Shown: piece after piece, positions 1 through 64,000 of the stretch
Layout: every line of letters starts with the position of its first letter
Position numbering within the stretch: the first letter of the stretch is position 1
DNA from: Gemmiger sp. An120
Lineage (GTDB): Bacteria; Bacillota; Clostridia; Oscillospirales; Ruminococcaceae
Reading direction: 5' to 3'
Assembly (NCBI RefSeq): GCF_002160955.1
Contig: NZ_NFLN01000006.1
Location: forward strand, 62,001-126,000
Length of the DNA: 64,000 nucleotides
The notes under the pieces: generated by a model
What the model was told of the DNA's origin: nothing
The model's input: the letters and a program-made list of their open reading frames with translations, nothing else
Databases searched by the model: none
Position numbers and translations under genes: made by a program

Positions 1-826
1 GCTTTTCCCGCATGGCCCGGATCTCGCCGTTTTCGCCCAGGTCCACCACGCCGTAGGGCACGGTGAAATGCTTGAAGGCGCAGACCATGGTGATGATGCT
101 TTCGCTCTCCTTGTGGCGGCGGTAGATGTCGCCGAAGTCCGCGTCGATCAGGATATCGCAGTTGGAGAGGAAAAACGGCTCGTCCAGCTTGCCTTTGAGC
201 AGGCAGAGCCCGCCGCCGGTGCCCAGCGGTTCCTCCTCGTCGATATACTCCACCTCATAGTCCTTTTCCAGGTCGTTGAAATAGGACTTGATCATGTTCT
301 TTTTGTAGTTGACCACCAGATAGAATTTGCGGCAGCCGAAATCCCGGAACCGATGGATGATGTGCTCGATGATGGGCAGTTCCCCCACCGGGATCAGGGG
401 CTTGGGCAGGATCTTGGTGTAAGGGTAGAGCCGGGTGCCCAGCCCCCCCGCCATGATGACCACCGGCAACCCGGCGGGCTTGCGGTTGTCGATGTCAAAG
501 CCGCTGGCAAACACGATGTCCAGGATATGGCCCTTTTTGTCCAGCAGCGGCAAGGCGTCGATGCCCTTTTCCTCCAGCACCGCCTTGGCGCTGCCCCGCT
601 CGGCCACCGGCAGGCTGACGGGCCGGTAGTTGGCCGCGCCGCTGACCGGGCCTTCCAGCTCGCCGCCGCGCAGGATGTACTTGCGCACGTCCCCGTCGGT
701 GAGCACCGCCTCAAGACGCCCCTCGGGGGCCACGAACAGGATGCGCTGGCCGGTTTCGTCCAGCTTTTTCATCGCCTCCAGCACGGTGGCATCGGGCTGG
801 ATATACAACTCCTCGATATGCAGCAT
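1..826 (-). CDS. CBS-domain sugar-1-phosphate nucleotidyltransferase (PtmE-like), C-terminus cut by window edge
   Basis: The first 275 residues are visible; the C-terminus lies beyond base 1. Residues 1-115 form a CBS-domain pair. Residues 123-143 hold the nucleotidyltransferase signature (MAGGLGTRL, then a PKPLIPVG segment), and GTGGGL and NCDILID follow. The layout is that of guanylyltransferases such as Campylobacter PtmE, which makes GDP-glucosamine for legionaminic acid synthesis. The link to that pathway is supported by legC just upstream and legB at the operon head, but the exact sugar and nucleotide are inferred. It starts 37 bases after legC and is the seventh gene of the minus-strand operon. 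A mannose-1-phosphate guanylyltransferase is the alternative. Confidence 0.85.
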   Translation of the reverse strand, partial: MLHIEELYIQPDATVLEAMKKLDETGQRILFVAPEGRLEAVLTDGDVRKYILRGGELEGPVSGAANYRPVSLPVAERGSAKAVLEEKGIDALPLLDKKGHILDIVFASGFDIDNRKPAGLPVVIMAGGLGTRLYPYTKILPKPLIPVGELPIIEHIIHRFRDFGCRKFYLVVNYKKNMIKSYFNDLEKDYEVEYIDEEEPLGTGGGLCLLKGKLDEPFFLSNCDILIDADFGDIYRRHKESESIITMVCAFKHFTVPYGVVDLGENGEIRAMREK

Positions 827-862
827 GGGCTGCCCCCTCTCCGGGCCCGGGGCCCGCGTTTT

Positions 863-2026
863 TTACAGCGCCAGCAGCGCGTCGATGACCCGCTGGCAAT
901 CCTCCTCGCTCAGGTTGGTGGAGCAGGGCAGGTTGACGATGTGGGCCCGGTAATCCTCGGCCTTGGCCATGGCGTAGGCCTCGTTGCGGCCATAGTCCGC
1001 CTGCTGGTGGATCAGCGCCCAGACCGGCCGGGTCTGGATGGACTGCTCGTGCAGCTTCTGGATCAGGGTATCCCGGTCATGCCGCTCGTCGGTCAGATAC
1101 AGCGAGTAGAACCACTTGTTGGGACGGGTGCAGTCTTCCCGGAAGCCCAGGATACGGTAGCCGTTGACCCCGTCCAGCGCGTCCTTGTACTGCTGCCAGC
1201 GGGCGTGCTTGTGGGCGATGAAGCCCTCCAGCTGTTCCAGCTGGGCCAGGCCCAGGGCGGCCTGCAGATTGGTCATGCGATAGTTGTAGCCCACCTCGTC
1301 GTGGAAGAACTGCAGTTCGTTGCTCTTGGCCTGGGTGGAGAGGTGCTTGGCGTGCTCGGCCCAGTCGGGATGGTTGGAGACCACCATGCCGCCCGCGCCG
1401 GTGGTGATGATCTTGTTGCCGTTGAAGCTGTACACGCCCACGTCGCCGATGGTGCCGGCCATCCTGCCCGCGAAGGGGCCGGAGGTATACCGGGTGCCCA
1501 GGGCCTCGGTGGCGTCCTCGATGAGCACCAGATTGTAGCGGCGGGCGATCTCGGTCAGGCGGGGCAGGTCGGCCATGTTGCCGAACACATGCACCGCCAC
1601 CAGCGCCCGCACCCGGGCCCCGGTGGTCTTGTTGTAGAGCGCGCCGTCCCGCATCTCGCACCGGTCGCGGCAGAATTCCTCCACTGCATCGGGGCAGATG
1701 CACAGGCTGTCGTCACAGCCGATGAACACCGGCTCGGCCCCCATGTAGCGGGTGACCGGGTTGACCGCCGCGATAAAGGTCAGGCTGGGCACGATGACCT
1801 CGTCCCCGCGCTGTATACCGGCCACCATTGCGGCCAGATGCAGCCCGGAAGAACCGCTGTTGCAGGCCACCGCCCGGGGCATGCCCACATAGTCGGCAAT
1901 GGCCTTTTCAAAATCGGCCACCTTGCTGCCGCCGGTGGAAACCCACTCGCTGACCACCGCCTCGTTGACATATTCCTTTTCGTGCCCGCCGAAGTTGGGC
2001 ACCGACAGGGGAATGAACTTTGCCAT
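863..2026 (-). CDS. legC: LegC-family PLP aminotransferase (DegT/DnrJ/EryC1/StrS)
   Basis: A 387-aa PLP-dependent sugar aminotransferase of the DegT/DnrJ/EryC1/StrS fold. Lys205 in SFNGNKIITTGAGG is the expected Schiff-base lysine, and Asp171 in IEDATEALGT should contact the PLP pyridine nitrogen. The N-terminus (PLSVPNFGGHEKEYVNEAV) is typical of LegC, which aminates the 4-keto sugar made by LegB during legionaminic or bacillosamine-type sugar synthesis. The reading frame is open further upstream, but the start at 2026 is chosen because it has an AGAGGTG ribosome site and gives the family length. legB lies at the head of the same operon, which strengthens the call. The final sugar cannot be decided from this window. 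Confidence 0.9.
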   Translation of the reverse strand: MAKFIPLSVPNFGGHEKEYVNEAVVSEWVSTGGSKVADFEKAIADYVGMPRAVACNSGSSGLHLAAMVAGIQRGDEVIVPSLTFIAAVNPVTRYMGAEPVFIGCDDSLCICPDAVEEFCRDRCEMRDGALYNKTTGARVRALVAVHVFGNMADLPRLTEIARRYNLVLIEDATEALGTRYTSGPFAGRMAGTIGDVGVYSFNGNKIITTGAGGMVVSNHPDWAEHAKHLSTQAKSNELQFFHDEVGYNYRMTNLQAALGLAQLEQLEGFIAHKHARWQQYKDALDGVNGYRILGFREDCTRPNKWFYSLYLTDERHDRDTLIQKLHEQSIQTRPVWALIHQQADYGRNEAYAMAKAEDYRAHIVNLPCSTNLSEEDCQRVIDALLAL

Positions 2027-2080
2027 AGCAAAACACCTCTTTAACTCTATGGGCCGGCCTTGCCGCCGGTCGTACCAAAA

Positions 2081-2097
2081 GCGGAGAAATTCTCCGC
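2081..2097. repeat. 17-bp palindrome upstream of legC
   Basis: Perfect inverted repeat GCGGAGAA-a-TTCTCCGC in the 80-bp gap between legC and the next gene upstream. It has no T-run on either side, so it could be an mRNA processing or stability hairpin or a protein site. Function unknown. Confidence 0.4.
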
Positions 2098-2106
2098 CCG
2101 GTTTGC

Positions 2107-2751
2107 TTATTGTTTGCGGCGGCGCACAAAGCGCACGCCGTCCCACAGCCAGCGGATCGCCGCCGCCGCGAGACCCGGCCATACCAGATAGCCGAACAGC
2201 CCGCTCCAGCCCGGATTGAAGGCGGCGTACCAGGGCGCGTCCACGTTCAACGTCAGGGTCAGACCGGTCAGGGTGATGGCGCCCTGTTCCTCGGCCGGGC
2301 TGCAGGGGTCCAGGCGCAGCGCCGCGATGGAGCCGGCCGGCAGGCGGAACAGATAGCTGCCGTCGTCCTGCTTCTGGCCGAACACCCGTTTGCCGCTGCT
2401 GAAAGGCTCGTCCGCCCGGGTGGTGTAGTAGAGGCACACCTCCCGGGGGGTCTGGCTGAACTGCGCCTGCATAAGCAGGGTGCGGGCCATCTGCCCATCG
2501 GTATTGCGCCAGATCAGCTGGGGGTCGCCGCCGGTGGTGACCCAGTCCCCGCTTTCATCCGGGGCGATGTCCACCTGTTCCAGGGTGGCCGGGTCCAGAT
2601 CGGTCTGGGCCAGACGGCCGCCGGCGCGGCCTGCAGCCTCCCAGCCCAGCACGGCCAGGCCGCTGCCCAGCCAGAATATCAGCGCCAGCCCGTAGCAGAC
2701 CAGCGGGATGGGCGCGGGTAAACGGCGCGCCCAGCACTGCAAACGCTTCAT
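2107..2751 (-). CDS. Membrane-anchored accessory protein, second copy of a duplicated module
   Basis: A 214-aa protein of unknown function. It has an N-terminal membrane segment (about residues 15-38), an extracytoplasmic beta-rich domain and a second membrane segment near residues 180-200, ending in a basic tail. The middle (GDPQLIW ... VCLYYTT ... FRLPAGSIAALRLDP) matches the protein at 4744-5343 (DPQLYW ... VTLYYRT ... FDLGGVEVTGLRLDP), so the two are paralogues. The gene overlaps the upstream membrane protein by 4 bp, so the pair is translationally coupled. It may bind or present a glycan for its polytopic partner, but that is inference. Confidence 0.75.
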   Translation of the reverse strand: MKRLQCWARRLPAPIPLVCYGLALIFWLGSGLAVLGWEAAGRAGGRLAQTDLDPATLEQVDIAPDESGDWVTTGGDPQLIWRNTDGQMARTLLMQAQFSQTPREVCLYYTTRADEPFSSGKRVFGQKQDDGSYLFRLPAGSIAALRLDPCSPAEEQGAITLTGLTLTLNVDAPWYAAFNPGWSGLFGYLVWPGLAAAAIRWLWDGVRFVRRRKQ

Positions 2752-4730
2752 CGGGGCACCTCCATTTCCACCGGCTGCCAGCCGCCTTCGGTCACCCGGT
2801 AGAGCAGGGTGTCCTCCGCGCCGGCCAGCCCGTCGGCAAACAGGCTGCCGTAGCTTTGCACAAAGATCTCGTCCACCGCATCCACCAGGATGTAGGCGCA
2901 GCCGCTCTCCTCCACCAGTGTGCGGAACTCCTCCAGGGTGTAGGGGTGGTAGTACAGGTTACCGTTGTCCAGCTCGGGCAGACCGAAGGTGCCGCCGCCG
3001 CCACCGCCGCCGTCAATGTCGCCGCTGTAATCCAGGATCAGCGGCAGCAGGTCGCAGCTGTAGCTGAACCAGCGCAGGCCGTTGTCCCCCTGACTGACAA
3101 AGAAGATACGGCTGCCCGGTTCCACCGTTTCGGCCACCGCGTCGGCCTTGCGCTGGATCAGGTTCTGGTCGTCAAACTCCGCCTGGCTGAAACCCAGCAC
3201 GCTGTACTGGGGCAGGATGAACTGATTGGTACGCAGCAGCATGCCGCCGCCCAGCGCCAGCACCAGGGCGCCCGCCGCCAGGCCGCGCCATTGGGGGGCG
3301 GGGTGGCTTTGGGCCGCCGCCAGCAGCCAGGCCAGGGCAATCAGGAACAGGCCGATATAGTAGGGATAGATATAGCGGTTGTAGTCCACAAGGCCGACGC
3401 ACTGCTCTTCCCGGAAGATAAAGGCGTAGCTGAGCCGCAGCACAAAGTTGTAGCCCACAAAGCCCGCCAGACCCACCGCCAGCAGCACGCCGCCCCGGGC
3501 CCGCAGCCGGGCGCCCTTCGCCAGCAGGATGCCCGCCAGAAACAGCGCCACGATCAGGCCCAGCACCACAACGCCCGGCCCCAGCATGGACAGTTCATCC
3601 TTGAAAAAGGCGCTGACCATGTCCTGCCCGGCCTGCACAAAACGCCAGCGGCGTTCCTCGTAGTAGTCCGCCACCGGCAGCCCCAGCAGCATCTTAACGC
3701 CGTTGATCACCACCGAGGGCAGGCTCTGGCTGGTGACACCCATGCCGCCTTCGGCGGCGTTGAGGGCAGCCAGACCGGCGATATACCGGCTCCAGGCCAG
3801 GTAGGCCGCCAGCGGAGCAGCACAGGTGAGGGCGGAGAAGCCCAGCCGGCGGGGCCAGCCCTTGCGGAAGGGCCCCGCATCCGGGAAGAAGAACCAGTCG
3901 GCGGCGGCCATGCCCGCGGCCACCAGCATCACCGGGAACAGGTTATCCTTGGCCAGGGCGGCAAAGGCCAGCACCGGCACTACCGGCCAGCGGGGGCCGT
4001 CGGCGGCGCGCAGGGCCAGCCACAGGGCCACCGCCCCGCCGAACAGCACACCGGCGGGGATATCGCCGTAGCTGTTCATGTAGACCTTGCTCAAAAAGAT
4101 GGTGCGGTTGTAGGTGGTGAAGAACCAGGGCGCGCACCAGCAGGCCACCGCCGCCGGCACCGCCAGGGCGTATTTTTTCCAGTCCAGCCGCCCCAGCACC
4201 GCCGCAAAGCAGGCAAACAGCAGCCAGTCGTACCCCACGTAGACTTTCCAGTAGGCGAACCTGCCCAGGAACTGGGCAAAGTACCCCATCAGGATCAGGC
4301 TGGGGGTCTGGGTGGCCTGCCAGGGGGTGCCGGTCTCACCCACGGTATACAGGGCATCGTTGGCCTTGGTCAGCTTGGCCGCAGTGGCCCAGAGGGAATA
4401 CTCGTCAAAATCGGTGGGGATGGGCTGGCGCACAGCAAAGTAGACCGTGACCCCCAGCGCCATCATCAGAAACAGCACAAGGCCGGGGGTCGGCAGCTGC
4501 CGCCAGCTCTCCCGCCGGCGCACCAGCGCCCAGCCGCCCAGACCCCAGCAGGCCAGGTACAGTGTCCAGCCGCCTACGGCCAGCGCCCCGGCCATGCCCC
4601 AGGCGGCCAGCCACAGGCCCGCCAGGCTCAGCGAGGTGAGCGGCCCCAGCGCGGCGGGCAGCCGGGCGTACAGGGTAAGGAAAGCCGTCAGGCCCAGCAC
4701 GGCCAGCAAAGCCAGCAATACATCCCACAT
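2748..4730 (-). CDS. Polytopic membrane protein, glycosyltransferase-C-like, second copy
   Basis: A 660-aa protein with about a dozen hydrophobic segments, then a soluble C-terminal domain from about residue 530. The conserved PIPTDFDEYSLWATAAK segment after the third hydrophobic block (aspartates in the first extracytoplasmic loop) recalls GT-C glycosyltransferases and DUF2142-type proteins that use lipid-linked sugars. It is a paralogue of the protein at 5340-7322: both have the same length, the same loop (TQWDEFTLWGSACK in the other copy) and similar ends (YILVDAVDEIFVQSYGSLF versus YILVDWTDEYFCEEFSSLF). The start at 4730 has an AAGGAG site. It probably transfers or polymerises the surface glycan whose sugars are made by the flanking leg genes (inferred). 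Confidence 0.75.
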   Translation of the reverse strand: MWDVLLALLAVLGLTAFLTLYARLPAALGPLTSLSLAGLWLAAWGMAGALAVGGWTLYLACWGLGGWALVRRRESWRQLPTPGLVLFLMMALGVTVYFAVRQPIPTDFDEYSLWATAAKLTKANDALYTVGETGTPWQATQTPSLILMGYFAQFLGRFAYWKVYVGYDWLLFACFAAVLGRLDWKKYALAVPAAVACWCAPWFFTTYNRTIFLSKVYMNSYGDIPAGVLFGGAVALWLALRAADGPRWPVVPVLAFAALAKDNLFPVMLVAAGMAAADWFFFPDAGPFRKGWPRRLGFSALTCAAPLAAYLAWSRYIAGLAALNAAEGGMGVTSQSLPSVVINGVKMLLGLPVADYYEERRWRFVQAGQDMVSAFFKDELSMLGPGVVVLGLIVALFLAGILLAKGARLRARGGVLLAVGLAGFVGYNFVLRLSYAFIFREEQCVGLVDYNRYIYPYYIGLFLIALAWLLAAAQSHPAPQWRGLAAGALVLALGGGMLLRTNQFILPQYSVLGFSQAEFDDQNLIQRKADAVAETVEPGSRIFFVSQGDNGLRWFSYSCDLLPLILDYSGDIDGGGGGGGTFGLPELDNGNLYYHPYTLEEFRTLVEESGCAYILVDAVDEIFVQSYGSLFADGLAGAEDTLLYRVTEGGWQPVEMEVPR

Positions 4731-4743
4731 ACGGTGTGTCTCC

Positions 4744-5343
4744 TTAGCGTCGTTTTTTGTCCAGCGGGACGGCCAGTTCGGTCAGTTCCCCCGCCAGGGC
4801 GGCCAGCAGCAGCGGCGCTGCCGCCAGCACCAGCAGCGTGCCCGCGTCCGGGATCAATCGCTGCCACAAGGGTTCGGCCGGGTTGAGGGTCACGGCAGAC
4901 AGGCAGCTGGTCACGCCGCCCTCGCTGTCCGGGTCCAGCCGCAGGCCGGTGACCTCCACCCCTCCCAGGTCAAACTGCCATACACCGGGGGCGGTCTGGT
5001 CGGCCCAGACCTTCTGTGTCTCGGAATAATCGGTCTGCCCCTCGGTGCGGTAGTACAGGGTCACCCCGCCGGAGGGCCGGTCCTGGGTCATCTGCACCTG
5101 CACCGTATCCACCCGGGCCGTGCCCTCCCAGTACAGCTGGGGGTCGGCGTCGGTGGAGGTAAAGGTCACCGAACCGGCCGGGGCATCGGCGGCAGGTTCA
5201 GTCTCCACCGCGCCCACCTGGGTGAACCCGGCAGGGTCGATGGAGGCGGGCTGCCCCGCCTGCACAGCCCCCAGCGCCGCGGCGGCCAGCCAGAGCACCA
5301 GCGCCGCCGCATAGAAAAAGGCAAGCCAGCGTTTGGTCGTCAT
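4744..5343 (-). CDS. Membrane-anchored accessory protein, first copy of the duplicated module
   Basis: A 199-aa protein with an N-terminal membrane helix (about residues 5-27), an extracytoplasmic beta-rich domain rich in Thr, Asp and Gly, and a C-terminal membrane helix before a KKRR tail. Its domain matches the 214-aa protein at 2107-2751. The start overlaps the stop of the 660-aa membrane gene by 4 bp (ATGA), the same coupling as in the other copy. I do not recognise a named family. The constant pairing with a GT-C-like protein suggests an obligate partner. Confidence 0.72.
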   Translation of the reverse strand: MTTKRWLAFFYAAALVLWLAAAALGAVQAGQPASIDPAGFTQVGAVETEPAADAPAGSVTFTSTDADPQLYWEGTARVDTVQVQMTQDRPSGGVTLYYRTEGQTDYSETQKVWADQTAPGVWQFDLGGVEVTGLRLDPDSEGGVTSCLSAVTLNPAEPLWQRLIPDAGTLLVLAAAPLLLAALAGELTELAVPLDKKRR

Positions 5344-7322
5344 GCCTCGTCACCTCCCGCCACCAGGGTCATACGGGCGCCGCCGTCCTCGATCTTGAAC
5401 AGCAGCGGGTCGTGGGTGGTGCCCAGCGGAATGGGCGCGTCAAACAGGGAGGAAAACTCCTCGCAGAAATACTCGTCGGTCCAGTCTACCAGGATGTAGT
5501 CGTACTCCGCCTCCTGCAGGAAAGCCACCAGGCCGTCCCGGGAGCAGACCGTCTCGAACTCGTTGGCATCAGAGAAATAGGGCAGCAGGGTCATACCGGT
5601 AGTGGGCCAGCGGTTGTCCCGCGCATCGCCGAAGCTGGTGCCGCCGAAGCCGTTGGCGATGGTGGCATGCAGCTCGTAGCCATAGTAGTACCAGCGGGAC
5701 ACATCGTCCCCCTGGCAGATCAGCAGCACTTCATCGTCCCAGTCCAGATAGTCGTTGACGGTGGCGGCACGGGCCTTGATCTCCTGCCGGGCGTCGTACA
5801 GGCTGGAGGGATAGTTCCAGAAGCCGGTGCGGGGCCCGCGCCACAGGCAGACCGCCACCAGCGCCGCGGCCGCGCCGCAGACCCCCAACCGGGCCAGGGC
5901 GGCCCGGCCTTTTTCTTCCCGGCAGGCCAGCGCCAGCAGGCCCAGGCTGGCCAGGGTCATGCCAATGTGCACCGATCCCAGATAGCGGGCGTAATCCTTG
6001 AGCTGATAGGCTTCAATATCCGCAAAGTTGTACACATACAGGAACAGATGGAACACCCAGAACGCGGCCAGCCCGATCCACAGCCCGGCGCTGATCCACA
6101 GCACCCGGCGGCGGGCGGCGCCCGGCGCGGCGCAGAAGGCCGCGGCGCCCTGGGCCACCAGCGCGGCGGCCATGGCCACCACACCCGGCCCCAGCAGACA
6201 GACCGGCAGGGTAAAGGGCGCTTTGAGCATCAGCGCCAGGATGGCGGAGAACTTTTCGGTGCGGCCGATGCCCAGCAGCTGGGCCAGACCGCCCAGCAGC
6301 ACGGTGGCGTAGCCCACGCTCTCCCCTTCGCCGCCCACGGCGTTTTTATCCACGCCGCTGGCCTGCATCACATAGACGCTCCAGAGCACAAAGGCCCCGG
6401 CGATGAGCACCGCCGCCACCAGCGCCTGCCCGGCGGTGGTGAACACCCGGCGCAGACGCACCGGTTTTTGCCCGAACGCCCGGGCCAGCGCCATCACCAG
6501 CACCGCCACCAGGGCGTAGGCCAGGCCGATGTCCTTGATGAGGGTGAGAAAAACGAGCACAAGCCCGCACCCGGCCAGCCCGGCGGGAGAATCGCCGGCA
6601 GCCAGATACAGGCAGACTGCGCCGCCGAACACAAAGGCCAGTGCCAGATCGCCCATGGCGGACTGGTACACCTGACTCACCGCGCCCGGCTGGTATACGG
6701 AGAAGAAGAACGGCAGGCTGACCACGGCGGCAAAGGCGAGCACCGCGCTGCGCCAGCCGCGCCCGGCCAGGCTGGCGGCCAGGGCCGCCACCGCCATATA
6801 CAGGGTATCGTAGGCGGCAAACACCGCCCATTCGGCAAAACCGGGGGCGGCAAACTGGAACAGGTAGCTCAGCAGCATCATGCCGGGCAGGCTGCCCCGC
6901 CCCGCCAGATAGCCCCGGGCCGCCGGGAACAGCACGTCCTGTTCGCAGACCATCTTGCAGGCGCTGCCCCAGAGGGTAAACTCGTCCCACTGGGTGAACA
7001 GGGGCTGCCGCACCGCAAACAGAAGCCAGAACGCCAGCGAACCGGCCACAAACAGCCCGAACGCCGGGCTCTGGGCCCGGCGCATCAGCGCGGGCAGACC
7101 GGCCCCCAGCGCGGCAAATACGGTCAGGCCCGCCATGGCCGCCAGCCACAGCCAGGCGGCGGGCAGCAGCAGCCCCGCCATACCGCCCAGGCACAGCCAG
7201 ATCACCGACCCGACCAGTACCGGCAGCGCCAGCAGGGCAGGATCTTTATCCAGCAGTTCGGCCGCTGCCAGGCTGCCGCAGGCCAGGGCCGCCAGCACCA
7301 AAAGGCCGCAGAGAAGCGTCAT
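5340..7322 (-). CDS. Polytopic membrane protein, glycosyltransferase-C-like, first copy
   Basis: A 660-aa integral membrane protein with roughly 12 hydrophobic segments and a soluble C-terminal domain. An upstream in-frame ATG exists at 7340, but it lacks a ribosome site; the ATG at 7322 follows AAAGGAG by 6 bases and gives exactly the length of the paralogue at 2748-4730. The loop TQWDEFTLWGSACK carries the acidic pair seen in GT-C-type lipid-linked sugar transferases. No family name can be given with certainty. It sits between the DUF2142 gene and its accessory partner, and a role in glycan transfer or polymerisation is inferred from the leg genes. Confidence 0.75.
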   Translation of the reverse strand: MTLLCGLLVLAALACGSLAAAELLDKDPALLALPVLVGSVIWLCLGGMAGLLLPAAWLWLAAMAGLTVFAALGAGLPALMRRAQSPAFGLFVAGSLAFWLLFAVRQPLFTQWDEFTLWGSACKMVCEQDVLFPAARGYLAGRGSLPGMMLLSYLFQFAAPGFAEWAVFAAYDTLYMAVAALAASLAGRGWRSAVLAFAAVVSLPFFFSVYQPGAVSQVYQSAMGDLALAFVFGGAVCLYLAAGDSPAGLAGCGLVLVFLTLIKDIGLAYALVAVLVMALARAFGQKPVRLRRVFTTAGQALVAAVLIAGAFVLWSVYVMQASGVDKNAVGGEGESVGYATVLLGGLAQLLGIGRTEKFSAILALMLKAPFTLPVCLLGPGVVAMAAALVAQGAAAFCAAPGAARRRVLWISAGLWIGLAAFWVFHLFLYVYNFADIEAYQLKDYARYLGSVHIGMTLASLGLLALACREEKGRAALARLGVCGAAAALVAVCLWRGPRTGFWNYPSSLYDARQEIKARAATVNDYLDWDDEVLLICQGDDVSRWYYYGYELHATIANGFGGTSFGDARDNRWPTTGMTLLPYFSDANEFETVCSRDGLVAFLQEAEYDYILVDWTDEYFCEEFSSLFDAPIPLGTTHDPLLFKIEDGGARMTLVAGGDEA

Positions 7323-7367
7323 AGGCGTCTCCTTTCCCATAGAACCCGGGCCGCGCCCGGGATTTGC

Positions 7368-9029
7368 TTACAGATAGATGGTGTACACCGGCCCGATGAA
7401 CCAGTGCTGGAACAGCAGCACCGCCCCCAGCACCGCCGTGCCTCCGGCGGTGACCAGGGCCACGTTCAGGGCCTTGCCGGTACCGGCCAGCTTGGGCTCC
7501 AGCACATGGCTGAGCAGCGCCGCCACCAATACCAGCAGCATCAGGAACACCGGCAGGAAGTACCGGGCCTGCAGCCCGATCACCCGCACCATGCCCACGG
7601 GGGTGTAGGTGATATACATGGCGGTCATGGCGCCGGCGATGTACACCACGCCGAGGGCCCCCAGCCCGGCGGCGGGCAGCGGACGCAGGCTGCTTTTTTC
7701 ATGCACCGACAGCGCCGCGCAGAACAGCAGCACCGCCGGGCACAGGATATTCAGCAGCGGGATGGGCAGGTCCAGCGACCCGAACACACCCAGCTGGCCG
7801 ATGAAGAATTCGTTCTCGTACAGGGTGCCGAACAGCACCGCGATATACCGCAGCGGATTGGACAGGATGAAAGCCAGCTGCGGCAGCTGCTCCACCCCTT
7901 CGATCATCCGCTCGATGGTGCCATAATTGTGCCGGAACGCCACCCCGTACCACTCGATGAACCGGGTGACCACCACCGCCCCGACCAGACCGGCCAGCGC
8001 CACCTGCCATTTTTTCCAGCGGGTCTTCCAGGCCCGGCGGGGCAAAATCAGCGGCAGCACGATCCACAGCAGGTTGATATAGGGCTTGGCCACGTTCATG
8101 AGCACAAAGGCCGCGAAGAAAGCGTATACGTCCCGGTCCCGGATCTCGTCCCGGCAGTAGTAGCTGGCTACCAGGTAGTAAAATCCCAGCAAAGTGGCAT
8201 CGTAGCTTAAGGACGCGGCCATATACAGGCTCAGCGGCAGCAGCATCACGCCCAGGAACACCGGCTGGTACCGGCGGCAGCCCCGCAGGGCCAGCCAGCA
8301 CAGCAGGGTGTAGCAGGCAAGGTTCGCCAGCCGCCCGGCGTACAGGCAGCCCAGCGCCCCCAGCCCCACAAGCCGGGCCAGCACCATGCCCAGCGCCTGG
8401 GGCACAAAGGGCAGGATCATCAGGCTGATGGGCTCGGTGACCTTTTCTTTTGCGGGCTCACCGCTCAGGTACTGGGCAAAGCTGTCCGCCACCGAGAGCA
8501 CTTCCCCGTCCTCGCCCCACTGTTTCAGGGCGTAGCCGGAGGAATCGTAGGGCGCCTCGGCCCCCTGGGAGTTTTCGCCCCAGCCCACGCTGGTGTGGGC
8601 GTTGACCCAGGCGCCGGGGAAGGCCGCCAGCAGCCGGTCCACGTCCTCGGGGTAGCCCCGGTCGGCGTCAAAATCCAGCCGGCCCAGGCTGATGGCGTAG
8701 CTGCGCAGGTAATGGTCGGTCTCGTCGGGGGCCTGCAGGGGCGGGTTGGCAAAGCAGAACAGCGCCCCGCACACAAAGATGCAGACGGCGGCCCGCCCGG
8801 CGAAGCTGCGGCCCAGCCGCACCGCCAGGAACACCGCCAGATAGAGCGCCCAGGCCACCGTGCAGGCCAGCAGGGTGAACAGGCCGGCGGCCATCCGATC
8901 AAAGGAGTAGAACACCCGCCAGTAGTACACCAGGCCCACGGCCAGCGCCGTGACCGGCGCAAGGCCGAGCAGCCAGCCGGCCCAGGCGGGCAGCCGGGGC
9001 AGGCGGCGGGGAGAAGTTCGTTCGTTCAT
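7368..9029 (-). CDS. DUF2142-family polytopic membrane protein
   Basis: A 553-aa membrane protein. After two N-terminal helices it carries ANPPLQAPDETDHYLRSYAISLG (near residues 105-127), the pattern I associate with DUF2142 proteins, which are GT-C-like membrane enzymes common in surface-polysaccharide loci. About ten further hydrophobic segments follow, ending in VYTIYL. The start ATG at 9029 follows GCGAGG. It lies directly downstream of legB, separated by a hairpin at 9053-9085, and leads into the duplicated membrane-protein modules. Substrate unknown; sugar transfer to a lipid or polymer outside the membrane is inferred. Confidence 0.75.
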   Translation of the reverse strand: MNERTSPRRLPRLPAWAGWLLGLAPVTALAVGLVYYWRVFYSFDRMAAGLFTLLACTVAWALYLAVFLAVRLGRSFAGRAAVCIFVCGALFCFANPPLQAPDETDHYLRSYAISLGRLDFDADRGYPEDVDRLLAAFPGAWVNAHTSVGWGENSQGAEAPYDSSGYALKQWGEDGEVLSVADSFAQYLSGEPAKEKVTEPISLMILPFVPQALGMVLARLVGLGALGCLYAGRLANLACYTLLCWLALRGCRRYQPVFLGVMLLPLSLYMAASLSYDATLLGFYYLVASYYCRDEIRDRDVYAFFAAFVLMNVAKPYINLLWIVLPLILPRRAWKTRWKKWQVALAGLVGAVVVTRFIEWYGVAFRHNYGTIERMIEGVEQLPQLAFILSNPLRYIAVLFGTLYENEFFIGQLGVFGSLDLPIPLLNILCPAVLLFCAALSVHEKSSLRPLPAAGLGALGVVYIAGAMTAMYITYTPVGMVRVIGLQARYFLPVFLMLLVLVAALLSHVLEPKLAGTGKALNVALVTAGGTAVLGAVLLFQHWFIGPVYTIYL

Positions 9030-9052
9030 GAAAACCTCGCAAAACAGGCAAA

Positions 9053-9085
9053 GGCCCGGCGTTTCCGATGCGGAGAAGCCGGGCC
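9053..9085 (-). terminator. Hairpin between legB and the downstream operon genes
   Basis: Arms GGCCCGGC and GCCGGGCC with an inner CCG/CGG pairing, 10 bases after the legB stop on the minus strand and followed by TTTGCCTGTTTT. The weak T-run suggests partial termination, lowering expression of the membrane genes relative to legB, or a processing site. Confidence 0.45.
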
Positions 9086-9095
9086 CGGCCAGGAT

Positions 9096-10079
9096 TTACA
9101 GGCTGTACACCCCGGGCTTGTAGCTGTCCATATGGGTGCGCAGGAATTCGATGGTTTCCGCCAGGCCCTGTTCAAAGGTATATTTCGGGGCCCAGCCGGT
9201 CATGGCGCGCAGCTTGTCCGCGCAGCCCAGCAGGCGGTTGACCTCGCTCTTTTCCGGGCGCAGGCGCTGCTCGTCGCAGACGATTTTGGCCTCGGGGTTG
9301 ATCTGGCGGATCAGCTCGTTGGCCAGATCACCGATGGAATGTTCCTGCCCGGTGGCGATGTTGACCTCCTGACCCACGGCGGCGGGGCAGTCCGCCAGGG
9401 CCATGAAGCCGGCGGCGGTGTCCTTAACGTAGTTGAAGTCCCGGGTGGGGGTCAGGCTGCCCAGCTTGATCTCGGTCTGGCCGTTGAGCAGCTGGGTGAT
9501 GATGGTGGGGATAACGGCCCGGCCGCTCTGGCGGGGGCCGTAGGTGTTGAAGGGACGCACGATGGTGACCGGCAGATCAAAGCTGCGGTAGAAGCTCTCG
9601 GCCAGGCGGTCGGCGCCGATCTTGGTGGCGGAGTAGGGGCTCTGGCCCTGGAAGGGGTGTTTTTCATCGATGGGCACATACTGGGCGGTGCCGTACACCT
9701 CGCTGGTGCTGGTGACCAGCAGGCGGGAGGTGCCCACCTGACGGGCCGCGTTCAGCACGTTCAGGGTGCCCTTGATGTTGGTGTCCACATAGCTGTCCGG
9801 GCTGTGGTAGCTGAAGGGAATGGCGATCAGCGCCGCCAGGTGATAGACGATCTCCTGGCCTTCCATGGCGGTGCGCACCCCGTTGGGGTCGCGGATGTCG
9901 CCCATAAAGACCTCGATCTCGTTTTTGATGGCCGGTTCCAGGCTGTCCAGCCAGCCCCAGCTTCCGAAAGAGTTATAGTAGCAGAACGCCTTGACACGCT
10001 CGCCTTTTTTGACCAGTTCCTCGGTGAGGTGACTGCCGATAAAGCCGTCCGCGCCGGTGACCATGACGGTATGCGCCAT
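9096..10079 (-). CDS. legB: LegB-family NDP-sugar 4,6-dehydratase (extended SDR)
   Basis: A 327-aa extended short-chain dehydrogenase. The NAD-binding GxxGxxG motif lies at residues 9-15 (GADGFIGS), TSTSEVYG at 123-130, and the catalytic YxxxK is Tyr149-Lys153 in SPYSATK. The family converts GDP- or UDP-GlcNAc to the 4-keto-6-deoxy sugar, the first committed step toward legionaminic acid; LegC then aminates it. The ATG at 10079 is preferred over one at 10088 because AGAAAGG is spaced correctly only for the former. The gene heads the operon behind a strong promoter (10156-10184). LegG, LegH, LegI and LegF are not in the window and may lie beyond base 1. Confidence 0.9.
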   Translation of the reverse strand: MAHTVMVTGADGFIGSHLTEELVKKGERVKAFCYYNSFGSWGWLDSLEPAIKNEIEVFMGDIRDPNGVRTAMEGQEIVYHLAALIAIPFSYHSPDSYVDTNIKGTLNVLNAARQVGTSRLLVTSTSEVYGTAQYVPIDEKHPFQGQSPYSATKIGADRLAESFYRSFDLPVTIVRPFNTYGPRQSGRAVIPTIITQLLNGQTEIKLGSLTPTRDFNYVKDTAAGFMALADCPAAVGQEVNIATGQEHSIGDLANELIRQINPEAKIVCDEQRLRPEKSEVNRLLGCADKLRAMTGWAPKYTFEQGLAETIEFLRTHMDSYKPGVYSL

Positions 10080-10155
10080 ATTGTCCATCCTTTCTGCCCG
10101 CGCCGAGGGCGGGCGGGGCCCCGCGGTTGGCCGCGGGCCGCAATTTTCTTTGTAT

Positions 10156-10184
10156 AGTATACCGTAAAAGGGCGTAAACTTCAA
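10156..10184 (-). promoter_or_regulatory. Promoter of the legB operon
   Basis: On the minus strand, -35 TTGAAG (10179-10184), a 17-base spacer and -10 TATACT (10156-10161). It is the only good sigma-A-type match upstream of legB, about 77 bases before the start codon. Confidence 0.75.
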
Positions 10185-10203
10185 CACGCAACCGCGCCGG
10201 AGC

Positions 10204-10247
10204 AAAACAAAAGGCTCTCCCCTGTCCGCCGCGGACAAGGGAAAGCC
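10204..10247 (-). terminator. Rho-independent terminator of the TetR gene
   Basis: On the minus strand a 15-bp stem (GGCTTTCCCTTGTCC with GGACAGGGGAGAGCC, two G-U pairs) is followed by TTTTGTTTT. It separates the tetR gene from the legB promoter. Confidence 0.85.
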
Positions 10248-10259
10248 TGGTTTGATCGT

Positions 10260-10832
10260 TCAGCCCCGCAGCCCGGCCAGGCTGATGGGGAAGAAACGGC
10301 GCACCGCTTCCACCAGATCGTAGGAGCCGTCCCGTTTGGCCCAGTCGCTGCAGAAGCCCCGCAGCACCACCATGGTGTAGCGGGCACACTCCCGGGCGGA
10401 GTAGGGGCACAGGAACTGATTCTTGGCCTTGCCCCGCTCAAAGATGCCCTCCAGCACCTGGCTGATGGGCCGCTTTTCGCTGAGCAGGTCGCCGGCCGGC
10501 TGCTGCAGGGGCAGCGCCATGAAGCAGCGGGTGGCCGCCACGCCGGTCTGGACGCAGTAGTCGGCGTAGCATTCGGCAAACAGGGACAGGTTGGCGGCCT
10601 CGTCTTCGGTGAAGCGGGGCTGCACCCGCCGCTGGAAATGCTCGTCAATGCGCCGGTAGAGCAGCTGATGCAGCTCATATTTTTCCGGGAAATAGTGATA
10701 GAAGGTACCGGTGGAGATGCCCAGCCGGCCGCACAGGTACCGTACCCGCAGCGCCTCGTAGCCCTCCCGGTCAACCAGTTCGTAGATTTCTTCCAGCAGC
10801 GCCGTGCGGCGCGCCTGGTATTTATCGGTCAT
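10260..10832 (-). CDS. TetR/AcrR-family transcriptional regulator
   Basis: A 190-aa regulator. Residues 1-50 form the TetR DNA-binding domain, with the helix-turn-helix CGRLGISTGTFYHYFPEKYEL; the rest is the helical ligand-binding domain, with no recognisable ligand signature. The start at 10832 follows AAAGGAG by 8 bases; a GTG three codons upstream would overlap that site. It is a single-gene unit with its own terminator. It could control the legB operon downstream or the flavoprotein gene upstream; the inverted repeat at 12959-12976 is one candidate operator, but nothing ties it to this protein. Confidence 0.88.
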   Translation of the reverse strand: MTDKYQARRTALLEEIYELVDREGYEALRVRYLCGRLGISTGTFYHYFPEKYELHQLLYRRIDEHFQRRVQPRFTEDEAANLSLFAECYADYCVQTGVAATRCFMALPLQQPAGDLLSEKRPISQVLEGIFERGKAKNQFLCPYSARECARYTMVVLRGFCSDWAKRDGSYDLVEAVRRFFPISLAGLRG

Positions 10833-10960
10833 ATGGCCCACTCCTTTCCGCCGCCAGGGTCTCGCGGCCGGGGCGAACAGGTTAAATTGTAACGGATTTT
10901 ATAAAAAAAGTAAAGCGCGGCGATCCCCTTTTCTGTTTGCCGCCCCCTGAAAACGCCCGA

Positions 10961-10995
10961 CGGGGGCCGGGAGCCGCTGCCGGCCCCGGCCCCCG
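10961..10995 (-). terminator. GC-rich hairpin downstream of the flavoprotein gene
   Basis: Arms CGGGGGCCGGG and CCCGGCCCCCG, about 40 bases past the stop on the minus strand, followed by GGGCGTTTTC. The stem is very strong but the T-run is short, so this is a probable rather than certain terminator. Confidence 0.5.
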
Positions 10996-11034
10996 CCGGT
11001 AGTATAGGATAGGTACTTAACTGCGACGTTCCGC

Positions 11035-12888
11035 TTAGCGGGTGTACTCGCTGGCGCTGGTGCCGGCGATGCGGCCGAACACCACGGTGTCGGTCAGCGC
11101 GTTGCCGCCCAGACGGTTGGTGCCGTGGATGCCGCCGGTGACCTCACCCGCCGCAAACAGGCCGGGGATGATCTCGCCGTCGGTGTTGATCACATGGCAC
11201 TCGGCGTCGATCTGCACGCCGCCCATGGTGTGGTGCACGGTGGGCACACGCTCAGCCGCATAGAAGGGGCCGTCGTTGATGCCGTCGTTCACGCCTTCCA
11301 CGTCGCTGAACAGGGTGCGGCCGAAGGAGTCGGTCTGACCCTCCAGGTCGCCGCCCTTGCAGTAACGGTTGTACTCCTCAACGGTGGCAACCAGAGCGTC
11401 GGCGGGCACGCCGATCTGCTCGGCCAGCTCTTCCAGGGTGTCGGCCTTGTAGGCACGGCCGGCAGCCACCAGGTCGTTGATGGTCTCGCCGAAGTTGTTC
11501 AGCTCATCGCCGGTGGGATAGGTGTCGCTGTCCATGATGATGAACATGGTGGTGTTGGTCTGCTCAAACAGAGCCAGGGTCATCTCGTCGCGGCGGCCGC
11601 CCTCGTTGACGAACCGCTCGCCCTGCTCGTTGACGAAGATACGGCTCTCCACAGAGTGCTCGATGTTGCCGGACAGGCTGCCGGTCTCGGGATCGCCCAG
11701 GGGCAGCAGCTGGATGTTGCCCATCTGGATCAGGTTGGCGCCCACAGCCTCGGCCATCACGATGCCGTCACCGGTGATGCCGGAAGCGTTGGTGCTGGGG
11801 ATGCTCTCGTCCAGGGTGGGCCACAGCTTGGTTTCCTCGTTGGCGGCCACACGCATCTCCACGTTGCGGGCAAAACCGCCGGTGGCCAGCACCACGCCGT
11901 TGGTGGCGGTGACGGTGACGGTGTTGCCGGTAGCGCCGGTGCACTTGACGCCGGTCACCGCGCCGTTCTCATCCACCAGCAGCTCGTTGGCGGTGGTGTT
12001 GTACAGCATGGTGATGCCTTCGTTGTTGTCCAGGTAGTTCTGGTAGGTCTTGAAGAAGCCGGTGCCCTCGGGGTCAGCGGGCTGCTGGGCGCGGGGCCAC
12101 AGGCCGCCGGTCACGGTGAAGACCACGCCGGTGAACTCCATGCCCAGGTCCTTCAGCCATTCCACGCCGTCCCAGGCCTGCTCGCACAGGATGGTGACCA
12201 GTTCCAGGTCGCCCTGCTCGTCGCCGCCCTCGTAGGTCTGCTGGATGTGCAGGGCCACGCTGTCCTCATGCTCGGCGGCCACTTCGCTGCCGTCGTCCAC
12301 CGCGTTCATGGCGCCGCCGCTCAGGATGGTGTTGCCGCCCATCGCGCCGGTCTTCTCCACCACGATCACGTTCTTGCCCGCCTGGTTGGCGGTCACAGCG
12401 GCGGCCATGCCGGCGCCGCCCGCGCCGATCACCAGCACGTCGGTGGTGTACTCGGCGTCTTCTTCCTTGACCACCTCAGGGCTCTTGGCCTGCCAGGCGG
12501 CAATGGTCTCGTCGCTGGCGCCCGCCTGCTTCAGGCAGTCGGTCACGCCTTCCAGGATGGCGTTGCTGGTCAGGGTGGCGCCGGCCACGGCGTCGATGCC
12601 CAGGCCCTGCAGCTCCATGATCTGAGCGGGCAGGCTCTCGGCGATCGGGGCGCCCACGCCCTCGGTCTCCTGATGCTCCACCTGGATGTCGGTGATGGCA
12701 TTGGCGTCCACCGTCACGGTGACGGTCAGCTCATGCATGCCGGTCTGGGTGCTGCTGTAGGTGCCCGGGGTGAACACGCCCGCCGCGCTGGAAGCGGAGG
12801 AGGACGGGGCGCTGCCGCAAGCCACCGCGCTCAGCGCCATAGCGGCGCAGAGCACCAGGCACAGCAGTCTGCGCATGGTCTTTTTCAT
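11035..12888 (-). CDS. FMN-binding lipoprotein flavin reductase (fumarate/urocanate reductase-like)
   Basis: A 617-aa exported flavoprotein. Residues 1-23 are a lipoprotein signal peptide with lipobox SAVAC (Cys24). An FMN-binding domain follows (residues 37-125); DAVAGAT places Thr105 as the residue likely to carry covalent FMN attached by ApbE. From residue 148 comes an FAD-binding reductase domain with the GAGGAG dinucleotide motif at 155-160 and a C-terminal GGIHGTNRLGGNAL. The family reduces fumarate, urocanate or related enoates outside the membrane as terminal electron acceptors; the true substrate is not decided here. The start is set by GGAAGGAA four bases upstream. It is monocistronic, with a promoter at 12985-13013. 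Confidence 0.88.
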   Translation of the reverse strand: MKKTMRRLLCLVLCAAMALSAVACGSAPSSSASSAAGVFTPGTYSSTQTGMHELTVTVTVDANAITDIQVEHQETEGVGAPIAESLPAQIMELQGLGIDAVAGATLTSNAILEGVTDCLKQAGASDETIAAWQAKSPEVVKEEDAEYTTDVLVIGAGGAGMAAAVTANQAGKNVIVVEKTGAMGGNTILSGGAMNAVDDGSEVAAEHEDSVALHIQQTYEGGDEQGDLELVTILCEQAWDGVEWLKDLGMEFTGVVFTVTGGLWPRAQQPADPEGTGFFKTYQNYLDNNEGITMLYNTTANELLVDENGAVTGVKCTGATGNTVTVTATNGVVLATGGFARNVEMRVAANEETKLWPTLDESIPSTNASGITGDGIVMAEAVGANLIQMGNIQLLPLGDPETGSLSGNIEHSVESRIFVNEQGERFVNEGGRRDEMTLALFEQTNTTMFIIMDSDTYPTGDELNNFGETINDLVAAGRAYKADTLEELAEQIGVPADALVATVEEYNRYCKGGDLEGQTDSFGRTLFSDVEGVNDGINDGPFYAAERVPTVHHTMGGVQIDAECHVINTDGEIIPGLFAAGEVTGGIHGTNRLGGNALTDTVVFGRIAGTSASEYTR

Positions 12889-12958
12889 GTGGTTCCTTCC
12901 TTTCTTAAACAATCCCTGTCATGTACCGGCCCCGCCCGCATCGCGGGGCCAACTTAAC

Positions 12959-12976
12959 ACACGTTATAAAACGTGT
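12959..12976. promoter_or_regulatory. Candidate operator of the flavoprotein gene
   Basis: Inverted repeat ACACGTT-ataa-AACGTGT directly downstream of the minus-strand -10, where a bound repressor would block transcription. The cognate regulator is unknown; the nearby TetR protein is one possibility. Confidence 0.5.
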
Positions 12977-12984
12977 TTGAAAAA

Positions 12985-13013
12985 AGTTTATCATGTATCC
13001 ATCACAAAATCAA
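12985..13013 (-). promoter_or_regulatory. Promoter of the flavoprotein gene
   Basis: On the minus strand, -35 TTGATT (13008-13013), a 17-base spacer and -10 TAAACT (12985-12990). It fires away from the ATP synthase promoter in the same 300-bp divergent region (12889-13192); the rest of that gap shows nothing else clear. Confidence 0.7.
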
Positions 13014-13107
13014 CACATTTTCCCACAGGTAACCAAATTGTTACTTTTTTGCCATTCCGGCACAAACCGCAGAATGGCGCCATTCTCTGCTTTTCTTATA
13101 ATTTTTG

Positions 13108-13136
13108 TTGTTCTCGCACGGGAAATTTGATATACT
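13108..13136 (+). promoter_or_regulatory. Extended -10 promoter of the ATP synthase operon
   Basis: -10 TATACT (13131-13136) is preceded by a TGA extension (TGn), with a weak -35 TTGTTC (13108-13113) at 17 bases. It lies 56 bases before the first gene of the atp operon. Confidence 0.65.
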
Positions 13137-13192
13137 ATGAACAATGCTTTTTGCGGCGCGCCGGTGTGCCGCGGAAAGGAGGCAGACCTGTT

Positions 13193-13456
13193 TTGAAACC
13201 TATGATGGAGCTGGTACGGGGCCTTGCCTGGTTCACCCAGCTGGGCATCTCGCTGGTGGTCCCGGTTCTGTTGTTTGTGGGCGGCGCAGCCTGGCTGCAG
13301 CAGCGGTTTGGCGCGCCCGGCTGGATCATGATCCCGGCCTTTGTGCTGGGGCTTGGCACCGCCGGGGCCACGGCCCGCAAATTCTACCGGGACGCCTGCC
13401 GCAAGGCGGATCGGTCCGCACGCAAAGCCCCTCAGAGCTTCAACCGGCATCTTTGA
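13193..13456 (+). CDS. AtpZ-like small membrane protein heading the ATP synthase operon
   Basis: An 87-aa protein with two hydrophobic helices (about residues 13-34 and 43-62) and a basic C-terminus. It resembles the small AtpZ/AtpI-type proteins encoded first in Firmicute atp operons, which help c-ring assembly or Mg2+ handling. The frame is open well upstream, but the start is set at TTG 13193 because AAGGAGG sits 10 bases before it; the next ATG would be too far. Twenty bases separate it from the next gene. Confidence 0.7.
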   Translation: MKPMMELVRGLAWFTQLGISLVVPVLLFVGGAAWLQQRFGAPGWIMIPAFVLGLGTAGATARKFYRDACRKADRSARKAPQSFNRHL

Positions 13457-13476
13457 TCCAGAAAGGAGTGTATCCT

Positions 13477-13899
13477 ATGCATCTGCAGCCAGACGTTAAG
13501 CGGGAACTGCGGCATATCGGCATCGGCTGCGCCGTGGGCGCGGTGGTGCTGAGCGCGGGGTGGGGCCTGCTGGCGGCAGCCGGTACGGGCCTTTCTTTCG
13601 GCCCGGCGGTTCCGGTGAGCGCGGTGCTGGGGGCGGCGGTGGCCTGGCTGAACTTTTTCGGGCTGGCCGTCACCCTGCAGAAAGCCGTACATTGCGACAG
13701 TGAGACCGGTCGGCACAACCTGCTGCGCATGTCCGATCTGTACCGCAAGCTGGGGCTGGGCGTGTTCCTTGTGGCCATGATCCTGATCCCCTTTTTCAAC
13801 TGGGTGGCAGCGGCCATCCCGCTTTTGTTCCCCCAGCTGACCATTTTTGTGATGTACGCCTTCGGGCGCAAGACCACAAGCAGCAAGGGAGGTGAATAA
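13477..13899 (+). CDS. atpI: ATP synthase subunit I (AtpI-like)
   Basis: A 140-aa membrane protein with four hydrophobic segments (about residues 13-35, 40-60, 85-103 and 106-125), immediately before atpB. Length, topology and position fit AtpI, a chaperone for assembly of the c-ring. Sequence conservation in this family is weak, so the call rests mostly on context. AAAGGAG precedes the ATG. Confidence 0.75.
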   Translation: MHLQPDVKRELRHIGIGCAVGAVVLSAGWGLLAAAGTGLSFGPAVPVSAVLGAAVAWLNFFGLAVTLQKAVHCDSETGRHNLLRMSDLYRKLGLGVFLVAMILIPFFNWVAAAIPLLFPQLTIFVMYAFGRKTTSSKGGE

Positions 13900-13907
13900 C
13901 AACAGCT

Positions 13908-14654
13908 ATGGACGTAAGCATCAACGGCGCACCGATCTATACCATCCCCATCGGCGGCGGTATCCAGATCTCGGCCACCATCATCAGCAGCTGGATCGTG
14001 ATGATCCTGATCACCGGCGTGTGCATCTGGCTCACCCGGGATCTCAAGGTCACCGGCATTTCCAAGCGGCAGGCGGCAGCGGAATTTCTGGTAAACACCG
14101 CCACCAACTTCGTGCGGGGCAACATGGGGGTCAAGTTTGACGCCTTCATCCCCTTTGTGGCCGCCCTGTTCGCCACCAGCCTGGTGAGCAACCTGATCAG
14201 CCTGGTGGGCATCTGGAGCCCCACGGCGGACCTGTCCACCGAGGCGGCCTGGGCGGTGATGGTGTTCTTCCTGATCACCCGCGCCAAGATCCGTTCCGGC
14301 GGTCTGGGCGGATACCTGAAGGGCTTTACCGAGCCGGTCTTCGTGCTGACCCCCTTCAACATCCTGTCCGAGATTGCTACCCCCATCAGTATGGCCTGCC
14401 GTCACTTCGGCAACATTTTGTCCGGCACGGTCACCAGTACGCTGCTTTACGCGGCGCTGGCCCTGGCCAGCCACGCGCTGCTGGGCTGGCTGCCCGGCGC
14501 GCTGGGTGAGGTGCTGGGGGCCATCCCCATCCTGTCGGTGGGCATTCCGGCCATCGCCGGTTTGTACTTCGACTGGTTCTCCGGCTTCATGCAGGCGTTT
14601 ATCTTCTGCATGCTGACCACCCTGTATATCGCCAACGCCGCTGGGGAGGAATGA
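13908..14654 (+). CDS. atpB: ATP synthase Fo subunit a
   Basis: A 248-aa polytopic stator subunit that forms the ion half-channels against the c-ring. The essential arginine is Arg165 in SMACRHFGNILSG, matching the family RLFGN signature with His in place of Leu after the Arg. About six membrane segments are seen. AAGGGAGGTG precedes the start. It is the first structural gene of the canonical order a-c-b-delta-alpha-gamma-beta-epsilon. Confidence 0.95.
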   Translation: MDVSINGAPIYTIPIGGGIQISATIISSWIVMILITGVCIWLTRDLKVTGISKRQAAAEFLVNTATNFVRGNMGVKFDAFIPFVAALFATSLVSNLISLVGIWSPTADLSTEAAWAVMVFFLITRAKIRSGGLGGYLKGFTEPVFVLTPFNILSEIATPISMACRHFGNILSGTVTSTLLYAALALASHALLGWLPGALGEVLGAIPILSVGIPAIAGLYFDWFSGFMQAFIFCMLTTLYIANAAGEE

Positions 14655-14699
14655 CCCTGCCCGGCCGCCGTACAACCAAAACACAACTATTATTTTTAG

Positions 14700-14990
<291 letters not shown>

Positions 14991-15031
14991 TCGGCCCCAT
15001 ACCATTTTGAACAAGGAGGCGTGACAATCAG

Positions 15032-15532
15032 ATGTTTCAGCAACTGGTGACCATTGTACCCTGGAACTTTGTCGCGGCCATCTGCAACCTGCTGATCCAG
15101 ATGTGGCTGATCAAGAAGTTCTTGTTCAAGCCGGTGCAGAAGGTGCTGGCCCAGCGCCAGCAGCTTGCCGATGCCCAGATTGCGGACGCCGAGGCGGCCC
15201 GCACCGACGCGGAGGCCATGCGCGCCGACTATGAGCAGCGCCTGGCTGCCGCCAAGGAAGAGGCGGCCGCCCTGGTCCAGAACGCCACCCGCACCGCCCA
15301 GCTGCGCAGCGAGGAGATCCTGCGCCAGGCCCAGGCGGACGCGGTGGAGATCAAGAACAAGGCGGACGCGGACATCGCCCAGCAGCGCAAGAAGGCCATC
15401 AACGAGGTCAAGGACGAGATCGGCGGCATCGCCATGGACATTGCGTCCAAGGTGGTGGAGCGGGAGATCGACCAGCAGGCCCATCAGGACCTGATCGACG
15501 AGTTTATCCGGAATGTGGGTGACGCATCATGA
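15032..15532 (+). CDS. atpF: ATP synthase Fo subunit b
   Basis: A 166-aa peripheral stalk subunit. One membrane helix spans about residues 7-27 (NFVAAICNLLIQMWLIKKFL), followed by a long Ala/Glu/Arg-rich coiled coil to about residue 140. It links subunit a to delta and the alpha3beta3 head. AAGGAGG precedes the start, and the stop overlaps atpH by 4 bp (ATGA), so the two are translationally coupled. Confidence 0.95.
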   Translation: MFQQLVTIVPWNFVAAICNLLIQMWLIKKFLFKPVQKVLAQRQQLADAQIADAEAARTDAEAMRADYEQRLAAAKEEAAALVQNATRTAQLRSEEILRQAQADAVEIKNKADADIAQQRKKAINEVKDEIGGIAMDIASKVVEREIDQQAHQDLIDEFIRNVGDAS

Positions 15533-16068
15533 CCGATGTGGGCAAGATGTACGGCGGCGCGCTGTTTGAACTGTGCGCCGAAGAAGCCCGGGACGAGGCC
15601 GTGCGCGATCAGCTGCGCCAGGTGACCGCCCTTATGCGGGAAAATCCCGACTATGAAAAGCTGCTGTGCACCCCCAACATCCCCAAGGCGGAGCGCTGCG
15701 CCCTGTTGGACGAAGCGCTGCGCGGGCAGGTGGACCCCTACCTGCTGAATTTCCTCAAGATCCTGTGCGAGAACGGCACATTGCGGCAGCTGAGCGCCTG
15801 CGAAAAGGAGTTCAGCGCCCGGTACAACGCGGCGCGGGACATTCTGCCCGCCAAGGCCGTGAGCGCGGTGCCTCTGACCGAGGACGCCGCCGCCCGCCTG
15901 AAAGCCAAGCTGGAAAGCCTGACCGGCAAGACCGTGGACCTGAGCTTTGCGGTGGACCCGGCCTGCCTGGGCGGCATCCGGCTGGAGATGGACGGCGTGC
16001 GCTTTGACGGCACGGTGGAGGGACGCCTGGCCCGGCTGCGGCGCGATCTGGAGAATATCGTATTGTAA
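15529..16068 (+). CDS. atpH: ATP synthase F1 subunit delta
   Basis: A 179-aa OSCP/delta protein, all-helical in its first 110 residues. The C-terminal signature (LGGIRLEMDGVRFDGTVEGRLARLRRDL) is the conserved delta end. It clamps the b stalk to the top of F1. The start overlaps atpF by 4 bp and 12 bases separate it from atpA. Confidence 0.95.
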   Translation: MTDVGKMYGGALFELCAEEARDEAVRDQLRQVTALMRENPDYEKLLCTPNIPKAERCALLDEALRGQVDPYLLNFLKILCENGTLRQLSACEKEFSARYNAARDILPAKAVSAVPLTEDAAARLKAKLESLTGKTVDLSFAVDPACLGGIRLEMDGVRFDGTVEGRLARLRRDLENIVL

Positions 16069-17595
<1,527 letters not shown>

Positions 17596-17610
17596 GGAGG
17601 GATCAGACGC

Positions 17611-18456
17611 ATGGCTGGTTCCATGAAAGACATCAAGCTGCGCATCAAAAGCGTGGAGAGCACCATGCAGATCACCAAGGCCATGGAGCTGGTGGCTTCC
17701 TCCAAGCTGCGGCACGCCAAACTGCGGGTGGAAAAAAGCCGCCCCTACTTTGATGTGCTGCACGCCACGCTGGCGGATATCGCGGCCCACAACACCGATT
17801 TCTCCTCCTCCTATACCGCCAGCCGGCCGGTGAAGCGCACCTGCTATGTGGTGATCGCCGGCGACCGGGGCCTGGCGGGCGGATACAACGCCAACGTGTT
17901 CAAGGCGGTGGCGGCCCATGCCCAGGGCAAGGACTGCTGCTATCTGCCGGTGGGCAAAAAGGCGCTGGAGCATTATCTGCACCGGGGCGCCGAGGTGCTG
18001 AGCCGGGAGTTCCCCGAAGCGGAGGACGTATCGGTGGGGCACTGTTTCTCCATGGCGCGCACGCTGGCCAAGGGTTTTCTGGCCGGCGAGTTCGACGAGA
18101 TCTATGTGGGATACACCAATTTTGTTTCCATGCTGACCCAGACCCCGGCGGTGCTGCGGCTGCTGCCGCTGAACCCGCCCAAGGAAAAGGCAGCCGGCCC
18201 CCAGCCCCTGATCCTCTACGAGCCGGACAGTCAGGCCGTATACGACGCCATCGTGCCGGAATACCTGGCCGGGCTGATCTACGGGGCGCTGTGCGAGAGC
18301 GTGGCCAGCGAGATGGGCGCGCGCCGCACCGCCATGGACGCGGCCAGCAAGAACGCGGGCGAGATGATCGATACCCTGAGCCTGCACTACAACCGGGCCC
18401 GTCAGGCCGCCATAACGCAAGAGATCACCGAGATCGTAGCGGGCGGCGAGGCGTGA
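17611..18456 (+). CDS. atpG: ATP synthase F1 subunit gamma
   Basis: A 281-aa rotor subunit. The N-terminus (MKDIKLRIKSVESTMQITKAMELVASSK) and C-terminus (MDAASKNAGEMIDTLSLHYNRARQAAITQEI) are the two coiled-coil halves of the shaft and carry the gamma signature. AAGGAGG precedes the start. A 38-bp gap with its own AAGGAGAGG leads to atpD. Confidence 0.96.
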   Translation: MAGSMKDIKLRIKSVESTMQITKAMELVASSKLRHAKLRVEKSRPYFDVLHATLADIAAHNTDFSSSYTASRPVKRTCYVVIAGDRGLAGGYNANVFKAVAAHAQGKDCCYLPVGKKALEHYLHRGAEVLSREFPEAEDVSVGHCFSMARTLAKGFLAGEFDEIYVGYTNFVSMLTQTPAVLRLLPLNPPKEKAAGPQPLILYEPDSQAVYDAIVPEYLAGLIYGALCESVASEMGARRTAMDAASKNAGEMIDTLSLHYNRARQAAITQEITEIVAGGEA

Positions 18457-18482
18457 CGAGGCAAGCCGGATTCTAAACGTAA

Positions 18483-19892
<1,410 letters not shown>

Positions 19893-19894
19893 GC

Positions 19895-20293
19895 ATGACC
19901 TTCGAACTTCAGATCGTGACGCCGGACGGCCTCATCTTTGAAGGGGAGGCCGAAAAGCTGTTCTGCCGCACCATCGCCGGGGACGTGTGCATCCTGGCCC
20001 GGCACTGCAATTATATGACCGCGCTGGGCATGGGCGAAGCCCGTGTGACCATGGCGGACGGCACCGTGCGGCGGGCCGCCTGCATCGGCGGCATGCTGGC
20101 GGTGACCGGCGGCAAGGCCCGTCTGGTGGCCACCACCTGGGAGTGGGCCGAGGACATCGACAAAGCCCGCGCCGAGGCCAGCCGCCATCGCGCCGAGGAG
20201 ATTCTAGCCCGCAAGGGCGCCGACGCCCGGGAGCTGGAACTGGCCAACGCCCGGCTGCGCCGCGCGCTGGTGCGTACCAGCGTGGCCCGCTGA
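19895..20293 (+). CDS. atpC: ATP synthase F1 subunit epsilon
   Basis: A 132-aa subunit. The N-terminal beta-sandwich (FELQIVTPDGLIFEGEAE, GDVCILARHCNYMTAL) and two C-terminal helices (about residues 85-132) match the regulatory epsilon subunit. The ATG at 19895 is chosen; a GTG at 19889 overlapping the atpD stop is an alternative adding two residues. It is the last gene of the operon, followed by a strong terminator. Confidence 0.94.
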   Translation: MTFELQIVTPDGLIFEGEAEKLFCRTIAGDVCILARHCNYMTALGMGEARVTMADGTVRRAACIGGMLAVTGGKARLVATTWEWAEDIDKARAEASRHRAEEILARKGADARELELANARLRRALVRTSVAR

Positions 20294-20312
20294 GACGGCA
20301 TTTCCGGAACGC

Positions 20313-20348
20313 AATACGCGGAGGAAGCATTTTCCTCCGCGTATTTTT
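20313..20348 (+). terminator. Rho-independent terminator of the ATP synthase operon
   Basis: A 14-bp stem (AATACGCGGAGGAA with TTCCTCCGCGTATT) is followed by a T-run, 20 bases after the atpC stop. Confidence 0.92.
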
Positions 20349-20446
20349 ATCTCTTTGTATACTTTTCGTTTTAACCGTTTTCTTTCCCGCCCGGATATGG
20401 TAGGATGGAGATGAACCAATTTTACCGCGCAAAGGAGGGCCCGCTC

Positions 20447-21310
20447 GTGGCAGACTACGACATCCGCATGGTGGCGCTGGATCTGGACGGCACCGTGTTC
20501 AACAATCAGAAGGAGATCACCCCCCGCACCCTGGCCGCCATCCGGGCGGCGCTGGAACGGGGCGTGGCGGTACTGCCCGCCACCGGCCGCCCGCTGGTGG
20601 GCGCACCCGATGAGTTTTTGTCCATTCCCGGGGTGGAGTGGGTGCTGACCAGCAACGGCGGCTGTGTGTGGCGGCTGGCCGGGCGGCAGCCGGTGGTGGA
20701 GCTGCTGTTCTCCCCTGCCCAGGCCGTGGAGGTGCTGGGGGTACTGGCGGAGTTTGACTGTACCGTGGATCTGTTTGCCGACGGCCTCGCCTACACCACC
20801 GAGGCCCATCTGGCCCGGCTGCAGACGCTGGTGCCGCCGGAACTGCTCTCCTATATCCGGACAAGCCGCCACACGGTGCCGGACCTGGCCGCCTTTGCGG
20901 CGGCGGGCGCCCGGGTTGAGAAGTTCAGCTGCCAGTTCGGCACGCTGGCCCACCGCCAGCCGGCCTGGCAGAAGCTGGCGGCACTGGGCTACGAGGTCAC
21001 CTGCAGCCTGGGCACCAACATCGAGATCAACGCCCCCGGCGTGACCAAGGGCGCGGCGCTGCTGGCGCTGGCGAAACATCTGGGTTTTGCCCGGGAGCAG
21101 GTGATGGCCTGCGGCGACTCGGACAACGACGCCGCCATGCTGCAGGCGGCGGGCCTGGGGGTGGCCATGGGCAACGCCGATCCGGCGCTCAAGGCCAGCG
21201 CCGACGCGGTGACCGCCACCAACGAAGAGGACGGGGTGGCCCTGGCGCTGTCCCGGTATATTCCCGGCGTAGCCGAACAGCTGAAACAGGAGGGTTTTGC
21301 ATGCGACTGA
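20447..21310 (+). CDS. Cof-type HAD-IIB sugar-phosphate phosphatase
   Basis: A 287-aa HAD hydrolase of the Cof/YbiV type. Motif I is DLDGT with nucleophile Asp12 and acid Asp14; motif IV is the CGDSDND stretch near residue 225, and a type IIB cap lies between. These enzymes dephosphorylate sugar phosphates and other small phosphoesters in the cytoplasm; the substrate is unknown. GTG 20447 is chosen because AGGAGG sits 8 bases upstream; an earlier ATG (20405) lacks such a site. It overlaps the GH20 gene by 10 bp, suggesting a joint role in amino-sugar recycling. Confidence 0.9.
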   Translation: MADYDIRMVALDLDGTVFNNQKEITPRTLAAIRAALERGVAVLPATGRPLVGAPDEFLSIPGVEWVLTSNGGCVWRLAGRQPVVELLFSPAQAVEVLGVLAEFDCTVDLFADGLAYTTEAHLARLQTLVPPELLSYIRTSRHTVPDLAAFAAAGARVEKFSCQFGTLAHRQPAWQKLAALGYEVTCSLGTNIEINAPGVTKGAALLALAKHLGFAREQVMACGDSDNDAAMLQAAGLGVAMGNADPALKASADAVTATNEEDGVALALSRYIPGVAEQLKQEGFACD

Positions 21311-23178
21311 ACACCGAACATCTTTCCGCCGGCCGGCAGCGGGCCTTTGCCCTGGCCGCCCCGGCACTGGGATTCTCCGCCGCACCGGAGGGCGCCGTTC
21401 TGACCGGCGGCAGCCGGGAAAACGGTCTGGCGCTGACCCGCACCGAAACCGGCTGGCAGCTGGACGCGGCCGGTCTGACCGGCTTTGTGCGGGGCCTGGG
21501 CCTGCTGGCCCAGCACCGGGACGCCGCCCCCGGCTGGGTGTATGAAGAACAGCCCTGGACCCGCTCGCTGGGTGTGATGGTGGACTGCTCCCGCAACGCA
21601 GTGCCCACCCCCGCCGCCCTGCAGCGGCTGTTTGTGCGGCTGGCGCTGATGGGCTACGACACGGTGCAGCTGTACACCGAGGACACCTACACCATCCCGG
21701 AGCAGCCCTATTTCGGCTACCTGCGCGGGGCCTACACCCGGGAGGAGCTGCGGGCGCTGGACGACTTTGCCGCCGCGCTGGGCATCGAGCTGGTGCCCTG
21801 TGTGCAGACGCTGGCCCATCTGGCCCAGCCGCTGCGCTGGCAGCCCTTTGCCCCGCTGTGGGACTGCGACGACATCCTGCTCTGCGAAGCGCCGGAAACC
21901 GAAGCGTTTCTGGAACAGATGTTTGCCGCGCTGGCGGATACCTTCCGCAGCCGTAAGGTGAACATCGGCATGGATGAGGCCCACATGCTGGGCCTGGGCC
22001 GCTATCTGGACCGGCACGGCTACCGGGACCGGCCCGCCATCCTGCGCCGCCATCTGGAAACGGTGCTGAAGATCGCCCGGCAGCAGGGTTTTGCCCCCAT
22101 GATGTGGAGCGATATGTTCTTCCGGCTGGCCAACGGGGGCGAATACTACGCCGCCGACAAGCCCCTGGACCCGGCGGCTGCCGCGGTGCCGGAGGGTCTG
22201 ACCCTGGTGTACTGGGACTATTACAGCGAGGACGGGGCCCTCTACCACAAAATGATGGCCCGCCACAAGGAACTCTGCCCTGACCTGGTATTTGCGGGCG
22301 GGGCCTGGAAGTGGACCGGCTTCGTGCCCCACAACCGGTTCAGCCTGAAGCTGGCGGAACTGGCCGCCGACGCCTGCCGCGCTGAGGGCGTGGATCAGGT
22401 CCTGATCACCTGCTGGGGCGACAACGGGGCCGAGGCCAGTGTGTTCTCGGTGCTGCCGGCCCTGAGCGCCTGGGCGGAACGGGCCTGGGCAGGCCGGGCC
22501 GAGGAGGACTGGCTGGATGCGCGGTTTGCCGCCTGCTGCGGCGCGCCCCGGGCCTGCCTGCTGGCGCTGGATGACCCGGACATGACCCCGGATAATCCGG
22601 CCCCCGGCCGCCAGGGGGTGAACCCCACCAAATACCTGCTGTATCAGGACGTGCTGCTGGGTCTGGCGGACGCAGACGACCGGCCGGAACAGGCCGCGGA
22701 TCACTTTGCGGCCTGTGCGGCCCGGCTGGGTTCCCTGGCGGACGAGGCGGGCGAATGGGACGGCCTGCTGCGCGCCGAGGCCGCCCTCTGCCGTCTGCTG
22801 GCCCGCAAGGCGCCGCTGGGACGGCGGCTGCGCGCCGCCTGGCAGGCAAAGGACCGGGCCGCGCTGGCCGGTCTGGCCGCCGAGATCCCGGAGATTCTGG
22901 AGCTGGCGGAAGCCTTCCGGCAGGCCTACCACGCCCAGTGGCTGGCCGAAAACAAGCCCTTTGGCCTGGAGGCCTTTGACATCCGGCTGGGCGGGGTCTG
23001 TGCCCGGCTGCGCACCGCCGCCGACCGTCTGGAAAGCTGGCTGAACGGCCGCTGCGACACCATCCCCGAGCTGGACGCGGCGCTGCTGCCCTTTGCCCCC
23101 CGCACCAATTCTCCGGAGCCCTTCTCCGCCGTGCGCTGGGAACAGATCGCCGCCCCCTGCGCCCTGTACGGCGTATAA
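21301..23178 (+). CDS. GH20-family beta-N-acetylhexosaminidase
   Basis: A 625-aa cytoplasmic glycosidase without a signal peptide. The TIM-barrel signature NIGMDEAHMLG carries the paired acids Asp225 and Glu226 that GH20 enzymes use in substrate-assisted catalysis. A short N-terminal alpha/beta domain precedes the barrel (from about residue 88) and a helical C-terminal domain follows. It resembles the exo-hexosaminidase group that removes terminal GlcNAc or GalNAc from imported oligosaccharides. AGGAGG lies before the ATG within the end of the phosphatase gene. It is the last gene of a two-gene operon. Confidence 0.87.
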   Translation: MRLNTEHLSAGRQRAFALAAPALGFSAAPEGAVLTGGSRENGLALTRTETGWQLDAAGLTGFVRGLGLLAQHRDAAPGWVYEEQPWTRSLGVMVDCSRNAVPTPAALQRLFVRLALMGYDTVQLYTEDTYTIPEQPYFGYLRGAYTREELRALDDFAAALGIELVPCVQTLAHLAQPLRWQPFAPLWDCDDILLCEAPETEAFLEQMFAALADTFRSRKVNIGMDEAHMLGLGRYLDRHGYRDRPAILRRHLETVLKIARQQGFAPMMWSDMFFRLANGGEYYAADKPLDPAAAAVPEGLTLVYWDYYSEDGALYHKMMARHKELCPDLVFAGGAWKWTGFVPHNRFSLKLAELAADACRAEGVDQVLITCWGDNGAEASVFSVLPALSAWAERAWAGRAEEDWLDARFAACCGAPRACLLALDDPDMTPDNPAPGRQGVNPTKYLLYQDVLLGLADADDRPEQAADHFAACAARLGSLADEAGEWDGLLRAEAALCRLLARKAPLGRRLRAAWQAKDRAALAGLAAEIPEILELAEAFRQAYHAQWLAENKPFGLEAFDIRLGGVCARLRTAADRLESWLNGRCDTIPELDAALLPFAPRTNSPEPFSAVRWEQIAAPCALYGV

Positions 23179-23193
23179 ACCAACAACGGAAAA

Positions 23194-23226
23194 CGCCCGC
23201 CGCAAACTCTGCGGCGGGCGTTTTTT
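23194..23226. terminator. Terminator shared by the GH20 and LysR genes
   Basis: A perfect 10-bp stem (CGCCCGCCGC with GCGGCGGGCG), T-run on the plus strand and A-rich start on the other. It lies between two convergent genes; the plus-strand T-run overlaps the LysR stop codon. Confidence 0.92.
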
Positions 23227-24133
23227 ATTTGTGTTCCGCCGGTACCTCCACGTCGGCCTCCTGGTAGCTGCGGCACAGCTCCAGAAAGGCGTCCAGCGCC
23301 GCGGAATGGAACTTGCTCTTGTGCACGATCAGGCTGTAGCGGCGGCAGGAATCCACCCCCTCCAGCGGAACCGCCGTCACAGTGCCCTGCTCGATGGCCT
23401 CCTGCACCAGGTAGTAAGGCAGCACCGCCACCCCCAGATCTGCCTGCACCGCCCGCACCAGCGCCTGGGTGCTCACGCTCTCCCAGGCGGGCTCGATGCG
23501 CACGCCCCGGCGCTCCATCAGGCTGTCGAACAGATCCCGTCCGGCGCTGCCCTTTTCCCGCAGCAGCATGTCCTCCACCGCCAGCACCTCCGGCGCTACC
23601 CGGCAGAAGCCCGCATAGGGATGGCGGGGGCTGCACACCAGCACCAGCCGGTCGCCGCTGTAGGGCTGCGCCTGAATATAGGGGCTGTGCACCTGCCCCT
23701 CCACCAGGCCCAGGTCAATCTGGTTGTCCAGCACCATCCGGGCGATGGTGTCGGTGTTGTCCACCTTGACCTGTACCTGCATCTGGGGATACAGCTCCTT
23801 GAACCGGCGCACATACTCCGGCAGAAAGCGGGTGGCAATGGTGATGCTGGACCCCACCCGCAGCGTACCCGCTTCACCCTGGCTGCGGATCGCGTCCTCC
23901 GCCTCCTCCATCAGGTTCACCAGGTGTTTGGCATACTGGTACATCTGCTGGCCCGCCGGGGTCACATACAGGTGCTTGGCGTACCGCTCAAACATCCGCA
24001 CGCCGTAGTGTTCCTCCAGTTCCCGCAAGGCCACACTGACGGTGGGCTGGGAGATAAACAGCTGTTCGGCGGCGGCGGTGGTGCTGCCGGTCTCGTAGAT
24101 GCTCAGAAAGATCTTTAAGTGCCGCAGGGTCAT
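23225..24133 (-). CDS. LysR-family transcriptional regulator
   Basis: A 302-aa regulator. The N-terminal winged helix-turn-helix (MTLRHLKIFLSIYETGS, AAAEQLFISQPTVSVALREL) covers residues 1-60, and the co-inducer domain (TLRVGSSITIATRFLPEYV onward) the rest. The region around residues 95-110 resembles the CysL/CbbR group. It is divergent from the chromate-transporter-family pair across a 132-bp intergenic region, the usual LysR arrangement, so it very likely controls that pair and itself. Confidence 0.92.
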   Translation of the reverse strand: MTLRHLKIFLSIYETGSTTAAAEQLFISQPTVSVALRELEEHYGVRMFERYAKHLYVTPAGQQMYQYAKHLVNLMEEAEDAIRSQGEAGTLRVGSSITIATRFLPEYVRRFKELYPQMQVQVKVDNTDTIARMVLDNQIDLGLVEGQVHSPYIQAQPYSGDRLVLVCSPRHPYAGFCRVAPEVLAVEDMLLREKGSAGRDLFDSLMERRGVRIEPAWESVSTQALVRAVQADLGVAVLPYYLVQEAIEQGTVTAVPLEGVDSCRRYSLIVHKSKFHSAALDAFLELCRSYQEADVEVPAEHK

Positions 24134-24215
24134 ACAAGTGCGCCTCCTGTTCCAGCCGGCACAGGCACCGGTCTAGTATAGTCTTTTATCTATTGATTCT
24201 ATTATATCATAGTAT

Positions 24216-24244
24216 TTTACAAATAGCTAAGAAAGTCGTATCCT
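24216..24244 (+). promoter_or_regulatory. Promoter of the chromate-transporter-family operon
   Basis: -35 TTTACA (24216-24221), a 17-base spacer and -10 TATCCT (24239-24244). The AT-rich stretch just upstream, with partial dyad symmetry around TATTATATCATAG, is a plausible LysR binding region. Confidence 0.65.
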
Positions 24245-24265
24245 ATCTTGCGGGAGGAGATAGCG

Positions 24266-24856
24266 ATGCAGACTGAAACAAAACCGAGCGGCAAAAACAA
24301 ATATTGGACCCTGTTCCTTTCTACTTTGACCATCAGCGCGTTCACCTTCGGCGGCGGCTACGTGATCGTATCCCTACTGAAGAAAAAGTTCGTGGACGAG
24401 TTGCACTGGCTGGAAGCGGATGAGATGCTGGACCTGGCGGCGATCGCCCAGTCCTCGCCGGGTGCGGTGGCGGTCAACGCGGCCATTCTGGTGGGTTACC
24501 GGACGCTGGGCCTGCCCGGCATGGCGATTGCGGTGCTGGGCACCATCATCCCGCCCTTTGTGATCATCTCGCTGATCTCGCTGTGCTACACCGCCTTCCG
24601 CACCAACCCCATCGTGGCGGCGGTGCTCAAGGGTATGCAGTCCGGCGTGGCGGCGGTGATCGCCGACGTAACCGTGAACCTGTCCCGCAATGTGCAGCGG
24701 GAAAGCGGCGTGATCGGGGTGCTGATCATGGTGGGCGCGTTCCTGGCATCCTGGATGTTCAACGTGAACGTGCTGTGGATCATCTTTGTATGCGCGGTGT
24801 ACGGGCTGGGTTCCACCTGGCTGCGGCTGCACCGCAGAAGGGAGCGGATGCTGTGA
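24266..24856 (+). CDS. Chromate-transporter-family protein, N-terminal-half type
   Basis: A 196-aa membrane protein of the short-chain chromate transporter family, in which two half-size proteins replace one full ChrA. The conserved FTFGGGYVIVSLLKKKFV motif (residues 25-42) and the AQSSPGAVAVNAAILVGYR motif are present. In gut Firmicutes this family is widespread without chromate exposure, so the physiological anion is uncertain. ATG 24266 follows GGGAGGAG. Its stop overlaps the next start by one base (TGATG). Confidence 0.88.
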   Translation: MQTETKPSGKNKYWTLFLSTLTISAFTFGGGYVIVSLLKKKFVDELHWLEADEMLDLAAIAQSSPGAVAVNAAILVGYRTLGLPGMAIAVLGTIIPPFVIISLISLCYTAFRTNPIVAAVLKGMQSGVAAVIADVTVNLSRNVQRESGVIGVLIMVGAFLASWMFNVNVLWIIFVCAVYGLGSTWLRLHRRRERML

Positions 24857-25425
24857 TGCTGTACTGGCAGTTGTTCGTCAGCTTTTTCCAGATCGGGCTG
24901 TTCAGCTTCGGCGGCGGAATGGCGGCGGTGCCGCTGATTCAGCAGCAGGTGGTCAACGGCCACGGCTGGCTGACCATGAGCGAGTTCACCGACCTGATCA
25001 CCATTGCCGAGATGACCCCCGGCCCCATCGCGGTGAATTCCTCCACCTTTGTGGGGATGCGGGTCGCCGGGATTCCCGGCGCGCTGGTAGCCACCTTCAG
25101 CTGCATTGCGCCCGCCTGCCTGATCGTGTCCCTGCTGGCCTGGCTCTACTTCAAGTACCAGAACCTGGCCTACATCCAGGGCACCCTGGCGGGGCTGCGG
25201 CCCGCGGTGGTGGCGCTGATCGCCTCGGCGGGTGTGAGCATCCTGAGCCTGGCGGTGTTCGGCGACGGTGTGGCCAGCGCGGCGGCCTTCAACTGGCTGG
25301 GCGCGGGGCTGTTTGTGGCGGCATTCGTGGTGCTGCGGCGCTGGAAGCCTGATCCCATCCTGGTGATGGCAGGCAGCGGGATCCTGGGCGGCGCGTTGTA
25401 TTTACTTGCGGGAGGTGCGGTATGA
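24856..25425 (+). CDS. Chromate-transporter-family protein, C-terminal-half type
   Basis: A 189-aa partner of the preceding gene with the same family motifs: SFGGGMAAVPLIQQQVV near residues 17-33 and AEMTPGPIAVNSSTFVGMR near 51-69. About five to six hydrophobic segments are seen. The two halves probably form a heterodimer of inverted topology. The start is fixed by the 1-bp overlap with the previous gene, and its stop overlaps the next gene by 4 bp (ATGA). Confidence 0.88.
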   Translation: MLYWQLFVSFFQIGLFSFGGGMAAVPLIQQQVVNGHGWLTMSEFTDLITIAEMTPGPIAVNSSTFVGMRVAGIPGALVATFSCIAPACLIVSLLAWLYFKYQNLAYIQGTLAGLRPAVVALIASAGVSILSLAVFGDGVASAAAFNWLGAGLFVAAFVVLRRWKPDPILVMAGSGILGGALYLLAGGAV

Positions 25426-25922
25426 TTTTGCTGATTCGGCCCGCGTTGGGCGGATATAAGATCAAGAACAAGGAGGGCACGGCTCTGGCGTCCATCCGGC
25501 AGCAGAAGCTGCTGGGCCCGGCCAAACTGGTGTTTGACCAGGCAGGCCCGGTGTATCACACCGATGTGCACGAGGCCAGCGAAGAAGGCCGGTACGAGGT
25601 GATGGACGAGGGCAACCACGTGGTGGTCAGCAGCGACCTGGTGTTTGAGCCGGAACCGGCGGGCGGTTCCATGACACGGCCGCCCCGGGCAGACCGGATG
25701 GTGCTGCACACCGCCCACTTTGGCGAGTGGGAGGTGCTGCACCAGCGGGACCACAGTGTCTTGTTTGCCCACGACGGCACGGTGCTGGGCAAGCTGAGCC
25801 CCTTCTTTACGGTACGGCCGCAGGTGTTTGCCTGCTCGGACAAATTCTCGGTAACCTTCTGGGCGGCGCTGTATGTGCTGGCCTACTATATGGTGCACGA
25901 GGACGAGATGGTACTGGTATAA
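25422..25922 (+). CDS. Conserved hypothetical protein, possible LURP-one/tubby-like fold
   Basis: A 166-aa protein with no signal peptide. It is rich in short beta-strand-like segments (GYKIKNKEGTALASIR, HVVVSSDLVF, VLFAHDGTVLGKLS), ending in one hydrophobic helix-like stretch (FWAALYVLAYYMV). The pattern recalls the LURP-one/tubby-C-like barrel, but I cannot confirm this. It is translationally coupled to the chromate-transporter-family pair by a 4-bp overlap and so probably belongs to its function. It is the last chromosomal gene before the ICE. Confidence 0.65.
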   Translation: MILLIRPALGGYKIKNKEGTALASIRQQKLLGPAKLVFDQAGPVYHTDVHEASEEGRYEVMDEGNHVVVSSDLVFEPEPAGGSMTRPPRADRMVLHTAHFGEWEVLHQRDHSVLFAHDGTVLGKLSPFFTVRPQVFACSDKFSVTFWAALYVLAYYMVHEDEMVLV

Positions 25923-26049
25923 ACGCAAAAACCACCCGGGCAAAAGAGCGTTGCCATAAGAAAACATGAAAAAACCCAGTAAAATCAATGTTTTTTAGGG
26001 CAGCGGAAAACGGGGCAGGTCAAAACAACTGAATAATCAGGCAGAAACA

Positions 26050-26079
26050 GGGTGTTGTCAAGCATGACAGCGCCCTTTT
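26050..26079 (+). terminator. First of two hairpins in the ICE leader
   Basis: An 11-bp stem with G-U pairs (GGGTGTTGTCA with TGACAGCGCCC) followed by TTTTC, about 80 bases before the first ICE gene. It may insulate the ICE from chromosomal read-through. Confidence 0.6.
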
Positions 26080-26093
26080 CTGTTTCCCCGGCC

Positions 26094-26134
26094 AAGCCGC
26101 AGATTTTGAAAAAAGTCTGCGGCTTTTCTTTTTG
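26094..26134 (+). terminator. Second hairpin in the ICE leader
   Basis: Stem AAGCCGCAGA with TCTGCGGCTT followed by TTCTTTTTG, 30 bases before the first ICE start codon. It is a good intrinsic terminator or attenuator. Confidence 0.8.
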
Positions 26135-26162
26135 CCCAAACGCAGAAAGGAGGCGACGGCCT

Positions 26163-27284
26163 ATGTACTTCACTTCCGGCAGCGACCGGGCCTTTGAACA
26201 GCTCATGCAGGGCAAGCCCGGTTTCGACCACTACGACAGCGGCGAGGCGGTCACGCCGGAGGACTGCGGCACCTGCCGCTTTTATCGCCCGCACTGGAAA
26301 TATCAATTCTGCGTCTATGCGGAATGTCCCTACCAGCCGGGCAAGCTGACCGCCTACGACGCGGTGACATTTCGAGTGAAAGGAGTTGAGAACATGGCAG
26401 TATTCCGTGTGGAGCGCAACAAGGGCTACACGGTGATGTCCAACCACCACCTGCGGAACAAGGACTTATCCCTGAAAGCCAAGGGCCTGTTATCGCAAAT
26501 GCTCTCCCTGCCGGAAAATTGGGACTATACGCTCAAAGGCTTATCCCTTATCAACCGGGAGCAAATCGACGCGATCCGGGCCGCAATCCGGGAGCTGGAA
26601 CAGGCCGGGTACATCGTCCGATCCCGTGAGCGCGACAGCCAAGGGCGCTTGCGTGGCGCGGACTATGTGATCTACGAACAGCCCCAGCCGGTGCCGGATT
26701 CACCTACGTTGGAAAATCCAATGTTGGATAATCCAACGCAGGAAAAGCCTACGTTGGGAAAACCAACGCAATTAAATAAAGATATATCAAGTAAAGAAAA
26801 ATCAATTACTGATGTATCAATTACCGATTCCATTCCTATCCTTTCCCGACCCTCTCCTTTGGAGGACGAGGCGGCACAGCCGCCGGAACGGAAAGGAACG
26901 GGAGCGAAATCACAGAGCGCCATAGAGATTTATCGTGAGATCATCATGGACAACATCGAGTACGAACACCTTTGCCAGCACGCCAAGGGCATTGACCGGG
27001 AAACGCTGGACGAGATCGTGGACTTGCTGGTGGAAACCGTGTGCAGCGCCCGCAAGACCATCCGTATTGCCGGGGACGATTACCCGGCAGAGCTGGTGAA
27101 ATCCAAGTTTATGAAGCTGGACAGCAGCCACATTGAATTTGTGTTCCAGTGTTTGAGCAAGAACACTTCGGAAATCCGCAACATCAAGAAATACCTATTG
27201 GCTATGCTGTTCAACGCCCCCAGCACCATGAACGGTTACTATACCGCACTGGTGGCCCATGACATGAACACCGGCAAAATCTGA
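26163..27284 (+). CDS. ICE HTH/replication-initiator-like protein fused in frame to a Cys-rich N-terminal segment
   Basis: A 373-aa open frame. Residues 1-77 form a small Cys-rich segment (CGTCRFYRPHWKYQFCVYAECPYQ) likely to bind zinc. From Met78 (base 26394) begins a helix-turn-helix protein (HHLRNKDLSLKAKGLLSQMLSLPENWDYT) of the type at the left end of Tn1549-like elements, with a DUF6017-like C-terminus (QSAIEIYREIIMDNIEYEHL onward). AAAGGAG precedes Met78, so the HTH protein is probably also made alone; the first ATG has its own GAAAGGAGG. The linker holds short repeats (NPTQEKPTLGKPTQ). It may control ICE replication or transfer genes. Confidence 0.75.
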   Translation: MYFTSGSDRAFEQLMQGKPGFDHYDSGEAVTPEDCGTCRFYRPHWKYQFCVYAECPYQPGKLTAYDAVTFRVKGVENMAVFRVERNKGYTVMSNHHLRNKDLSLKAKGLLSQMLSLPENWDYTLKGLSLINREQIDAIRAAIRELEQAGYIVRSRERDSQGRLRGADYVIYEQPQPVPDSPTLENPMLDNPTQEKPTLGKPTQLNKDISSKEKSITDVSITDSIPILSRPSPLEDEAAQPPERKGTGAKSQSAIEIYREIIMDNIEYEHLCQHAKGIDRETLDEIVDLLVETVCSARKTIRIAGDDYPAELVKSKFMKLDSSHIEFVFQCLSKNTSEIRNIKKYLLAMLFNAPSTMNGYYTALVAHDMNTGKI

Positions 27285-27299
27285 AAGGAGGACGGCCCT

Positions 27300-27512
27300 A
27301 TGAAACAGGGTGCATTGATCTTCGACGAGCGCAGCGACCGTTACGACATTCGCTTTGATCTGGCGGACTACTACGGCGGCCTGCACTGTGGGGAAACCTT
27401 TGACGTGATGGTGGGCGGCAGGTGGAAGCCCACCCGCATTGAGTACGGGGACGACTGGTATCTGGTTGGCATCCGTGCCGACGACCTTTCCGGCCTGCGG
27501 GTGAGGATTTAA
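27300..27512 (+). CDS. DUF5348-like small ICE protein
   Basis: A 70-aa beta-rich protein (GALIFDERSDRYDIRFDL, WKPTRIEYGDDWYLVGI) matching the small DUF5348-type proteins found between the HTH gene and pcfB in these elements. Function unknown. GAAAGGAGG lies before the ATG, and an intrinsic terminator follows directly after the stop. Confidence 0.7.
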   Translation: MKQGALIFDERSDRYDIRFDLADYYGGLHCGETFDVMVGGRWKPTRIEYGDDWYLVGIRADDLSGLRVRI

Positions 27513-27515
27513 TCG

Positions 27516-27546
27516 GGGACAACCGGCGCAAGCGGCTGTCCCTTTT
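27516..27546 (+). terminator. Rho-independent terminator within the ICE
   Basis: Stem GGGACA/TGTCCC with an inner CCG/CGG pairing, then TTTTCTG. It sits between the DUF5348-like gene and pcfB. Confidence 0.75.
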
Positions 27547-27617
27547 CTGTTTCCTGCGGCGGCTGACGGTGCCACCTTAACCGTGCCGCCGCACTTCTGC
27601 GAAAGGAGGGATAGCGA

Positions 27618-28094
27618 TTGCAGGAGGAAGTAACCCAAAAGACAATGGCCTTTTCCATCAAATCGGCCAAGCTGACGGCCCAAGTGCTGCAAGCGGCGGC
27701 CCGCAAGTTTCTGGAAGCCAGAAACAAGGGCAAGACCAAGCTGCACCACGGCCAGCAGAGCTTAAAGCAGCTCAAAAAGCACGGGGCGGCCCTGTCCAAC
27801 ATTGAGATCACCGACGCCAATATCGGCCTTTTCCGGCCCTGCGCCAAGAAATACGGCGTGGACTTCACGCTGCGGAAAGACGCCACCACCCATCCCCCGC
27901 ACTACATTGTGATTTTCAAAGCCAAAGACGCCGACAACATGGAACAGGCGTTCAAGGAGTTCACGGCCAAGAAATTGCAGCGGGAGGAACGGCCCTCGAT
28001 CCGCAAGGACATTGCCGCAAGCAAGGAAAAGGCGGCAGTCCGCAACGCTGACCGGGCCAAGGAGAAATTCAAGGAAAGGGGGCTGTCACGATGA
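27618..28094 (+). CDS. pcfB: PcfB-family conjugation accessory protein
   Basis: A 158-aa basic, helical protein of the PcfB family, which in the pCF10 system binds DNA at the relaxosome and links it to the coupling protein. Key features are the N-terminal AFSIKSAKLTAQVLQAAARKFL helix and the KKYGVDFTLRKDATTHPPHYIVIF segment. The start is TTG 27618, set by GGAGGG 7 bases upstream. It overlaps virD4 by 4 bp (ATGA), consistent with joint function. Confidence 0.85.
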   Translation: MQEEVTQKTMAFSIKSAKLTAQVLQAAARKFLEARNKGKTKLHHGQQSLKQLKKHGAALSNIEITDANIGLFRPCAKKYGVDFTLRKDATTHPPHYIVIFKAKDADNMEQAFKEFTAKKLQREERPSIRKDIAASKEKAAVRNADRAKEKFKERGLSR

Positions 28095-29677
28095 AGCCGG
28101 AAGTGAAAAAGCTGATAATCGCCAACCTGCCCTATCTGCTGTTTGTCTATCTGTTCGGCAAGCTGGGGCAGGCGTACCGGCTGGCGGAGGGCATCGACCT
28201 TTCCCAAAAGCTCCTGCACTATGCGGACGGCTGCGCGGCGGCCTTTGCCAATGCTGCCCCCAGCTTCAACCCCTTTGACCTGCTGATCGGCGTCGCCGGT
28301 GCTGTGGCGCTGCGGCTCATGGTGTACTGCAAGGGCAAGAACGCAAAGAAATACCGCAAAGGCGTGGAGTACGGCAGCGCCCGATGGGGCGGCCCCAAGG
28401 ATATAGCCCCCTATATCGACCCCAATTTTGACAACAACATTCTGCTGACACAGACGGAACGGCTGACAATGAACAACAGGCCGAAAGACCCCAAGACCGC
28501 CCGCAATAAAAATGTTCTGGTGATCGGAGGCAGCGGCAGCGGCAAGACCCGGTTCTTCGTGAAGCCGAACCTGATGCAATGTGTGTCCAAGGACTATCCG
28601 ACCTCTTTCGTGATAACCGATCCCAAGGGCAGCTTGATCGGTGAAGTGGGCCAGCTCCTTATCCGCAGCGGCTACCGCGTGAAAGTGCTGAACACCATCA
28701 ACTTTTCCAAGAGCATGAAATACAATCCGTTTCGGTATCTGCACTCGGAAAAAGACGTGTTGAAGCTGGTAAACACCCTCATCTGCAACACCAAGGGCGA
28801 GGGTGAAAAAAGCGCGGAAGATTTTTGGGTGAAATCGGAACGGCTGTTCTACACGGCCCTGATCGGCTATATCTGGCAGGAAGCGCCGGAGGAAGAAATG
28901 AACTTCACGACGCTGCTTGAAATGATAAATGCCAGCGAAGCCCGCGAGGACGACCCGGAATTTCAATCGCCGGTGGATATGATGTTTGAGCGATTGGAGG
29001 AACGCGACCCCGACCATTTTGCCGTCCGCCAGTATAAAAAATTCCTGCTTTCGGCGGGCAAGACCCGTTCCTCAATCCTTATCAGCGCGGGCGCGAGAAT
29101 GGCCCCATTTGACATCCGCGAGGTACGGGAGCTGATGGAGGACGACGAACTGGAACTTGACACCATCGGGGACGAGAAAACGGCGCTGTTCCTGATTATG
29201 TCGGACACGGACACCACCTTTAATTTCATTCTGGCAATGGTGCAGAGCCAGCTTATCAACCTGCTTTGTGACCGGGCCGATGATAAATACGGCGGGCGGC
29301 TGCCGGTTCACGTCCGCATGATTCTGGACGAATTTGCGAACATCGGCCAGATACCCAATTTTGACAAGTTGATCGCCACCATCCGAAGCCGGGAAATCTC
29401 GGCTTCTATTATTTTGCAAAGCCAGTCACAGTTAAAAGCCATTTACAAGGACGCTGCGGAAATCATTTCCGACAACTGCGACTGTACGCTTTTTCTTAGT
29501 GGGCGGGGCAAGAACGCCAAGGAAATCTCTGACGTGCTGGGCAAAGAAACCATCGACAGCTACAACCAGAGCGAAAACCGGGGCGCACAGACCTCTCACG
29601 GATTGAATTATCAGAAGTTAGGAAAGGATATGCCATACTTGTTGATGAAGAGTTCAGCTGCCTTGAATTTGACATGA
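28091..29677 (+). pseudogene. VirD4-like coupling protein, 5' part interrupted by the nested element
   Basis: The first 510 codons of a type IV coupling ATPase that feeds DNA to the conjugation channel. Two N-terminal membrane segments are followed by Walker A GGSGSGKT (residues 146-153) and a Walker B-type MILDEFANIG. Family-like sequence ends at LNYQKLGK; the remaining 18 codons (to 29677) are element sequence. The missing C-terminus lies at 57397-57678, and joining both at the shared GG (29621/57397) restores one frame of about 603 codons. The truncated protein lacks only the last 90 or so residues, so partial function is possible but unlikely. Confidence 0.93.
29611..29640. other. Left attachment junction of the nested element
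   Basis: virD4 codons end in TCAGAAGTTA-GG, then element sequence starts (AAAGGATATGCC). A two-base GG shared with the right junction is the expected footprint of a large serine recombinase. The exact crossover could be shifted by a base or two. Confidence 0.7.
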
Positions 29678-29730
29678 ACAGGGACACGATCAGCTGGATT
29701 CGGAGAAAAATCGAATACAGGAGGTCGCTT

Positions 29731-30120
29731 ATGGAACACTTACCGAAGAAAACCAGTGAAAACGGCATCGGCTATACGTTGGTCGGTGACTATTATATCC
29801 CCGACTTACAGCTGCCGGAGGAAAACCGCCCCATTGGGATTTGGGGTCGTATGCACAAAGCCTATCTGGAGCAGTTCCATCCAATCCGGTATAATGACCT
29901 GATCTTGACCGGCAAACTCTGGACATATCTGAGCGATTTGAACGAGCAGGCACAGAACCAGCTGGATTGTATCATTACCCAGATGAAAGAAACGGAAGAA
30001 ATCACTGAGGAATTGAAAGTCCAGGATCAGATGACATGGGTCAGGGCAATGAACAGCATCCGCAACCGGGCGGAGGAAATCATCCTCCGGGAGCTGATCT
30101 ACGAGGAGGATGCTGTATGA
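29731..30120 (+). CDS. tnpV: TnpV-like transposon protein
   Basis: A 129-aa protein of the TnpV type found in Tn4451-related elements ([38 protein letters not shown]). Its function is not established. The frame is open from 29674, but ATG 29731 is chosen because AGGAGG precedes it. It is the first gene inside the left junction and overlaps the next gene by 3 bp. Confidence 0.8.
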
Positions 30121-30380
30121 GAATCTTGGAAGAATTCTGGTATGGAAATATTGAGCCAACCGAGTACGATACAACAGCCTGTAAAGAATACAATGAAATT
30201 CTCCGCTTGATTACCCGGAATGAAGAAAAACTTCTGGCTACCATGACGGATGAGCAGAAGGAATTGTTCTCACGGTACACAGATTGCGTCCGTGAACATC
30301 GAACCATAGCAGAGTGCCTGCTGTTCCAGAGCAGCTTTAAGCTAGGGGCCAAGATGATGGCTGAAGTAATGGAAGAATAA
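30117..30380 (+). CDS. Small helical protein following TnpV (DUF6809-like)
   Basis: An 87-aa, predicted all-helical acidic protein ([51 protein letters not shown]). It resembles the small proteins that accompany TnpV or XRE genes in Firmicute mobilizable elements. Its start overlaps the tnpV stop (ATGA). Function unknown. Confidence 0.7.
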   Translation: MRILEEFWYGNIEPTEYDTTACKEYNEILRLITRNEEKLLATMTDEQKELFSRYTDCVREHRTIAECLLFQSSFKLGAKMMAEVMEE

Positions 30381-30395
30381 TTGAACATAAACGGC

Positions 30396-30432
30396 AGCGT
30401 CCATCGGTCGTCAGAAATGATCGATGGGCGCT
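30396..30432. terminator. Hairpin between convergent genes
   Basis: An 11-bp stem with one G-U pair (AGCGTCCATCG with CGATGGGCGCT) in the 64-bp gap between the DUF6809-like gene and the helicase gene. Only ATTTC follows, so termination strength is uncertain. Confidence 0.45.
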
Positions 30433-30444
30433 ATTTCGTGTTGA

Positions 30445-32190
30445 TTACTTCAGATCTGTTTCAAGATATTGGCTATAGGTATAGATATTATCAGTTCCAA
30501 CCAGTTTAGTAAGAAAAGCTCTGAACACTGCATCTATTGGAACCGACACAAAGAAAAACAATCTTTTTTTGGGTCTTGAGCAACAAACATAAAATAGGTT
30601 TCTATTTCTTTCATAAGAAGCTTGCTTTCCTTCGGGAACATTAGAGTGTCCTGTTATCATCGGTGCATAGGTTTCAAATTGATATAGATTCCAACCTTTG
30701 CTGATAACAAAGACAATATTGTCATATTCTTCGCCTTTAACGCCATGTTCAGTGGAAAACATAGCATCAGGAAACAAAAAATCGATTGCTGCGGTAAATT
30801 GCAGGTAGTCCAATTCTAAAAATGACTGAATTGAAGCATTAGAAACATACACTGTGTCTGGCGCTTTCTGATATAGATGATACCATCCATCCAATTTTGG
30901 GGGAATAGGAATCAATTTGGTCCGCTTGATTAACTCAAATACATCAATTGCTCTTTTGGTGCGAGCATCTTCCAACTGCTGCTGTAGCTCTTTCCACTTG
31001 ACTTTTTCGGATTTTTTCTTAATGGGAAAGCGCTTAATTCCGAGTGTATCAAAAAGCAACTGCATATTTGAATCTTTAAGTGCTTTATAGATTGGCTCAA
31101 CAGTATCCATAAAAAACAGAAGGAACGGATCTTCTTTATCTCTCAGCCCGTCAGCTAAAATTTCTAAAAGTTGTTCGTACCCTTGCTGCGTAGCGAGGAC
31201 CTTATGCGTTATCATTAGAACTTTTAGATCATCCTCTTCGGATGATTCACGCTTGATCTTCTCTGTGACATTACTTAGACGATTCTTTAATTCTTCCGCA
31301 GGTAATTCGCCTTTTAGATTGCGTTCTGTCCGGCGAGGGCCAGTATAATCGTCACAGGTGATTACAATCACTTCTCCGTCAAAATCATCTATTGCAGATG
31401 TTTGGGGTAAGTCAGGCCGCAAATCATTTAAAAGCCGAACAATCCGTGGTGCAGATCTGAAATTTGAGCCTTTCTTGATAATTGCGAGGTTCTCATTTTC
31501 AATTAGACCACAAGCCTTGTTGGATTGATAAATGGTTTGCCAGGCATCACCAAAAAAACCGAACTGAGGGCCTTTTTTCTCTGCAATAAAGAAGTTAATA
31601 AAGCGATCAATGATCGGTTTATAGGAATCTTGATACTCATCAATTAAAATCAAAGGATACTTGTCTGCGAATACACGCCGGAATTTTGCATTATCTAAAA
31701 GCCGACAAAAGAGCTTTAGAACGTCATCGTGGTATAAATATTGAATTCCATTTTCCTTGTAACGATGCCCCAAGGTATATGTAACTTCTTTGACCTTGAA
31801 AAAATCTCCTTCATCTGGCAAGAAGTCAGGATCGCTTGTGACAATATCAATGAGAAAGCTTTGATACTGTTTGATAGCGTTCCATGCAAAGGAGTGGATT
31901 GTCGATGGAAGAATAAATGAATTTTTTGATAGTCGTTCAGCAATCACATCCACCGCAGCATTTGTATATGTAATGCAAACTACAGTTTGTTTCTTTCGGC
32001 GATACTCCGTCCACTTATTTGCCTGAATCCATTCAATGGCTTTGTTCAGCGAATATGTCTTACCTGAGCCTGCACCAGCCTCCACACGAAAGCTAATCCC
32101 ATTCTGAAGTGCTGAAATGATTTGTTCATCTACTTTATCGGCTTCAGCTTTTGCAAGGTCGTAGTTTGTCCTTTTGTATTCTTCACTCAC
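30445..32190 (-). CDS. UvrD/Rep-type helicase of a Gabija-like defence pair (GajB-like)
   Basis: A 581-aa superfamily 1 DNA helicase. Walker A is AGSGKT (residues 40-45), Walker B LILIDEYQDS, and late motifs HGVKGEEYDNIV and YVCCSRPKKRLFF are present. It starts at GTG 32190, placed by AAGGAGGTG, 14 bases after the OLD-nuclease stop, so the two are one operon. An OLD nuclease followed by a UvrD-like helicase is the Gabija anti-phage architecture; GajB in known systems senses DNA termini exposed during infection. At 581 aa it is longer than the classical GajB (about 490 aa). The Gabija call is from organisation and families, not from a search. Confidence 0.8.
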   Translation of the reverse strand: MSEEYKRTNYDLAKAEADKVDEQIISALQNGISFRVEAGAGSGKTYSLNKAIEWIQANKWTEYRRKKQTVVCITYTNAAVDVIAERLSKNSFILPSTIHSFAWNAIKQYQSFLIDIVTSDPDFLPDEGDFFKVKEVTYTLGHRYKENGIQYLYHDDVLKLFCRLLDNAKFRRVFADKYPLILIDEYQDSYKPIIDRFINFFIAEKKGPQFGFFGDAWQTIYQSNKACGLIENENLAIIKKGSNFRSAPRIVRLLNDLRPDLPQTSAIDDFDGEVIVITCDDYTGPRRTERNLKGELPAEELKNRLSNVTEKIKRESSEEDDLKVLMITHKVLATQQGYEQLLEILADGLRDKEDPFLLFFMDTVEPIYKALKDSNMQLLFDTLGIKRFPIKKKSEKVKWKELQQQLEDARTKRAIDVFELIKRTKLIPIPPKLDGWYHLYQKAPDTVYVSNASIQSFLELDYLQFTAAIDFLFPDAMFSTEHGVKGEEYDNIVFVISKGWNLYQFETYAPMITGHSNVPEGKQASYERNRNLFYVCCSRPKKRLFFFVSVPIDAVFRAFLTKLVGTDNIYTYSQYLETDLK

Positions 32191-32204
32191 GAACTTACAC
32201 CTCC

Positions 32205-34193
32205 TTACTCAAGCACCCGTTGGTCATTGAGCCACACCAGCCCATCTTTGATATAGGCTGGAATAGCATAATCCTCACATTCACAAATGAGATTAAGAGC
32301 AAAATCTGTTTTACTCTTCCCTGAAAACTCAAGATCGTCTTCAGTAGGAGTATCCCCCAATTCATAATGTGCACGGTTGACATTCCGAATTGCTTCTTCC
32401 AAAGAATGTCCGCACAACCCGTTCTCTGTTGTTTGGAATTCAATGTGACATTTGCATCGAGTTTTATCAGCAGGAGACATCGATGTAATATCAGTTAGAG
32501 CGATTTGAGTATTATCATCCGCTGAAAGCCCTTTGTTCTTCCGGACCCACCATTTTAGAGTTTCATTAGATGTTGTTTCACCGCATGAAACCGGAACAGA
32601 CTTATAATATATTCTCCCGTTCGCACCTTTTTGACCAGACACAGAGTCCAAATCAGTAAGAATAAGGCATGGGATACCCAAAAACTCAGCGAACGGAATA
32701 AATTTATAGGCATACGCACCGCCGATTTCAACCAAGGCATAATACTGAGCAGGTAGTTTATATTCCCGAGAATCAAAGTCCCCCGCTTTAGCGCATTTAT
32801 CGATTATGTCGGGCAACAACAAACGTTCTGACGCCCCTTCAACAAAGATTGCTTTATCTGCAAAAAATAAATCACACTTGGTTAGAGTAAGATACTTTCG
32901 GATGAAATCAGTGTTAGAAGGATTCTCCTGAGCAAACGTATTTAGGTTCTTATAAATAACACCGGCCTTTGTTTTTTGCGCATATCGAATTTTAGAGAAA
33001 ACCATTGTGTTCGCAATGTGAGCAGAATGCGAAGTTATCAAAGTTTGAATCCCTACAGAAGTAATTTTCGCAAGAAACGCTTCTAAGTACTCTGCAAAGG
33101 CGTGTTGCATCTGCGGATGCATATGAGACTCTGGTTCTTCGATAAAAAGCAACGGTATACAGGCGTCCCCACATTTTTCTACCTTTTTGGCGAATGCTGC
33201 AAGAAGAAATTCCATTTTGATTAAGTTTTTATATCCCAAACCATTATAGGTACTGGGGAGTCGCTCTTTGCTTGTTCCAGCAGTATAAGAAAGTTGTGTT
33301 TGATTCTTTATCTGGTCATCAATGCTTAGTTGGGTTGTAACTCCTAACTGTAGTTCTTCTCCATTGGGATAACCAAACCCAACTGCTTTACTAACCAGAG
33401 CACTTAGGATGCTATCGCTTTGTTGTTGCACATTTTTGTTGGCGTTTTCAACAATAGCTCGAAGTTCCTTAACTTTTTCAGAAACACTTGGATCTAATTC
33501 GTCTTCACTCATATCAAAGAAATCGGAGATAAGAGAAGACAAAGAATTGTCTTGGGTTCCGTCTTCACCAAGGCGGCGCTCTGCCTGAATAATGTGAAAT
33601 GGAAACAATTGGGCCAACTCTGTCAGCTTTTTACTCTGCTTTTCTTCTGGTTTTTTTGGATTTATCGCATAAATCGTCATTTCAAAAAGCTTGTGGAAAT
33701 TGCTTATAATAGCATTATGGACATCATCAGCAGGAGAAAAGCTCCCATTTTCATAATAGTTTGGCTCTAGAATTTTCCAAATACCTTTCTCGTCCGCTTT
33801 CAATTTGTATTCGGCACGAATCAACGCTGTAGTGGTATCCACATCTACATCAATGATAAACGGAGACAATGCGCCTAAGTTATCCTCCGGGTCATCCAGG
33901 GAATAGTCCACAAGGAACTCTATAGATATTGGTTCCAGCCGTTCACATAGATCTTCAAAAGCAATTTCCTTTGCCATGAACGAAGCAATATTAGCATATA
34001 GATTTTCTCTTTTTGACAACGGGTAATCATTGAAAGAAAACGGAGTTCCATCCAATACTTTACCGATGCACTCAAAGCACGAGGTTTTGGCAGTATTATT
34101 GCGTCCCACAATTAAGGTTGTTTTCGAATCAACTTCCAGTTCAGCATCAATAAGCAATCTGTAGTTTTTTATTTTTATCTTTGATAATCGCAT
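32205..34193 (-). CDS. OLD-family ATPase-TOPRIM nuclease (GajA-like)
   Basis: A 662-aa OLD nuclease. Residues 1-400 are an SMC/ABC-type ATPase: Walker A GRNNTAKTS (30-38, with Ala where Gly is usual), signature region near 314-325 and Walker B IEEPESHMHP (351-360). The C-terminal TOPRIM domain has Glu452 (FVEGASE) and the DLD acids at 514-516. In Gabija, GajA nicks phage DNA when nucleotide pools fall. The stop is 14 bases before the helicase start. It may be a different OLD+helicase variant, since it is about 80 residues longer than the reference GajA. Confidence 0.83.
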   Translation of the reverse strand: MRLSKIKIKNYRLLIDAELEVDSKTTLIVGRNNTAKTSCFECIGKVLDGTPFSFNDYPLSKRENLYANIASFMAKEIAFEDLCERLEPISIEFLVDYSLDDPEDNLGALSPFIIDVDVDTTTALIRAEYKLKADEKGIWKILEPNYYENGSFSPADDVHNAIISNFHKLFEMTIYAINPKKPEEKQSKKLTELAQLFPFHIIQAERRLGEDGTQDNSLSSLISDFFDMSEDELDPSVSEKVKELRAIVENANKNVQQQSDSILSALVSKAVGFGYPNGEELQLGVTTQLSIDDQIKNQTQLSYTAGTSKERLPSTYNGLGYKNLIKMEFLLAAFAKKVEKCGDACIPLLFIEEPESHMHPQMQHAFAEYLEAFLAKITSVGIQTLITSHSAHIANTMVFSKIRYAQKTKAGVIYKNLNTFAQENPSNTDFIRKYLTLTKCDLFFADKAIFVEGASERLLLPDIIDKCAKAGDFDSREYKLPAQYYALVEIGGAYAYKFIPFAEFLGIPCLILTDLDSVSGQKGANGRIYYKSVPVSCGETTSNETLKWWVRKNKGLSADDNTQIALTDITSMSPADKTRCKCHIEFQTTENGLCGHSLEEAIRNVNRAHYELGDTPTEDDLEFSGKSKTDFALNLICECEDYAIPAYIKDGLVWLNDQRVLE

Positions 34194-34268
34194 GCCAATT
34201 TCCTTTCTGATAGCACAGGTATATGATGTAAGTGCTATCGGGATTGCCCTTTGTACACAAAAAGATTT

Positions 34269-36620
34269 TTACAAGCAAAAACGTCCAGGATAGTATATTT
34301 CCAAAGACTGCAATAGGTCATGACCATTCATAATTGTCACATTCGTAATACGAGCTTCATCACGTCCTTCAGGAGTAAAATCGGAAGTTGTAATTACCCA
34401 GGCCCTACTTGCATTTCGTGTGCGCATATAGCTATGGACACGCTGGATAGGTGTGGAGCCAATATTATTGCCCTGACGATACCTTTTACATTGGATTAAT
34501 TCATATTCTCCGTGAATATTGGTAGCAAGGACATCAACACCTCTATCTCCAGAACGCCCAATGACTTCTGCATGCACAAAACCTCTCCGAACAAAATAGT
34601 CCGCAATCAATCTTTCAAAGTCATAAGGGTCCATTGTGCACAAATGCTCTCGACCATTAGTGTCATAATCGGTATTGACTGTATTACGAGCAAAAAATTT
34701 CCCCTGCTCGGGATCTTCTACAGCATAAACATTCAGCAGTTCTGGAATTAGTCTATTGGCGGTGTGCAATTGATTGATGATTTCTCGACTACCATTTTCC
34801 ATGAAGGAAGAAAGGTGAATCACATACTCTTCAAAAGTAAAACCTTGTCCATTAGCTGTTAATTCTTCAATTACAACTGGAGCAAACTCACGAAGTCTAA
34901 TTTCAGCATTCATCTCACGGTTCATCAGAGTATATGGAGATAGGCCAGTCAATCGATACTGTGCACCATTTCTTGTTGTAAACCGATCTAAGGTTCTTCT
35001 AATTTTGGTTTCATACATCGGATGAGCTAATCGCATCAATTCACATCTACGCAATTGAGACAAGAACTCCTGATTAAACTGAGTAATCACAAATGGATTG
35101 CCTTGATCTGTTGCAGCACTTGTAGCGGCTAAGAAAACGAGTTCGTCAATATCAGTTTCGCCCTCGTACCATCGGCGCTCGCTTTCTTGTAGCTTCAGGA
35201 AAATAAAGCATACATCATTTTTGAATGTCCAAGCAGCAGAAGCCAATGCCCGCATTGAAGGATCTGAAATTCCCGCAGAAATAGTTAGAAGTGGCTCAAA
35301 ACCATGACGTCGCCCAAAATCCTTCAGCTTGTTAAGATCGCTGACCCAATCTCGTTGTTGCGGCCTGAAATATAACACCATAAATCCATGGTCATCAACA
35401 ATCCGATTCGCTTCAATAAATAATCGTTCAATATCGATAAGAAATTGATTTTTACTATGCTTATCAACTCTGGAGGGAGCATTGCTAATCACGACTTCGT
35501 TGTGAAGTCTGTCATCATCGTCTTTTAACGAGTACCCCATAAGCGGATGGATTCTTTGGGCGTGCTCAAAGTATTGAGCGTTATCACCATATGGAGGATC
35601 TGTCAGAAGAAGATTGACTGTGTTGGGCAGAATAGTATGCAGAAAGCGTCTATAGTCCATAGAACTTACTTCTAACAAATTTGAGTCAAAGTCTTGCGCA
35701 GCGATATAATTTCTGCGTTCTTCCAGTTTCTCCAAAAATCTATGATATAAATTGGTCTCCTTTAGGCGATTTTCAGGGCAATGATTATCTTGACTCTTGC
35801 TACGATAGTCAGTGTATTTTCCGCAGTGTGCAATCGAAATAAAAGTATCTTCAAAGAAGGCACGTGTAGCATCCGGAAGTTCAGCAATGGCATCCTTAAG
35901 TGTCATCAATGCAATTTGCTGACGCTTGGAGAATAGATTTTGATATGCCGTATACTGTGGGGCTGTAAAATTCAATCGAGAATTCTCGATCAACTCTACA
36001 TGGGGAAAGTTACAAGGCATAGCCTCCACTTGGAGGCGCACGGCTTCATCAAAATCATCATAATGTTTTTCTGTGCAGCCACAATGACATCTATATCGTC
36101 TATTTCTAAAAATTACATTTTCGCCATTTGCTCCAAGGCGTTCGTGTTGTGTTGGATGGTAGTACTCAAGCGGTTCACGGTCAAAGAATAAACCATCAAA
36201 AGACAACTCAGCTCCACAGTTTGGACATCTTGTTTTATAGATGGCGTTCATAGTAGGTTCTACCCGCTGCGCAATAAAACGCAAAGCTGCACAATATTCC
36301 TCGGAAGACGGAACACCACGAAACGGAGCAGTAGACATTTTATAGGCGTACGGCTCCCACTCATTAAATCGCACATGACGACCAGCATCAAGTGCAGCGT
36401 ATGCAAATGTACCAGACCCGCCAAAAGGATCTACGACGAGCCCATTCTCATCCGTGAGATTCTTAATCAATGTTCTTGCAATAGTGCGGCTCTTTCTACC
36501 AATGAAAGGAAAAATCTGCTCCGATTGATCTCGAGGCTGCCTATTGAGAATTGTGCTTTGCAAGTGAATCATTCGCTGGCGCAGGTTTTCCTGTTCTGCG
36601 TAATCTAATAACCAATACAT
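34269..36620 (-). CDS. DNA methyltransferase fused to an Mrr-like restriction nuclease
   Basis: A 783-aa fusion. The methylase has motif I DPFGGSGT (residues 64-71) and motif IV DPPYGD (341-346), typical of adenine-N6 or cytosine-N4 enzymes. A Cys cluster between them (CPNCG at 132, RCHCGC at 177) likely binds zinc. The C-terminal 118 residues are a PD-(D/E)xK nuclease of the Mrr type, with Asp696 in DRGVDVLA and Gln710-x-Lys712 in ELIQCKR. The ATG at 36620 overlaps the upstream stop (TAATG) and follows GGAGGTG. Methylation and cleavage in one chain suggest a self-contained restriction system; specificity unknown. Confidence 0.82.
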   Translation of the reverse strand: MYWLLDYAEQENLRQRMIHLQSTILNRQPRDQSEQIFPFIGRKSRTIARTLIKNLTDENGLVVDPFGGSGTFAYAALDAGRHVRFNEWEPYAYKMSTAPFRGVPSSEEYCAALRFIAQRVEPTMNAIYKTRCPNCGAELSFDGLFFDREPLEYYHPTQHERLGANGENVIFRNRRYRCHCGCTEKHYDDFDEAVRLQVEAMPCNFPHVELIENSRLNFTAPQYTAYQNLFSKRQQIALMTLKDAIAELPDATRAFFEDTFISIAHCGKYTDYRSKSQDNHCPENRLKETNLYHRFLEKLEERRNYIAAQDFDSNLLEVSSMDYRRFLHTILPNTVNLLLTDPPYGDNAQYFEHAQRIHPLMGYSLKDDDDRLHNEVVISNAPSRVDKHSKNQFLIDIERLFIEANRIVDDHGFMVLYFRPQQRDWVSDLNKLKDFGRRHGFEPLLTISAGISDPSMRALASAAWTFKNDVCFIFLKLQESERRWYEGETDIDELVFLAATSAATDQGNPFVITQFNQEFLSQLRRCELMRLAHPMYETKIRRTLDRFTTRNGAQYRLTGLSPYTLMNREMNAEIRLREFAPVVIEELTANGQGFTFEEYVIHLSSFMENGSREIINQLHTANRLIPELLNVYAVEDPEQGKFFARNTVNTDYDTNGREHLCTMDPYDFERLIADYFVRRGFVHAEVIGRSGDRGVDVLATNIHGEYELIQCKRYRQGNNIGSTPIQRVHSYMRTRNASRAWVITTSDFTPEGRDEARITNVTIMNGHDLLQSLEIYYPGRFCL

Positions 36621-39493
36621 TACTTGCACCTCCATAACCCATCCTGGAACACGAAGAAATCATTGATGACATCGACAAAAGATTTATATTTTGTCGACAG
36701 AATTTGCAGGTATCCGCGTTCAAAAGATTCTTTGAGCATACCACAATCGTACAGATCTTGAGATGTTACCTCTTTACGTTCTGCAATGATTCTCTTTGCG
36801 CATTCAACCGCAAGCTTTTTTGCCTCGTCTATAGTTCCATTAAATTGTGGCGCTTCACTGATTGCTCTTTTCTGGAATACAACGATATAGTTACCATCAA
36901 GCGTGCCTTTAGGAGTCATAATTGTTTTAAAGGACTTTCTTGGTGTAGCACTTGGAATCTGACCACAATATGCCAAACCGTGTTCCTGCATCGTCTTGAG
37001 AATATCGCTCCACGATTTCAAATCAAACGAGTGATAAAACATTATGAAATATCCGTTTGTTTTCAGGGCAGGAGAAATGCGACTAAGAATTGCCTCGAAA
37101 ATACGATTGAAATCGTCACCATCCTTATTTCGGCTTGGGGCATCAGAAACGACCAGTTCGTCTTCTAATGACTCGTCCGTAAATCCTTGCCATCCCATCA
37201 CTTTGTACCAAAGCTGGTTATACTCGAGATACGGAACCTGATCTGTATAGGGAGGATCGGTCAAAATTAAATCAACAGATTCGTGTGGAAGTAGATCTAT
37301 TGAAATGTTCTGTGCAGGCATATTCTTGAGAACTATATTTTTCTCATCAACAAAGCTTTTACATTTTTCGCTAAGATATGTTAAACCTTCCTTAAAAGCA
37401 GTCGCTTTTTGTTCTATTATCATGACAGCATTTCTTGAAGTAACATCCTTTTGGGGAAGCCAATATGGCATCTGACTGGATGCCTTTTTATCCGATAACT
37501 TAATCAAATTAATTGCCGACGAAACAAGCAATTCTAAAATATCGTAGCAATAACTGTTTTGATGCGAATGAAGAATACCGATTATTCGGTCAATTGCAAC
37601 CAGATTTCTATTGCAGAAATAACTATACACTGTCGCATTAGGTTTAATAGCAATTCGGGAGTTAGGGATCAATGCCTGATCTTCAATATTTTGTTTATCG
37701 TTGTGTTTAAACATCTTATACTGCACGATAAATTCACTTGATGCAACTGCTTTTTTTCTGCCAGTTAACTTCCCTTTTTTTTGTAATTTATACCAATACA
37801 TTGTCGGAACAAGTTCTGCACCATATCTATCAAAATGGCATCTCTCTAATATGCGATTTTCATTCTCTTCAACAAACATATATAGAGGATTGCACGCAGA
37901 ACGAACTTCCTCGCAGAAAGAATCAATCTCAATTTCAACTTGGTTCAGGTCCCATCTCGACAGAGATGTTTTACACAGCTTATATGCGAGAAGATTGATA
38001 TCTGTACCGATAGCTTTCCGTCCGAGCTTGCTTGCCTCAATGATGGTAGTACCAGAACCAAACATAGGATCATAAACACATCCGTTATCAGGACAAAACC
38101 GTTTGATTATTTCAGAGACAACATTATAAGGTTTACGTGCCATATAGTTGTGCATAAAGCCAGCGGGGTTATCAACGATTGGTTTGAGTTCTTTGATCAC
38201 TAACAATTTCTCATTCACGTCATGGACGAACTCCTTAGGACGACAAATGAAAATGTATTCATCAACCTTGGATATCGAACTGCGACCTTGTTTTGAATGG
38301 CTAAGTTCTACTTTTTCAATTAGAACATCATATTGTTTTTCAGCCAATGTTTGCAGATCGGTAATGTCTACGATGGAATTATCGGAGTAACTAATCATTA
38401 ACCAAGCCCCAGCTGTGGCACATTTTGTGATAAGCGTCTCAAATGCTCCTAAAGCTTTAGCTTTTTTACCAAAGTCTGATACCCGTCTGTCTTCTCTATA
38501 TCTACCAATCGAAAGTTCATGCGTCTGGGGATTAATAGCCATTGCTGGATAATCGTATAAGCACAGTGTATTTAGCACGTGGTAGTATCTGGAATAATGC
38601 TCTTTGAAATAAGGGGGATCAGCGTATACCAGAGTGCTTTTGTTTAAAACAACAGAATCTAAGCATTCAGAAAAATCAAGGTTATGACAATCAAATGTTG
38701 TGTATTCTTTTTTGGAGCATAATCCGGATTTCCGGTACTCTTTCATTAATTCCTTACACTCTTCAATAATGTTGATTTTTCGTTTAGTAAGCAAATTATT
38801 GCATGTTGATTTGCTTTTCACTTTTAAGAACTGGGCAAAATGTGTTGTTGTAGAAGCTGCTGCGCTCATGACAGACATTAGGACGGTTAACAGAACATTT
38901 TTGGTATGTTCATCCATTACCTGTTCAATGGCGCTACGCAACGCATCAATTTGACAACATTGTGCAATGCCAAAGTAAGCATTAGCAAAGTAAGTTAAAA
39001 ATAAGCAGGGAAAGTCGAGAGCAGGCTCATTCCCTGGAATTACATGTGAAACCAACTCTGTAAGTTCTTTCATTCGGGGATCGTCGCTATGAGGTTCAAA
39101 TACAGATGGTGTTTTTTCGCAAAAGGTCTGATATAGCTTATAGTCTACGTTATCAACAAAAAAGGTTTTTTCTGCGAATAGAGCAGTTGATACTTTTTCT
39201 TGCAGAAGCATATATTTTTGTTCTACAACTGCCCAAAATGAAGCTTCTTCTAACTCGGAAAAATTACATCCGTTCAATATAGCCTGGTTAATGATATATG
39301 CGTAGTACTCAATGTCGTTGCTAATGACATTTTTATATGACTTAAGAGCATAGCCAACAGAACCTGTTCCTGCAAATAGATCAACAACGGTTTGAATTGA
39401 CTTATTCTTAATTATTGGATCACATATATGAGAAATGATACGTGCTTTACTTCCCATATATTGAAGTGTAGAAATTTCGTTATATTGATTCAT
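36620..39493 (-). CDS. Two-domain DNA methyltransferase (Dam-like D12 domain + second N6/N4 methylase domain)
   Basis: A 957-aa protein with two catalytic modules. The first resembles D12-class adenine methylases: MGSKARI near residue 13, DLFAGTGSVGY (38-48) and ADPPY (291-295). The second has DPMFGSGT (475-482) and, near residue 755, LTDPPYTDQVPY. Both motif pairs look intact, so both may be active, perhaps on two strands of an asymmetric site. It overlaps the methylase-nuclease gene by one base, so the two are one operon. Together they hold three methylase modules and one nuclease. Confidence 0.82.
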   Translation of the reverse strand: MNQYNEISTLQYMGSKARIISHICDPIIKNKSIQTVVDLFAGTGSVGYALKSYKNVISNDIEYYAYIINQAILNGCNFSELEEASFWAVVEQKYMLLQEKVSTALFAEKTFFVDNVDYKLYQTFCEKTPSVFEPHSDDPRMKELTELVSHVIPGNEPALDFPCLFLTYFANAYFGIAQCCQIDALRSAIEQVMDEHTKNVLLTVLMSVMSAAASTTTHFAQFLKVKSKSTCNNLLTKRKINIIEECKELMKEYRKSGLCSKKEYTTFDCHNLDFSECLDSVVLNKSTLVYADPPYFKEHYSRYYHVLNTLCLYDYPAMAINPQTHELSIGRYREDRRVSDFGKKAKALGAFETLITKCATAGAWLMISYSDNSIVDITDLQTLAEKQYDVLIEKVELSHSKQGRSSISKVDEYIFICRPKEFVHDVNEKLLVIKELKPIVDNPAGFMHNYMARKPYNVVSEIIKRFCPDNGCVYDPMFGSGTTIIEASKLGRKAIGTDINLLAYKLCKTSLSRWDLNQVEIEIDSFCEEVRSACNPLYMFVEENENRILERCHFDRYGAELVPTMYWYKLQKKGKLTGRKKAVASSEFIVQYKMFKHNDKQNIEDQALIPNSRIAIKPNATVYSYFCNRNLVAIDRIIGILHSHQNSYCYDILELLVSSAINLIKLSDKKASSQMPYWLPQKDVTSRNAVMIIEQKATAFKEGLTYLSEKCKSFVDEKNIVLKNMPAQNISIDLLPHESVDLILTDPPYTDQVPYLEYNQLWYKVMGWQGFTDESLEDELVVSDAPSRNKDGDDFNRIFEAILSRISPALKTNGYFIMFYHSFDLKSWSDILKTMQEHGLAYCGQIPSATPRKSFKTIMTPKGTLDGNYIVVFQKRAISEAPQFNGTIDEAKKLAVECAKRIIAERKEVTSQDLYDCGMLKESFERGYLQILSTKYKSFVDVINDFFVFQDGLWRCK

Positions 39494-39551
39494 TCTATTC
39501 GCCTCAATGATTTTTTAAATTGTGGAGAGAAATTGGTAAATGTGAGTTATC

Positions 39552-40895
39552 TTAGCCGTTTCGCCGTTTCTCCATTGCCAATCCAATCAGCCGATCAGTC
39601 TGATCCGCCATAAACAACGGGATGTTCAGTACATCATCATCCAGTTTCAGATTATCCAGTGAGAACCGGACACGAAGTTTAACTTGATCCGGGAATAACT
39701 CTTTGAATTTCTTAAGGCTCCTGCTGGTGGTATTGGCTTCGGACTTGACCTCCACAGGGAAAATATCGTTTTCACGCTGAATCAGGAAATCTACTTCATA
39801 AGGAGGATTTGTCTGCGACCAGTACCGAGGAGTCACTTCAAACTGTGTAATTAAAGTCTGAAGTACAAAATTTTCGGTTAATGCACCTTTGAATTCGGTA
39901 AATAACCGATTACCCTCGCCAAAGGCAGTCGGTGCCAGCTGCGCCAGTCTGCGGAGCAGTCCCACATCTACCAGATAAATCTTAAAGGCAGAGAGGTCAT
40001 CATAGGCAGCTACAGGCAGGCCGGGAGCAGTACTGCGGTAGATTTTATGCACCAGTCGGGCATCCACCAACCACTGCAAGGCATCCTCGTATTCACGGGC
40101 CCGTGCCCCTTCTTTGACTACCTTATAGATAAACTTTTTGTTTTCTCTTGCCAACTGGGACGGTATGGACTTCCATATCATCGAAATCTTGGGGAATTCG
40201 CTGATATTAGGGTGTTTGGCAAAGTCACGCTCATAAGCACCAATAATCCCAGACAGGGCTTCCTGCATGGCATCCACATCTCTTGCCTCCGTCCACATCT
40301 TGACGGATTCTGGCATACCACCGGTCACATAGTACATCTTCAGCTTTTCATACAGAGGATTAAAAAAGGCATCGGGAATCGGCTCAATGGTGTTTACTGT
40401 CTCCAGATAGTTTGCCAGGTTCTCATCCCCGTTGGCCAATAGAAATTCTGTAAAGGTCATAGGATCAATCTGCATGAAGTTAACTTTACCTACCGGAAAA
40501 GAAGAAGGTTTTGCTAAGGCAATTCCCAGAAGAGAACCGGCGCAGGCAATGTGATACTGCGGAGCATTCTCACAGAAATACTTCATGGAATTGATGACCT
40601 TGGGGCAGTCCTGTACCTCGTCAAAAATAATTAGGGTTTTTTCTGGTGTAATCTTCTGGCCACTTGCCAGCATCAAATTCTGCAAAATTCGGTCTACATC
40701 TTTCGTGGTTTCAAAGAATTGCTTGTACTCTTCGTTTTCATCAAAGTTGAAATAAGCAGTGTTGTCGTAGTAACGTTTGCCGAATTCTTTCAGAATCCAG
40801 GTCTTGCCGACTTGGCGCACACCTTTCAAAATTAAAGGTTTGCGATAGGGAGAATTCTTCCAGTTCAGCAGTTTCTTCAAAATCAATCGTTCCAT
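39552..40895 (-). CDS. AAA-14/DUF4143 ATPase
   Basis: A 447-aa ATPase with Walker A GVRQVGKT (residues 25-32), Walker B LIIFDEVQDCP (near 87-97) and a C-terminal DUF4143 nuclease-like domain (NPPYEVDFLIQRENDIFPVEVKS). These proteins are common in bacteria and mobile elements; their role is poorly known. It lies upstream of the methyltransferase pair on the same strand, but a 58-bp gap and different codon use suggest it may be separate cargo. The ATG at 40895 has no clear ribosome site, but no better start was seen. Confidence 0.82.
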   Translation of the reverse strand: MERLILKKLLNWKNSPYRKPLILKGVRQVGKTWILKEFGKRYYDNTAYFNFDENEEYKQFFETTKDVDRILQNLMLASGQKITPEKTLIIFDEVQDCPKVINSMKYFCENAPQYHIACAGSLLGIALAKPSSFPVGKVNFMQIDPMTFTEFLLANGDENLANYLETVNTIEPIPDAFFNPLYEKLKMYYVTGGMPESVKMWTEARDVDAMQEALSGIIGAYERDFAKHPNISEFPKISMIWKSIPSQLARENKKFIYKVVKEGARAREYEDALQWLVDARLVHKIYRSTAPGLPVAAYDDLSAFKIYLVDVGLLRRLAQLAPTAFGEGNRLFTEFKGALTENFVLQTLITQFEVTPRYWSQTNPPYEVDFLIQRENDIFPVEVKSEANTTSRSLKKFKELFPDQVKLRVRFSLDNLKLDDDVLNIPLFMADQTDRLIGLAMEKRRNG

Positions 40896-41062
40896 ATATA
40901 CACCCCATCACACTTTTATGATAGATTCAGTGTTTTTTAATCACACTTTTATTATATGTCAAAACGGCAAAAAATACAAGCCAAATCACAAAATTATATG
41001 TGTTTCAAGGCAGCCTAATCACATTATTATTTGAAGCCTCGGTTTGATTACTTTGGAAATCA

Positions 41063-41103
41063 AAAGGCCTGGATTTTACATCAAAAGTAGAATCCAGGCC
41101 TTT
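41063..41103 (-). terminator. Hairpin in the 362-bp gap downstream of the XRE gene
   Basis: A 13-bp stem (AAAGGCCTGGATT with AATCCAGGCCTTT); on the minus strand TTTTGATTT follows. The gap 40896-41257 otherwise holds AT-rich sequence upstream of the DUF4143 gene and a second inverted repeat at 41191-41228. Confidence 0.55.
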
Positions 41104-41190
41104 GGGGAGTAACTATAGATTTGTAAAGGAGACGATTAATCTGATTACCGTCCCAAACAGATATGTTTTGGCTACACATTTTCTGCCATA

Positions 41191-41228
41191 TTTGACTTAC
41201 GACGTTTTCTAAAACATAGCAAGTCAAA
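41191..41228. repeat. Inverted repeat immediately downstream of the XRE gene
   Basis: Arms TTTGACTT and AAGTCAAA, with an inner GTTTT/AAAAC pairing, 30 bases past the XRE stop. It could be an mRNA 3'-end structure or a protein-binding site. Confidence 0.4.
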
Positions 41229-41257
41229 TGCTCAAATCGGCATCACTTCATTTAGTT

Positions 41258-42106
41258 TTATCTCCTCTTTCTTTTCTTAGCACTGTGATAGACTTGCGGC
41301 CGAGCCTTTCCCCTCATATTGTTGGGATTCTTCAGCAACCTGGACAGGCTCAGTATTCGCATAAACGCCGAGAAATCCTCGGAAGCAATCTTGTCGAAGG
41401 GAATCTGCATCTGGTCGCAAAACTCGTGGATTATCCGTTCCTCGTTACTGCCCAGCTGCATGGCACGGTCAAATTTTTCCTTGACCTCTGTGAAGGTCGG
41501 CTGTGGATCGGCGGTGGTGCGGTCGGTGACATGGGCCTGACGAATATCCTGAACGATACTGTCCAGATCGTCGTGGATTGTGTGGCTGAAAAAATCACTT
41601 TCCTGTACCTGTCCCAGCTCCAGCGTGCGGACATAAAGGTCATTCTCTCCCGGCGCATGGCTGCGGATCACTTCCTGCCGGGTGGCCTCCAGCACCAGAT
41701 TCATCTGAGCAATCCGCATATCGGCGATTCGGTCAACGAAAATCTCAATATCCGTCATCAACCGCTGGAAGTTCTCATGTGTGGCAATCTCACACAGCAG
41801 CCGGTTGTTGATTTTTCCGCTGCTCAATAATGTAACCATATCATCACTCAAATGCAGGGCCTGAAGCTCTGTGTTTGGGTGATTTTTATTTTCCGACAAC
41901 CCCATCAGGTAATCGGTGGACACCCCATAAAATTCCGCCAGCGTAGCGATAGCAAAGGGGCTGATGTCCTTATAATCGTCACTCTCATATTTGCTGAGAG
42001 CAGATTTGGAAAGCCCGGTCTGTTCAGCCAGCTGCTCCAGCGTTAAGTGCTTATCCACCACCCGCAAGTCTTTTAGCCGTTCCGGAATAGACAGTTTTGT
42101 GTGCAT
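41258..42106 (-). CDS. XRE-family HTH regulator of the mobilizable element
   Basis: A 282-aa regulator. Its N-terminal Cro/C1 helix-turn-helix (LTLEQLAEQTGLSKSALSKYESDD, residues 21-44) is followed by a long helical region and a basic tail (KARPQVYHSAKKRKRR). Proteins of this size and position are typical in Tn4451-related elements, divergent from the mobilisation genes. It probably represses the plus-strand genes from 42438 and its own promoter. Confidence 0.85.
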   Translation of the reverse strand: MHTKLSIPERLKDLRVVDKHLTLEQLAEQTGLSKSALSKYESDDYKDISPFAIATLAEFYGVSTDYLMGLSENKNHPNTELQALHLSDDMVTLLSSGKINNRLLCEIATHENFQRLMTDIEIFVDRIADMRIAQMNLVLEATRQEVIRSHAPGENDLYVRTLELGQVQESDFFSHTIHDDLDSIVQDIRQAHVTDRTTADPQPTFTEVKEKFDRAMQLGSNEERIIHEFCDQMQIPFDKIASEDFSAFMRILSLSRLLKNPNNMRGKARPQVYHSAKKRKRR

Positions 42107-42149
42107 CTAAAATCCCCCTCTTATCAGGAAAATCCTTCCGTTTATGACC

Positions 42150-42155
42150 ATTATA
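42150..42155 (-). promoter_or_regulatory. -10 element of the XRE gene promoter
   Basis: TATAAT on the minus strand preceded by TGG (extended -10), 44 bases before the XRE start. The 330-bp region 42107-42437 also holds the untranslated leader of the plus-strand genes, with several GC-rich hairpins of no assignable function. Confidence 0.6.
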
Positions 42156-42437
42156 CCATGATTCCATAAGCGTGGAAATATGCTGATTTCAAGCCATTTT
42201 CCATCGTTTTGGACATACGGGAGAGGGCCTGTTTTTCCGGTAAAATGAGTTTTGTCAGGAGACATAGAACCTTGAAAACTGAATGACCGGCTGCAAGGGG
42301 TATGACCTTTGGGGAAGTGACGCCAAGACAGGAGCGCACCAAGAAGGACAATACGCCGGGGAAAATCCGGGCAGGAGCAATTGCAGGCAAACCGGCGATT
42401 AACACATGGAAAATAAACTTTTAGGAGGTTGATTTTT

Positions 42438-42731
42438 ATGAGGTTGAGTATCCGAGAAAAGAAAGTACTGTACGACTTTGCCTGTCCCAACCACCACAAC
42501 ACGGTGACAAGGCTCAAATGGCTCACCGCCCTGACCGTTGACCCGCAGGCCAAGCACCGGATGCTGGAGCTGGCCCGGAAGATGGAAACGGAGATGGCAG
42601 AACGCTGGTACACCGACTTTTATCATCAGCTCCGTGCTGAGATGGACGAGTATTACCGTGCCAAGCGCCGCCTGCGTTTGGTAAAGGAAAACACCGAGTA
42701 TGAGGAGGATCTGTATGACGAAGCTGTCTAA
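42438..42731 (+). CDS. Small transposon-associated protein (unknown)
   Basis: A 97-aa helical, charged protein (MRLSIREKKVLYDFACPNHHNTVTRL). It belongs to a type often seen first in the plus-strand operon of Firmicute mobilizable elements, with no known function. AGGAGG precedes the ATG. It overlaps the next gene by 17 bp. Confidence 0.72.
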   Translation: MRLSIREKKVLYDFACPNHHNTVTRLKWLTALTVDPQAKHRMLELARKMETEMAERWYTDFYHQLRAEMDEYYRAKRRLRLVKENTEYEEDLYDEAV

Positions 42732-43020
42732 GTATGAGAAAGAAACCATTATCAACTGGAACGAGGCGGAGGACACCGCCAGTATCTACACCTTCAACGC
42801 CGATCTGAAGCGCAGGCTGGCCGAGTTCAGCCGCAAGTATCCCCAGCTGTGCCAGTTGGAGCGCAGCACTACTGAGGGCAGCGTGACCTATGTGATGGAC
42901 AAGTCCCGCCTGTCCATCCGTCTGGTGCCGCCGTACAGTGAGGAGCGACTGGCCGCTGCCAGAGAATACGCCAAACAGCACGGATTTCAGGTCTTGCGGA
43001 CGGACAAGGAGAGCGCCTGA
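42715..43020 (+). CDS. Small transposon-associated protein (unknown)
   Basis: A 101-aa alpha/beta protein (MTKLSKYEKETIINWNEAEDTASIYTFN; SVTYVMDKSRLSIRLVPPYS). Homologue-like proteins accompany relaxase genes in such elements. The ATG at 42715 has GAGGAGG upstream, inside the preceding gene. A 425-bp stretch without genes follows before the relaxase. Confidence 0.7.
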   Translation: MTKLSKYEKETIINWNEAEDTASIYTFNADLKRRLAEFSRKYPQLCQLERSTTEGSVTYVMDKSRLSIRLVPPYSEERLAAAREYAKQHGFQVLRTDKESA

Positions 43021-43078
43021 AATCGGGTCAATTCACAGGAAAATGACGGGTCTACACCCGGTATTTTTGCGGTGAATT

Positions 43079-43101
43079 GGTATCGTGATACCCCAGTATC
43101 C
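43079..43101. other. Candidate origin of transfer in the 425-bp region upstream of the relaxase gene
   Basis: Perfect inverted repeat GGTATC-gt-GATACC is followed by CCAGTATCC. An inverted repeat just 5' of a relaxase gene is where oriT and the nick site are expected. The rest of 43021-43445 is GC-rich and holds no supported gene; only short overlapping frames without ribosome sites are seen. Confidence 0.45.
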
Positions 43102-43445
43102 CCCATGCCGGGAAATGCGACAAAAGGATCATTCAGAGCCAGAGGAGCTGACAGAAACCGCACAAGCGGTGGAAGTCGGCTTCTCCGGGCAGGAGTACAG
43201 AGGGCGGCAAGCCCTTTGTGCTGGGTACAGGGGTGCAGCGCCCTGTTTGGGCCAAGGGGCAAGACCCATTGGCGGGTTGAGGGCAGCCGCCCCATCGGGT
43301 CAAGGGTGAAACGCCTTGCCCAGGGAGAGTTGATGCCTTGCGTCAATTCGTACTGGGTATTACCTGACGCAGAAATCCGCAGGTTTGGCGGCTTCGCCGC
43401 TGCTCCCCCTTCGGGAAAAATCAGCAGAGATTGGAGGGATGGAAT

Positions 43446-44672
43446 TTGAAACTGACACGGCACAACGGACGATCCGGCAAGCATGGCACCTATAATCCCC
43501 GGCACAATGACCGCCGGTTTGATGTGGAAAACAGCGAACACATTGATGCCCAGCGAGCCAAGAAAAATGTGTACTGGGACTGCTACCGTGGTTTCACTAC
43601 CCCAGAACTTCGGGAGAACCCGGAACAGCCGGATTTCAGCTTTGAAGAAATTGAGCGGATGTATTACTACGAGCATTATTCCGACCATGTGGATGCCCAA
43701 AATGCCCGGAACGAGAAAACACGACATACCGAGCGCAACCGCACGGTGGAAGATCTTTTGAAAAACAACAAGACCTGCCCTGAGGAAAGTATTTACCAGA
43801 TTGGCACCATGGAAGAATCCGTTCCACCTGGTACGCTGGCACTCATTGTCAGCGAATTTTACGAGGAGTTTGAACGGCGCTTTGGTTCCCATATCCACAT
43901 TCTGGACTGGGCGCTGCATCTGGATGAGGGTACACCCCACATCCATGAGCGCCATGTGTTTGACTGCAAAAACCGGTATGGAGAGCTGTGTCCCCAACAG
44001 GAAAAGGCGCTGGAGGAACTGGGGTTTGAATTGCCTGATCCGAGTAAGCCCAAGGGCAAACACAACAATCGAAAACAGACTTTTGATGCAGTATGCCGGA
44101 CGCTGCTCTTTGACATCAGCCGCAAACATGGGGTGCATTTGGAGCAGGAGCCGTCCTATGGTGGGCGGGCGTATCTGGAGAAACAGGACTATATCCTGAT
44201 GAAGCAAAAGGAGCAGTTGGCGGCGCAGGAACAAAAGCTGGAGGAGCTGACCCTAAAAATTGAAGATGTGGAAACACTGGTGGAGGAGGTTTCGGATATT
44301 GCCTATGACAAGGCGGTGGAGGTTGTCACCGATACTGTCCGGCTGGAAACCCATAAGGAGGACATCCGGTTGGTGGAAGAAACGAAAACCTGGGTACTCT
44401 CGCCGGAACGGAAAGCACCGCAAAAAGAGCGTGAGTATGCCGCTGCCCGGCTGGATGGAGTAATCTCCAAAATCAAAAATGCCATGCAGTCTGCGCTGAC
44501 AAAAATCCAGAAGAAGCTGATGCAGCCGGAGGTCAAGCAGGCTGGTAAACAGCAGATTCAGGAAAAAGCAAAAGAATCCATCTTGGATTTTCTGCACAAA
44601 GCAAAGCAGGACAACTCGCAGCGGGAGGAAAACCGGAAAAAGCAACAGCGAAAACAGAATATGGAGCGGTAA
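43446..44672 (+). CDS. Mob/Pre-type relaxase (plasmid recombination family)
   Basis: A 408-aa relaxase. The N-terminus (LKLTRHNGRSGKHGTYNPRHNDR) and the His cluster HLDEGTPHIHERHVF near residue 165 form the metal-binding site of the Mob_Pre-like family. A long coiled coil follows (about residues 235-300 and 340-408), ending in a basic, Gln-rich tail. It should nick oriT and pilot the element through a helper ICE channel. The start is TTG 43446, set by GGAGGG 7 bases upstream. Confidence 0.83.
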   Translation: MKLTRHNGRSGKHGTYNPRHNDRRFDVENSEHIDAQRAKKNVYWDCYRGFTTPELRENPEQPDFSFEEIERMYYYEHYSDHVDAQNARNEKTRHTERNRTVEDLLKNNKTCPEESIYQIGTMEESVPPGTLALIVSEFYEEFERRFGSHIHILDWALHLDEGTPHIHERHVFDCKNRYGELCPQQEKALEELGFELPDPSKPKGKHNNRKQTFDAVCRTLLFDISRKHGVHLEQEPSYGGRAYLEKQDYILMKQKEQLAAQEQKLEELTLKIEDVETLVEEVSDIAYDKAVEVVTDTVRLETHKEDIRLVEETKTWVLSPERKAPQKEREYAAARLDGVISKIKNAMQSALTKIQKKLMQPEVKQAGKQQIQEKAKESILDFLHKAKQDNSQREENRKKQQRKQNMER

Positions 44673-44727
44673 GGCATCTGATTTTGCAAACAAATTAGGC
44701 GCCTTTCCCTTGAGGAGGTGAGAAACA

Positions 44728-46113
44728 TTGAACAGCGAATCGCAGAGTTTAGTGCCTGCTCCCCGGCAGGCTGAAAGTGATAAATTGACCGTTGATGAAG
44801 TGCGGGAAAGTCTTTCCACGACAGAAAAAGGACAACCGGCCAACACCATTGGAAATTGCCGTACGGTGTTTTGCGAAGATCCTCTTTTGCGGGGCGCAAT
44901 CCGGCTAAATCTGCTGACCGACCGTGTGGATATTGTGCGGGATCTGGGCTGGCGCAGAAGCACCAGCGCCTTGACCGATACCGATGTCAAATATCTGCTC
45001 CTTTATTTTGAGCAGAACTATGGTTTGACCAGTGAAAAGAAGCTGATGGCGGCGCTCTCCATCGTGGCAAACGAAAACTGCTATCACCCTATCCAGGATG
45101 TGCTGAATAGCCTGGTTTGGGACGACATACCCCGGATACGCTCCTGCCTGCATCATTTTCTGGGGGCAGACGAGAGCAACTATGTGGAAGAAATGCTCAA
45201 ACACTTCCTGCTGGGAGCCATCCGCCGGGTGTTCCATCCAGGTTCCAAGTATGAGGAACTGCTCTGTCTGGTGGGCGGCCAGGGAGCCGGAAAGTCCACC
45301 TTCTTTCGCTTCCTGGCTATACAGGACGAGTGGTTCTCTGATGACCTGAAAAAGCTGGATGACGACAAGGTGTTTGCCAAGCTGCAAGGCCACTGGATCA
45401 TCGAGATGTCGGAGATGCTGGCCACCAGTAACGCCAAGAGCATCGAGGAGATCCGCTCCTTTATCAGCCGCCAAAAGGAAACCTACCGCACCCCCTACGA
45501 GACCCAGCCCAAAGACCGTCTGCGGCAGTGTGTGTTTGGTGGTTCCTCCAACACACTGGATTTCCTACCCCTTGACCGGGCTGGAAATCGCCGGTTCCTG
45601 CCGGTGATGATTTACCCGGAGAAAGCGGAGGTTCACATTTTGGAGGACGAAGCCGCTTCCAGAGAATATCTGTTGCAGGTGTGGGCGGAGGCTATGACCA
45701 TTTACCGCTGCGGAGAGTATTCCATGAAGTTTTCAAAGGAGATTCAGAAGCAGCTGGTGGAGGTTCAAAAGGACTTCATGCCGGAGGATACCGAAGCCGG
45801 GCAGATTCAGGGGTTTCTGGAACACTACACCGGCAATGTGGTCTGCTCCAAGCAGCTGTTCAAGGAAGCGTTGGGACACGCCTTTGAGGAGCCAAAGCGC
45901 TGGCAGCTGCACAACATCAACGAGATCATGAACACGGTGGTGACGGGCTGGAAGCCTTTCTCCAATCCCAGGATGTTTGCTGGATATGGGCGGCAGCGTG
46001 GCTGGGAACGAGAGAGTTTCGGCAACGAACTGCCCGGCAACGAAGGTGGGTTTGTGGAGCTGAGCGAGGAAGAAGTCCGTCAGTTGGAGCTGCCAAAGGA
46101 GTGGATTACCTGA
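44728..46113 (+). CDS. VapE-like primase-helicase
   Basis: A 461-aa protein of the virulence-associated E family, with Walker A GGQGAGKST (residues 183-191), a Walker B-like HWIIEMSEM and an arginine-finger stretch DRAGNRRFLPV. These are superfamily 3-type helicases used for replication of mobile elements. No primase domain is evident in the N-terminal 100 residues. The start is TTG 44728, 9 bases after AGGAGG. It lies between relaxase and recombinase, a common order. Confidence 0.83.
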   Translation: MNSESQSLVPAPRQAESDKLTVDEVRESLSTTEKGQPANTIGNCRTVFCEDPLLRGAIRLNLLTDRVDIVRDLGWRRSTSALTDTDVKYLLLYFEQNYGLTSEKKLMAALSIVANENCYHPIQDVLNSLVWDDIPRIRSCLHHFLGADESNYVEEMLKHFLLGAIRRVFHPGSKYEELLCLVGGQGAGKSTFFRFLAIQDEWFSDDLKKLDDDKVFAKLQGHWIIEMSEMLATSNAKSIEEIRSFISRQKETYRTPYETQPKDRLRQCVFGGSSNTLDFLPLDRAGNRRFLPVMIYPEKAEVHILEDEAASREYLLQVWAEAMTIYRCGEYSMKFSKEIQKQLVEVQKDFMPEDTEAGQIQGFLEHYTGNVVCSKQLFKEALGHAFEEPKRWQLHNINEIMNTVVTGWKPFSNPRMFAGYGRQRGWERESFGNELPGNEGGFVELSEEEVRQLELPKEWIT

Positions 46114-46381
46114 TTTACGGGGCTTGTTGCCCGGTTGGTTGTCGGCTGGTTGCTGACTTTGTTGCCGTAAAAATGGGGGTATAGACACGGTGAATGCCTG
46201 TTAAAGCAAGGCTTTTTGGTGGGTAACTGTTCTCTGACAACGAAAGCAACGAGATTTCACAAGAAAATTTGAAAAGTAAGAAACGATGGCCAGACGATAG
46301 GTTACAGGTTTTTCGGAGTCCGTTGCCGGACTTCGTTGCCGATGCCCTTTGTCTGGCTTTTCTGATCTATGGAGGTAGCCT

Positions 46382-46546
46382 ATGGAGAAAGCCCAAAAGC
46401 AAGAAAACAAGCAGAGCAAAAAAGTAAAATTTATCGTGATACGGGAGTTTTCAGGTGATAAAACCATGCAGGAAGCCTTTGAACAGCTCATTGAACGGCA
46501 AACCTGCGAACACTTTGAAGAATGGCTGGAACGCAAGGCAAGCTGA
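46382..46546 (+). CDS. 54-aa protein upstream of the recombinase
   Basis: A small basic-then-acidic helical protein (MEKAQKQENKQSKKVKFIVI, then TMQEAFEQLIERQTCEHFEEWLER). Proteins of this type precede large serine recombinases in many Firmicute mobilizable elements and may be recombination accessory factors (inferred). GGAGG lies 7 bases before the ATG. The 268 bases before it hold no gene I can support. Confidence 0.68.
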   Translation: MEKAQKQENKQSKKVKFIVIREFSGDKTMQEAFEQLIERQTCEHFEEWLERKAS

Positions 46547-46621
46547 GGGATTTGGTTGAAGAAAAAACAGGGGCATGGTATAATATGTATATCGTGTCCC
46601 TGTTCATAGAAGGAGAACACT

Positions 46622-48265
46622 ATGAGCAGGAAAAAACAAGTCAATCAGAAAATCACAGCCCTCTATTGCCGTATTTCTCTGGACGATGGCGGCGATAACG
46701 AGAGTATGAGTATCAGCAATCAAAAAATCATGCTTCGGGACTTTGCCGAAAAAAACGGGATGTTCCAGTATGAGTATTATGTGGACGACGGTTACACAGG
46801 CCGTAATTTTAATCGCCCAGCTTTTCAGCGTATGATTGCCGATATTGAGGCCGGTAAAATCGGTTGTGTCATTACCAAAGACCTGTCCAGACTGGGAAGA
46901 AATTATATCGAAGCCGGCAGCTATATTGAAATCTTCTTCCCCAAACACAATGTCCGTTATATCGCCATTACTGATGGTGTGGACAGTTTGACCCGTCAGG
47001 AAATGGACATCACGCCCTTCAAGAATATCCTGAATGATATGTATAGCCGGGATATTTCCAAGAAAGTGCTGGCGGGGCGTATCACCCGTTCCCGGCAGGG
47101 AAAGTTCTGTGGCGGACAGCCTCCCCTGGGGCTGATGCGTGACCCGGAGGATCGGGGGCATTTGATCCTTGACCCGGAGACTGCGCCGGTGATTCGCAAA
47201 ATCTATGACCTGGCACTGGATGGCTGGGGCTGTATGCGGATTGCCAAGCAGCTGATGGAGGACAAGGTTCCTATCACCAGAGTAAAAGGAAATACCGCCT
47301 GTGATGTCAACTACTATGCGTGGGGCGGCGCAAGAATCAGCCATATCCTGCGTAACCCTTTTTATAAGGGCGCTCATCTGGTTTGCCGGACACACCAGAA
47401 AGGGATTCGCTCCAACACCTATGACATCATTCCCCGTGAGGACTGGGAAATCATTGAGGGCTGCCATGAAGCGATTGTGACACCGGAGGAATGGGAACAG
47501 GTGCAGGCAATCGTAGATCGCAGGCCACCTATTATGAAAGGAAATGCCTGCCCCTTCTACAACTTGTTCCATGGCATTATCTACTGCGCCACCTGTGGGA
47601 AATCTATGCAGGTGCGGTATGAGAAGGTTGGCAGAACTGGCAAAAACCGCTTTACCGGCGAGATGCGGGAACCGATTGACAAGGCGTATTATATCTGCCA
47701 GACCTACAACCGGTTGGGCAAAAATGCCTGCACCAGTCACAAAATCGAAGCCAGGGATTTATATAATCTCGTCCTGAAAGATATTCAGGAACTGGCAGCG
47801 ATGGCACTCAAAGATGCAGATGCCTTTTATCAGCGGTTGAGCAGACGGATGGAGCGCCGGTATATGGCGGATGCTTCCGAGATGCAGAAAGAGCGTGAAC
47901 GCCTGGAAGCCAGAAACCGAGAAATTGACGATATGTTCCTGAGCCTTTATACCGACAAGGCCAAAGGCGTGATCTCTGAGCAGCGGTTTATGAAGCTGAC
48001 CGCCGCTATGGAGCAGGAGCAGGAAGAAAATCAGCGCCGTTTGCAGGAGCTGTTGCGAATGATTCAGCAGTCCGATGCTCAAGAAAGTGAAGTCTGCACC
48101 TTTATCCGGGAGATTCGACAGTATGCCACCATTCAGGAGTTGGATGAAACGGTGTTGAATCGCCTGATCAGCCGGATTCTGGTGGGTGAAGTCAAAAAGA
48201 TAGACGGCCAGAAGATTCAGGAAGTCAGGATCGTTTATAATTTTGTCGGACAAATCGATATATAA
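46622..48265 (+). CDS. Large serine recombinase (integrase of the nested element)
   Basis: A 547-aa serine integrase of the TnpX/Tn4451 kind. Ser19 in YCRISLDD is the nucleophile, and the resolvase fold runs to about residue 165. The recombinase domain (GQPPLGLMRDPEDRGHLILDP onward) and zinc ribbon (CATCGKSMQVRY ... CQTYNRLGKNACTSH) follow, then a coiled coil near 410-480. It would join attB and attP with a two-base core, fitting the GG seen at both junctions. AGAAGGAG precedes the ATG. It lies in the middle of the element, with cargo continuing to its right, so the RiPP block is part of the element. Confidence 0.93.
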   Translation: MSRKKQVNQKITALYCRISLDDGGDNESMSISNQKIMLRDFAEKNGMFQYEYYVDDGYTGRNFNRPAFQRMIADIEAGKIGCVITKDLSRLGRNYIEAGSYIEIFFPKHNVRYIAITDGVDSLTRQEMDITPFKNILNDMYSRDISKKVLAGRITRSRQGKFCGGQPPLGLMRDPEDRGHLILDPETAPVIRKIYDLALDGWGCMRIAKQLMEDKVPITRVKGNTACDVNYYAWGGARISHILRNPFYKGAHLVCRTHQKGIRSNTYDIIPREDWEIIEGCHEAIVTPEEWEQVQAIVDRRPPIMKGNACPFYNLFHGIIYCATCGKSMQVRYEKVGRTGKNRFTGEMREPIDKAYYICQTYNRLGKNACTSHKIEARDLYNLVLKDIQELAAMALKDADAFYQRLSRRMERRYMADASEMQKERERLEARNREIDDMFLSLYTDKAKGVISEQRFMKLTAAMEQEQEENQRRLQELLRMIQQSDAQESEVCTFIREIRQYATIQELDETVLNRLISRILVGEVKKIDGQKIQEVRIVYNFVGQIDI

Positions 48266-48386
48266 TTGTTTTGATTAAGACTAGACTCAGTAACATTAAT
48301 TATTACAGCAGATGTAATAGAGTTGCTATATTGTTGTGCATTGGAAAATAGGACATTTGAATTAGCGCTAAATAAGGAATATTAAT

Positions 48387-49565
48387 ATGATAAAGTTATA
48401 TAGATATTTTATGCCAAGAAAAGACATTTTTGCAGGTGTCTCAGATTTAAATATTAATTCTTCATATGATATCGAAAAATTTCGGGACATACTTCCAAAA
48501 AACTATGATAGCCAATATATAAGACGTCGAATTGAAACAGAGAAAAAGATGTACGATCTATTCAAGGCCAAAGGAGGCTGTCCCGAAAAAAGACATCCGT
48601 ATTATTTAACTCTAGGTTGTTGCAATGAATGGTTTTTTAAGAAGAAACATTTTTTTGGTAGTGTTGTATTCGATCTTAAGGAATTTGATGAGAAAACCTT
48701 GTCTTTTACATATGGTGATTCCATACCAACATTTATGGACAGATTTTATGATGGTAAAGAATATCGTCGCAATATCTACACGTTGAAAGAAATACAGGGT
48801 ATAATACAAAAATATGGCTATCCCCAACAATGGAACCCCCTTGCAGAGCATGGACCGGAAAATTATATTGAAGTTCAAGTGTGGAGTGAGCACCCTCTTA
48901 TAGCATATCGACCGTGCTTCTATGCTAAAAACAGCGGGCTTGAAGAGCTTGTTCCGCTACTATCGATGCGTATGATGAAAGCTAAGAATATCCCTGAAAC
49001 TGGACAACGAGATTACTGTGAATGTATTAAAATAGCAAAATCTAGTCCATGGTGGGATTGGTTCTGTGCGAATATAAGACAGGCAAACCCCAAGGTGTTT
49101 CAGGCTAATGTGATTCATGGTATTTCACACAGCTATAAATGCGCACTTATGGCGTTTGTCTTGGCTTCGTTTCAAAGGCTAGATGAAATTGATACCAAGA
49201 CGCTTGTGTTAGCTGCACTTTATCATGACATCGGGCGAAGCTATTACGATAATGGCCGTTCACACGGTCAGATTGGTGCCGATATAGTTGTTCAATACAT
49301 TAATTCTAATGAACGCATTCACTGGGGAAAATTAATTCATGCCATTCGTTTTCATGATGCACCAGAGATATTTTCTCAAGATAAAACATTACGTAACTTA
49401 AAAGATGTTGATACTTTAGACTATCTTCGCTTGGGCTTTGGTGAATATAATCCTGAATTTTTGCGAGAAGAAGAATCGAAAAAGTTGATTTTATTTTCTC
49501 TTGAGTTAAACATTTACACATTCATTGATGCAAATATGATCTTGAAATTAGTGAGCGAGGAGTAA
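48387..49565 (+). CDS. HD-domain phosphohydrolase heading the RiPP operon
   Basis: A 392-aa protein. The C-terminal half has an HD metal site (His244 and His248 in HGISHSYK, His280-Asp281 in ALYHDIGR, and a later HGQIGADIV). The N-terminal half (about 230 residues) is of unknown fold, with Cys pairs (CCNEWFF, CECIK). HD enzymes hydrolyse phosphate esters or nucleotides; its link to a peptide pathway is only by position. The gap to the GNAT gene is 4 bp, so they are cotranscribed. It is strongly AT-rich. Confidence 0.78.
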   Translation: MIKLYRYFMPRKDIFAGVSDLNINSSYDIEKFRDILPKNYDSQYIRRRIETEKKMYDLFKAKGGCPEKRHPYYLTLGCCNEWFFKKKHFFGSVVFDLKEFDEKTLSFTYGDSIPTFMDRFYDGKEYRRNIYTLKEIQGIIQKYGYPQQWNPLAEHGPENYIEVQVWSEHPLIAYRPCFYAKNSGLEELVPLLSMRMMKAKNIPETGQRDYCECIKIAKSSPWWDWFCANIRQANPKVFQANVIHGISHSYKCALMAFVLASFQRLDEIDTKTLVLAALYHDIGRSYYDNGRSHGQIGADIVVQYINSNERIHWGKLIHAIRFHDAPEIFSQDKTLRNLKDVDTLDYLRLGFGEYNPEFLREEESKKLILFSLELNIYTFIDANMILKLVSEE

Positions 49566-49569
49566 AATA

Positions 49570-50118
49570 ATGGAATTAAATATGCGCAACTATGTTGCTG
49601 GTGCAGATTATGGAGAAGTATATAGGCTTTTCACACACATGTCTGTTAATCCTATGATCATCAATAAACCGGATCACAATAGCATGACAGTATTTTCCAA
49701 GTGGTTTGATCGACACTTAGAAACAGACTATCATGACTTTATGATATTCACTACGTCTGAAGAGCAATTCGTTGGTTTTGCGTATTCTTACGAGTTTCAA
49801 GAGCTCAATGGCCATTGTCAATTTACAGTGGCTGTAAAGCCAGAATTTCAAATGACAGGCGTAGGGGGAATTATTTCAATCAAGTTTTTAAATTATCTTT
49901 TTGCACACTATAATTTGCGAAAGGTTTATATCCACATTTATGAACATAATGTTCATTCTCGCCAATGCGTAGAATCTTTTGGGTTTTGTCTAGAAGGAAC
50001 ATTGCAAGAGTATAGATTTTATAACGGCGAGTTTGAGAATGTATTGATTTATGCAGTCACAAGGGAGCGGTTTCACGCCATTATTAAGCAAATGAACTTT
50101 TTTAATAATGGCGTATAA
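49570..50118 (+). CDS. GNAT-family acyltransferase
   Basis: A 182-aa N-acyltransferase with the GNAT fold; the acyl-CoA/pantetheine motif region is FQMTGVGGIISIKFL near residue 97, and RQCVESFGFCLEGTLQEYRF is the late motif. It lies 4 bp after the HD gene and 33 bp before the precursor. With the ACP and the AMP ligase downstream, it is a candidate for moving an acyl chain from acyl-ACP to the peptide, as GNAT enzymes do in some lipidated RiPPs. Self-resistance by acetylation is the alternative. Confidence 0.82.
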   Translation: MELNMRNYVAGADYGEVYRLFTHMSVNPMIINKPDHNSMTVFSKWFDRHLETDYHDFMIFTTSEEQFVGFAYSYEFQELNGHCQFTVAVKPEFQMTGVGGIISIKFLNYLFAHYNLRKVYIHIYEHNVHSRQCVESFGFCLEGTLQEYRFYNGEFENVLIYAVTRERFHAIIKQMNFFNNGV

Positions 50119-50150
50119 ACCATAATCTATATTGGAAGGAGGTAATTTGA

Positions 50151-50447
50151 ATGAAAAAGTTCGATGTCTTTAAGGCACCCGCTCTTTGCCCTGCCGGTGA
50201 AGCCCCTATCAGCCGTGCGCCTATGTTCTTTGCATCCTGGAAGGATGAAGGCTACGGGAGATGGAGCAATTCTACTGCAAGTTGGAAAGATAGCGGAGGC
50301 TGGAGCAACTCTACCGCTAGCTGGAAAGATGGCGGCTACGGACAATGGAGCAACTCTACCTCAAGCTGGCGAGATAGCGGAGGTTGGAGCAACTCTACTG
50401 CGAGTTGGCGAGACAGCGGAGGCTGGAGCAATTCTGGCGGAAAGTGA
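50151..50447 (+). CDS. RiPP precursor peptide with five W-x-D/W-x-N repeats
   Basis: A 98-aa peptide. Residues 1-28 look like a leader (MKKFDVFKAPALCPAGEAPI). Then come five tandem units of 13-15 residues: SWKDEGYGRWSNSTA, SWKDSGGWSNSTA, SWKDGGYGQWSNSTS, SWRDSGGWSNSTA and SWRDSGGWSNSGGK. All ten tryptophans (30, 38, 45, 51, 58, 66, 73, 79, 86, 92) have Asp or Asn at position +2, alternating W-K/R-D and W-S-N. W-x-N/D triplets are substrates of radical SAM cyclophane (triceptide) enzymes. GGAAGGAGG precedes the ATG. Silent codon changes between units show the repeats are kept by selection. Two radical SAM genes follow. Confidence 0.88.
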   Translation: MKKFDVFKAPALCPAGEAPISRAPMFFASWKDEGYGRWSNSTASWKDSGGWSNSTASWKDGGYGQWSNSTSSWRDSGGWSNSTASWRDSGGWSNSGGK

Positions 50448-50463
50448 TACAATTTAATTGACG

Positions 50464-50504
50464 GAGCGACCCGTCGGATGGGGACTCCATTCGACGGGTC
50501 GCTC
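50464..50504 (+). promoter_or_regulatory. Strong hairpin (attenuator) between precursor and enzyme genes
   Basis: An 18-bp stem with a perfect outer 13 bp (GAGCGACCCGTCG with CGACGGGTCGCTC) and loop GGACT, then an AT-rich ACTATTTATTATT. Between a RiPP precursor and its maturases such a hairpin usually lets much more precursor than enzyme be made. It could also stabilise the 3' end of precursor mRNA. Confidence 0.75.
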
Positions 50505-50532
50505 ACTATTTATTATTAGGAGGAGATTAGCA

Positions 50533-51738
50533 GTGGGGGCAAATAATGCTTATCTTGCTTTGGGGTATGCCTGTAATGAAAAATGTAGGTGTTGCCCCCT
50601 AATACATAAAAATGATCGTGAAAAATTTATTCCTTTGGATCGCCTTCTGAAGGAAGCTGATCAGATAGTATCATACGGCGTACGCGATGTAACGTTGTCT
50701 GGAGGAGAGCCGACAATTCATCAAGACCTGTTTCAATTAATTACATACTTTCACACGAAAGGAATCAATGTGCATATCCTTTCTAACGGAGAGCGTTTTT
50801 CAGATAAATCATATGCAAATGAATTCTTAGAATTGCAAAAAAATGGTGTATTAACAGTTACTACTACATTTCACAGTTGGAATGCAGCAGAACACGAGTA
50901 TCAAAATGGTTCACAGGGAAGTTTTTTGCGAAGTCTGCAGGGCCTCCAGTATTTAGATAGAAATGGTGTTCAGATTTCGGTAAAACATTGCATTACAGCA
51001 AATAATTATCGCCAACTTCCCCAATATATTCAGTTTGTAATAGGGGCTTTTTCTTCCCAGGCAGAAATCCAGCTCTGGGGAATTGATTTAAATGGCTTAG
51101 AGAGAAAATTTGCGCAGGCAAATTTTGTTGATTTTCAATTGGTGAAACCTTACATTGAAGAGGCCATCGATGTGTTTGAGTCATCGGGAAGAGCAAAAGA
51201 TCAAATTCTTTCAATCAACAATCTTCCTCTATGTATGTGTGATTGCTATTATTGGAAATATTTTACTTCACCCAAAGCAGATTCTTATGTTGATCACAAA
51301 AAAGGCGGTGAAATCATGGAGGCGAATTCAGGACCGCTTTCTATACACTGCCAAAAGTGTCCCTTTTATAATAGTTGTATGGGCGCCTATTTTAGCGATT
51401 TTGACATATTTGGTAATAATATTGTGTCCGTTCCAAAAGAGGAAGCTGAAATAAATCATTTTCAGAGAAGTTTCAAGTTTTATACAGAACAAGCTATAGA
51501 AAAGATGGTGTTTTCTCCGTATTTAAACCATGAACTACGTCGAAACGGCTACACGATAACAAATTATCTATCAGGAGAAACTATCCAAATTCGACTAAAG
51601 ACAAAGGAAATTCTCCATTTGCAGAAAATGCTGTTTTATGGTGTTTCTCTCGATGAATTAATTTTGTGCTTAAATGAATTTGGCTTAAACGGAGTGACAG
51701 TAGTGGACGAATGGATGAGAAAGGGAGTGATTGAATAA
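50533..51738 (+). CDS. Radical SAM peptide-maturation enzyme 1
   Basis: A 401-aa radical SAM enzyme. The cluster motif is Cys14-x3-Cys18-x2-Cys21 (ACNEKCRCC), and the SAM-binding SGGEP follows near residue 57. The C-terminal half has Cys pairs for an auxiliary cluster (CMCDCYYW near 234; CQKCPFYNSCMG near 274), a short SPASM/Twitch-like region, and a final helical stretch that may bind the leader. GTG 50533 is chosen because AGGAGGAG lies 7 bases upstream; the frame extends further without a site. It overlaps the next gene by one base (TAATG). It likely modifies the repeat peptide. Confidence 0.87.
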   Translation: MGANNAYLALGYACNEKCRCCPLIHKNDREKFIPLDRLLKEADQIVSYGVRDVTLSGGEPTIHQDLFQLITYFHTKGINVHILSNGERFSDKSYANEFLELQKNGVLTVTTTFHSWNAAEHEYQNGSQGSFLRSLQGLQYLDRNGVQISVKHCITANNYRQLPQYIQFVIGAFSSQAEIQLWGIDLNGLERKFAQANFVDFQLVKPYIEEAIDVFESSGRAKDQILSINNLPLCMCDCYYWKYFTSPKADSYVDHKKGGEIMEANSGPLSIHCQKCPFYNSCMGAYFSDFDIFGNNIVSVPKEEAEINHFQRSFKFYTEQAIEKMVFSPYLNHELRRNGYTITNYLSGETIQIRLKTKEILHLQKMLFYGVSLDELILCLNEFGLNGVTVVDEWMRKGVIE

Positions 51739-53123
51739 TGGATTACCAATATCTTTTGCCTTTTGAATGGAACGAATTTTCATTTTGTGGTGCTCATTGT
51801 TTTTTTACAGACAAATGGTCTTTTTTGTTGTCCCAAAATGGTTCATCAATAATATTACAGAATAGTCTCGTGCAGTCCATTGAAAACAAAAAATTGTCGG
51901 AAGATCTGGCGTTTAAACTTTATCAACGTGGATTTGGATTAGTATACGGACAGGAACGTTTTTCAAATTTCTGCCATGATATACGACCCACATTATTCAT
52001 GATCGATTTTACAACCAAATGCAACTGTAATTGCATCTACTGCCTACGCCATTTTGAGGGAGTTGGAAATGATATTTCCGATGATATGTTGAAACAGATT
52101 ACTCAGTATATAATTACATACTGTAAGCAAAACAATATTTATCATATTTCTTTTCAGCCATGGGGTGGGGAACCACTAATTATGCTGGATCAAATATTAA
52201 AGTGTAAGCAAATGTTTGAAAAAGCTCAAATCCGAGCTGATTTTAATATTCAAACGAACGGTTTGCTACTTAATCTAACAAATTATGAGAAATTGCGAAA
52301 GTCTCATATTGCCATTGGTGTGAGTCTAGATGGAATTGAAGCTGTGCATGATGCTCACCGGTTAGACACTTCTGGAAATACTACGCATAGCAGAGTTGTC
52401 AAAAATATAAGGGAAATACTTGCAAAATATCCTGATGCAAATATTGGGACATTGAGCGTTAACTCTGTCTATTCTTTTGATCATGTTGAAGAAAATATAG
52501 ACTATTTAGTTAATGAAATTGGATTACACAGTATTAAGTTTAATTTGGTCCATCCTAGTGGTACAAAATCATTCGATTATTCAATGTTAATTTCGGAAAA
52601 ATCATTAGAAAAATACGTGGATAAGCTATTCAACGCAGTGGTTCAACAAACTCGATGTGGCCGAAATTTCCGAGAAGCAAATATTACTGATAAACTGAGA
52701 AACCTTCTTGATCGTTCGAATAACAACATTTGCAATTCAATGGGGTGCCGCGGAGGCATTTCCTTTATTTCCTTTGATCAGAAAGGAAATATTTACCCTT
52801 GTGAGATGATTGGGCGACCTGAATTTTGCCTTGGAAATATCGAGAATCAGGGGGATAATCTTCTGGATCTGATTCATAGCGCCCAGGAGCATAATCATTA
52901 TTATGCTCCGAAAAAAACAGAAACGTGTTCTGATTGTCCGTACCTGTATTTTTGTCGGGGAGGATGTAAAGCGAATTGCTTAGCATATGGCAAAGAACCT
53001 TTCCAGATCGATCACATCGAGTGCGCGTTGAACCGGAGTTTGTATCCCCGTCTGATTGAATTGATTCTCACAGAGCCTGAGTTAGTTGAAAGAATGTCAG
53101 GCCTTCACATACAAAGGAGGTAA
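51738..53123 (+). CDS. Radical SAM/SPASM peptide-maturation enzyme 2 (HxsB-like layout)
   Basis: A 461-aa enzyme. An N-terminal domain of about 80 residues resembles the leader-binding region of SPASM peptide maturases, followed by Cys95-x3-Cys99-x2-Cys102 (KCNCNCIYC) and GGEP near 146. The C-terminal SPASM domain has seven or more Cys (CEMIG, CSDCPYLYFCRGGCKANCL, ECAL), enough for two auxiliary 4Fe-4S clusters. The RPTLFMIDFTTKCN segment recalls HxsB of the His-Xaa-Ser repeat system, also a paired radical SAM system acting on repeats. It probably forms the Trp-Asp/Asn bonds; which of the two enzymes acts at W-x-D and which at W-x-N is unknown. Confidence 0.88.
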   Translation: MDYQYLLPFEWNEFSFCGAHCFFTDKWSFLLSQNGSSIILQNSLVQSIENKKLSEDLAFKLYQRGFGLVYGQERFSNFCHDIRPTLFMIDFTTKCNCNCIYCLRHFEGVGNDISDDMLKQITQYIITYCKQNNIYHISFQPWGGEPLIMLDQILKCKQMFEKAQIRADFNIQTNGLLLNLTNYEKLRKSHIAIGVSLDGIEAVHDAHRLDTSGNTTHSRVVKNIREILAKYPDANIGTLSVNSVYSFDHVEENIDYLVNEIGLHSIKFNLVHPSGTKSFDYSMLISEKSLEKYVDKLFNAVVQQTRCGRNFREANITDKLRNLLDRSNNNICNSMGCRGGISFISFDQKGNIYPCEMIGRPEFCLGNIENQGDNLLDLIHSAQEHNHYYAPKKTETCSDCPYLYFCRGGCKANCLAYGKEPFQIDHIECALNRSLYPRLIELILTEPELVERMSGLHIQRR

Positions 53124-53129
53124 TTGGAT

Positions 53130-54899
53130 GTGTTAGATCAATCCTTTTTTTATAAACGATTTTCCATTGGGTTGACCTTGGACACTAGTTTAAAAGAATT
53201 TAATGCATTCTTGGACAAATATTCGGATTATATTAATAATTTTTATTTTTCGCTGCCAATGGGTGATAAATTCCATGCAAGGACACAGGTTATAAAACAA
53301 ATGCATGACCCTAAACTTGTAGATCGATTCTGGCAGCTTCTGGGTTGTATTCGTTCCCATAACATCAAGATGGAACTGGTACTAAATAATGGAAGGGTAA
53401 GCCGTGATGACGTCAAAAGATCTGCTCGGATGTTATATGATCACGGAGTCAATGTTGATTTGGTTGGAATAACGGATGATATTTATAATGATGTAAAATC
53501 CTTTTTCCCAACACAAAGGATTGTCTATAGTTTTAAAAATCATATCCATACGGAAAAAGAGTTTGCAGCCTTGACTCACCGGTATGATGAGATCGTATTA
53601 GGGCGTCAGAATATCCGAAATACATCCCTTTTTTCATTTATCAAGCAGCATTTGCACGCTGATGTAGTCCTTCTGCTTAATAACGGATGTTCACACGTTT
53701 GTGGTGGATGCACAACTTTGAAGAATTGCCATCGTGCTTATTATCAAGAAAAATTTCAGCATAGTCCGGAATATCTGTATGCGCTGCAAAGTCTCATGCC
53801 TTTTGAAATTCATACCGGGCTGCTGGATGTGTCTAATGTGCACTTATTCAAAATCAGTTCCCGCAATGCGTCTCTGAAATATATAAAAGATTGCCTGGAT
53901 AGCTATCTGTTTTGTGAGGAGGATTCGTACATCAAGCAAAACATCGAAAATTATATGCTATGGTCCAGACTAGCTTGGCATACAGAGTATTTCAACGGTT
54001 TTTCATTGGAGCGTATCAGAGCAACAAAGGAAAAGATTTACCAAGGAATAAAATCGAGTGAATTCCCCTCCTATGTTCGAGTGATATTGGATTTACGCAA
54101 TCAGTATCTGTTCCAGGGAGACCAGGTGCCGGATCTACCTGTATTGGAAGAAAAACTGAAAACATTTTTTGGCAGAATTCCCATGAAGGTAGAAGGGTAC
54201 CTCATTGGCGTATCAAACTGTGCCAATCTATTAAGCCACATTTATATAAATCATATGAAGTCTCTTCTTAATACACTGAGCAGTACTGGGCGTAAAGTGT
54301 ATTTTTCCGTTCCGCCTCTAACACAAAGCCAGCACTTCGCATTTGTAAATCTTTGGAATTGTTTGAAGGAATGTATCAAAGCAAAGTATCTTGATTGTTT
54401 AGTGGTTAATGATATTGACACAGAGTCTTTTTTCAAGAATTATTTTCAAGTTTCGATAGCTTTCGGAGAGAGGCTAACGAAAAGACATATCCAGACTGTA
54501 AAAAATGACTATCTGACAGGAAATGAACCAGGCTTTGGAAAAGACCTAATAGATGCATTTCTTCGGGAAGAATATGTCAAAAATGATATTTGTTTTATAT
54601 TGTGCAATATGCCGGGTGGAGGTATGTGTATTAGCCCTTATGAATCTGTCCAGATTCATACTTTAGTTGGACTTGTAGAAAACTATGATGGAGCCTGTCC
54701 GCAGTCTCATGAAAAAACGTGCGATGGGAAATGCATGACCGCAATGAACACGATTCTGAAATCTGAATATGGAGATAAGTTGGTGATTTGCGCCAATTCG
54801 GTATGCGATGTTGTGAAAATCTCAGATAGTGTTCTGAAAACTGTTTTAGAAAATAGGGCTTGCGTTGTTATTCCATCAATTTGGAGGGAGTTGCTGTAG
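53130..54899 (+). CDS. Large Cys-rich double-barrel protein, U32/UbiU-UbiV-like (uncertain)
   Basis: A 589-aa protein I cannot assign firmly. Its first 200 residues read as a TIM-barrel (FSIGLTL, KMELVLNN, VDLVGIT, EIVLGRQNIRN), ending in VVLLLNNGCSHVCGGC, with Cys187-x3-Cys191-x2-Cys194 and Cys200 as a possible 4Fe-4S ligand set. From about residue 310 a second barrel-like half follows, with FGERLTKRHIQ and late Cys (CPQSHEKTCDGKC). This resembles two fused U32-type domains, as in the UbiU-UbiV pair that hydroxylates without oxygen. GTG 53130 is set by AGGAGG 9 bases upstream; TTG 53124 is possible. It lies inside the operon, so a tailoring role is likely. Confidence 0.72.
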   Translation: MLDQSFFYKRFSIGLTLDTSLKEFNAFLDKYSDYINNFYFSLPMGDKFHARTQVIKQMHDPKLVDRFWQLLGCIRSHNIKMELVLNNGRVSRDDVKRSARMLYDHGVNVDLVGITDDIYNDVKSFFPTQRIVYSFKNHIHTEKEFAALTHRYDEIVLGRQNIRNTSLFSFIKQHLHADVVLLLNNGCSHVCGGCTTLKNCHRAYYQEKFQHSPEYLYALQSLMPFEIHTGLLDVSNVHLFKISSRNASLKYIKDCLDSYLFCEEDSYIKQNIENYMLWSRLAWHTEYFNGFSLERIRATKEKIYQGIKSSEFPSYVRVILDLRNQYLFQGDQVPDLPVLEEKLKTFFGRIPMKVEGYLIGVSNCANLLSHIYINHMKSLLNTLSSTGRKVYFSVPPLTQSQHFAFVNLWNCLKECIKAKYLDCLVVNDIDTESFFKNYFQVSIAFGERLTKRHIQTVKNDYLTGNEPGFGKDLIDAFLREEYVKNDICFILCNMPGGGMCISPYESVQIHTLVGLVENYDGACPQSHEKTCDGKCMTAMNTILKSEYGDKLVICANSVCDVVKISDSVLKTVLENRACVVIPSIWRELL

Positions 54900-56288
54900 A
54901 TGGAAAATTATCCGGATTACCCTGTACGCAAAGTTTTGAATCTGCTTGCATTGCTGCAAACTAGCGTTGAACTTTATGGCACGCAGGCTGCTTTTTGTAG
55001 AACACAAGAAAAGATTACATATCATCAGTTTGAGAGAGCAGTGCTGTGTGTTGCAGGTTCTCTGATACACGATCAGGGCCGTTTTATTCTAATTCATGCA
55101 GAAGATCCTTTTTTATTTGCAGCGGCTTATTTTGCAACTGTAATTACAGGGAATATTGCAGTACTGATAGATATGGAACATTGCCCATCTGGCGCAGTAC
55201 TTCCTCCCATTGAATATACTCTGACCGATACGGACATTCTCAAACATCTGGATATCCCTCCCATTTCCTACAATAGCGTACCCCCTCAAAACTCAGAAAC
55301 GGTTTGTACTATTATTTACAGTTCTGGTACCACTAGTGCATCAAAAGGAATCATGTTATCGCAAAAAAATCTTTGTTGCAATGTTATGAGTGGTTTGGAA
55401 AAATATCGTTTTTCCTGTGAGGATCGGTTGCTCCAATTAATTCCTTATTATCATGCTTTCGGTCTAGTGTGTGATTTGCTGGCTCCGTTGTTGTCTGGAA
55501 GTGCAATCTGCATACCGGACAGCAAAGCGCAGGCGCTATCCCAAATGGCATCTTTCAGACCGACGATGATGAATGTGCCTCCCGCTGTAGCAGAAGCGTT
55601 TTTGACTCTAGCTAGACGAACGAAAAATCTAGATATATTTACTGGCGGACAACTCCGCAAACTATTATGTGGAGGAGCAGGCCTTCGGGCAGAAACAACA
55701 AAAGCTTTACTGCAATGGAATATTAAAGCGTTAGGCTGCTATGGTGTAAGCGAATGTTCACCTTGTATTAGCGTTAACAGGGATAACTATTATAAAGCAG
55801 GTAGTGCTGGAATTCCGTTAAATTGCAATAAAGTCCGCATCGCTGAGGATGGTGAAATTATAATCCGCGGAGATAATGTAATGCTTGGGTACTATGGTGA
55901 TCCAGAGTTAACTGCGCAAGTAATTGTAGACGGAGAATACCATACTGGCGATCTTGGATATTGGGATGAAGATGGATTCCTCTATGTCAGTGGAAGAAAA
56001 AATAATATAATTGTATTCGAAGATGGAACCAAATGTTTGCCCGAAAAATTAGAAGAAGTTATTTTAAAGCACCCTGGAGTGCAAGAGGTCATAGTTTTTG
56101 CAAGGAAGACAAGCAGCGGATTACGACTATGCTCCTTAGTTTATGTTCCAGAGATAGCGAGACAGGAAGAGATAAAAAAATATATTCTGAGCATCCCAAC
56201 CTATCAGCCTTTTTTTAGCATTGAATTTACACAAAAGCCGTTACCAAAAACTAATACTGGAAAGGTGAAGAGAAATGTATGGAACTGA
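54900..56288 (+). CDS. AMP-forming acyl ligase (ANL superfamily)
   Basis: A 462-aa adenylate-forming enzyme. The P-loop YSSGTTSASKG spans residues 140-150; the GDLGYWDEDGFLYVSGRKNNIIV hinge lies near 356-378, and the catalytic Lys455 in NTGKVKRN is present. It resembles fatty acyl-AMP or acyl-CoA ligases rather than amino-acid adenylation domains, but the acid is not decided. The gene starts directly after the preceding stop, and its end overlaps the ACP gene by 10 bp. The natural reading is that it loads an acyl group onto that ACP. Confidence 0.87.
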   Translation: MENYPDYPVRKVLNLLALLQTSVELYGTQAAFCRTQEKITYHQFERAVLCVAGSLIHDQGRFILIHAEDPFLFAAAYFATVITGNIAVLIDMEHCPSGAVLPPIEYTLTDTDILKHLDIPPISYNSVPPQNSETVCTIIYSSGTTSASKGIMLSQKNLCCNVMSGLEKYRFSCEDRLLQLIPYYHAFGLVCDLLAPLLSGSAICIPDSKAQALSQMASFRPTMMNVPPAVAEAFLTLARRTKNLDIFTGGQLRKLLCGGAGLRAETTKALLQWNIKALGCYGVSECSPCISVNRDNYYKAGSAGIPLNCNKVRIAEDGEIIIRGDNVMLGYYGDPELTAQVIVDGEYHTGDLGYWDEDGFLYVSGRKNNIIVFEDGTKCLPEKLEEVILKHPGVQEVIVFARKTSSGLRLCSLVYVPEIARQEEIKKYILSIPTYQPFFSIEFTQKPLPKTNTGKVKRNVWN

Positions 56289-56497
56289 AGGACTTAATTA
56301 AAGTAATTGAACGATTCATACCCGATTATAGGAATAGCGTAACAGATGAAACACTCCTAACGGATTTGGGCCTTTCTTCCTTGGACATGATGATTTTAAT
56401 TTGTGAAATAGAGAAAATTTATAAAATTGATATCGATTTAACTATGTTGAAAAATATAAAAACTGTTAAGGACTTTTATGCTGCAGTTATACAATGA
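56279..56497 (+). CDS. Acyl carrier protein
   Basis: A 72-aa four-helix carrier protein. LGLSSLDMM places Ser34 as the phosphopantetheine site. It is encoded overlapping the ligase gene. No ketosynthase or thioesterase is nearby, so it is more likely a one-step acyl donor for the GNAT enzyme or the peptide than part of chain synthesis (inferred). A host 4'-phosphopantetheinyl transferase would be needed. Confidence 0.88.
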   Translation: MELKDLIKVIERFIPDYRNSVTDETLLTDLGLSSLDMMILICEIEKIYKIDIDLTMLKNIKTVKDFYAAVIQ

Positions 56498-56511
56498 AAG
56501 GAAGGGCTTAA

Positions 56512-57147
56512 ATGCAAAGTTTTCTGTTCACAGAATTGCTGTTTCCTGCTATTTCTACAGTAATCGGGGCGTTGGTTGGCGGATTATTTGCCTATAAAAT
56601 CGCAAAAGAGAGATTTGCGTCTGATTATATAAACGAAGGGAAACTAGGGATTTCGATAGTGAGCGATTCCGCTAGGAACATCAAAGATACGGCCAATGAG
56701 TTGTACATTATTTTAATAAATAGGACAGGCCGTTCGACGACAGAATTTCTTTCATTACTTATAGATAAAAATAATGCTTTAGAAAATTATTTGAATATCT
56801 TTACATCGGACTGGAAAAATTATCGAGAAAAAATCCTTTCTTGTACTTTTCCTTACATTTGTAAAGATTCGGATAAGCGCAAAAATTTCTGTGAGATATC
56901 TGAAACAATCAAAGAGACATATATAATTATCGGAGAATATCAAGATCTAATAAAAGATTGCTACAAGGAAATCAAGCGTGAGGACACACGCGAATTTACG
57001 GCGAAAACTATATCATTCATGGGCACACTCGATGCTCAAACAAAGCTGTCATCTGCAAAAGATCGATTGCAACAATTGGTTAAAAAATGCGAATTAATAT
57101 GTAACCAACAAAGGTTAACGGATGAAAATGAAACTCGTCGGGCATGA
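56512..57147 (+). CDS. Single-pass membrane protein of unknown function at the RiPP operon end
   Basis: A 211-aa protein. An N-terminal membrane helix (FPAISTVIGALVGGLFAY, residues 11-28) is followed by a helical cytoplasmic or extracellular domain with four Cys. AAAGGAAGG precedes the ATG, 14 bases after the ACP stop, so it is probably in the same operon. It may be an immunity or membrane-anchoring factor; no family was recognised. No ABC exporter or leader peptidase is encoded in the cluster. Confidence 0.7.
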   Translation: MQSFLFTELLFPAISTVIGALVGGLFAYKIAKERFASDYINEGKLGISIVSDSARNIKDTANELYIILINRTGRSTTEFLSLLIDKNNALENYLNIFTSDWKNYREKILSCTFPYICKDSDKRKNFCEISETIKETYIIIGEYQDLIKDCYKEIKREDTREFTAKTISFMGTLDAQTKLSSAKDRLQQLVKKCELICNQQRLTDENETRRA

Positions 57148-57328
57148 TAGTGGCGAATAAATTATTGCATTGCCATATGAGTTGTTGGAAGTTAATAAAC
57201 GCAAAAATTTATGAGTTCACTGTGGTTAAATTCAACTATATATGGTTTTTGTTTCAACTTTGACACTATTTCTATGTACGCGGTACGCGCAATAATGATT
57301 CTACATATGTATTTATCAATTCAGTCGT

Positions 57329-57366
57329 AACAACTCCTTCTCGGCTAAGAGAAGGGGTTGTTTTTT
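57329..57366 (+). terminator. Rho-independent terminator at the right end of the nested element
   Basis: A 14-bp stem with one G-U pair (AACAACTCCTTCTC with GAGAAGGGGTTGTT), then TTTTT. It ends the RiPP operon 30 bases before the right junction. The remaining 57148-57396 is AT-rich with no gene. Confidence 0.9.
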
Positions 57367-57384
57367 ATGTATTTTGAATTCATC

Positions 57385-57410
57385 ACTTGACATTATGGCA
57401 AAGAGTTGAT
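57385..57410. other. Right attachment junction of the nested element
   Basis: Element sequence ends in GACATTAT-GG and virD4 resumes with CAAAGAGTTGATG. The GG shared with the left junction (29621-29622) is the proposed crossover core. Confidence 0.7.
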
Positions 57411-57678
57411 GTCACAGGACGAGATCGCCACGATGGACGGAGGCAAGTGTATTTTGCAGGTGCGCGGTGTCAGGCCATTTTTCAGTGAGAAATACGACAT
57501 TACCCGTCACCCCCGCTATAAATACCTTTCCGACGCCGACAAGAAAAACTATTTTGACGTGGACAGGTACTTGACCGCCCTGCGCCGGAAACGGCAGCGG
57601 GTGGTTTCGCAGGAGGAAACCTTTGACCTCTACGACATAGACCTGTCGGACGAAGATATGGCCGCCGTGAACGAGTGA
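57397..57678 (+). pseudogene. VirD4-like coupling protein, 3' part
   Basis: The last 93 residues of the coupling protein (GKELMSQDEIATMDGGKCIL onward, ending LSDEDMAAVNE). A TTG near 57406 could serve as a start, but the product would lack all ATPase motifs, so this is the severed end of the gene at 28091. Its frame continues exactly from codon 510 of that gene. It precedes the small ICE gene at 57706. Confidence 0.92.
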
Positions 57679-57705
57679 CCGGCGGACTGAAAGGAGTATC
57701 GGCCT

Positions 57706-57933
57706 ATGGAATACTCGGATAAATTGACATTTGCGGATTATTTCAGAGCAGAGCAAGAAATCTACCGGGCTATCATTTCCGCTGCGGTAATGTGCCGATG
57801 GATTGCGGAACACGACACCCCGCCGACGAAACAGGAGGCGGAACAGATGGTGTTGGAAATAAACCGCCAGATGTGTGAAGCATGGGGCGAAATGTATTCG
57901 CTGGCCGTGCTGAAATGGCTGGACGACCGTTAA
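57706..57933 (+). CDS. Small ICE protein downstream of virD4
   Basis: A 75-aa helical protein (LTFADYFRAEQEIYRAIISA; EQMVLEINRQMCEAWGEMY), of a type commonly located between virD4 and maff2 in Tn1549-like elements. Function unknown. AAAGGAG precedes the ATG. GC content matches the ICE, unlike the preceding element. Confidence 0.7.
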   Translation: MEYSDKLTFADYFRAEQEIYRAIISAAVMCRWIAEHDTPPTKQEAEQMVLEINRQMCEAWGEMYSLAVLKWLDDR

Positions 57934-58026
57934 TCTCCGGGCCGTCTGCGGATTGTGACGCCGGTATCTGACCGGCGATTTTTCTATCAAAACAACATCA
58001 CAATTTGAAATAATGGAGGTAAATTT

Positions 58027-58242
58027 ATGGCATTTTTCAATAGCGCAGTTACTACTTTGCAGACCATCGTTGTGGGCCTCGGCGGTGCCCTGTGTGTTTG
58101 GGGCGGCATCAACCTTCTGGAAGGTTACGGGCAGGATAACCCGGCCAGCAAGAGCCAGGGCATCAAGCAGCTTGTCGCGGGCGGCGGTGTCGCCCTGATC
58201 GGCGTCACTCTGGTTCCCATGCTGTCCGGTCTGCTGGGCTGA
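58027..58242 (+). CDS. Maff2-family membrane protein
   Basis: A 71-aa protein with two hydrophobic helices separated by a polar loop (GYGQDNPASKSQG). It matches the Maff2 family found in Tn1549-type conjugation modules, possibly a VirB2- or VirB3-like small channel component (inferred). GGAGG precedes the ATG. Confidence 0.8.
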   Translation: MAFFNSAVTTLQTIVVGLGGALCVWGGINLLEGYGQDNPASKSQGIKQLVAGGGVALIGVTLVPMLSGLLG

Positions 58243-58360
58243 TCCCCCGGCTGTCCGCCATCCACCACCTACTACCGCAAACTGTAATCGTTAAATCCTA
58301 ACACACCACCGCGCCCTCTCGGTTCCATGCGGGAGGGCGCGGGAAAGGAGGTGTACCCGC

Positions 58361-59224
58361 ATGATAGGCGAACTCATAGGGGATTGGATCAAAGGCATTT
58401 TAATCGACGGTATCATGGGCAACCTGTCCGGGCTGTTCAGCACGGTCAATACCAAAGTTGGAGAAATCGCCTCGGATGTGGGAGCGACACCGCAGGCGTG
58501 GAACAGCGGCATATTCAATATGCTGCAATCTCTGTCGGACACGGTGATCGTCCCCATTGCTGCGGCGATCCTTGCCATTATCATGTGCTATGAGCTGATA
58601 GACATGATCGTGGAAAAAAACAATATGCACGACTTTGACACGTCCATGTTCTTCCGCTGGATTTTCAAAAGTGCTTTCGCCGTCCTCATTGTGACGAACA
58701 CATGGAACATCGTCATGGGCGTTTTCGACGCCACCCAAGCCGTCGTCAACCAGAGTGCCGGGGTGATTATCGGGGAAACCAGCATTGATTTTGACACCCT
58801 CATTCCCGACCTTGAAACACAACTGGAAGCTATGGACATCGGGCCGCTGCTGGGCTTGTGGTTCCAGACCCTTGTTGTGGGGCTGACGATGAACATTCTT
58901 TCCATCTGTATTTTCCTTGTGACATACGGCAGAATGATTGAGATTTATGCCGTGACCGCGCTGGGGCCGATCCCCCTTGCCACGCTGGGCAATGCGGAGT
59001 GGCGCGGCGTCGGCCAGAACTACTTGAAATCCCTGTTGGCGCTGGGCTTCCAAGCCTTTTTGATTATGGTGGTTGTCGGCATCTATGCGGTGCTGATCCA
59101 GCAGATCGGACAGGCAGCGGATATATCCGGGGCCATTTGGGGCTGTATGGGCTACACGGTTCTGCTTTGCTTCTGTCTGTTCAAGACCGGCAGCATATCG
59201 AAAGCCGTCTTTACTGCTCACTGA
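58361..59224 (+). CDS. VirB6/TrbL-like conjugation membrane protein
   Basis: A 287-aa polytopic protein with about six hydrophobic segments (for example SDTVIVPIAAAILAIIMCYEL, LLGLWFQTLVVGLTMNILSI, GFQAFLIMVVVGIYAVLI). Position between Maff2 and PrgI and this topology fit the VirB6-like channel subunit of Gram-positive type IV secretion. AAAGGAGG precedes the ATG. Confidence 0.82.
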   Translation: MIGELIGDWIKGILIDGIMGNLSGLFSTVNTKVGEIASDVGATPQAWNSGIFNMLQSLSDTVIVPIAAAILAIIMCYELIDMIVEKNNMHDFDTSMFFRWIFKSAFAVLIVTNTWNIVMGVFDATQAVVNQSAGVIIGETSIDFDTLIPDLETQLEAMDIGPLLGLWFQTLVVGLTMNILSICIFLVTYGRMIEIYAVTALGPIPLATLGNAEWRGVGQNYLKSLLALGFQAFLIMVVVGIYAVLIQQIGQAADISGAIWGCMGYTVLLCFCLFKTGSISKAVFTAH

Positions 59225-59239
59225 TTGGAGGTGCAACCG

Positions 59240-60157
59240 ATACGAATAGGACTGATTGATGTGGATTCCCACAATTTTCCCAACCTCTGCCTGATGAAGC
59301 TGTCTGCCTACCACAAGGCGCAGGGCCATCAAGTGATGTGGTGGAACCCGCTGTTTTACTTTGATGTGGTCTACAAAAGCCGGGTGTTTACGGACACCTA
59401 TTCCAAAGACAAGATCACCGTCACCAACGCCGGAACCGTTATCAAGGGCGGCACGGGGTACGGCCCCGGCCCTGACCTGCCGGATGCAATCGAACACACC
59501 TACCCGGACTATTCACTCTATCCGCAGTATTCCGAAACCGCCTACGGCTTTTTAAGCCGGGGCTGTCCAAGGGGCTGCGGATTTTGCATTGTCGGAGGCA
59601 AGGAGGGCCGCCGGAGCCGGAAAGTGGCCGACCTGTCCGAGTTTTGGCGGGGCCAGCGGGAAATCAAACTGATGGACGCAAACCTGCTGGCCTGTCCCGA
59701 CCATGAAAGCCTGCTTTTGCAGCTTGCCGACAGCCGGGCGCTGGTAGACTTCTCCCAAGGGCTTGACATCCGCCTGATAACGCCCGACAATGTGGCGCTT
59801 CTCAACCGTGTGCGGACGAAAGCCGTACATTTCGCATGGGATAACCCCAACGAGGATTTGACGGGCTATTTCCAGCGGTTCGTGGAAATGACGGCGATTA
59901 AGAATTTCCGCAATCGCCGGGTGTATGTGCTGACGAACTATGGCAGCACCCATGAACAGGACTTGTACCGCGTGGAAACCCTGCGGCGCATGGGCTTTGA
60001 TCCGTTTGTGATGATCTATGAAAAGCCCACGGCCCCGCCCATTACCCGCTGTTTGCAGCAATGGGTGAACAACAAGCGGGTGTTTCACGTCGTCGAAAAC
60101 TTTTACGACTTTGAGCCGGTAAAAAAGCTGCGGAACAGCAGCATGGAAACGAGGTGA
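59240..60157 (+). CDS. Radical SAM protein of the ICE transfer operon
   Basis: A 305-aa radical SAM enzyme. The N-terminus (RIGLIDVDSHNFPNLCLMKLS) resembles a cobalamin-binding-like fold, and the cluster motif is SRGCPRGCGFCIVGG (Cys-x3-Cys-x2-Cys). Such proteins recur in Tn1549-like operons; their role is unknown. The start is unclear: GGAGG is spaced 8 bases from ATA 59240, which gives the expected N-terminus, while GTG 59231 would sit directly on that site and TTG 59225 lacks one. It is separate from the RiPP cluster. Confidence 0.8.
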   Translation: MRIGLIDVDSHNFPNLCLMKLSAYHKAQGHQVMWWNPLFYFDVVYKSRVFTDTYSKDKITVTNAGTVIKGGTGYGPGPDLPDAIEHTYPDYSLYPQYSETAYGFLSRGCPRGCGFCIVGGKEGRRSRKVADLSEFWRGQREIKLMDANLLACPDHESLLLQLADSRALVDFSQGLDIRLITPDNVALLNRVRTKAVHFAWDNPNEDLTGYFQRFVEMTAIKNFRNRRVYVLTNYGSTHEQDLYRVETLRRMGFDPFVMIYEKPTAPPITRCLQQWVNNKRVFHVVENFYDFEPVKKLRNSSMETR

Positions 60158-60162
60158 TTTGA

Positions 60163-60600
60163 ATGGCTTATGTGACCGTGCCAAAGGATTTGACCCGTGT
60201 AAAATCCAAGATTGTGTTTGGCCTTACCAAACGGCAACTGATCTGCTTCGGCGGTGCGCTTCTTGTAGGCGTCCCGCTTTATTTTTTGCTCCGGGGCCGG
60301 GTGACTGGCAGCGCGGCGGCCCTGATTATGGTTTTCGCCATGCTGCCGGGCTTGCTGCTGGCCCTGTATGAGCGCCACGGCCAGCCCCTTGAAGTGGTGG
60401 TATGGCAGATCGTCCAGTGCTGCTTTATCCAGCCCAAGGAGAGGCCCTACCAAACCGACAACGCCTATACTGCCCTCATGCGGCAGCACCAAATGGAAAA
60501 GGAGGTAAATGCGATTGTCCGAAAAGCAAAGAAACGAGCCGCCTGTAAAGCTCACCCGCGCCGAAAAGCGGGAAATACAGGCCATCATCCGCAAGTATAA
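60163..60600 (+). CDS. PrgI-family conjugation protein
   Basis: A 145-aa membrane protein of the PrgI (TcpE-like) family, with VPKDLTRVKSKIVFGLTKRQL and two hydrophobic helices (about residues 30-47 and 52-68), a partner of VirB4 at the inner membrane. Its Lys/Arg-rich C-terminal tail (KKRAACKAHPRRK) is encoded inside the start of virB4, an overlap of about 86 bp. Confidence 0.82.
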   Translation: MAYVTVPKDLTRVKSKIVFGLTKRQLICFGGALLVGVPLYFLLRGRVTGSAAALIMVFAMLPGLLLALYERHGQPLEVVVWQIVQCCFIQPKERPYQTDNAYTALMRQHQMEKEVNAIVRKAKKRAACKAHPRRKAGNTGHHPQV

Positions 60601-62908
60601 GGGCGACGGCAAGGCCCATTCCGCACAGGCCAGCATCCCGTATCAGGCCATGTACCCGGACGGGATTTGCAGGGTGACGGCCAACACGTTCAGCAAGTGT
60701 ATCGAGTTTTCCGACATCAGCTATCAGCTTGCACAGGCCGAAACCAAGACGGCCATCTTTGAAAACCTGTGCGATCTCTACAACTATCTGGACGCCTCTA
60801 TCCACGTCCAGCTTTCCTTTGTCAACCGCAAGATCGACCCCAAGCAGTACGCCAAGAGCTTTGAGATCAAGGAGCAGGGGGACGACTTCGACGACATCCG
60901 GGCAGAGTATTCCGGCATCCTGCAAGACCAGCTTGTGCGAGGCAACAACGGCCTCACCAAGCGCAAGTTCCTCACATTCACCATCGAGGCCGACAACCTG
61001 AAAATGGCCCGCGCCCGTCTGACCCGCATTGAAACCGACCTGCTGGGCTATTTCAAGACGATGGGGGCCGTGGCTCATGTGCTGGACGCCAAGGAACGTC
61101 TGGAAGTGCTGCATGGGGTACTCCACCCCGACGCCGAGCCGTTTCAATTTGAATGGAAATGGCTGGCCCCGTCCGGCCTCTCCACCAAAGATTTTATAGC
61201 CCCGTCCTCGTTCCGCTTCGGCAATTCCCGGATGTTCGGGCTGGGCGGCAAGTATGGAGCCGTGAGCTTCTTAAACATCCTGTCCCCGGAGCTGTCGGAC
61301 GAAATGCTGGCCGACTTCCTCAACACGGAAAACGGCATTGTCGTCAATCTCCATGTGCAGGCCATCGACCAGAGCGAGGCCATTAAGACCGTCAAGCGCA
61401 AGATCACCGACCTTGACGCCATGAAGATACAGGAACAGAAACGGGCCGTCCGCAGCGGCTATGACATGGACATCTTGCCCAGCGACCTTGCCACCTACGG
61501 ACAGGACGCCAAGGAGCTTTTGAAAACCCTGCAAAGCCGGAATGAGAGGATGTTTCAGATCACTTTTCTGGTGATGAACACCGCCGACACCCGGCAGAAG
61601 TTGGAGAACGATGTATTTTGGGCCGCAGGCGTGGCGCAGAAATACAACTGTTCCCTTGTCCGTCTGGACTACCAGCAGGAACAGGGCCTTATGAGCAGCC
61701 TGCCGCTGGGGGCCAACCACATCAAGATCGAGCGTTCCCTGACGACTTCCAGCGTGGCCGTGTTCGTGCCTTTTGTGACACAGGAGCTTTTCATGGGCGG
61801 CGACGCCATGTATTACGGCGTCAATGCCAAGACCGGCAACATGATTATGCTGGACAGGAAACGGGCGCGGTGTCCCAACGGTTTGAAGCTGGGTACTCCC
61901 GGTTCTGGTAAATCCATGAGCTGCAAATCCGAGATCGTCAGTGTGTTCCTCTGTACCCCGGACGACGTGTATATCTGCGACCCGGAAGCCGAGTATTACC
62001 CCCTTGTGAAGCGGCTCCACGGCCAAGTGGTGAAGCTGTCGCCCACCAGCAAATCCTATGTGAACCCGCTGGACATCAACCTGAATTACAGCGAGGACGA
62101 AAACCCGCTGGCCCTGAAATCCGACTTTGTGCTGTCGTTCTGTGAGCTTGTCATGGGCGGCAAGAACGGGCTGGAAGCCATCGAAAAGACGGTCATTGAC
62201 CGGGCTGTGCAGGTGATCTACCGGCCCTATCTGGCAGACCCCCGCCCGGAGAATATGCCGATCCTGTCCGACCTGCATCAAGCCCTGTTAGACCAGCATA
62301 TCCCGGAGGCCGACCGGGTGGCGCAGGCCCTTGACCTGTATGTAAACGGCAGCCTGAACGTCTTTAACCACCGCACCAATGTGAACATCGAGAACCGCAT
62401 TGTGGCTTTCGACATCAAGGAGCTGGGCAAGCAGCTTAAAAAGCTGGGGATGCTCATTGTCCAAGACCAGATTTGGGGCCGTGTGACCCAAAACCGCAGC
62501 CAAGGCAAGGCGACGTGGTACTTCTGCGACGAGTTCCATTTGCTTTTGCGAGAGGAACAGACAGCCGCTTTCTCCTGCGAGATTTGGAAGCGGTTCAGAA
62601 AATGGGGCGGTATTCCGACAGGTGCCACACAGAACGTCAAAGACCTGCTTTCTTCCCCGGAGATCGAAAACATTCTGGAAAACAGCGACTTCATTTGCCT
62701 GCTCAATCAGGCGTCCGGCGACCGGCGTATCCTTGCAGAGCGATTGAACATTTCCCCGCAGCAGTTACGGTATGTGGACAATTCCGAACCCGGCGAGGGG
62801 CTTTTGATCTATGAAAATGTGATCCTGCCGTTCCGCAACCCCATCCCGCAGCGCAGCCAGCTCTACAAGATTATGACGACCCGGTTAGGCGAGGGCGAAA
62901 CGGTATGA
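60515..62908 (+). CDS. VirB4-like conjugation ATPase
   Basis: A 797-aa motor ATPase that powers the type IV secretion channel. Walker A is LGTPGSGKSMSCK near residue 463, and Walker B-type YFCDEFHLLLR near 670. The N-terminal half (residues 30-250) is the VirB4 membrane-interaction domain. TTG 60515 is preferred because AGGAGG is 9 bases upstream; ATG 60509 is only 3 bases from it. It follows PrgI with overlap, as in related elements. Confidence 0.9.
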   Translation: MSEKQRNEPPVKLTRAEKREIQAIIRKYKGDGKAHSAQASIPYQAMYPDGICRVTANTFSKCIEFSDISYQLAQAETKTAIFENLCDLYNYLDASIHVQLSFVNRKIDPKQYAKSFEIKEQGDDFDDIRAEYSGILQDQLVRGNNGLTKRKFLTFTIEADNLKMARARLTRIETDLLGYFKTMGAVAHVLDAKERLEVLHGVLHPDAEPFQFEWKWLAPSGLSTKDFIAPSSFRFGNSRMFGLGGKYGAVSFLNILSPELSDEMLADFLNTENGIVVNLHVQAIDQSEAIKTVKRKITDLDAMKIQEQKRAVRSGYDMDILPSDLATYGQDAKELLKTLQSRNERMFQITFLVMNTADTRQKLENDVFWAAGVAQKYNCSLVRLDYQQEQGLMSSLPLGANHIKIERSLTTSSVAVFVPFVTQELFMGGDAMYYGVNAKTGNMIMLDRKRARCPNGLKLGTPGSGKSMSCKSEIVSVFLCTPDDVYICDPEAEYYPLVKRLHGQVVKLSPTSKSYVNPLDINLNYSEDENPLALKSDFVLSFCELVMGGKNGLEAIEKTVIDRAVQVIYRPYLADPRPENMPILSDLHQALLDQHIPEADRVAQALDLYVNGSLNVFNHRTNVNIENRIVAFDIKELGKQLKKLGMLIVQDQIWGRVTQNRSQGKATWYFCDEFHLLLREEQTAAFSCEIWKRFRKWGGIPTGATQNVKDLLSSPEIENILENSDFICLLNQASGDRRILAERLNISPQQLRYVDNSEPGEGLLIYENVILPFRNPIPQRSQLYKIMTTRLGEGETV

Positions 62909-62929
62909 CAGACAAGGAGGTGACGCCCT

Positions 62930-64000
62930 ATGAAGCCATTGAAGCCCCGTGACAAGGTGACGCAGCACATGACCCGCGACGGCCTGACGCTGGACAACCA
63001 GACCACCGGCGAGAGCATCAACATTTCCAGCCGGGAGGCCGAACAGGACTATTCCGCAGCCGAGCCGGGCGGCACCGCTGAAAAGGTGCTGGAACGTGCC
63101 GGGGACATCCGGGAGCGCAGCAAGGCGAAGCGGGCCGCCAAGGATGGCGCGAATACGGCGGCGCAGGCCACCGGCCCGGCGTCCCGCCTGCAATTCACCG
63201 CCGAGGAACGGGCCAATCCCGCCCTTTCCAAGTACATCCACAAGGCGGAAAAGCGGGCGGATAAGCTGGACGCAGCCAAAGAAGCCCTGCCGAAAAAGCG
63301 CGTCGTCACCAAGGAAACCGTCTATGACGAGGCCAAGGGCAAGGCCAAAACCAAGCTGCACTTTGACAAGGTGGAGAAACCGGCCCCCAAGCTCAAACCC
63401 AACCCGGCCAGCCGTCCGATGGAGGAAGCGGGCCTGTATCTGCATGGAAAAATCCATGAGGTTGAGCATGAGAATGTGGGCGTCGAGGGCGGCCACAAGG
63501 GGGAAGAACTTGCCGAGCGCCAAGCGGGAAAAGCCATTCGCAGCAGCATCCGGCGTCATAAGCTCAAACCCTACCGGGCCGCAGCCAAGGCCGAGAAAAA
63601 GGCCATTGCCGCCAATGCGGAGTACATCTACCAGAAATCCTTGCGGGATAACCCGGAAATGGCGCAGGCGGTGAAAAACCCGGTGGCCCGATTCTGGCAG
63701 AAACAGAAAATCAAACGGGACTATGCCAAGGCAGCACGGGCGGCGGGCCAGACGGCACAGGGCGCAGCCAGCGCCACCAAAACCACCGCCGCAGCCGCCA
63801 AGAAAGCCGCCGAGAAAAGCAAACAGGCCGCGTCCTTTGTGGCCCGGCACTGGAAAGGTGTGCTGCTGATCGGCGGCGTGGGCCTTATGCTCATGCTGAT
63901 TATGGGCGGCCTGCAATCCTGTACGGCCATGTTCGGCAGCGCCGGAACCGGCGTGGCGGCCACGTCCTATCTGTCGGAGGACAGCGATATGCTGGGGGCG
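62930..64000 (+). CDS. CD1108/VirB1-like cell-wall hydrolase of the ICE, C-terminus cut by window edge
   Basis: The first 357 codons of a large ICE protein. The visible part is a Lys/Ala-rich cytoplasmic region (AEKRADKLDAAKEALPKKR, AEKKAIAANAEYIYQKSL) and one membrane helix near residues 305-325 (GVLLIGGVGLMLMLIMGG). This layout matches CD1108-type mobile-element proteins, whose C-terminus is a peptidoglycan hydrolase that opens the cell wall for the channel; that domain lies beyond the window, so the call rests on this part and on position after virB4. AAGGAGG precedes the ATG. Confidence 0.75.
   Translation, partial: MKPLKPRDKVTQHMTRDGLTLDNQTTGESINISSREAEQDYSAAEPGGTAEKVLERAGDIRERSKAKRAAKDGANTAAQATGPASRLQFTAEERANPALSKYIHKAEKRADKLDAAKEALPKKRVVTKETVYDEAKGKAKTKLHFDKVEKPAPKLKPNPASRPMEEAGLYLHGKIHEVEHENVGVEGGHKGEELAERQAGKAIRSSIRRHKLKPYRAAAKAEKKAIAANAEYIYQKSLRDNPEMAQAVKNPVARFWQKQKIKRDYAKAARAAGQTAQGAASATKTTAAAAKKAAEKSKQAASFVARHWKGVLLIGGVGLMLMLIMGGLQSCTAMFGSAGTGVAATSYLSEDSDMLGA

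Follow-up and report, generated by a model that had tools for sequence, protein, structure and literature searches.

A candidate RiPP gene cluster with HxsC/HxsB-like radical SAM proteins and acyl-loading genes on a probable mobile element of Gemmiger sp. An120

Nine genes at positions 48387-57147 of the 64,000-nucleotide stretch of Gemmiger sp. An120 DNA analysed here (the window) form one tight block around a tryptophan-repeat precursor peptide, and on balance this block probably represents a poly-cyclophane RiPP pathway. Acylation through a ligase, an acyl carrier protein (ACP) and a GNAT acyltransferase is proposed more tentatively, while the explanation which we prefer for the whole, namely a RiPP biosynthetic cluster which travels as cargo of a mobile element and specifies both cyclophanes and acylation, is put forward as an evenly balanced proposition. 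A preliminary description of this DNA had outlined the same plus-strand block, and the place, the strand and all nine open reading frames were confirmed. At about 8.8 kb, the set is small enough for transfer to a laboratory host.

In the proposed mechanism, a hairpin would stop much of the transcription ahead of the enzyme genes, so that the precursor would be produced in excess. Both radical SAM proteins would join the Trp ring to the C-beta of the Asp or Asn located two residues on, a reaction predicted from the motif and the type of enzyme, which could generate up to ten three-residue cyclophanes per precursor with a loss of 2 Da each. The ligase is presumed to activate a carboxylic acid and to load it onto the ACP, and the GNAT would pass the acyl group on to a peptide amine, either at the N terminus or on a Lys residue. 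More speculatively, a four-Cys barrel protein may serve as a redox partner of the radical SAM proteins or as a third modifying enzyme, and release, immunity or anchoring may be guessed at as functions of the HD and last proteins.

Precursor repeats and the radical SAM pair

The precursor gene (50151..50447, plus strand), which has a GGAGG box just 5' of it, encodes 98 aa comprising a 27-residue leader-like part followed by five repeats of the form [AS]SW[KR]D...WSNS. All ten Trp residues are found in W-x-[DN], five in W-x-D and five in W-x-N, and neither the D nor the N varies from one repeat to the next; this total was reached by none of 20000 shuffles of the precursor core, and the highest count elsewhere was three among 5761 ORFs of 30-200 aa from 100 overlapping sequences, copies of the precursor gene excluded. 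The peptide contains no His and a single Cys, and presents ten copies of one substrate motif with which an enzyme pair of the HxsC/HxsB type could be probed. Summed over the ten pairwise comparisons of the repeats, which are not independent, 31 synonymous versus 21 nonsynonymous codon differences were counted in the frame of the precursor; in the other two frames, the ratios for the same joined codons were 11:48 and 8:44. These counts use 11 alignable codons per repeat and omit the 2-4 variable codons in the middle of each, together with the two that follow the final repeat. No Pfam or NCBIfam model, NHLP and Nif11-type leaders included, matched the precursor. Two candidate relatives were dismissed as chance matches, one of them viral and situated inside a 655-aa protein of different make-up (L100), the other a weak match of 39 residues beside a recA-like gene (L004).

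The first enzyme gene, for which a TTG start at 50458 had been given previously, most likely starts instead at a GTG at 50533 preceded by a GGAGGAG box. With this start, precursor and enzyme gene are 85 bp apart, and a terminator-like hairpin (50464..50504, plus strand) lies in the gap. The segment 50446-50540 folds with -39.5 kcal/mol (z -6.54; none of 200 shuffles was as stable), and the hairpin was the first of seven terminator-like sites listed, where 6.2 were expected; it is a possible attenuator between the precursor and the enzymes.

Radical SAM 1 (50533..51738, plus strand; 401 aa), which is HxsC-like, and radical SAM 2 (51738..53123, plus strand; 461 aa), which is of an HxsB-like peptide-maturase type and ends in a Cys-rich C terminus, harbor a CX3CX2C motif at residues 14 and 95, respectively, and both exceed the Pfam PF04055 cut-off (61.2 and 37.8 bits). 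Against HxsC (TIGR03977; cut-off 267.9), radical SAM 1 scored 120.2 bits in a longer frame of 426 aa, the next family scoring 52 bits lower at 68.1. The highest scores of radical SAM 2 were to sulfatase maturase (130.4 bits), HxsB and DynA (119.2 bits each) and PapB (104.5 bits), all below their cut-offs, and its scores to the cyclophane families GrrM/OscB (81.3 of 310 bits), YhhB (91.9 of 445 bits), FxsB (69.2 of 370) and AmcB (72.3 of 425) were lower still; it passed no family cut-off, cyclophane maturases included, among the 25 of 68 families listed, a list to which that of XncB does not belong. Its nearest solved relatives are 5wgg and 4k37. Judged from these scores, the two proteins are a diverged HxsC/HxsB-like pair, far under the family cut-offs. 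A plasmid search with radical SAM 1 returned 409 records, all of less than 60% identity and none covering 80%; the 20 listed, at 28% identity, were mostly annotated as HxsC. A role of the block in anti-phage defence was also considered and set aside, PADLOC having produced just weak viperin cross-matches to both radical SAM proteins.

The Trp-cross-linked RiPP of the preliminary description is well supported in its gene anatomy by the repeat precursor, the adjacent maturase-type pair and the motif; the acyl loading that it had also suggested is plausible.

Putative acyl-loading genes and the remaining proteins of the block

Six of the nine proteins exceeded Pfam cut-offs (HD, GNAT, both radical SAM, AMP-binding and PP-binding), while the other three (precursor, 591-aa protein and last protein) gave no Pfam or NCBIfam match at E 0.1 and sub-cut-off matches only in wider scans. 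The 182-aa GNAT (49570..50118, plus strand) matched PF13420 (39.4 bits), PF13302 (39.7 bits) and PF00583, all over cut-off, and carries the acyl-CoA P-loop QMTGVG at residue 94; its nearest solved relatives are diamine/spermidine N-acetyltransferases, and it could be an acetylating self-resistance enzyme. The AMP-forming acyl ligase (54900..56288, plus strand; 462 aa; PF00501, 165.7 bits) possesses A3, TGD and A10-Lys motifs, and the 72-aa ACP (56279..56497, plus strand; PF00550, 34.8 bits) bears an LGLSSLD attachment site. By family, the ligase is nearest to long-chain-fatty-acid and menE-type ligases; its nearest solved relative is a feruloyl-CoA synthetase, and because aryl-CoA as well as fatty-acyl ligases are among the nearest structures, the acyl group is perhaps no lipid. 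The motifs of ligase, ACP and GNAT render the acyl loading suggested earlier plausible, with lipid as just one of several possible acyl groups.

A somewhat unlikely alternative is a RiPP of other chemistry, formed through different links or radical changes, in which the ligase and ACP would handle an aryl, amino or hydroxy acid in place of a lipid, or else a substrate for a radical SAM or the barrel protein, and the GNAT would only acetylate. The affinities of the ligase and the closeness of the GNAT to diamine acetyltransferases are in keeping with it, as is the position of radical SAM 2 about equally near to sulfatase maturase, HxsB, DynA and PapB, whose chemistries differ; moreover, the accessible text of PMC9062424 describes TVGG-repeat precursors with cyclopropylglycine, such that repeats can carry unrelated chemistry. 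Against this, the location of ten of ten Trp residues in W-x-[DN], where D and N are invariant among the repeats, fits three-residue cyclophanes in particular, and we retain the cyclophane pathway as the preferred interpretation.

The 591-aa protein (53124..54899, plus strand) consists of an N-terminal barrel-type domain, in which a CX3CX2C motif is accompanied by a fourth Cys, followed by a C-terminal part of which no relative was found in our searches; it matched no family. Cys189, Cys193, Cys196 and Cys202 are invariant in all six aligned rows, L008 having been left out as a likely duplicate of L003. The predicted structure of the N-terminal 310 residues has a pLDDT of 75, falling below 50 at residues 187-213, the Cys-bearing stretch; the full-length model was poor (pLDDT 52). 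The label "U32-like", formerly applied to this protein, is without statistical support in family scans and profile comparison: PF01136 (peptidase U32) did not match even at E <=10 with the six-row alignment, and hhalign against 11 U32 proteins of related genomes returned a probability of 0.8% and an E value of 0.067 over 35 columns. In structural comparison, the barrel model matched the U32 structure 5d88 with Z 11.9 and an rmsd of 3.9 over 193 aligned residues, in row 47 among the 50 matches listed, other TIM barrels reaching up to Z 13.0, and a Foldseek search placed a U32 structure at rank 25. A U32-like nature is regarded as plausible. U32 proteins offer a precedent for hydroxylation without oxygen, and by analogy the barrel enzyme, if U32-like in function, could, in the bolder reading given below, hydroxylate the peptide or the acyl chain without oxygen. 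At four of five loci that encode a relative of the barrel domain, a radical SAM gene follows at a distance of about 1.7-2 kb downstream; on plasmids, no relative of the barrel protein was detected. If the proposal is true, the protein would found a new family associated with radical SAM genes. That family forms part of a bolder reading, which we consider unlikely, according to which the cluster would define a new RiPP class with a polymer-like peptide of up to ten Trp-Asp/Asn cyclophanes, an HxsC/HxsB-like pair, its own acylation line and, for further modification, a new family of four-Cys TIM-barrel enzyme whose CX3CX2C, similar to that of radical SAM proteins, is situated towards the end of the barrel.

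The first gene of the block (48387..49565, plus strand) encodes a 392-aa protein with an HD domain at residues 246-346 (PF01966, 35.7 bits; TIGR00277, 30.1 bits; both over cut-off), whose first 241 residues were matched by no NCBIfam model. The 211-aa last protein (56512..57147, plus strand) has one N-terminal hydrophobic stretch and is probably membrane-anchored; its designation as a membrane protein is based on reading this stretch by eye and not on a predictor. No exporter or protease was recognized within the nine-gene block.

Comparison with known systems

The His-Xaa-Ser (Hxs) system of Haft and Basu (2011) reportedly combines HxsB and HxsC with a repeat peptide. In the accessible text of PMC9062424, which cites Haft and Basu 2011 for Hxs, the role of HxsC/HxsB is putative, a second paper names the genes in a list only, and our literature search found no paper on the chemistry of an enzyme pair of this type. 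A repeat peptide is common to both systems, and the radical SAM genes of the window are adjacent, with the order and overlap of an HxsC gene (over cut-off) and its HxsB-like neighbour at locus L023, to whose products they show 23% and 26% identity, respectively, the neighbour being so named from position and similarity. The present system differs in its W-x-[DN] repeats devoid of His, in the scores of both radical SAM proteins, which remain under the Hxs cut-offs, and in the additional ligase, ACP, GNAT and barrel protein; HxsD was not named among the family matches of the nine proteins to which that scan was applied. In ten neighbourhoods of other HxsC-type loci of the class (ORF lists inspected for seven), tblastn detected no relative of the GNAT, ACP or barrel protein. 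One of these searches gave a weak ligase match (L025; E 1.7e-6), and an AMP ligase about 4 kb from an HxsC-type pair (L022) was rejected as a parallel, being a 592-aa protein that appears FadD-like by eye.

As far as the accessible text of PMC11002830 describes them, triceptide systems (XncB, OscB, MscB) likewise place an aromatic-x-[DN] precursor beside a maturase-type radical SAM protein; OscB links Trp C7 to the C-beta of Asn or Asp at i+2, and XncB links Trp C6 to the C-beta of Asn or Arg. The block of the window departs from these in having a radical SAM pair which scores below the listed cyclophane cut-offs, ten motifs and acyl-loading genes. GNATs which acylate RiPPs are described in the available portions of PMC9505594, PMC13060382 and PMC10373908, with selidamides, nostolysamides, goadvionins, microvionin and goadsporin resembling the present case in the location of a GNAT beside a RiPP precursor; radical SAM cross-linking features in none of those portions. 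Most of these products are lanthipeptides, exceptions being goadsporin and an HEXXH/MNIO cluster with a GNAT (PMC12636437, likewise seen as an excerpt), and NHLP or Nif11-type leaders are found around NpuN-like GNATs (PMC13060382, same portion). The excerpts of PMC8326336 and PMC12654047 contained nothing relevant.

The nearest precedent for a radical SAM maturase and a carrier-type protein within one clostridial cluster is provided by the CcpM Cys-rich peptide systems, where TIGR04066 and the acyl-carrier-related TIGR04069 occur (PMC4573289, in its accessible text). Because this combination is already in print, the statement that both kinds of system were unknown in one cluster was too wide as regards carrier proteins. 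No paper that pairs a GNAT and a radical SAM protein of cyclophane type was found in a search by which subscription journals are thinly covered. The scores to these families are low (CcpM, TIGR04068, 71.5 bits versus a cut-off of 500; ACP against TIGR04069, 20.4 bits versus 70). Among 291 genomes of the class, the CcpM-type carrier family was present in 8, at 19 places, 12 of which are covered by 11 neighbourhoods (L089-L099; ORF lists inspected for six). A relative of radical SAM 2 was detected in every one of these, an ACP-like ORF in one (L091, at some 4 kb from the radical SAM gene), and an ORF with a ligase A3 motif in none; nor did tblastn reveal a relative of the ligase, GNAT or barrel protein in any of the 11. 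Judged by eye, these loci hold small Cys-rich peptides and, in some cases, protease- and ABC-like genes, whereas the precursor described here has one Cys.

Neither another copy of the cluster nor close homologues were found in overlapping genome draws (394, 398, 391, 297, 147, 21 and 291 genomes), plasmids, viral contigs or genome contigs, the last having been scanned with two short patterns only. In viral contigs, searches with the GNAT, the ligase, the barrel protein and both radical SAM proteins revealed no relatives. Single-protein tblastn is weak for small or diverged proteins, the ACP query having missed ACP-related genes that HMMs found at the same loci. To judge from these sequence comparisons, the combination of a Trp-ring peptide with acyl genes appears to have no close match among the systems surveyed, and, if correct, it would unite radical SAM cyclophanes with GNAT- and carrier-fed acylation, which we found described only apart.

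Gene arrangement and the mobile element

The nine-gene block is AT-rich cargo beside a large serine recombinase gene (46622..48265, plus strand; PF07508, PF00239, PF14287 and PF13408 over cut-off), which adjoins the cargo slot of an element of ~27.8 kb inserted in virD4 (29625..57400, no strand assigned; ends uncertain by a few bases). A sister element (L043) has both ends and the core in common, lacks 48250-57348 and carries other cargo in the corresponding slot, including another GNAT gene.

This exchange of cargo could also be accommodated by two side-by-side pathways, an improbable arrangement in which a peptide arises from the precursor through the radical SAM proteins and the ligase, ACP, HD and last proteins serve another cargo function, and which draws further support from the 11 CcpM-type loci, where tblastn revealed no relative of this ligase and GNAT. 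Against it stands the spacing along the block (4, 32, 85, -1, 0, 0, -10 and 14 bp with radical SAM 1 starting at 50533): the values of 0, 0 and -10 bp, from radical SAM 2 through the barrel protein and ligase to the ACP, point to one operon, and the HD and GNAT genes precede the precursor in the same orientation, with gaps of 4 and 32 bp. A promoter scan was uninformative (33 sites versus 32.5 expected). That the Trp-repeat protein is a structural or toxin-like repeat protein, the enzymes acting on something else, would agree with its lack of a family match and of any homologue of known modification in our searches, yet is highly improbable: the protein is small, its core repeats follow a short leader-like N terminus, a hairpin is present, and the gene is placed directly before a maturase-type pair.

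In the bolder reading given above, which we consider unlikely, the complete pathway could pass from one member of the Clostridia to another as cargo of the slot. The DNA that bears the cluster is probably mobile, and the element hosting the virD4 insertion is a larger, probably conjugative one; virD4 is unbroken at the insertion point in four other loci (L042, L044, L045 and L046).

Organization of the gene block and its repeat precursor

The nine genes at 48387-57147 (plus strand; spacings of 4, 32, 85, -1, 0, 0, -10, and 14 bp) encode, as assigned by HMM comparison and in order, an HD protein, a GNAT, a small repeat peptide, two radical SAM proteins, a 591-aa protein, an AMP ligase, an ACP, and a 211-aa protein; the repeat peptide and the 591-aa and 211-aa proteins matched no family. 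The block named in the preliminary description was upheld for the HD, GNAT, precursor, radical SAM, ligase, and ACP genes; its "U32-like" member is the 591-aa protein. The GTG at 50533, which is preceded by a GGAGGAG box, most likely represents the start of radical SAM 1; a longer frame (TTG start) would open ahead of a strong hairpin.

The precursor (50151-50447; 98 aa) consists of a leader-like part of 27 residues followed by five repeats. All ten of its Trp residues lie in W-x-D (five) or W-x-N (five) motifs, a number reached by none of 20000 shuffles of the core, and no other ORF of 30 to 200 aa in 100 overlapping sequences, precursor copies excepted, carried more than three such motifs. 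Between repeats, 31 synonymous versus 21 nonsynonymous differences were counted in the precursor's own frame, while the remaining frames gave 11:48 and 8:44 (pairwise sums of nonindependent pairs, over 11 alignable codons per repeat, the 2 to 4 variable middle codons of each being left out). As the synonymous excess is confined to this frame, the peptide itself seems to be under conservation. The G+C content of the precursor gene (54%) exceeds that of the block (38%) and of neighboring genes (30 to 41%), as would be expected of a Trp/Gly-rich repeat or of recent repeat expansion.

A hairpin (50464-50504) separates the precursor from the enzyme genes, the fold of 50446-50540 (-39.5 kcal/mol; z -6.54) being matched in stability by none of 200 shuffles. 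It heads a list of seven terminator-like sites where 6.2 were expected, and the pattern scan by itself is therefore no proof of a terminator. Partial termination at this site would raise precursor levels above those of the enzymes.

Radical SAM proteins and the 591-aa barrel protein

Both radical SAM proteins contain CX3CX2C. Radical SAM 1 scored best against HxsC (120 bits; next family, 68; HxsC cut-off, 268), while radical SAM 2 was about equally near to sulfatase maturase (130), HxsB (119), and DynA (119). In L023, from a genome of the same class whose HxsC exceeds the cut-off, the HxsC gene is followed by a second radical SAM gene in the order and overlap seen here, the respective products sharing 23% and 26% identity with radical SAM 1 and 2 over aligned parts. 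The pair is classed as HxsC/HxsB-like rather than as belonging to these families. According to PMC11002830, OscB joins Trp C7 to C-beta of Asn or Asp at i+2, and XncB joins Trp C6 to C-beta of Asn or Arg. The W-x-D and W-x-N motifs fixed in each window repeat suit such links, and up to ten cyclophanes are therefore predicted.

The 591-aa protein (53124-54899) matched no Pfam or NCBIfam model over cut-off. With the sensitivity that the scan afforded, 84,980 genomes yielded five relatives of its N-terminal half (L006 to L010; 35 to 39% identity); L003, from the order-level search, is probably the same record as L008, the contigs of both having a length of 59,659. Four Cys positions are invariant in all six aligned rows (window, L003, L006, L007, L009, and L010). 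The model predicted from these rows (pLDDT 75 overall, but below 50 at 187-213, the Cys region) resembles many TIM barrels, with pyruvate kinase the best (Z 13.0) and the U32 protein 5d88 in row 47 of the best 50 (Z 11.9). The order of a VD stretch, the Cys cluster, and FKI..R...Y resembles U32 rows by eye; profile comparison with 11 U32 proteins failed (probability 0.8%). Radical_SAM was touched weakly by two of the six rows (best E, 0.0019). The protein is accordingly read as a barrel that probably holds an Fe-S site and is, at most, U32-like.

In four of the five loci, a CX3CX2C radical SAM gene (382 to 385 aa) lies downstream of the barrel gene; tblastn found none in L009. Near 9990-15450 of L006, L007, L008, and L010, a stand-alone barrel protein and, 1.7 to 2 kb on, the radical SAM gene form a recurrent block, which in L007 also holds a 205-aa protein, DUF5685, and DUF92. 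The L007 radical SAM gene, the sole one Pfam-checked, lies between the DUF5685 protein (before) and the DUF92 protein (after).

Putative acyl-loading functions and distribution

The ligase has A3, TGD, and A10 Lys motifs, the ACP has LGLSSLD, and the GNAT carries a QMTGVG P-loop. Among solved structures, the ligase is closest to both aryl and fatty acyl ligases, and the GNAT to polyamine acetyltransferases. The meaning of the P-loop is given in PMC13060382, and GNAT acylation of RiPPs is described there and in PMC9505594 and PMC10373908 at the N terminus or Lys/Orn. The supposed novelty of radical SAM chemistry and acyl loading in one cluster does not extend to an acyl-carrier-related protein, already published with radical SAM in Roseburia intestinalis (PMC4573289). 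No paper combining a radical SAM cyclophane with GNAT or carrier-fed acylation of one RiPP was found in the open-licence literature, to which subscription papers mostly do not belong.

The whole barrel protein was found only in its own genome among 394 genomes of the order and 297 of the family, two further order-level matches being partial or chance; radical SAM 1 (E 1e-25) was likewise restricted to its own genome among 398 of the phylum. HxsC-type proteins (E 1e-20) occurred in 10 of 391 class genomes, including this one (two over cut-off). In 10 such neighborhoods from nine other genomes (tblastn, E 0.01), two had ligases and none had relatives of the HD, GNAT, precursor, barrel, ACP, or last protein. 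Of 291 genomes, eight contained TIGR04069 (acyl-carrier-related) at E 1e-8, seven of them over cut-off; all 11 neighborhoods in these eight genomes contained a radical SAM 2 relative and none the other eight block proteins (tblastn, E 0.001, weak for small proteins), nor did any ORF there hold the ligase A3 motif. One of these 11 neighborhoods holds an ACP-like ORF (L091:14963-15217, minus strand, 84 aa), which is separated by about 4 kb from a radical SAM gene of the CcpM type. A second copy of the gene set, whose recurrence the preliminary description proposed to examine, was not encountered in the genomes searched. Several radical SAM genes and an acidic small protein of 100 to 109 aa with "SAD(S/A)AVYTPD" (by eye) occur in L024 to L027, apparently another peptide system.

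Probable mobile element and cargo slot

G+C content is 38% in the cluster, 51% in the recombinase-side core, and 65% over the initial 25 kb of the window. In L042, an unbroken virD4 (603 aa) matches the window to 29628 and resumes from about 57397 (the aligner extends this match back to 57374), so that about 27.8 kb has been inserted in the window's virD4 coupling-protein gene, now split into 28091-29677 and 57406-57678. virD4 is likewise unbroken at the insertion point in L044 to L046. The larger element, its virD4 split, may need help from elsewhere for transfer. A sister element at the same place (L043) shows 92 to 94% identity over 29624-30101 and 42423-48249 and shares the right end from 57349, its counterpart of 48250-57348 being no more than about 1.6 kb of different cargo. 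Because ends and core are shared while cargo differs, the peptide cluster is, on this comparison, cargo in a variable slot beside a serine recombinase (PF07508 and others matched). In L043, the slot (17170-18788) holds a 312-aa protein that matched no family, together with a GNAT of 160 aa. The element in the window may be mobilizable; its 413-aa protein (43431-44672) is relaxase-like by eye, with no Pfam match.

The same element carries a Gabija-type pair (30445-34193, minus strand; PADLOC, GajB 690 bits and GajA 718 bits), a candidate restriction-modification unit (34269-39493, minus strand) whose two large proteins contain type II methyltransferase-like parts, joined in the first by a restriction-like C terminus, and a protein of the PADLOC candidate family PDC-S01 (39552-40895, minus strand; 614 bits). 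Downstream of virD4, a weak radical SAM match was observed at 59225-60157 (plus strand; 20.8 bits, below cut-off).
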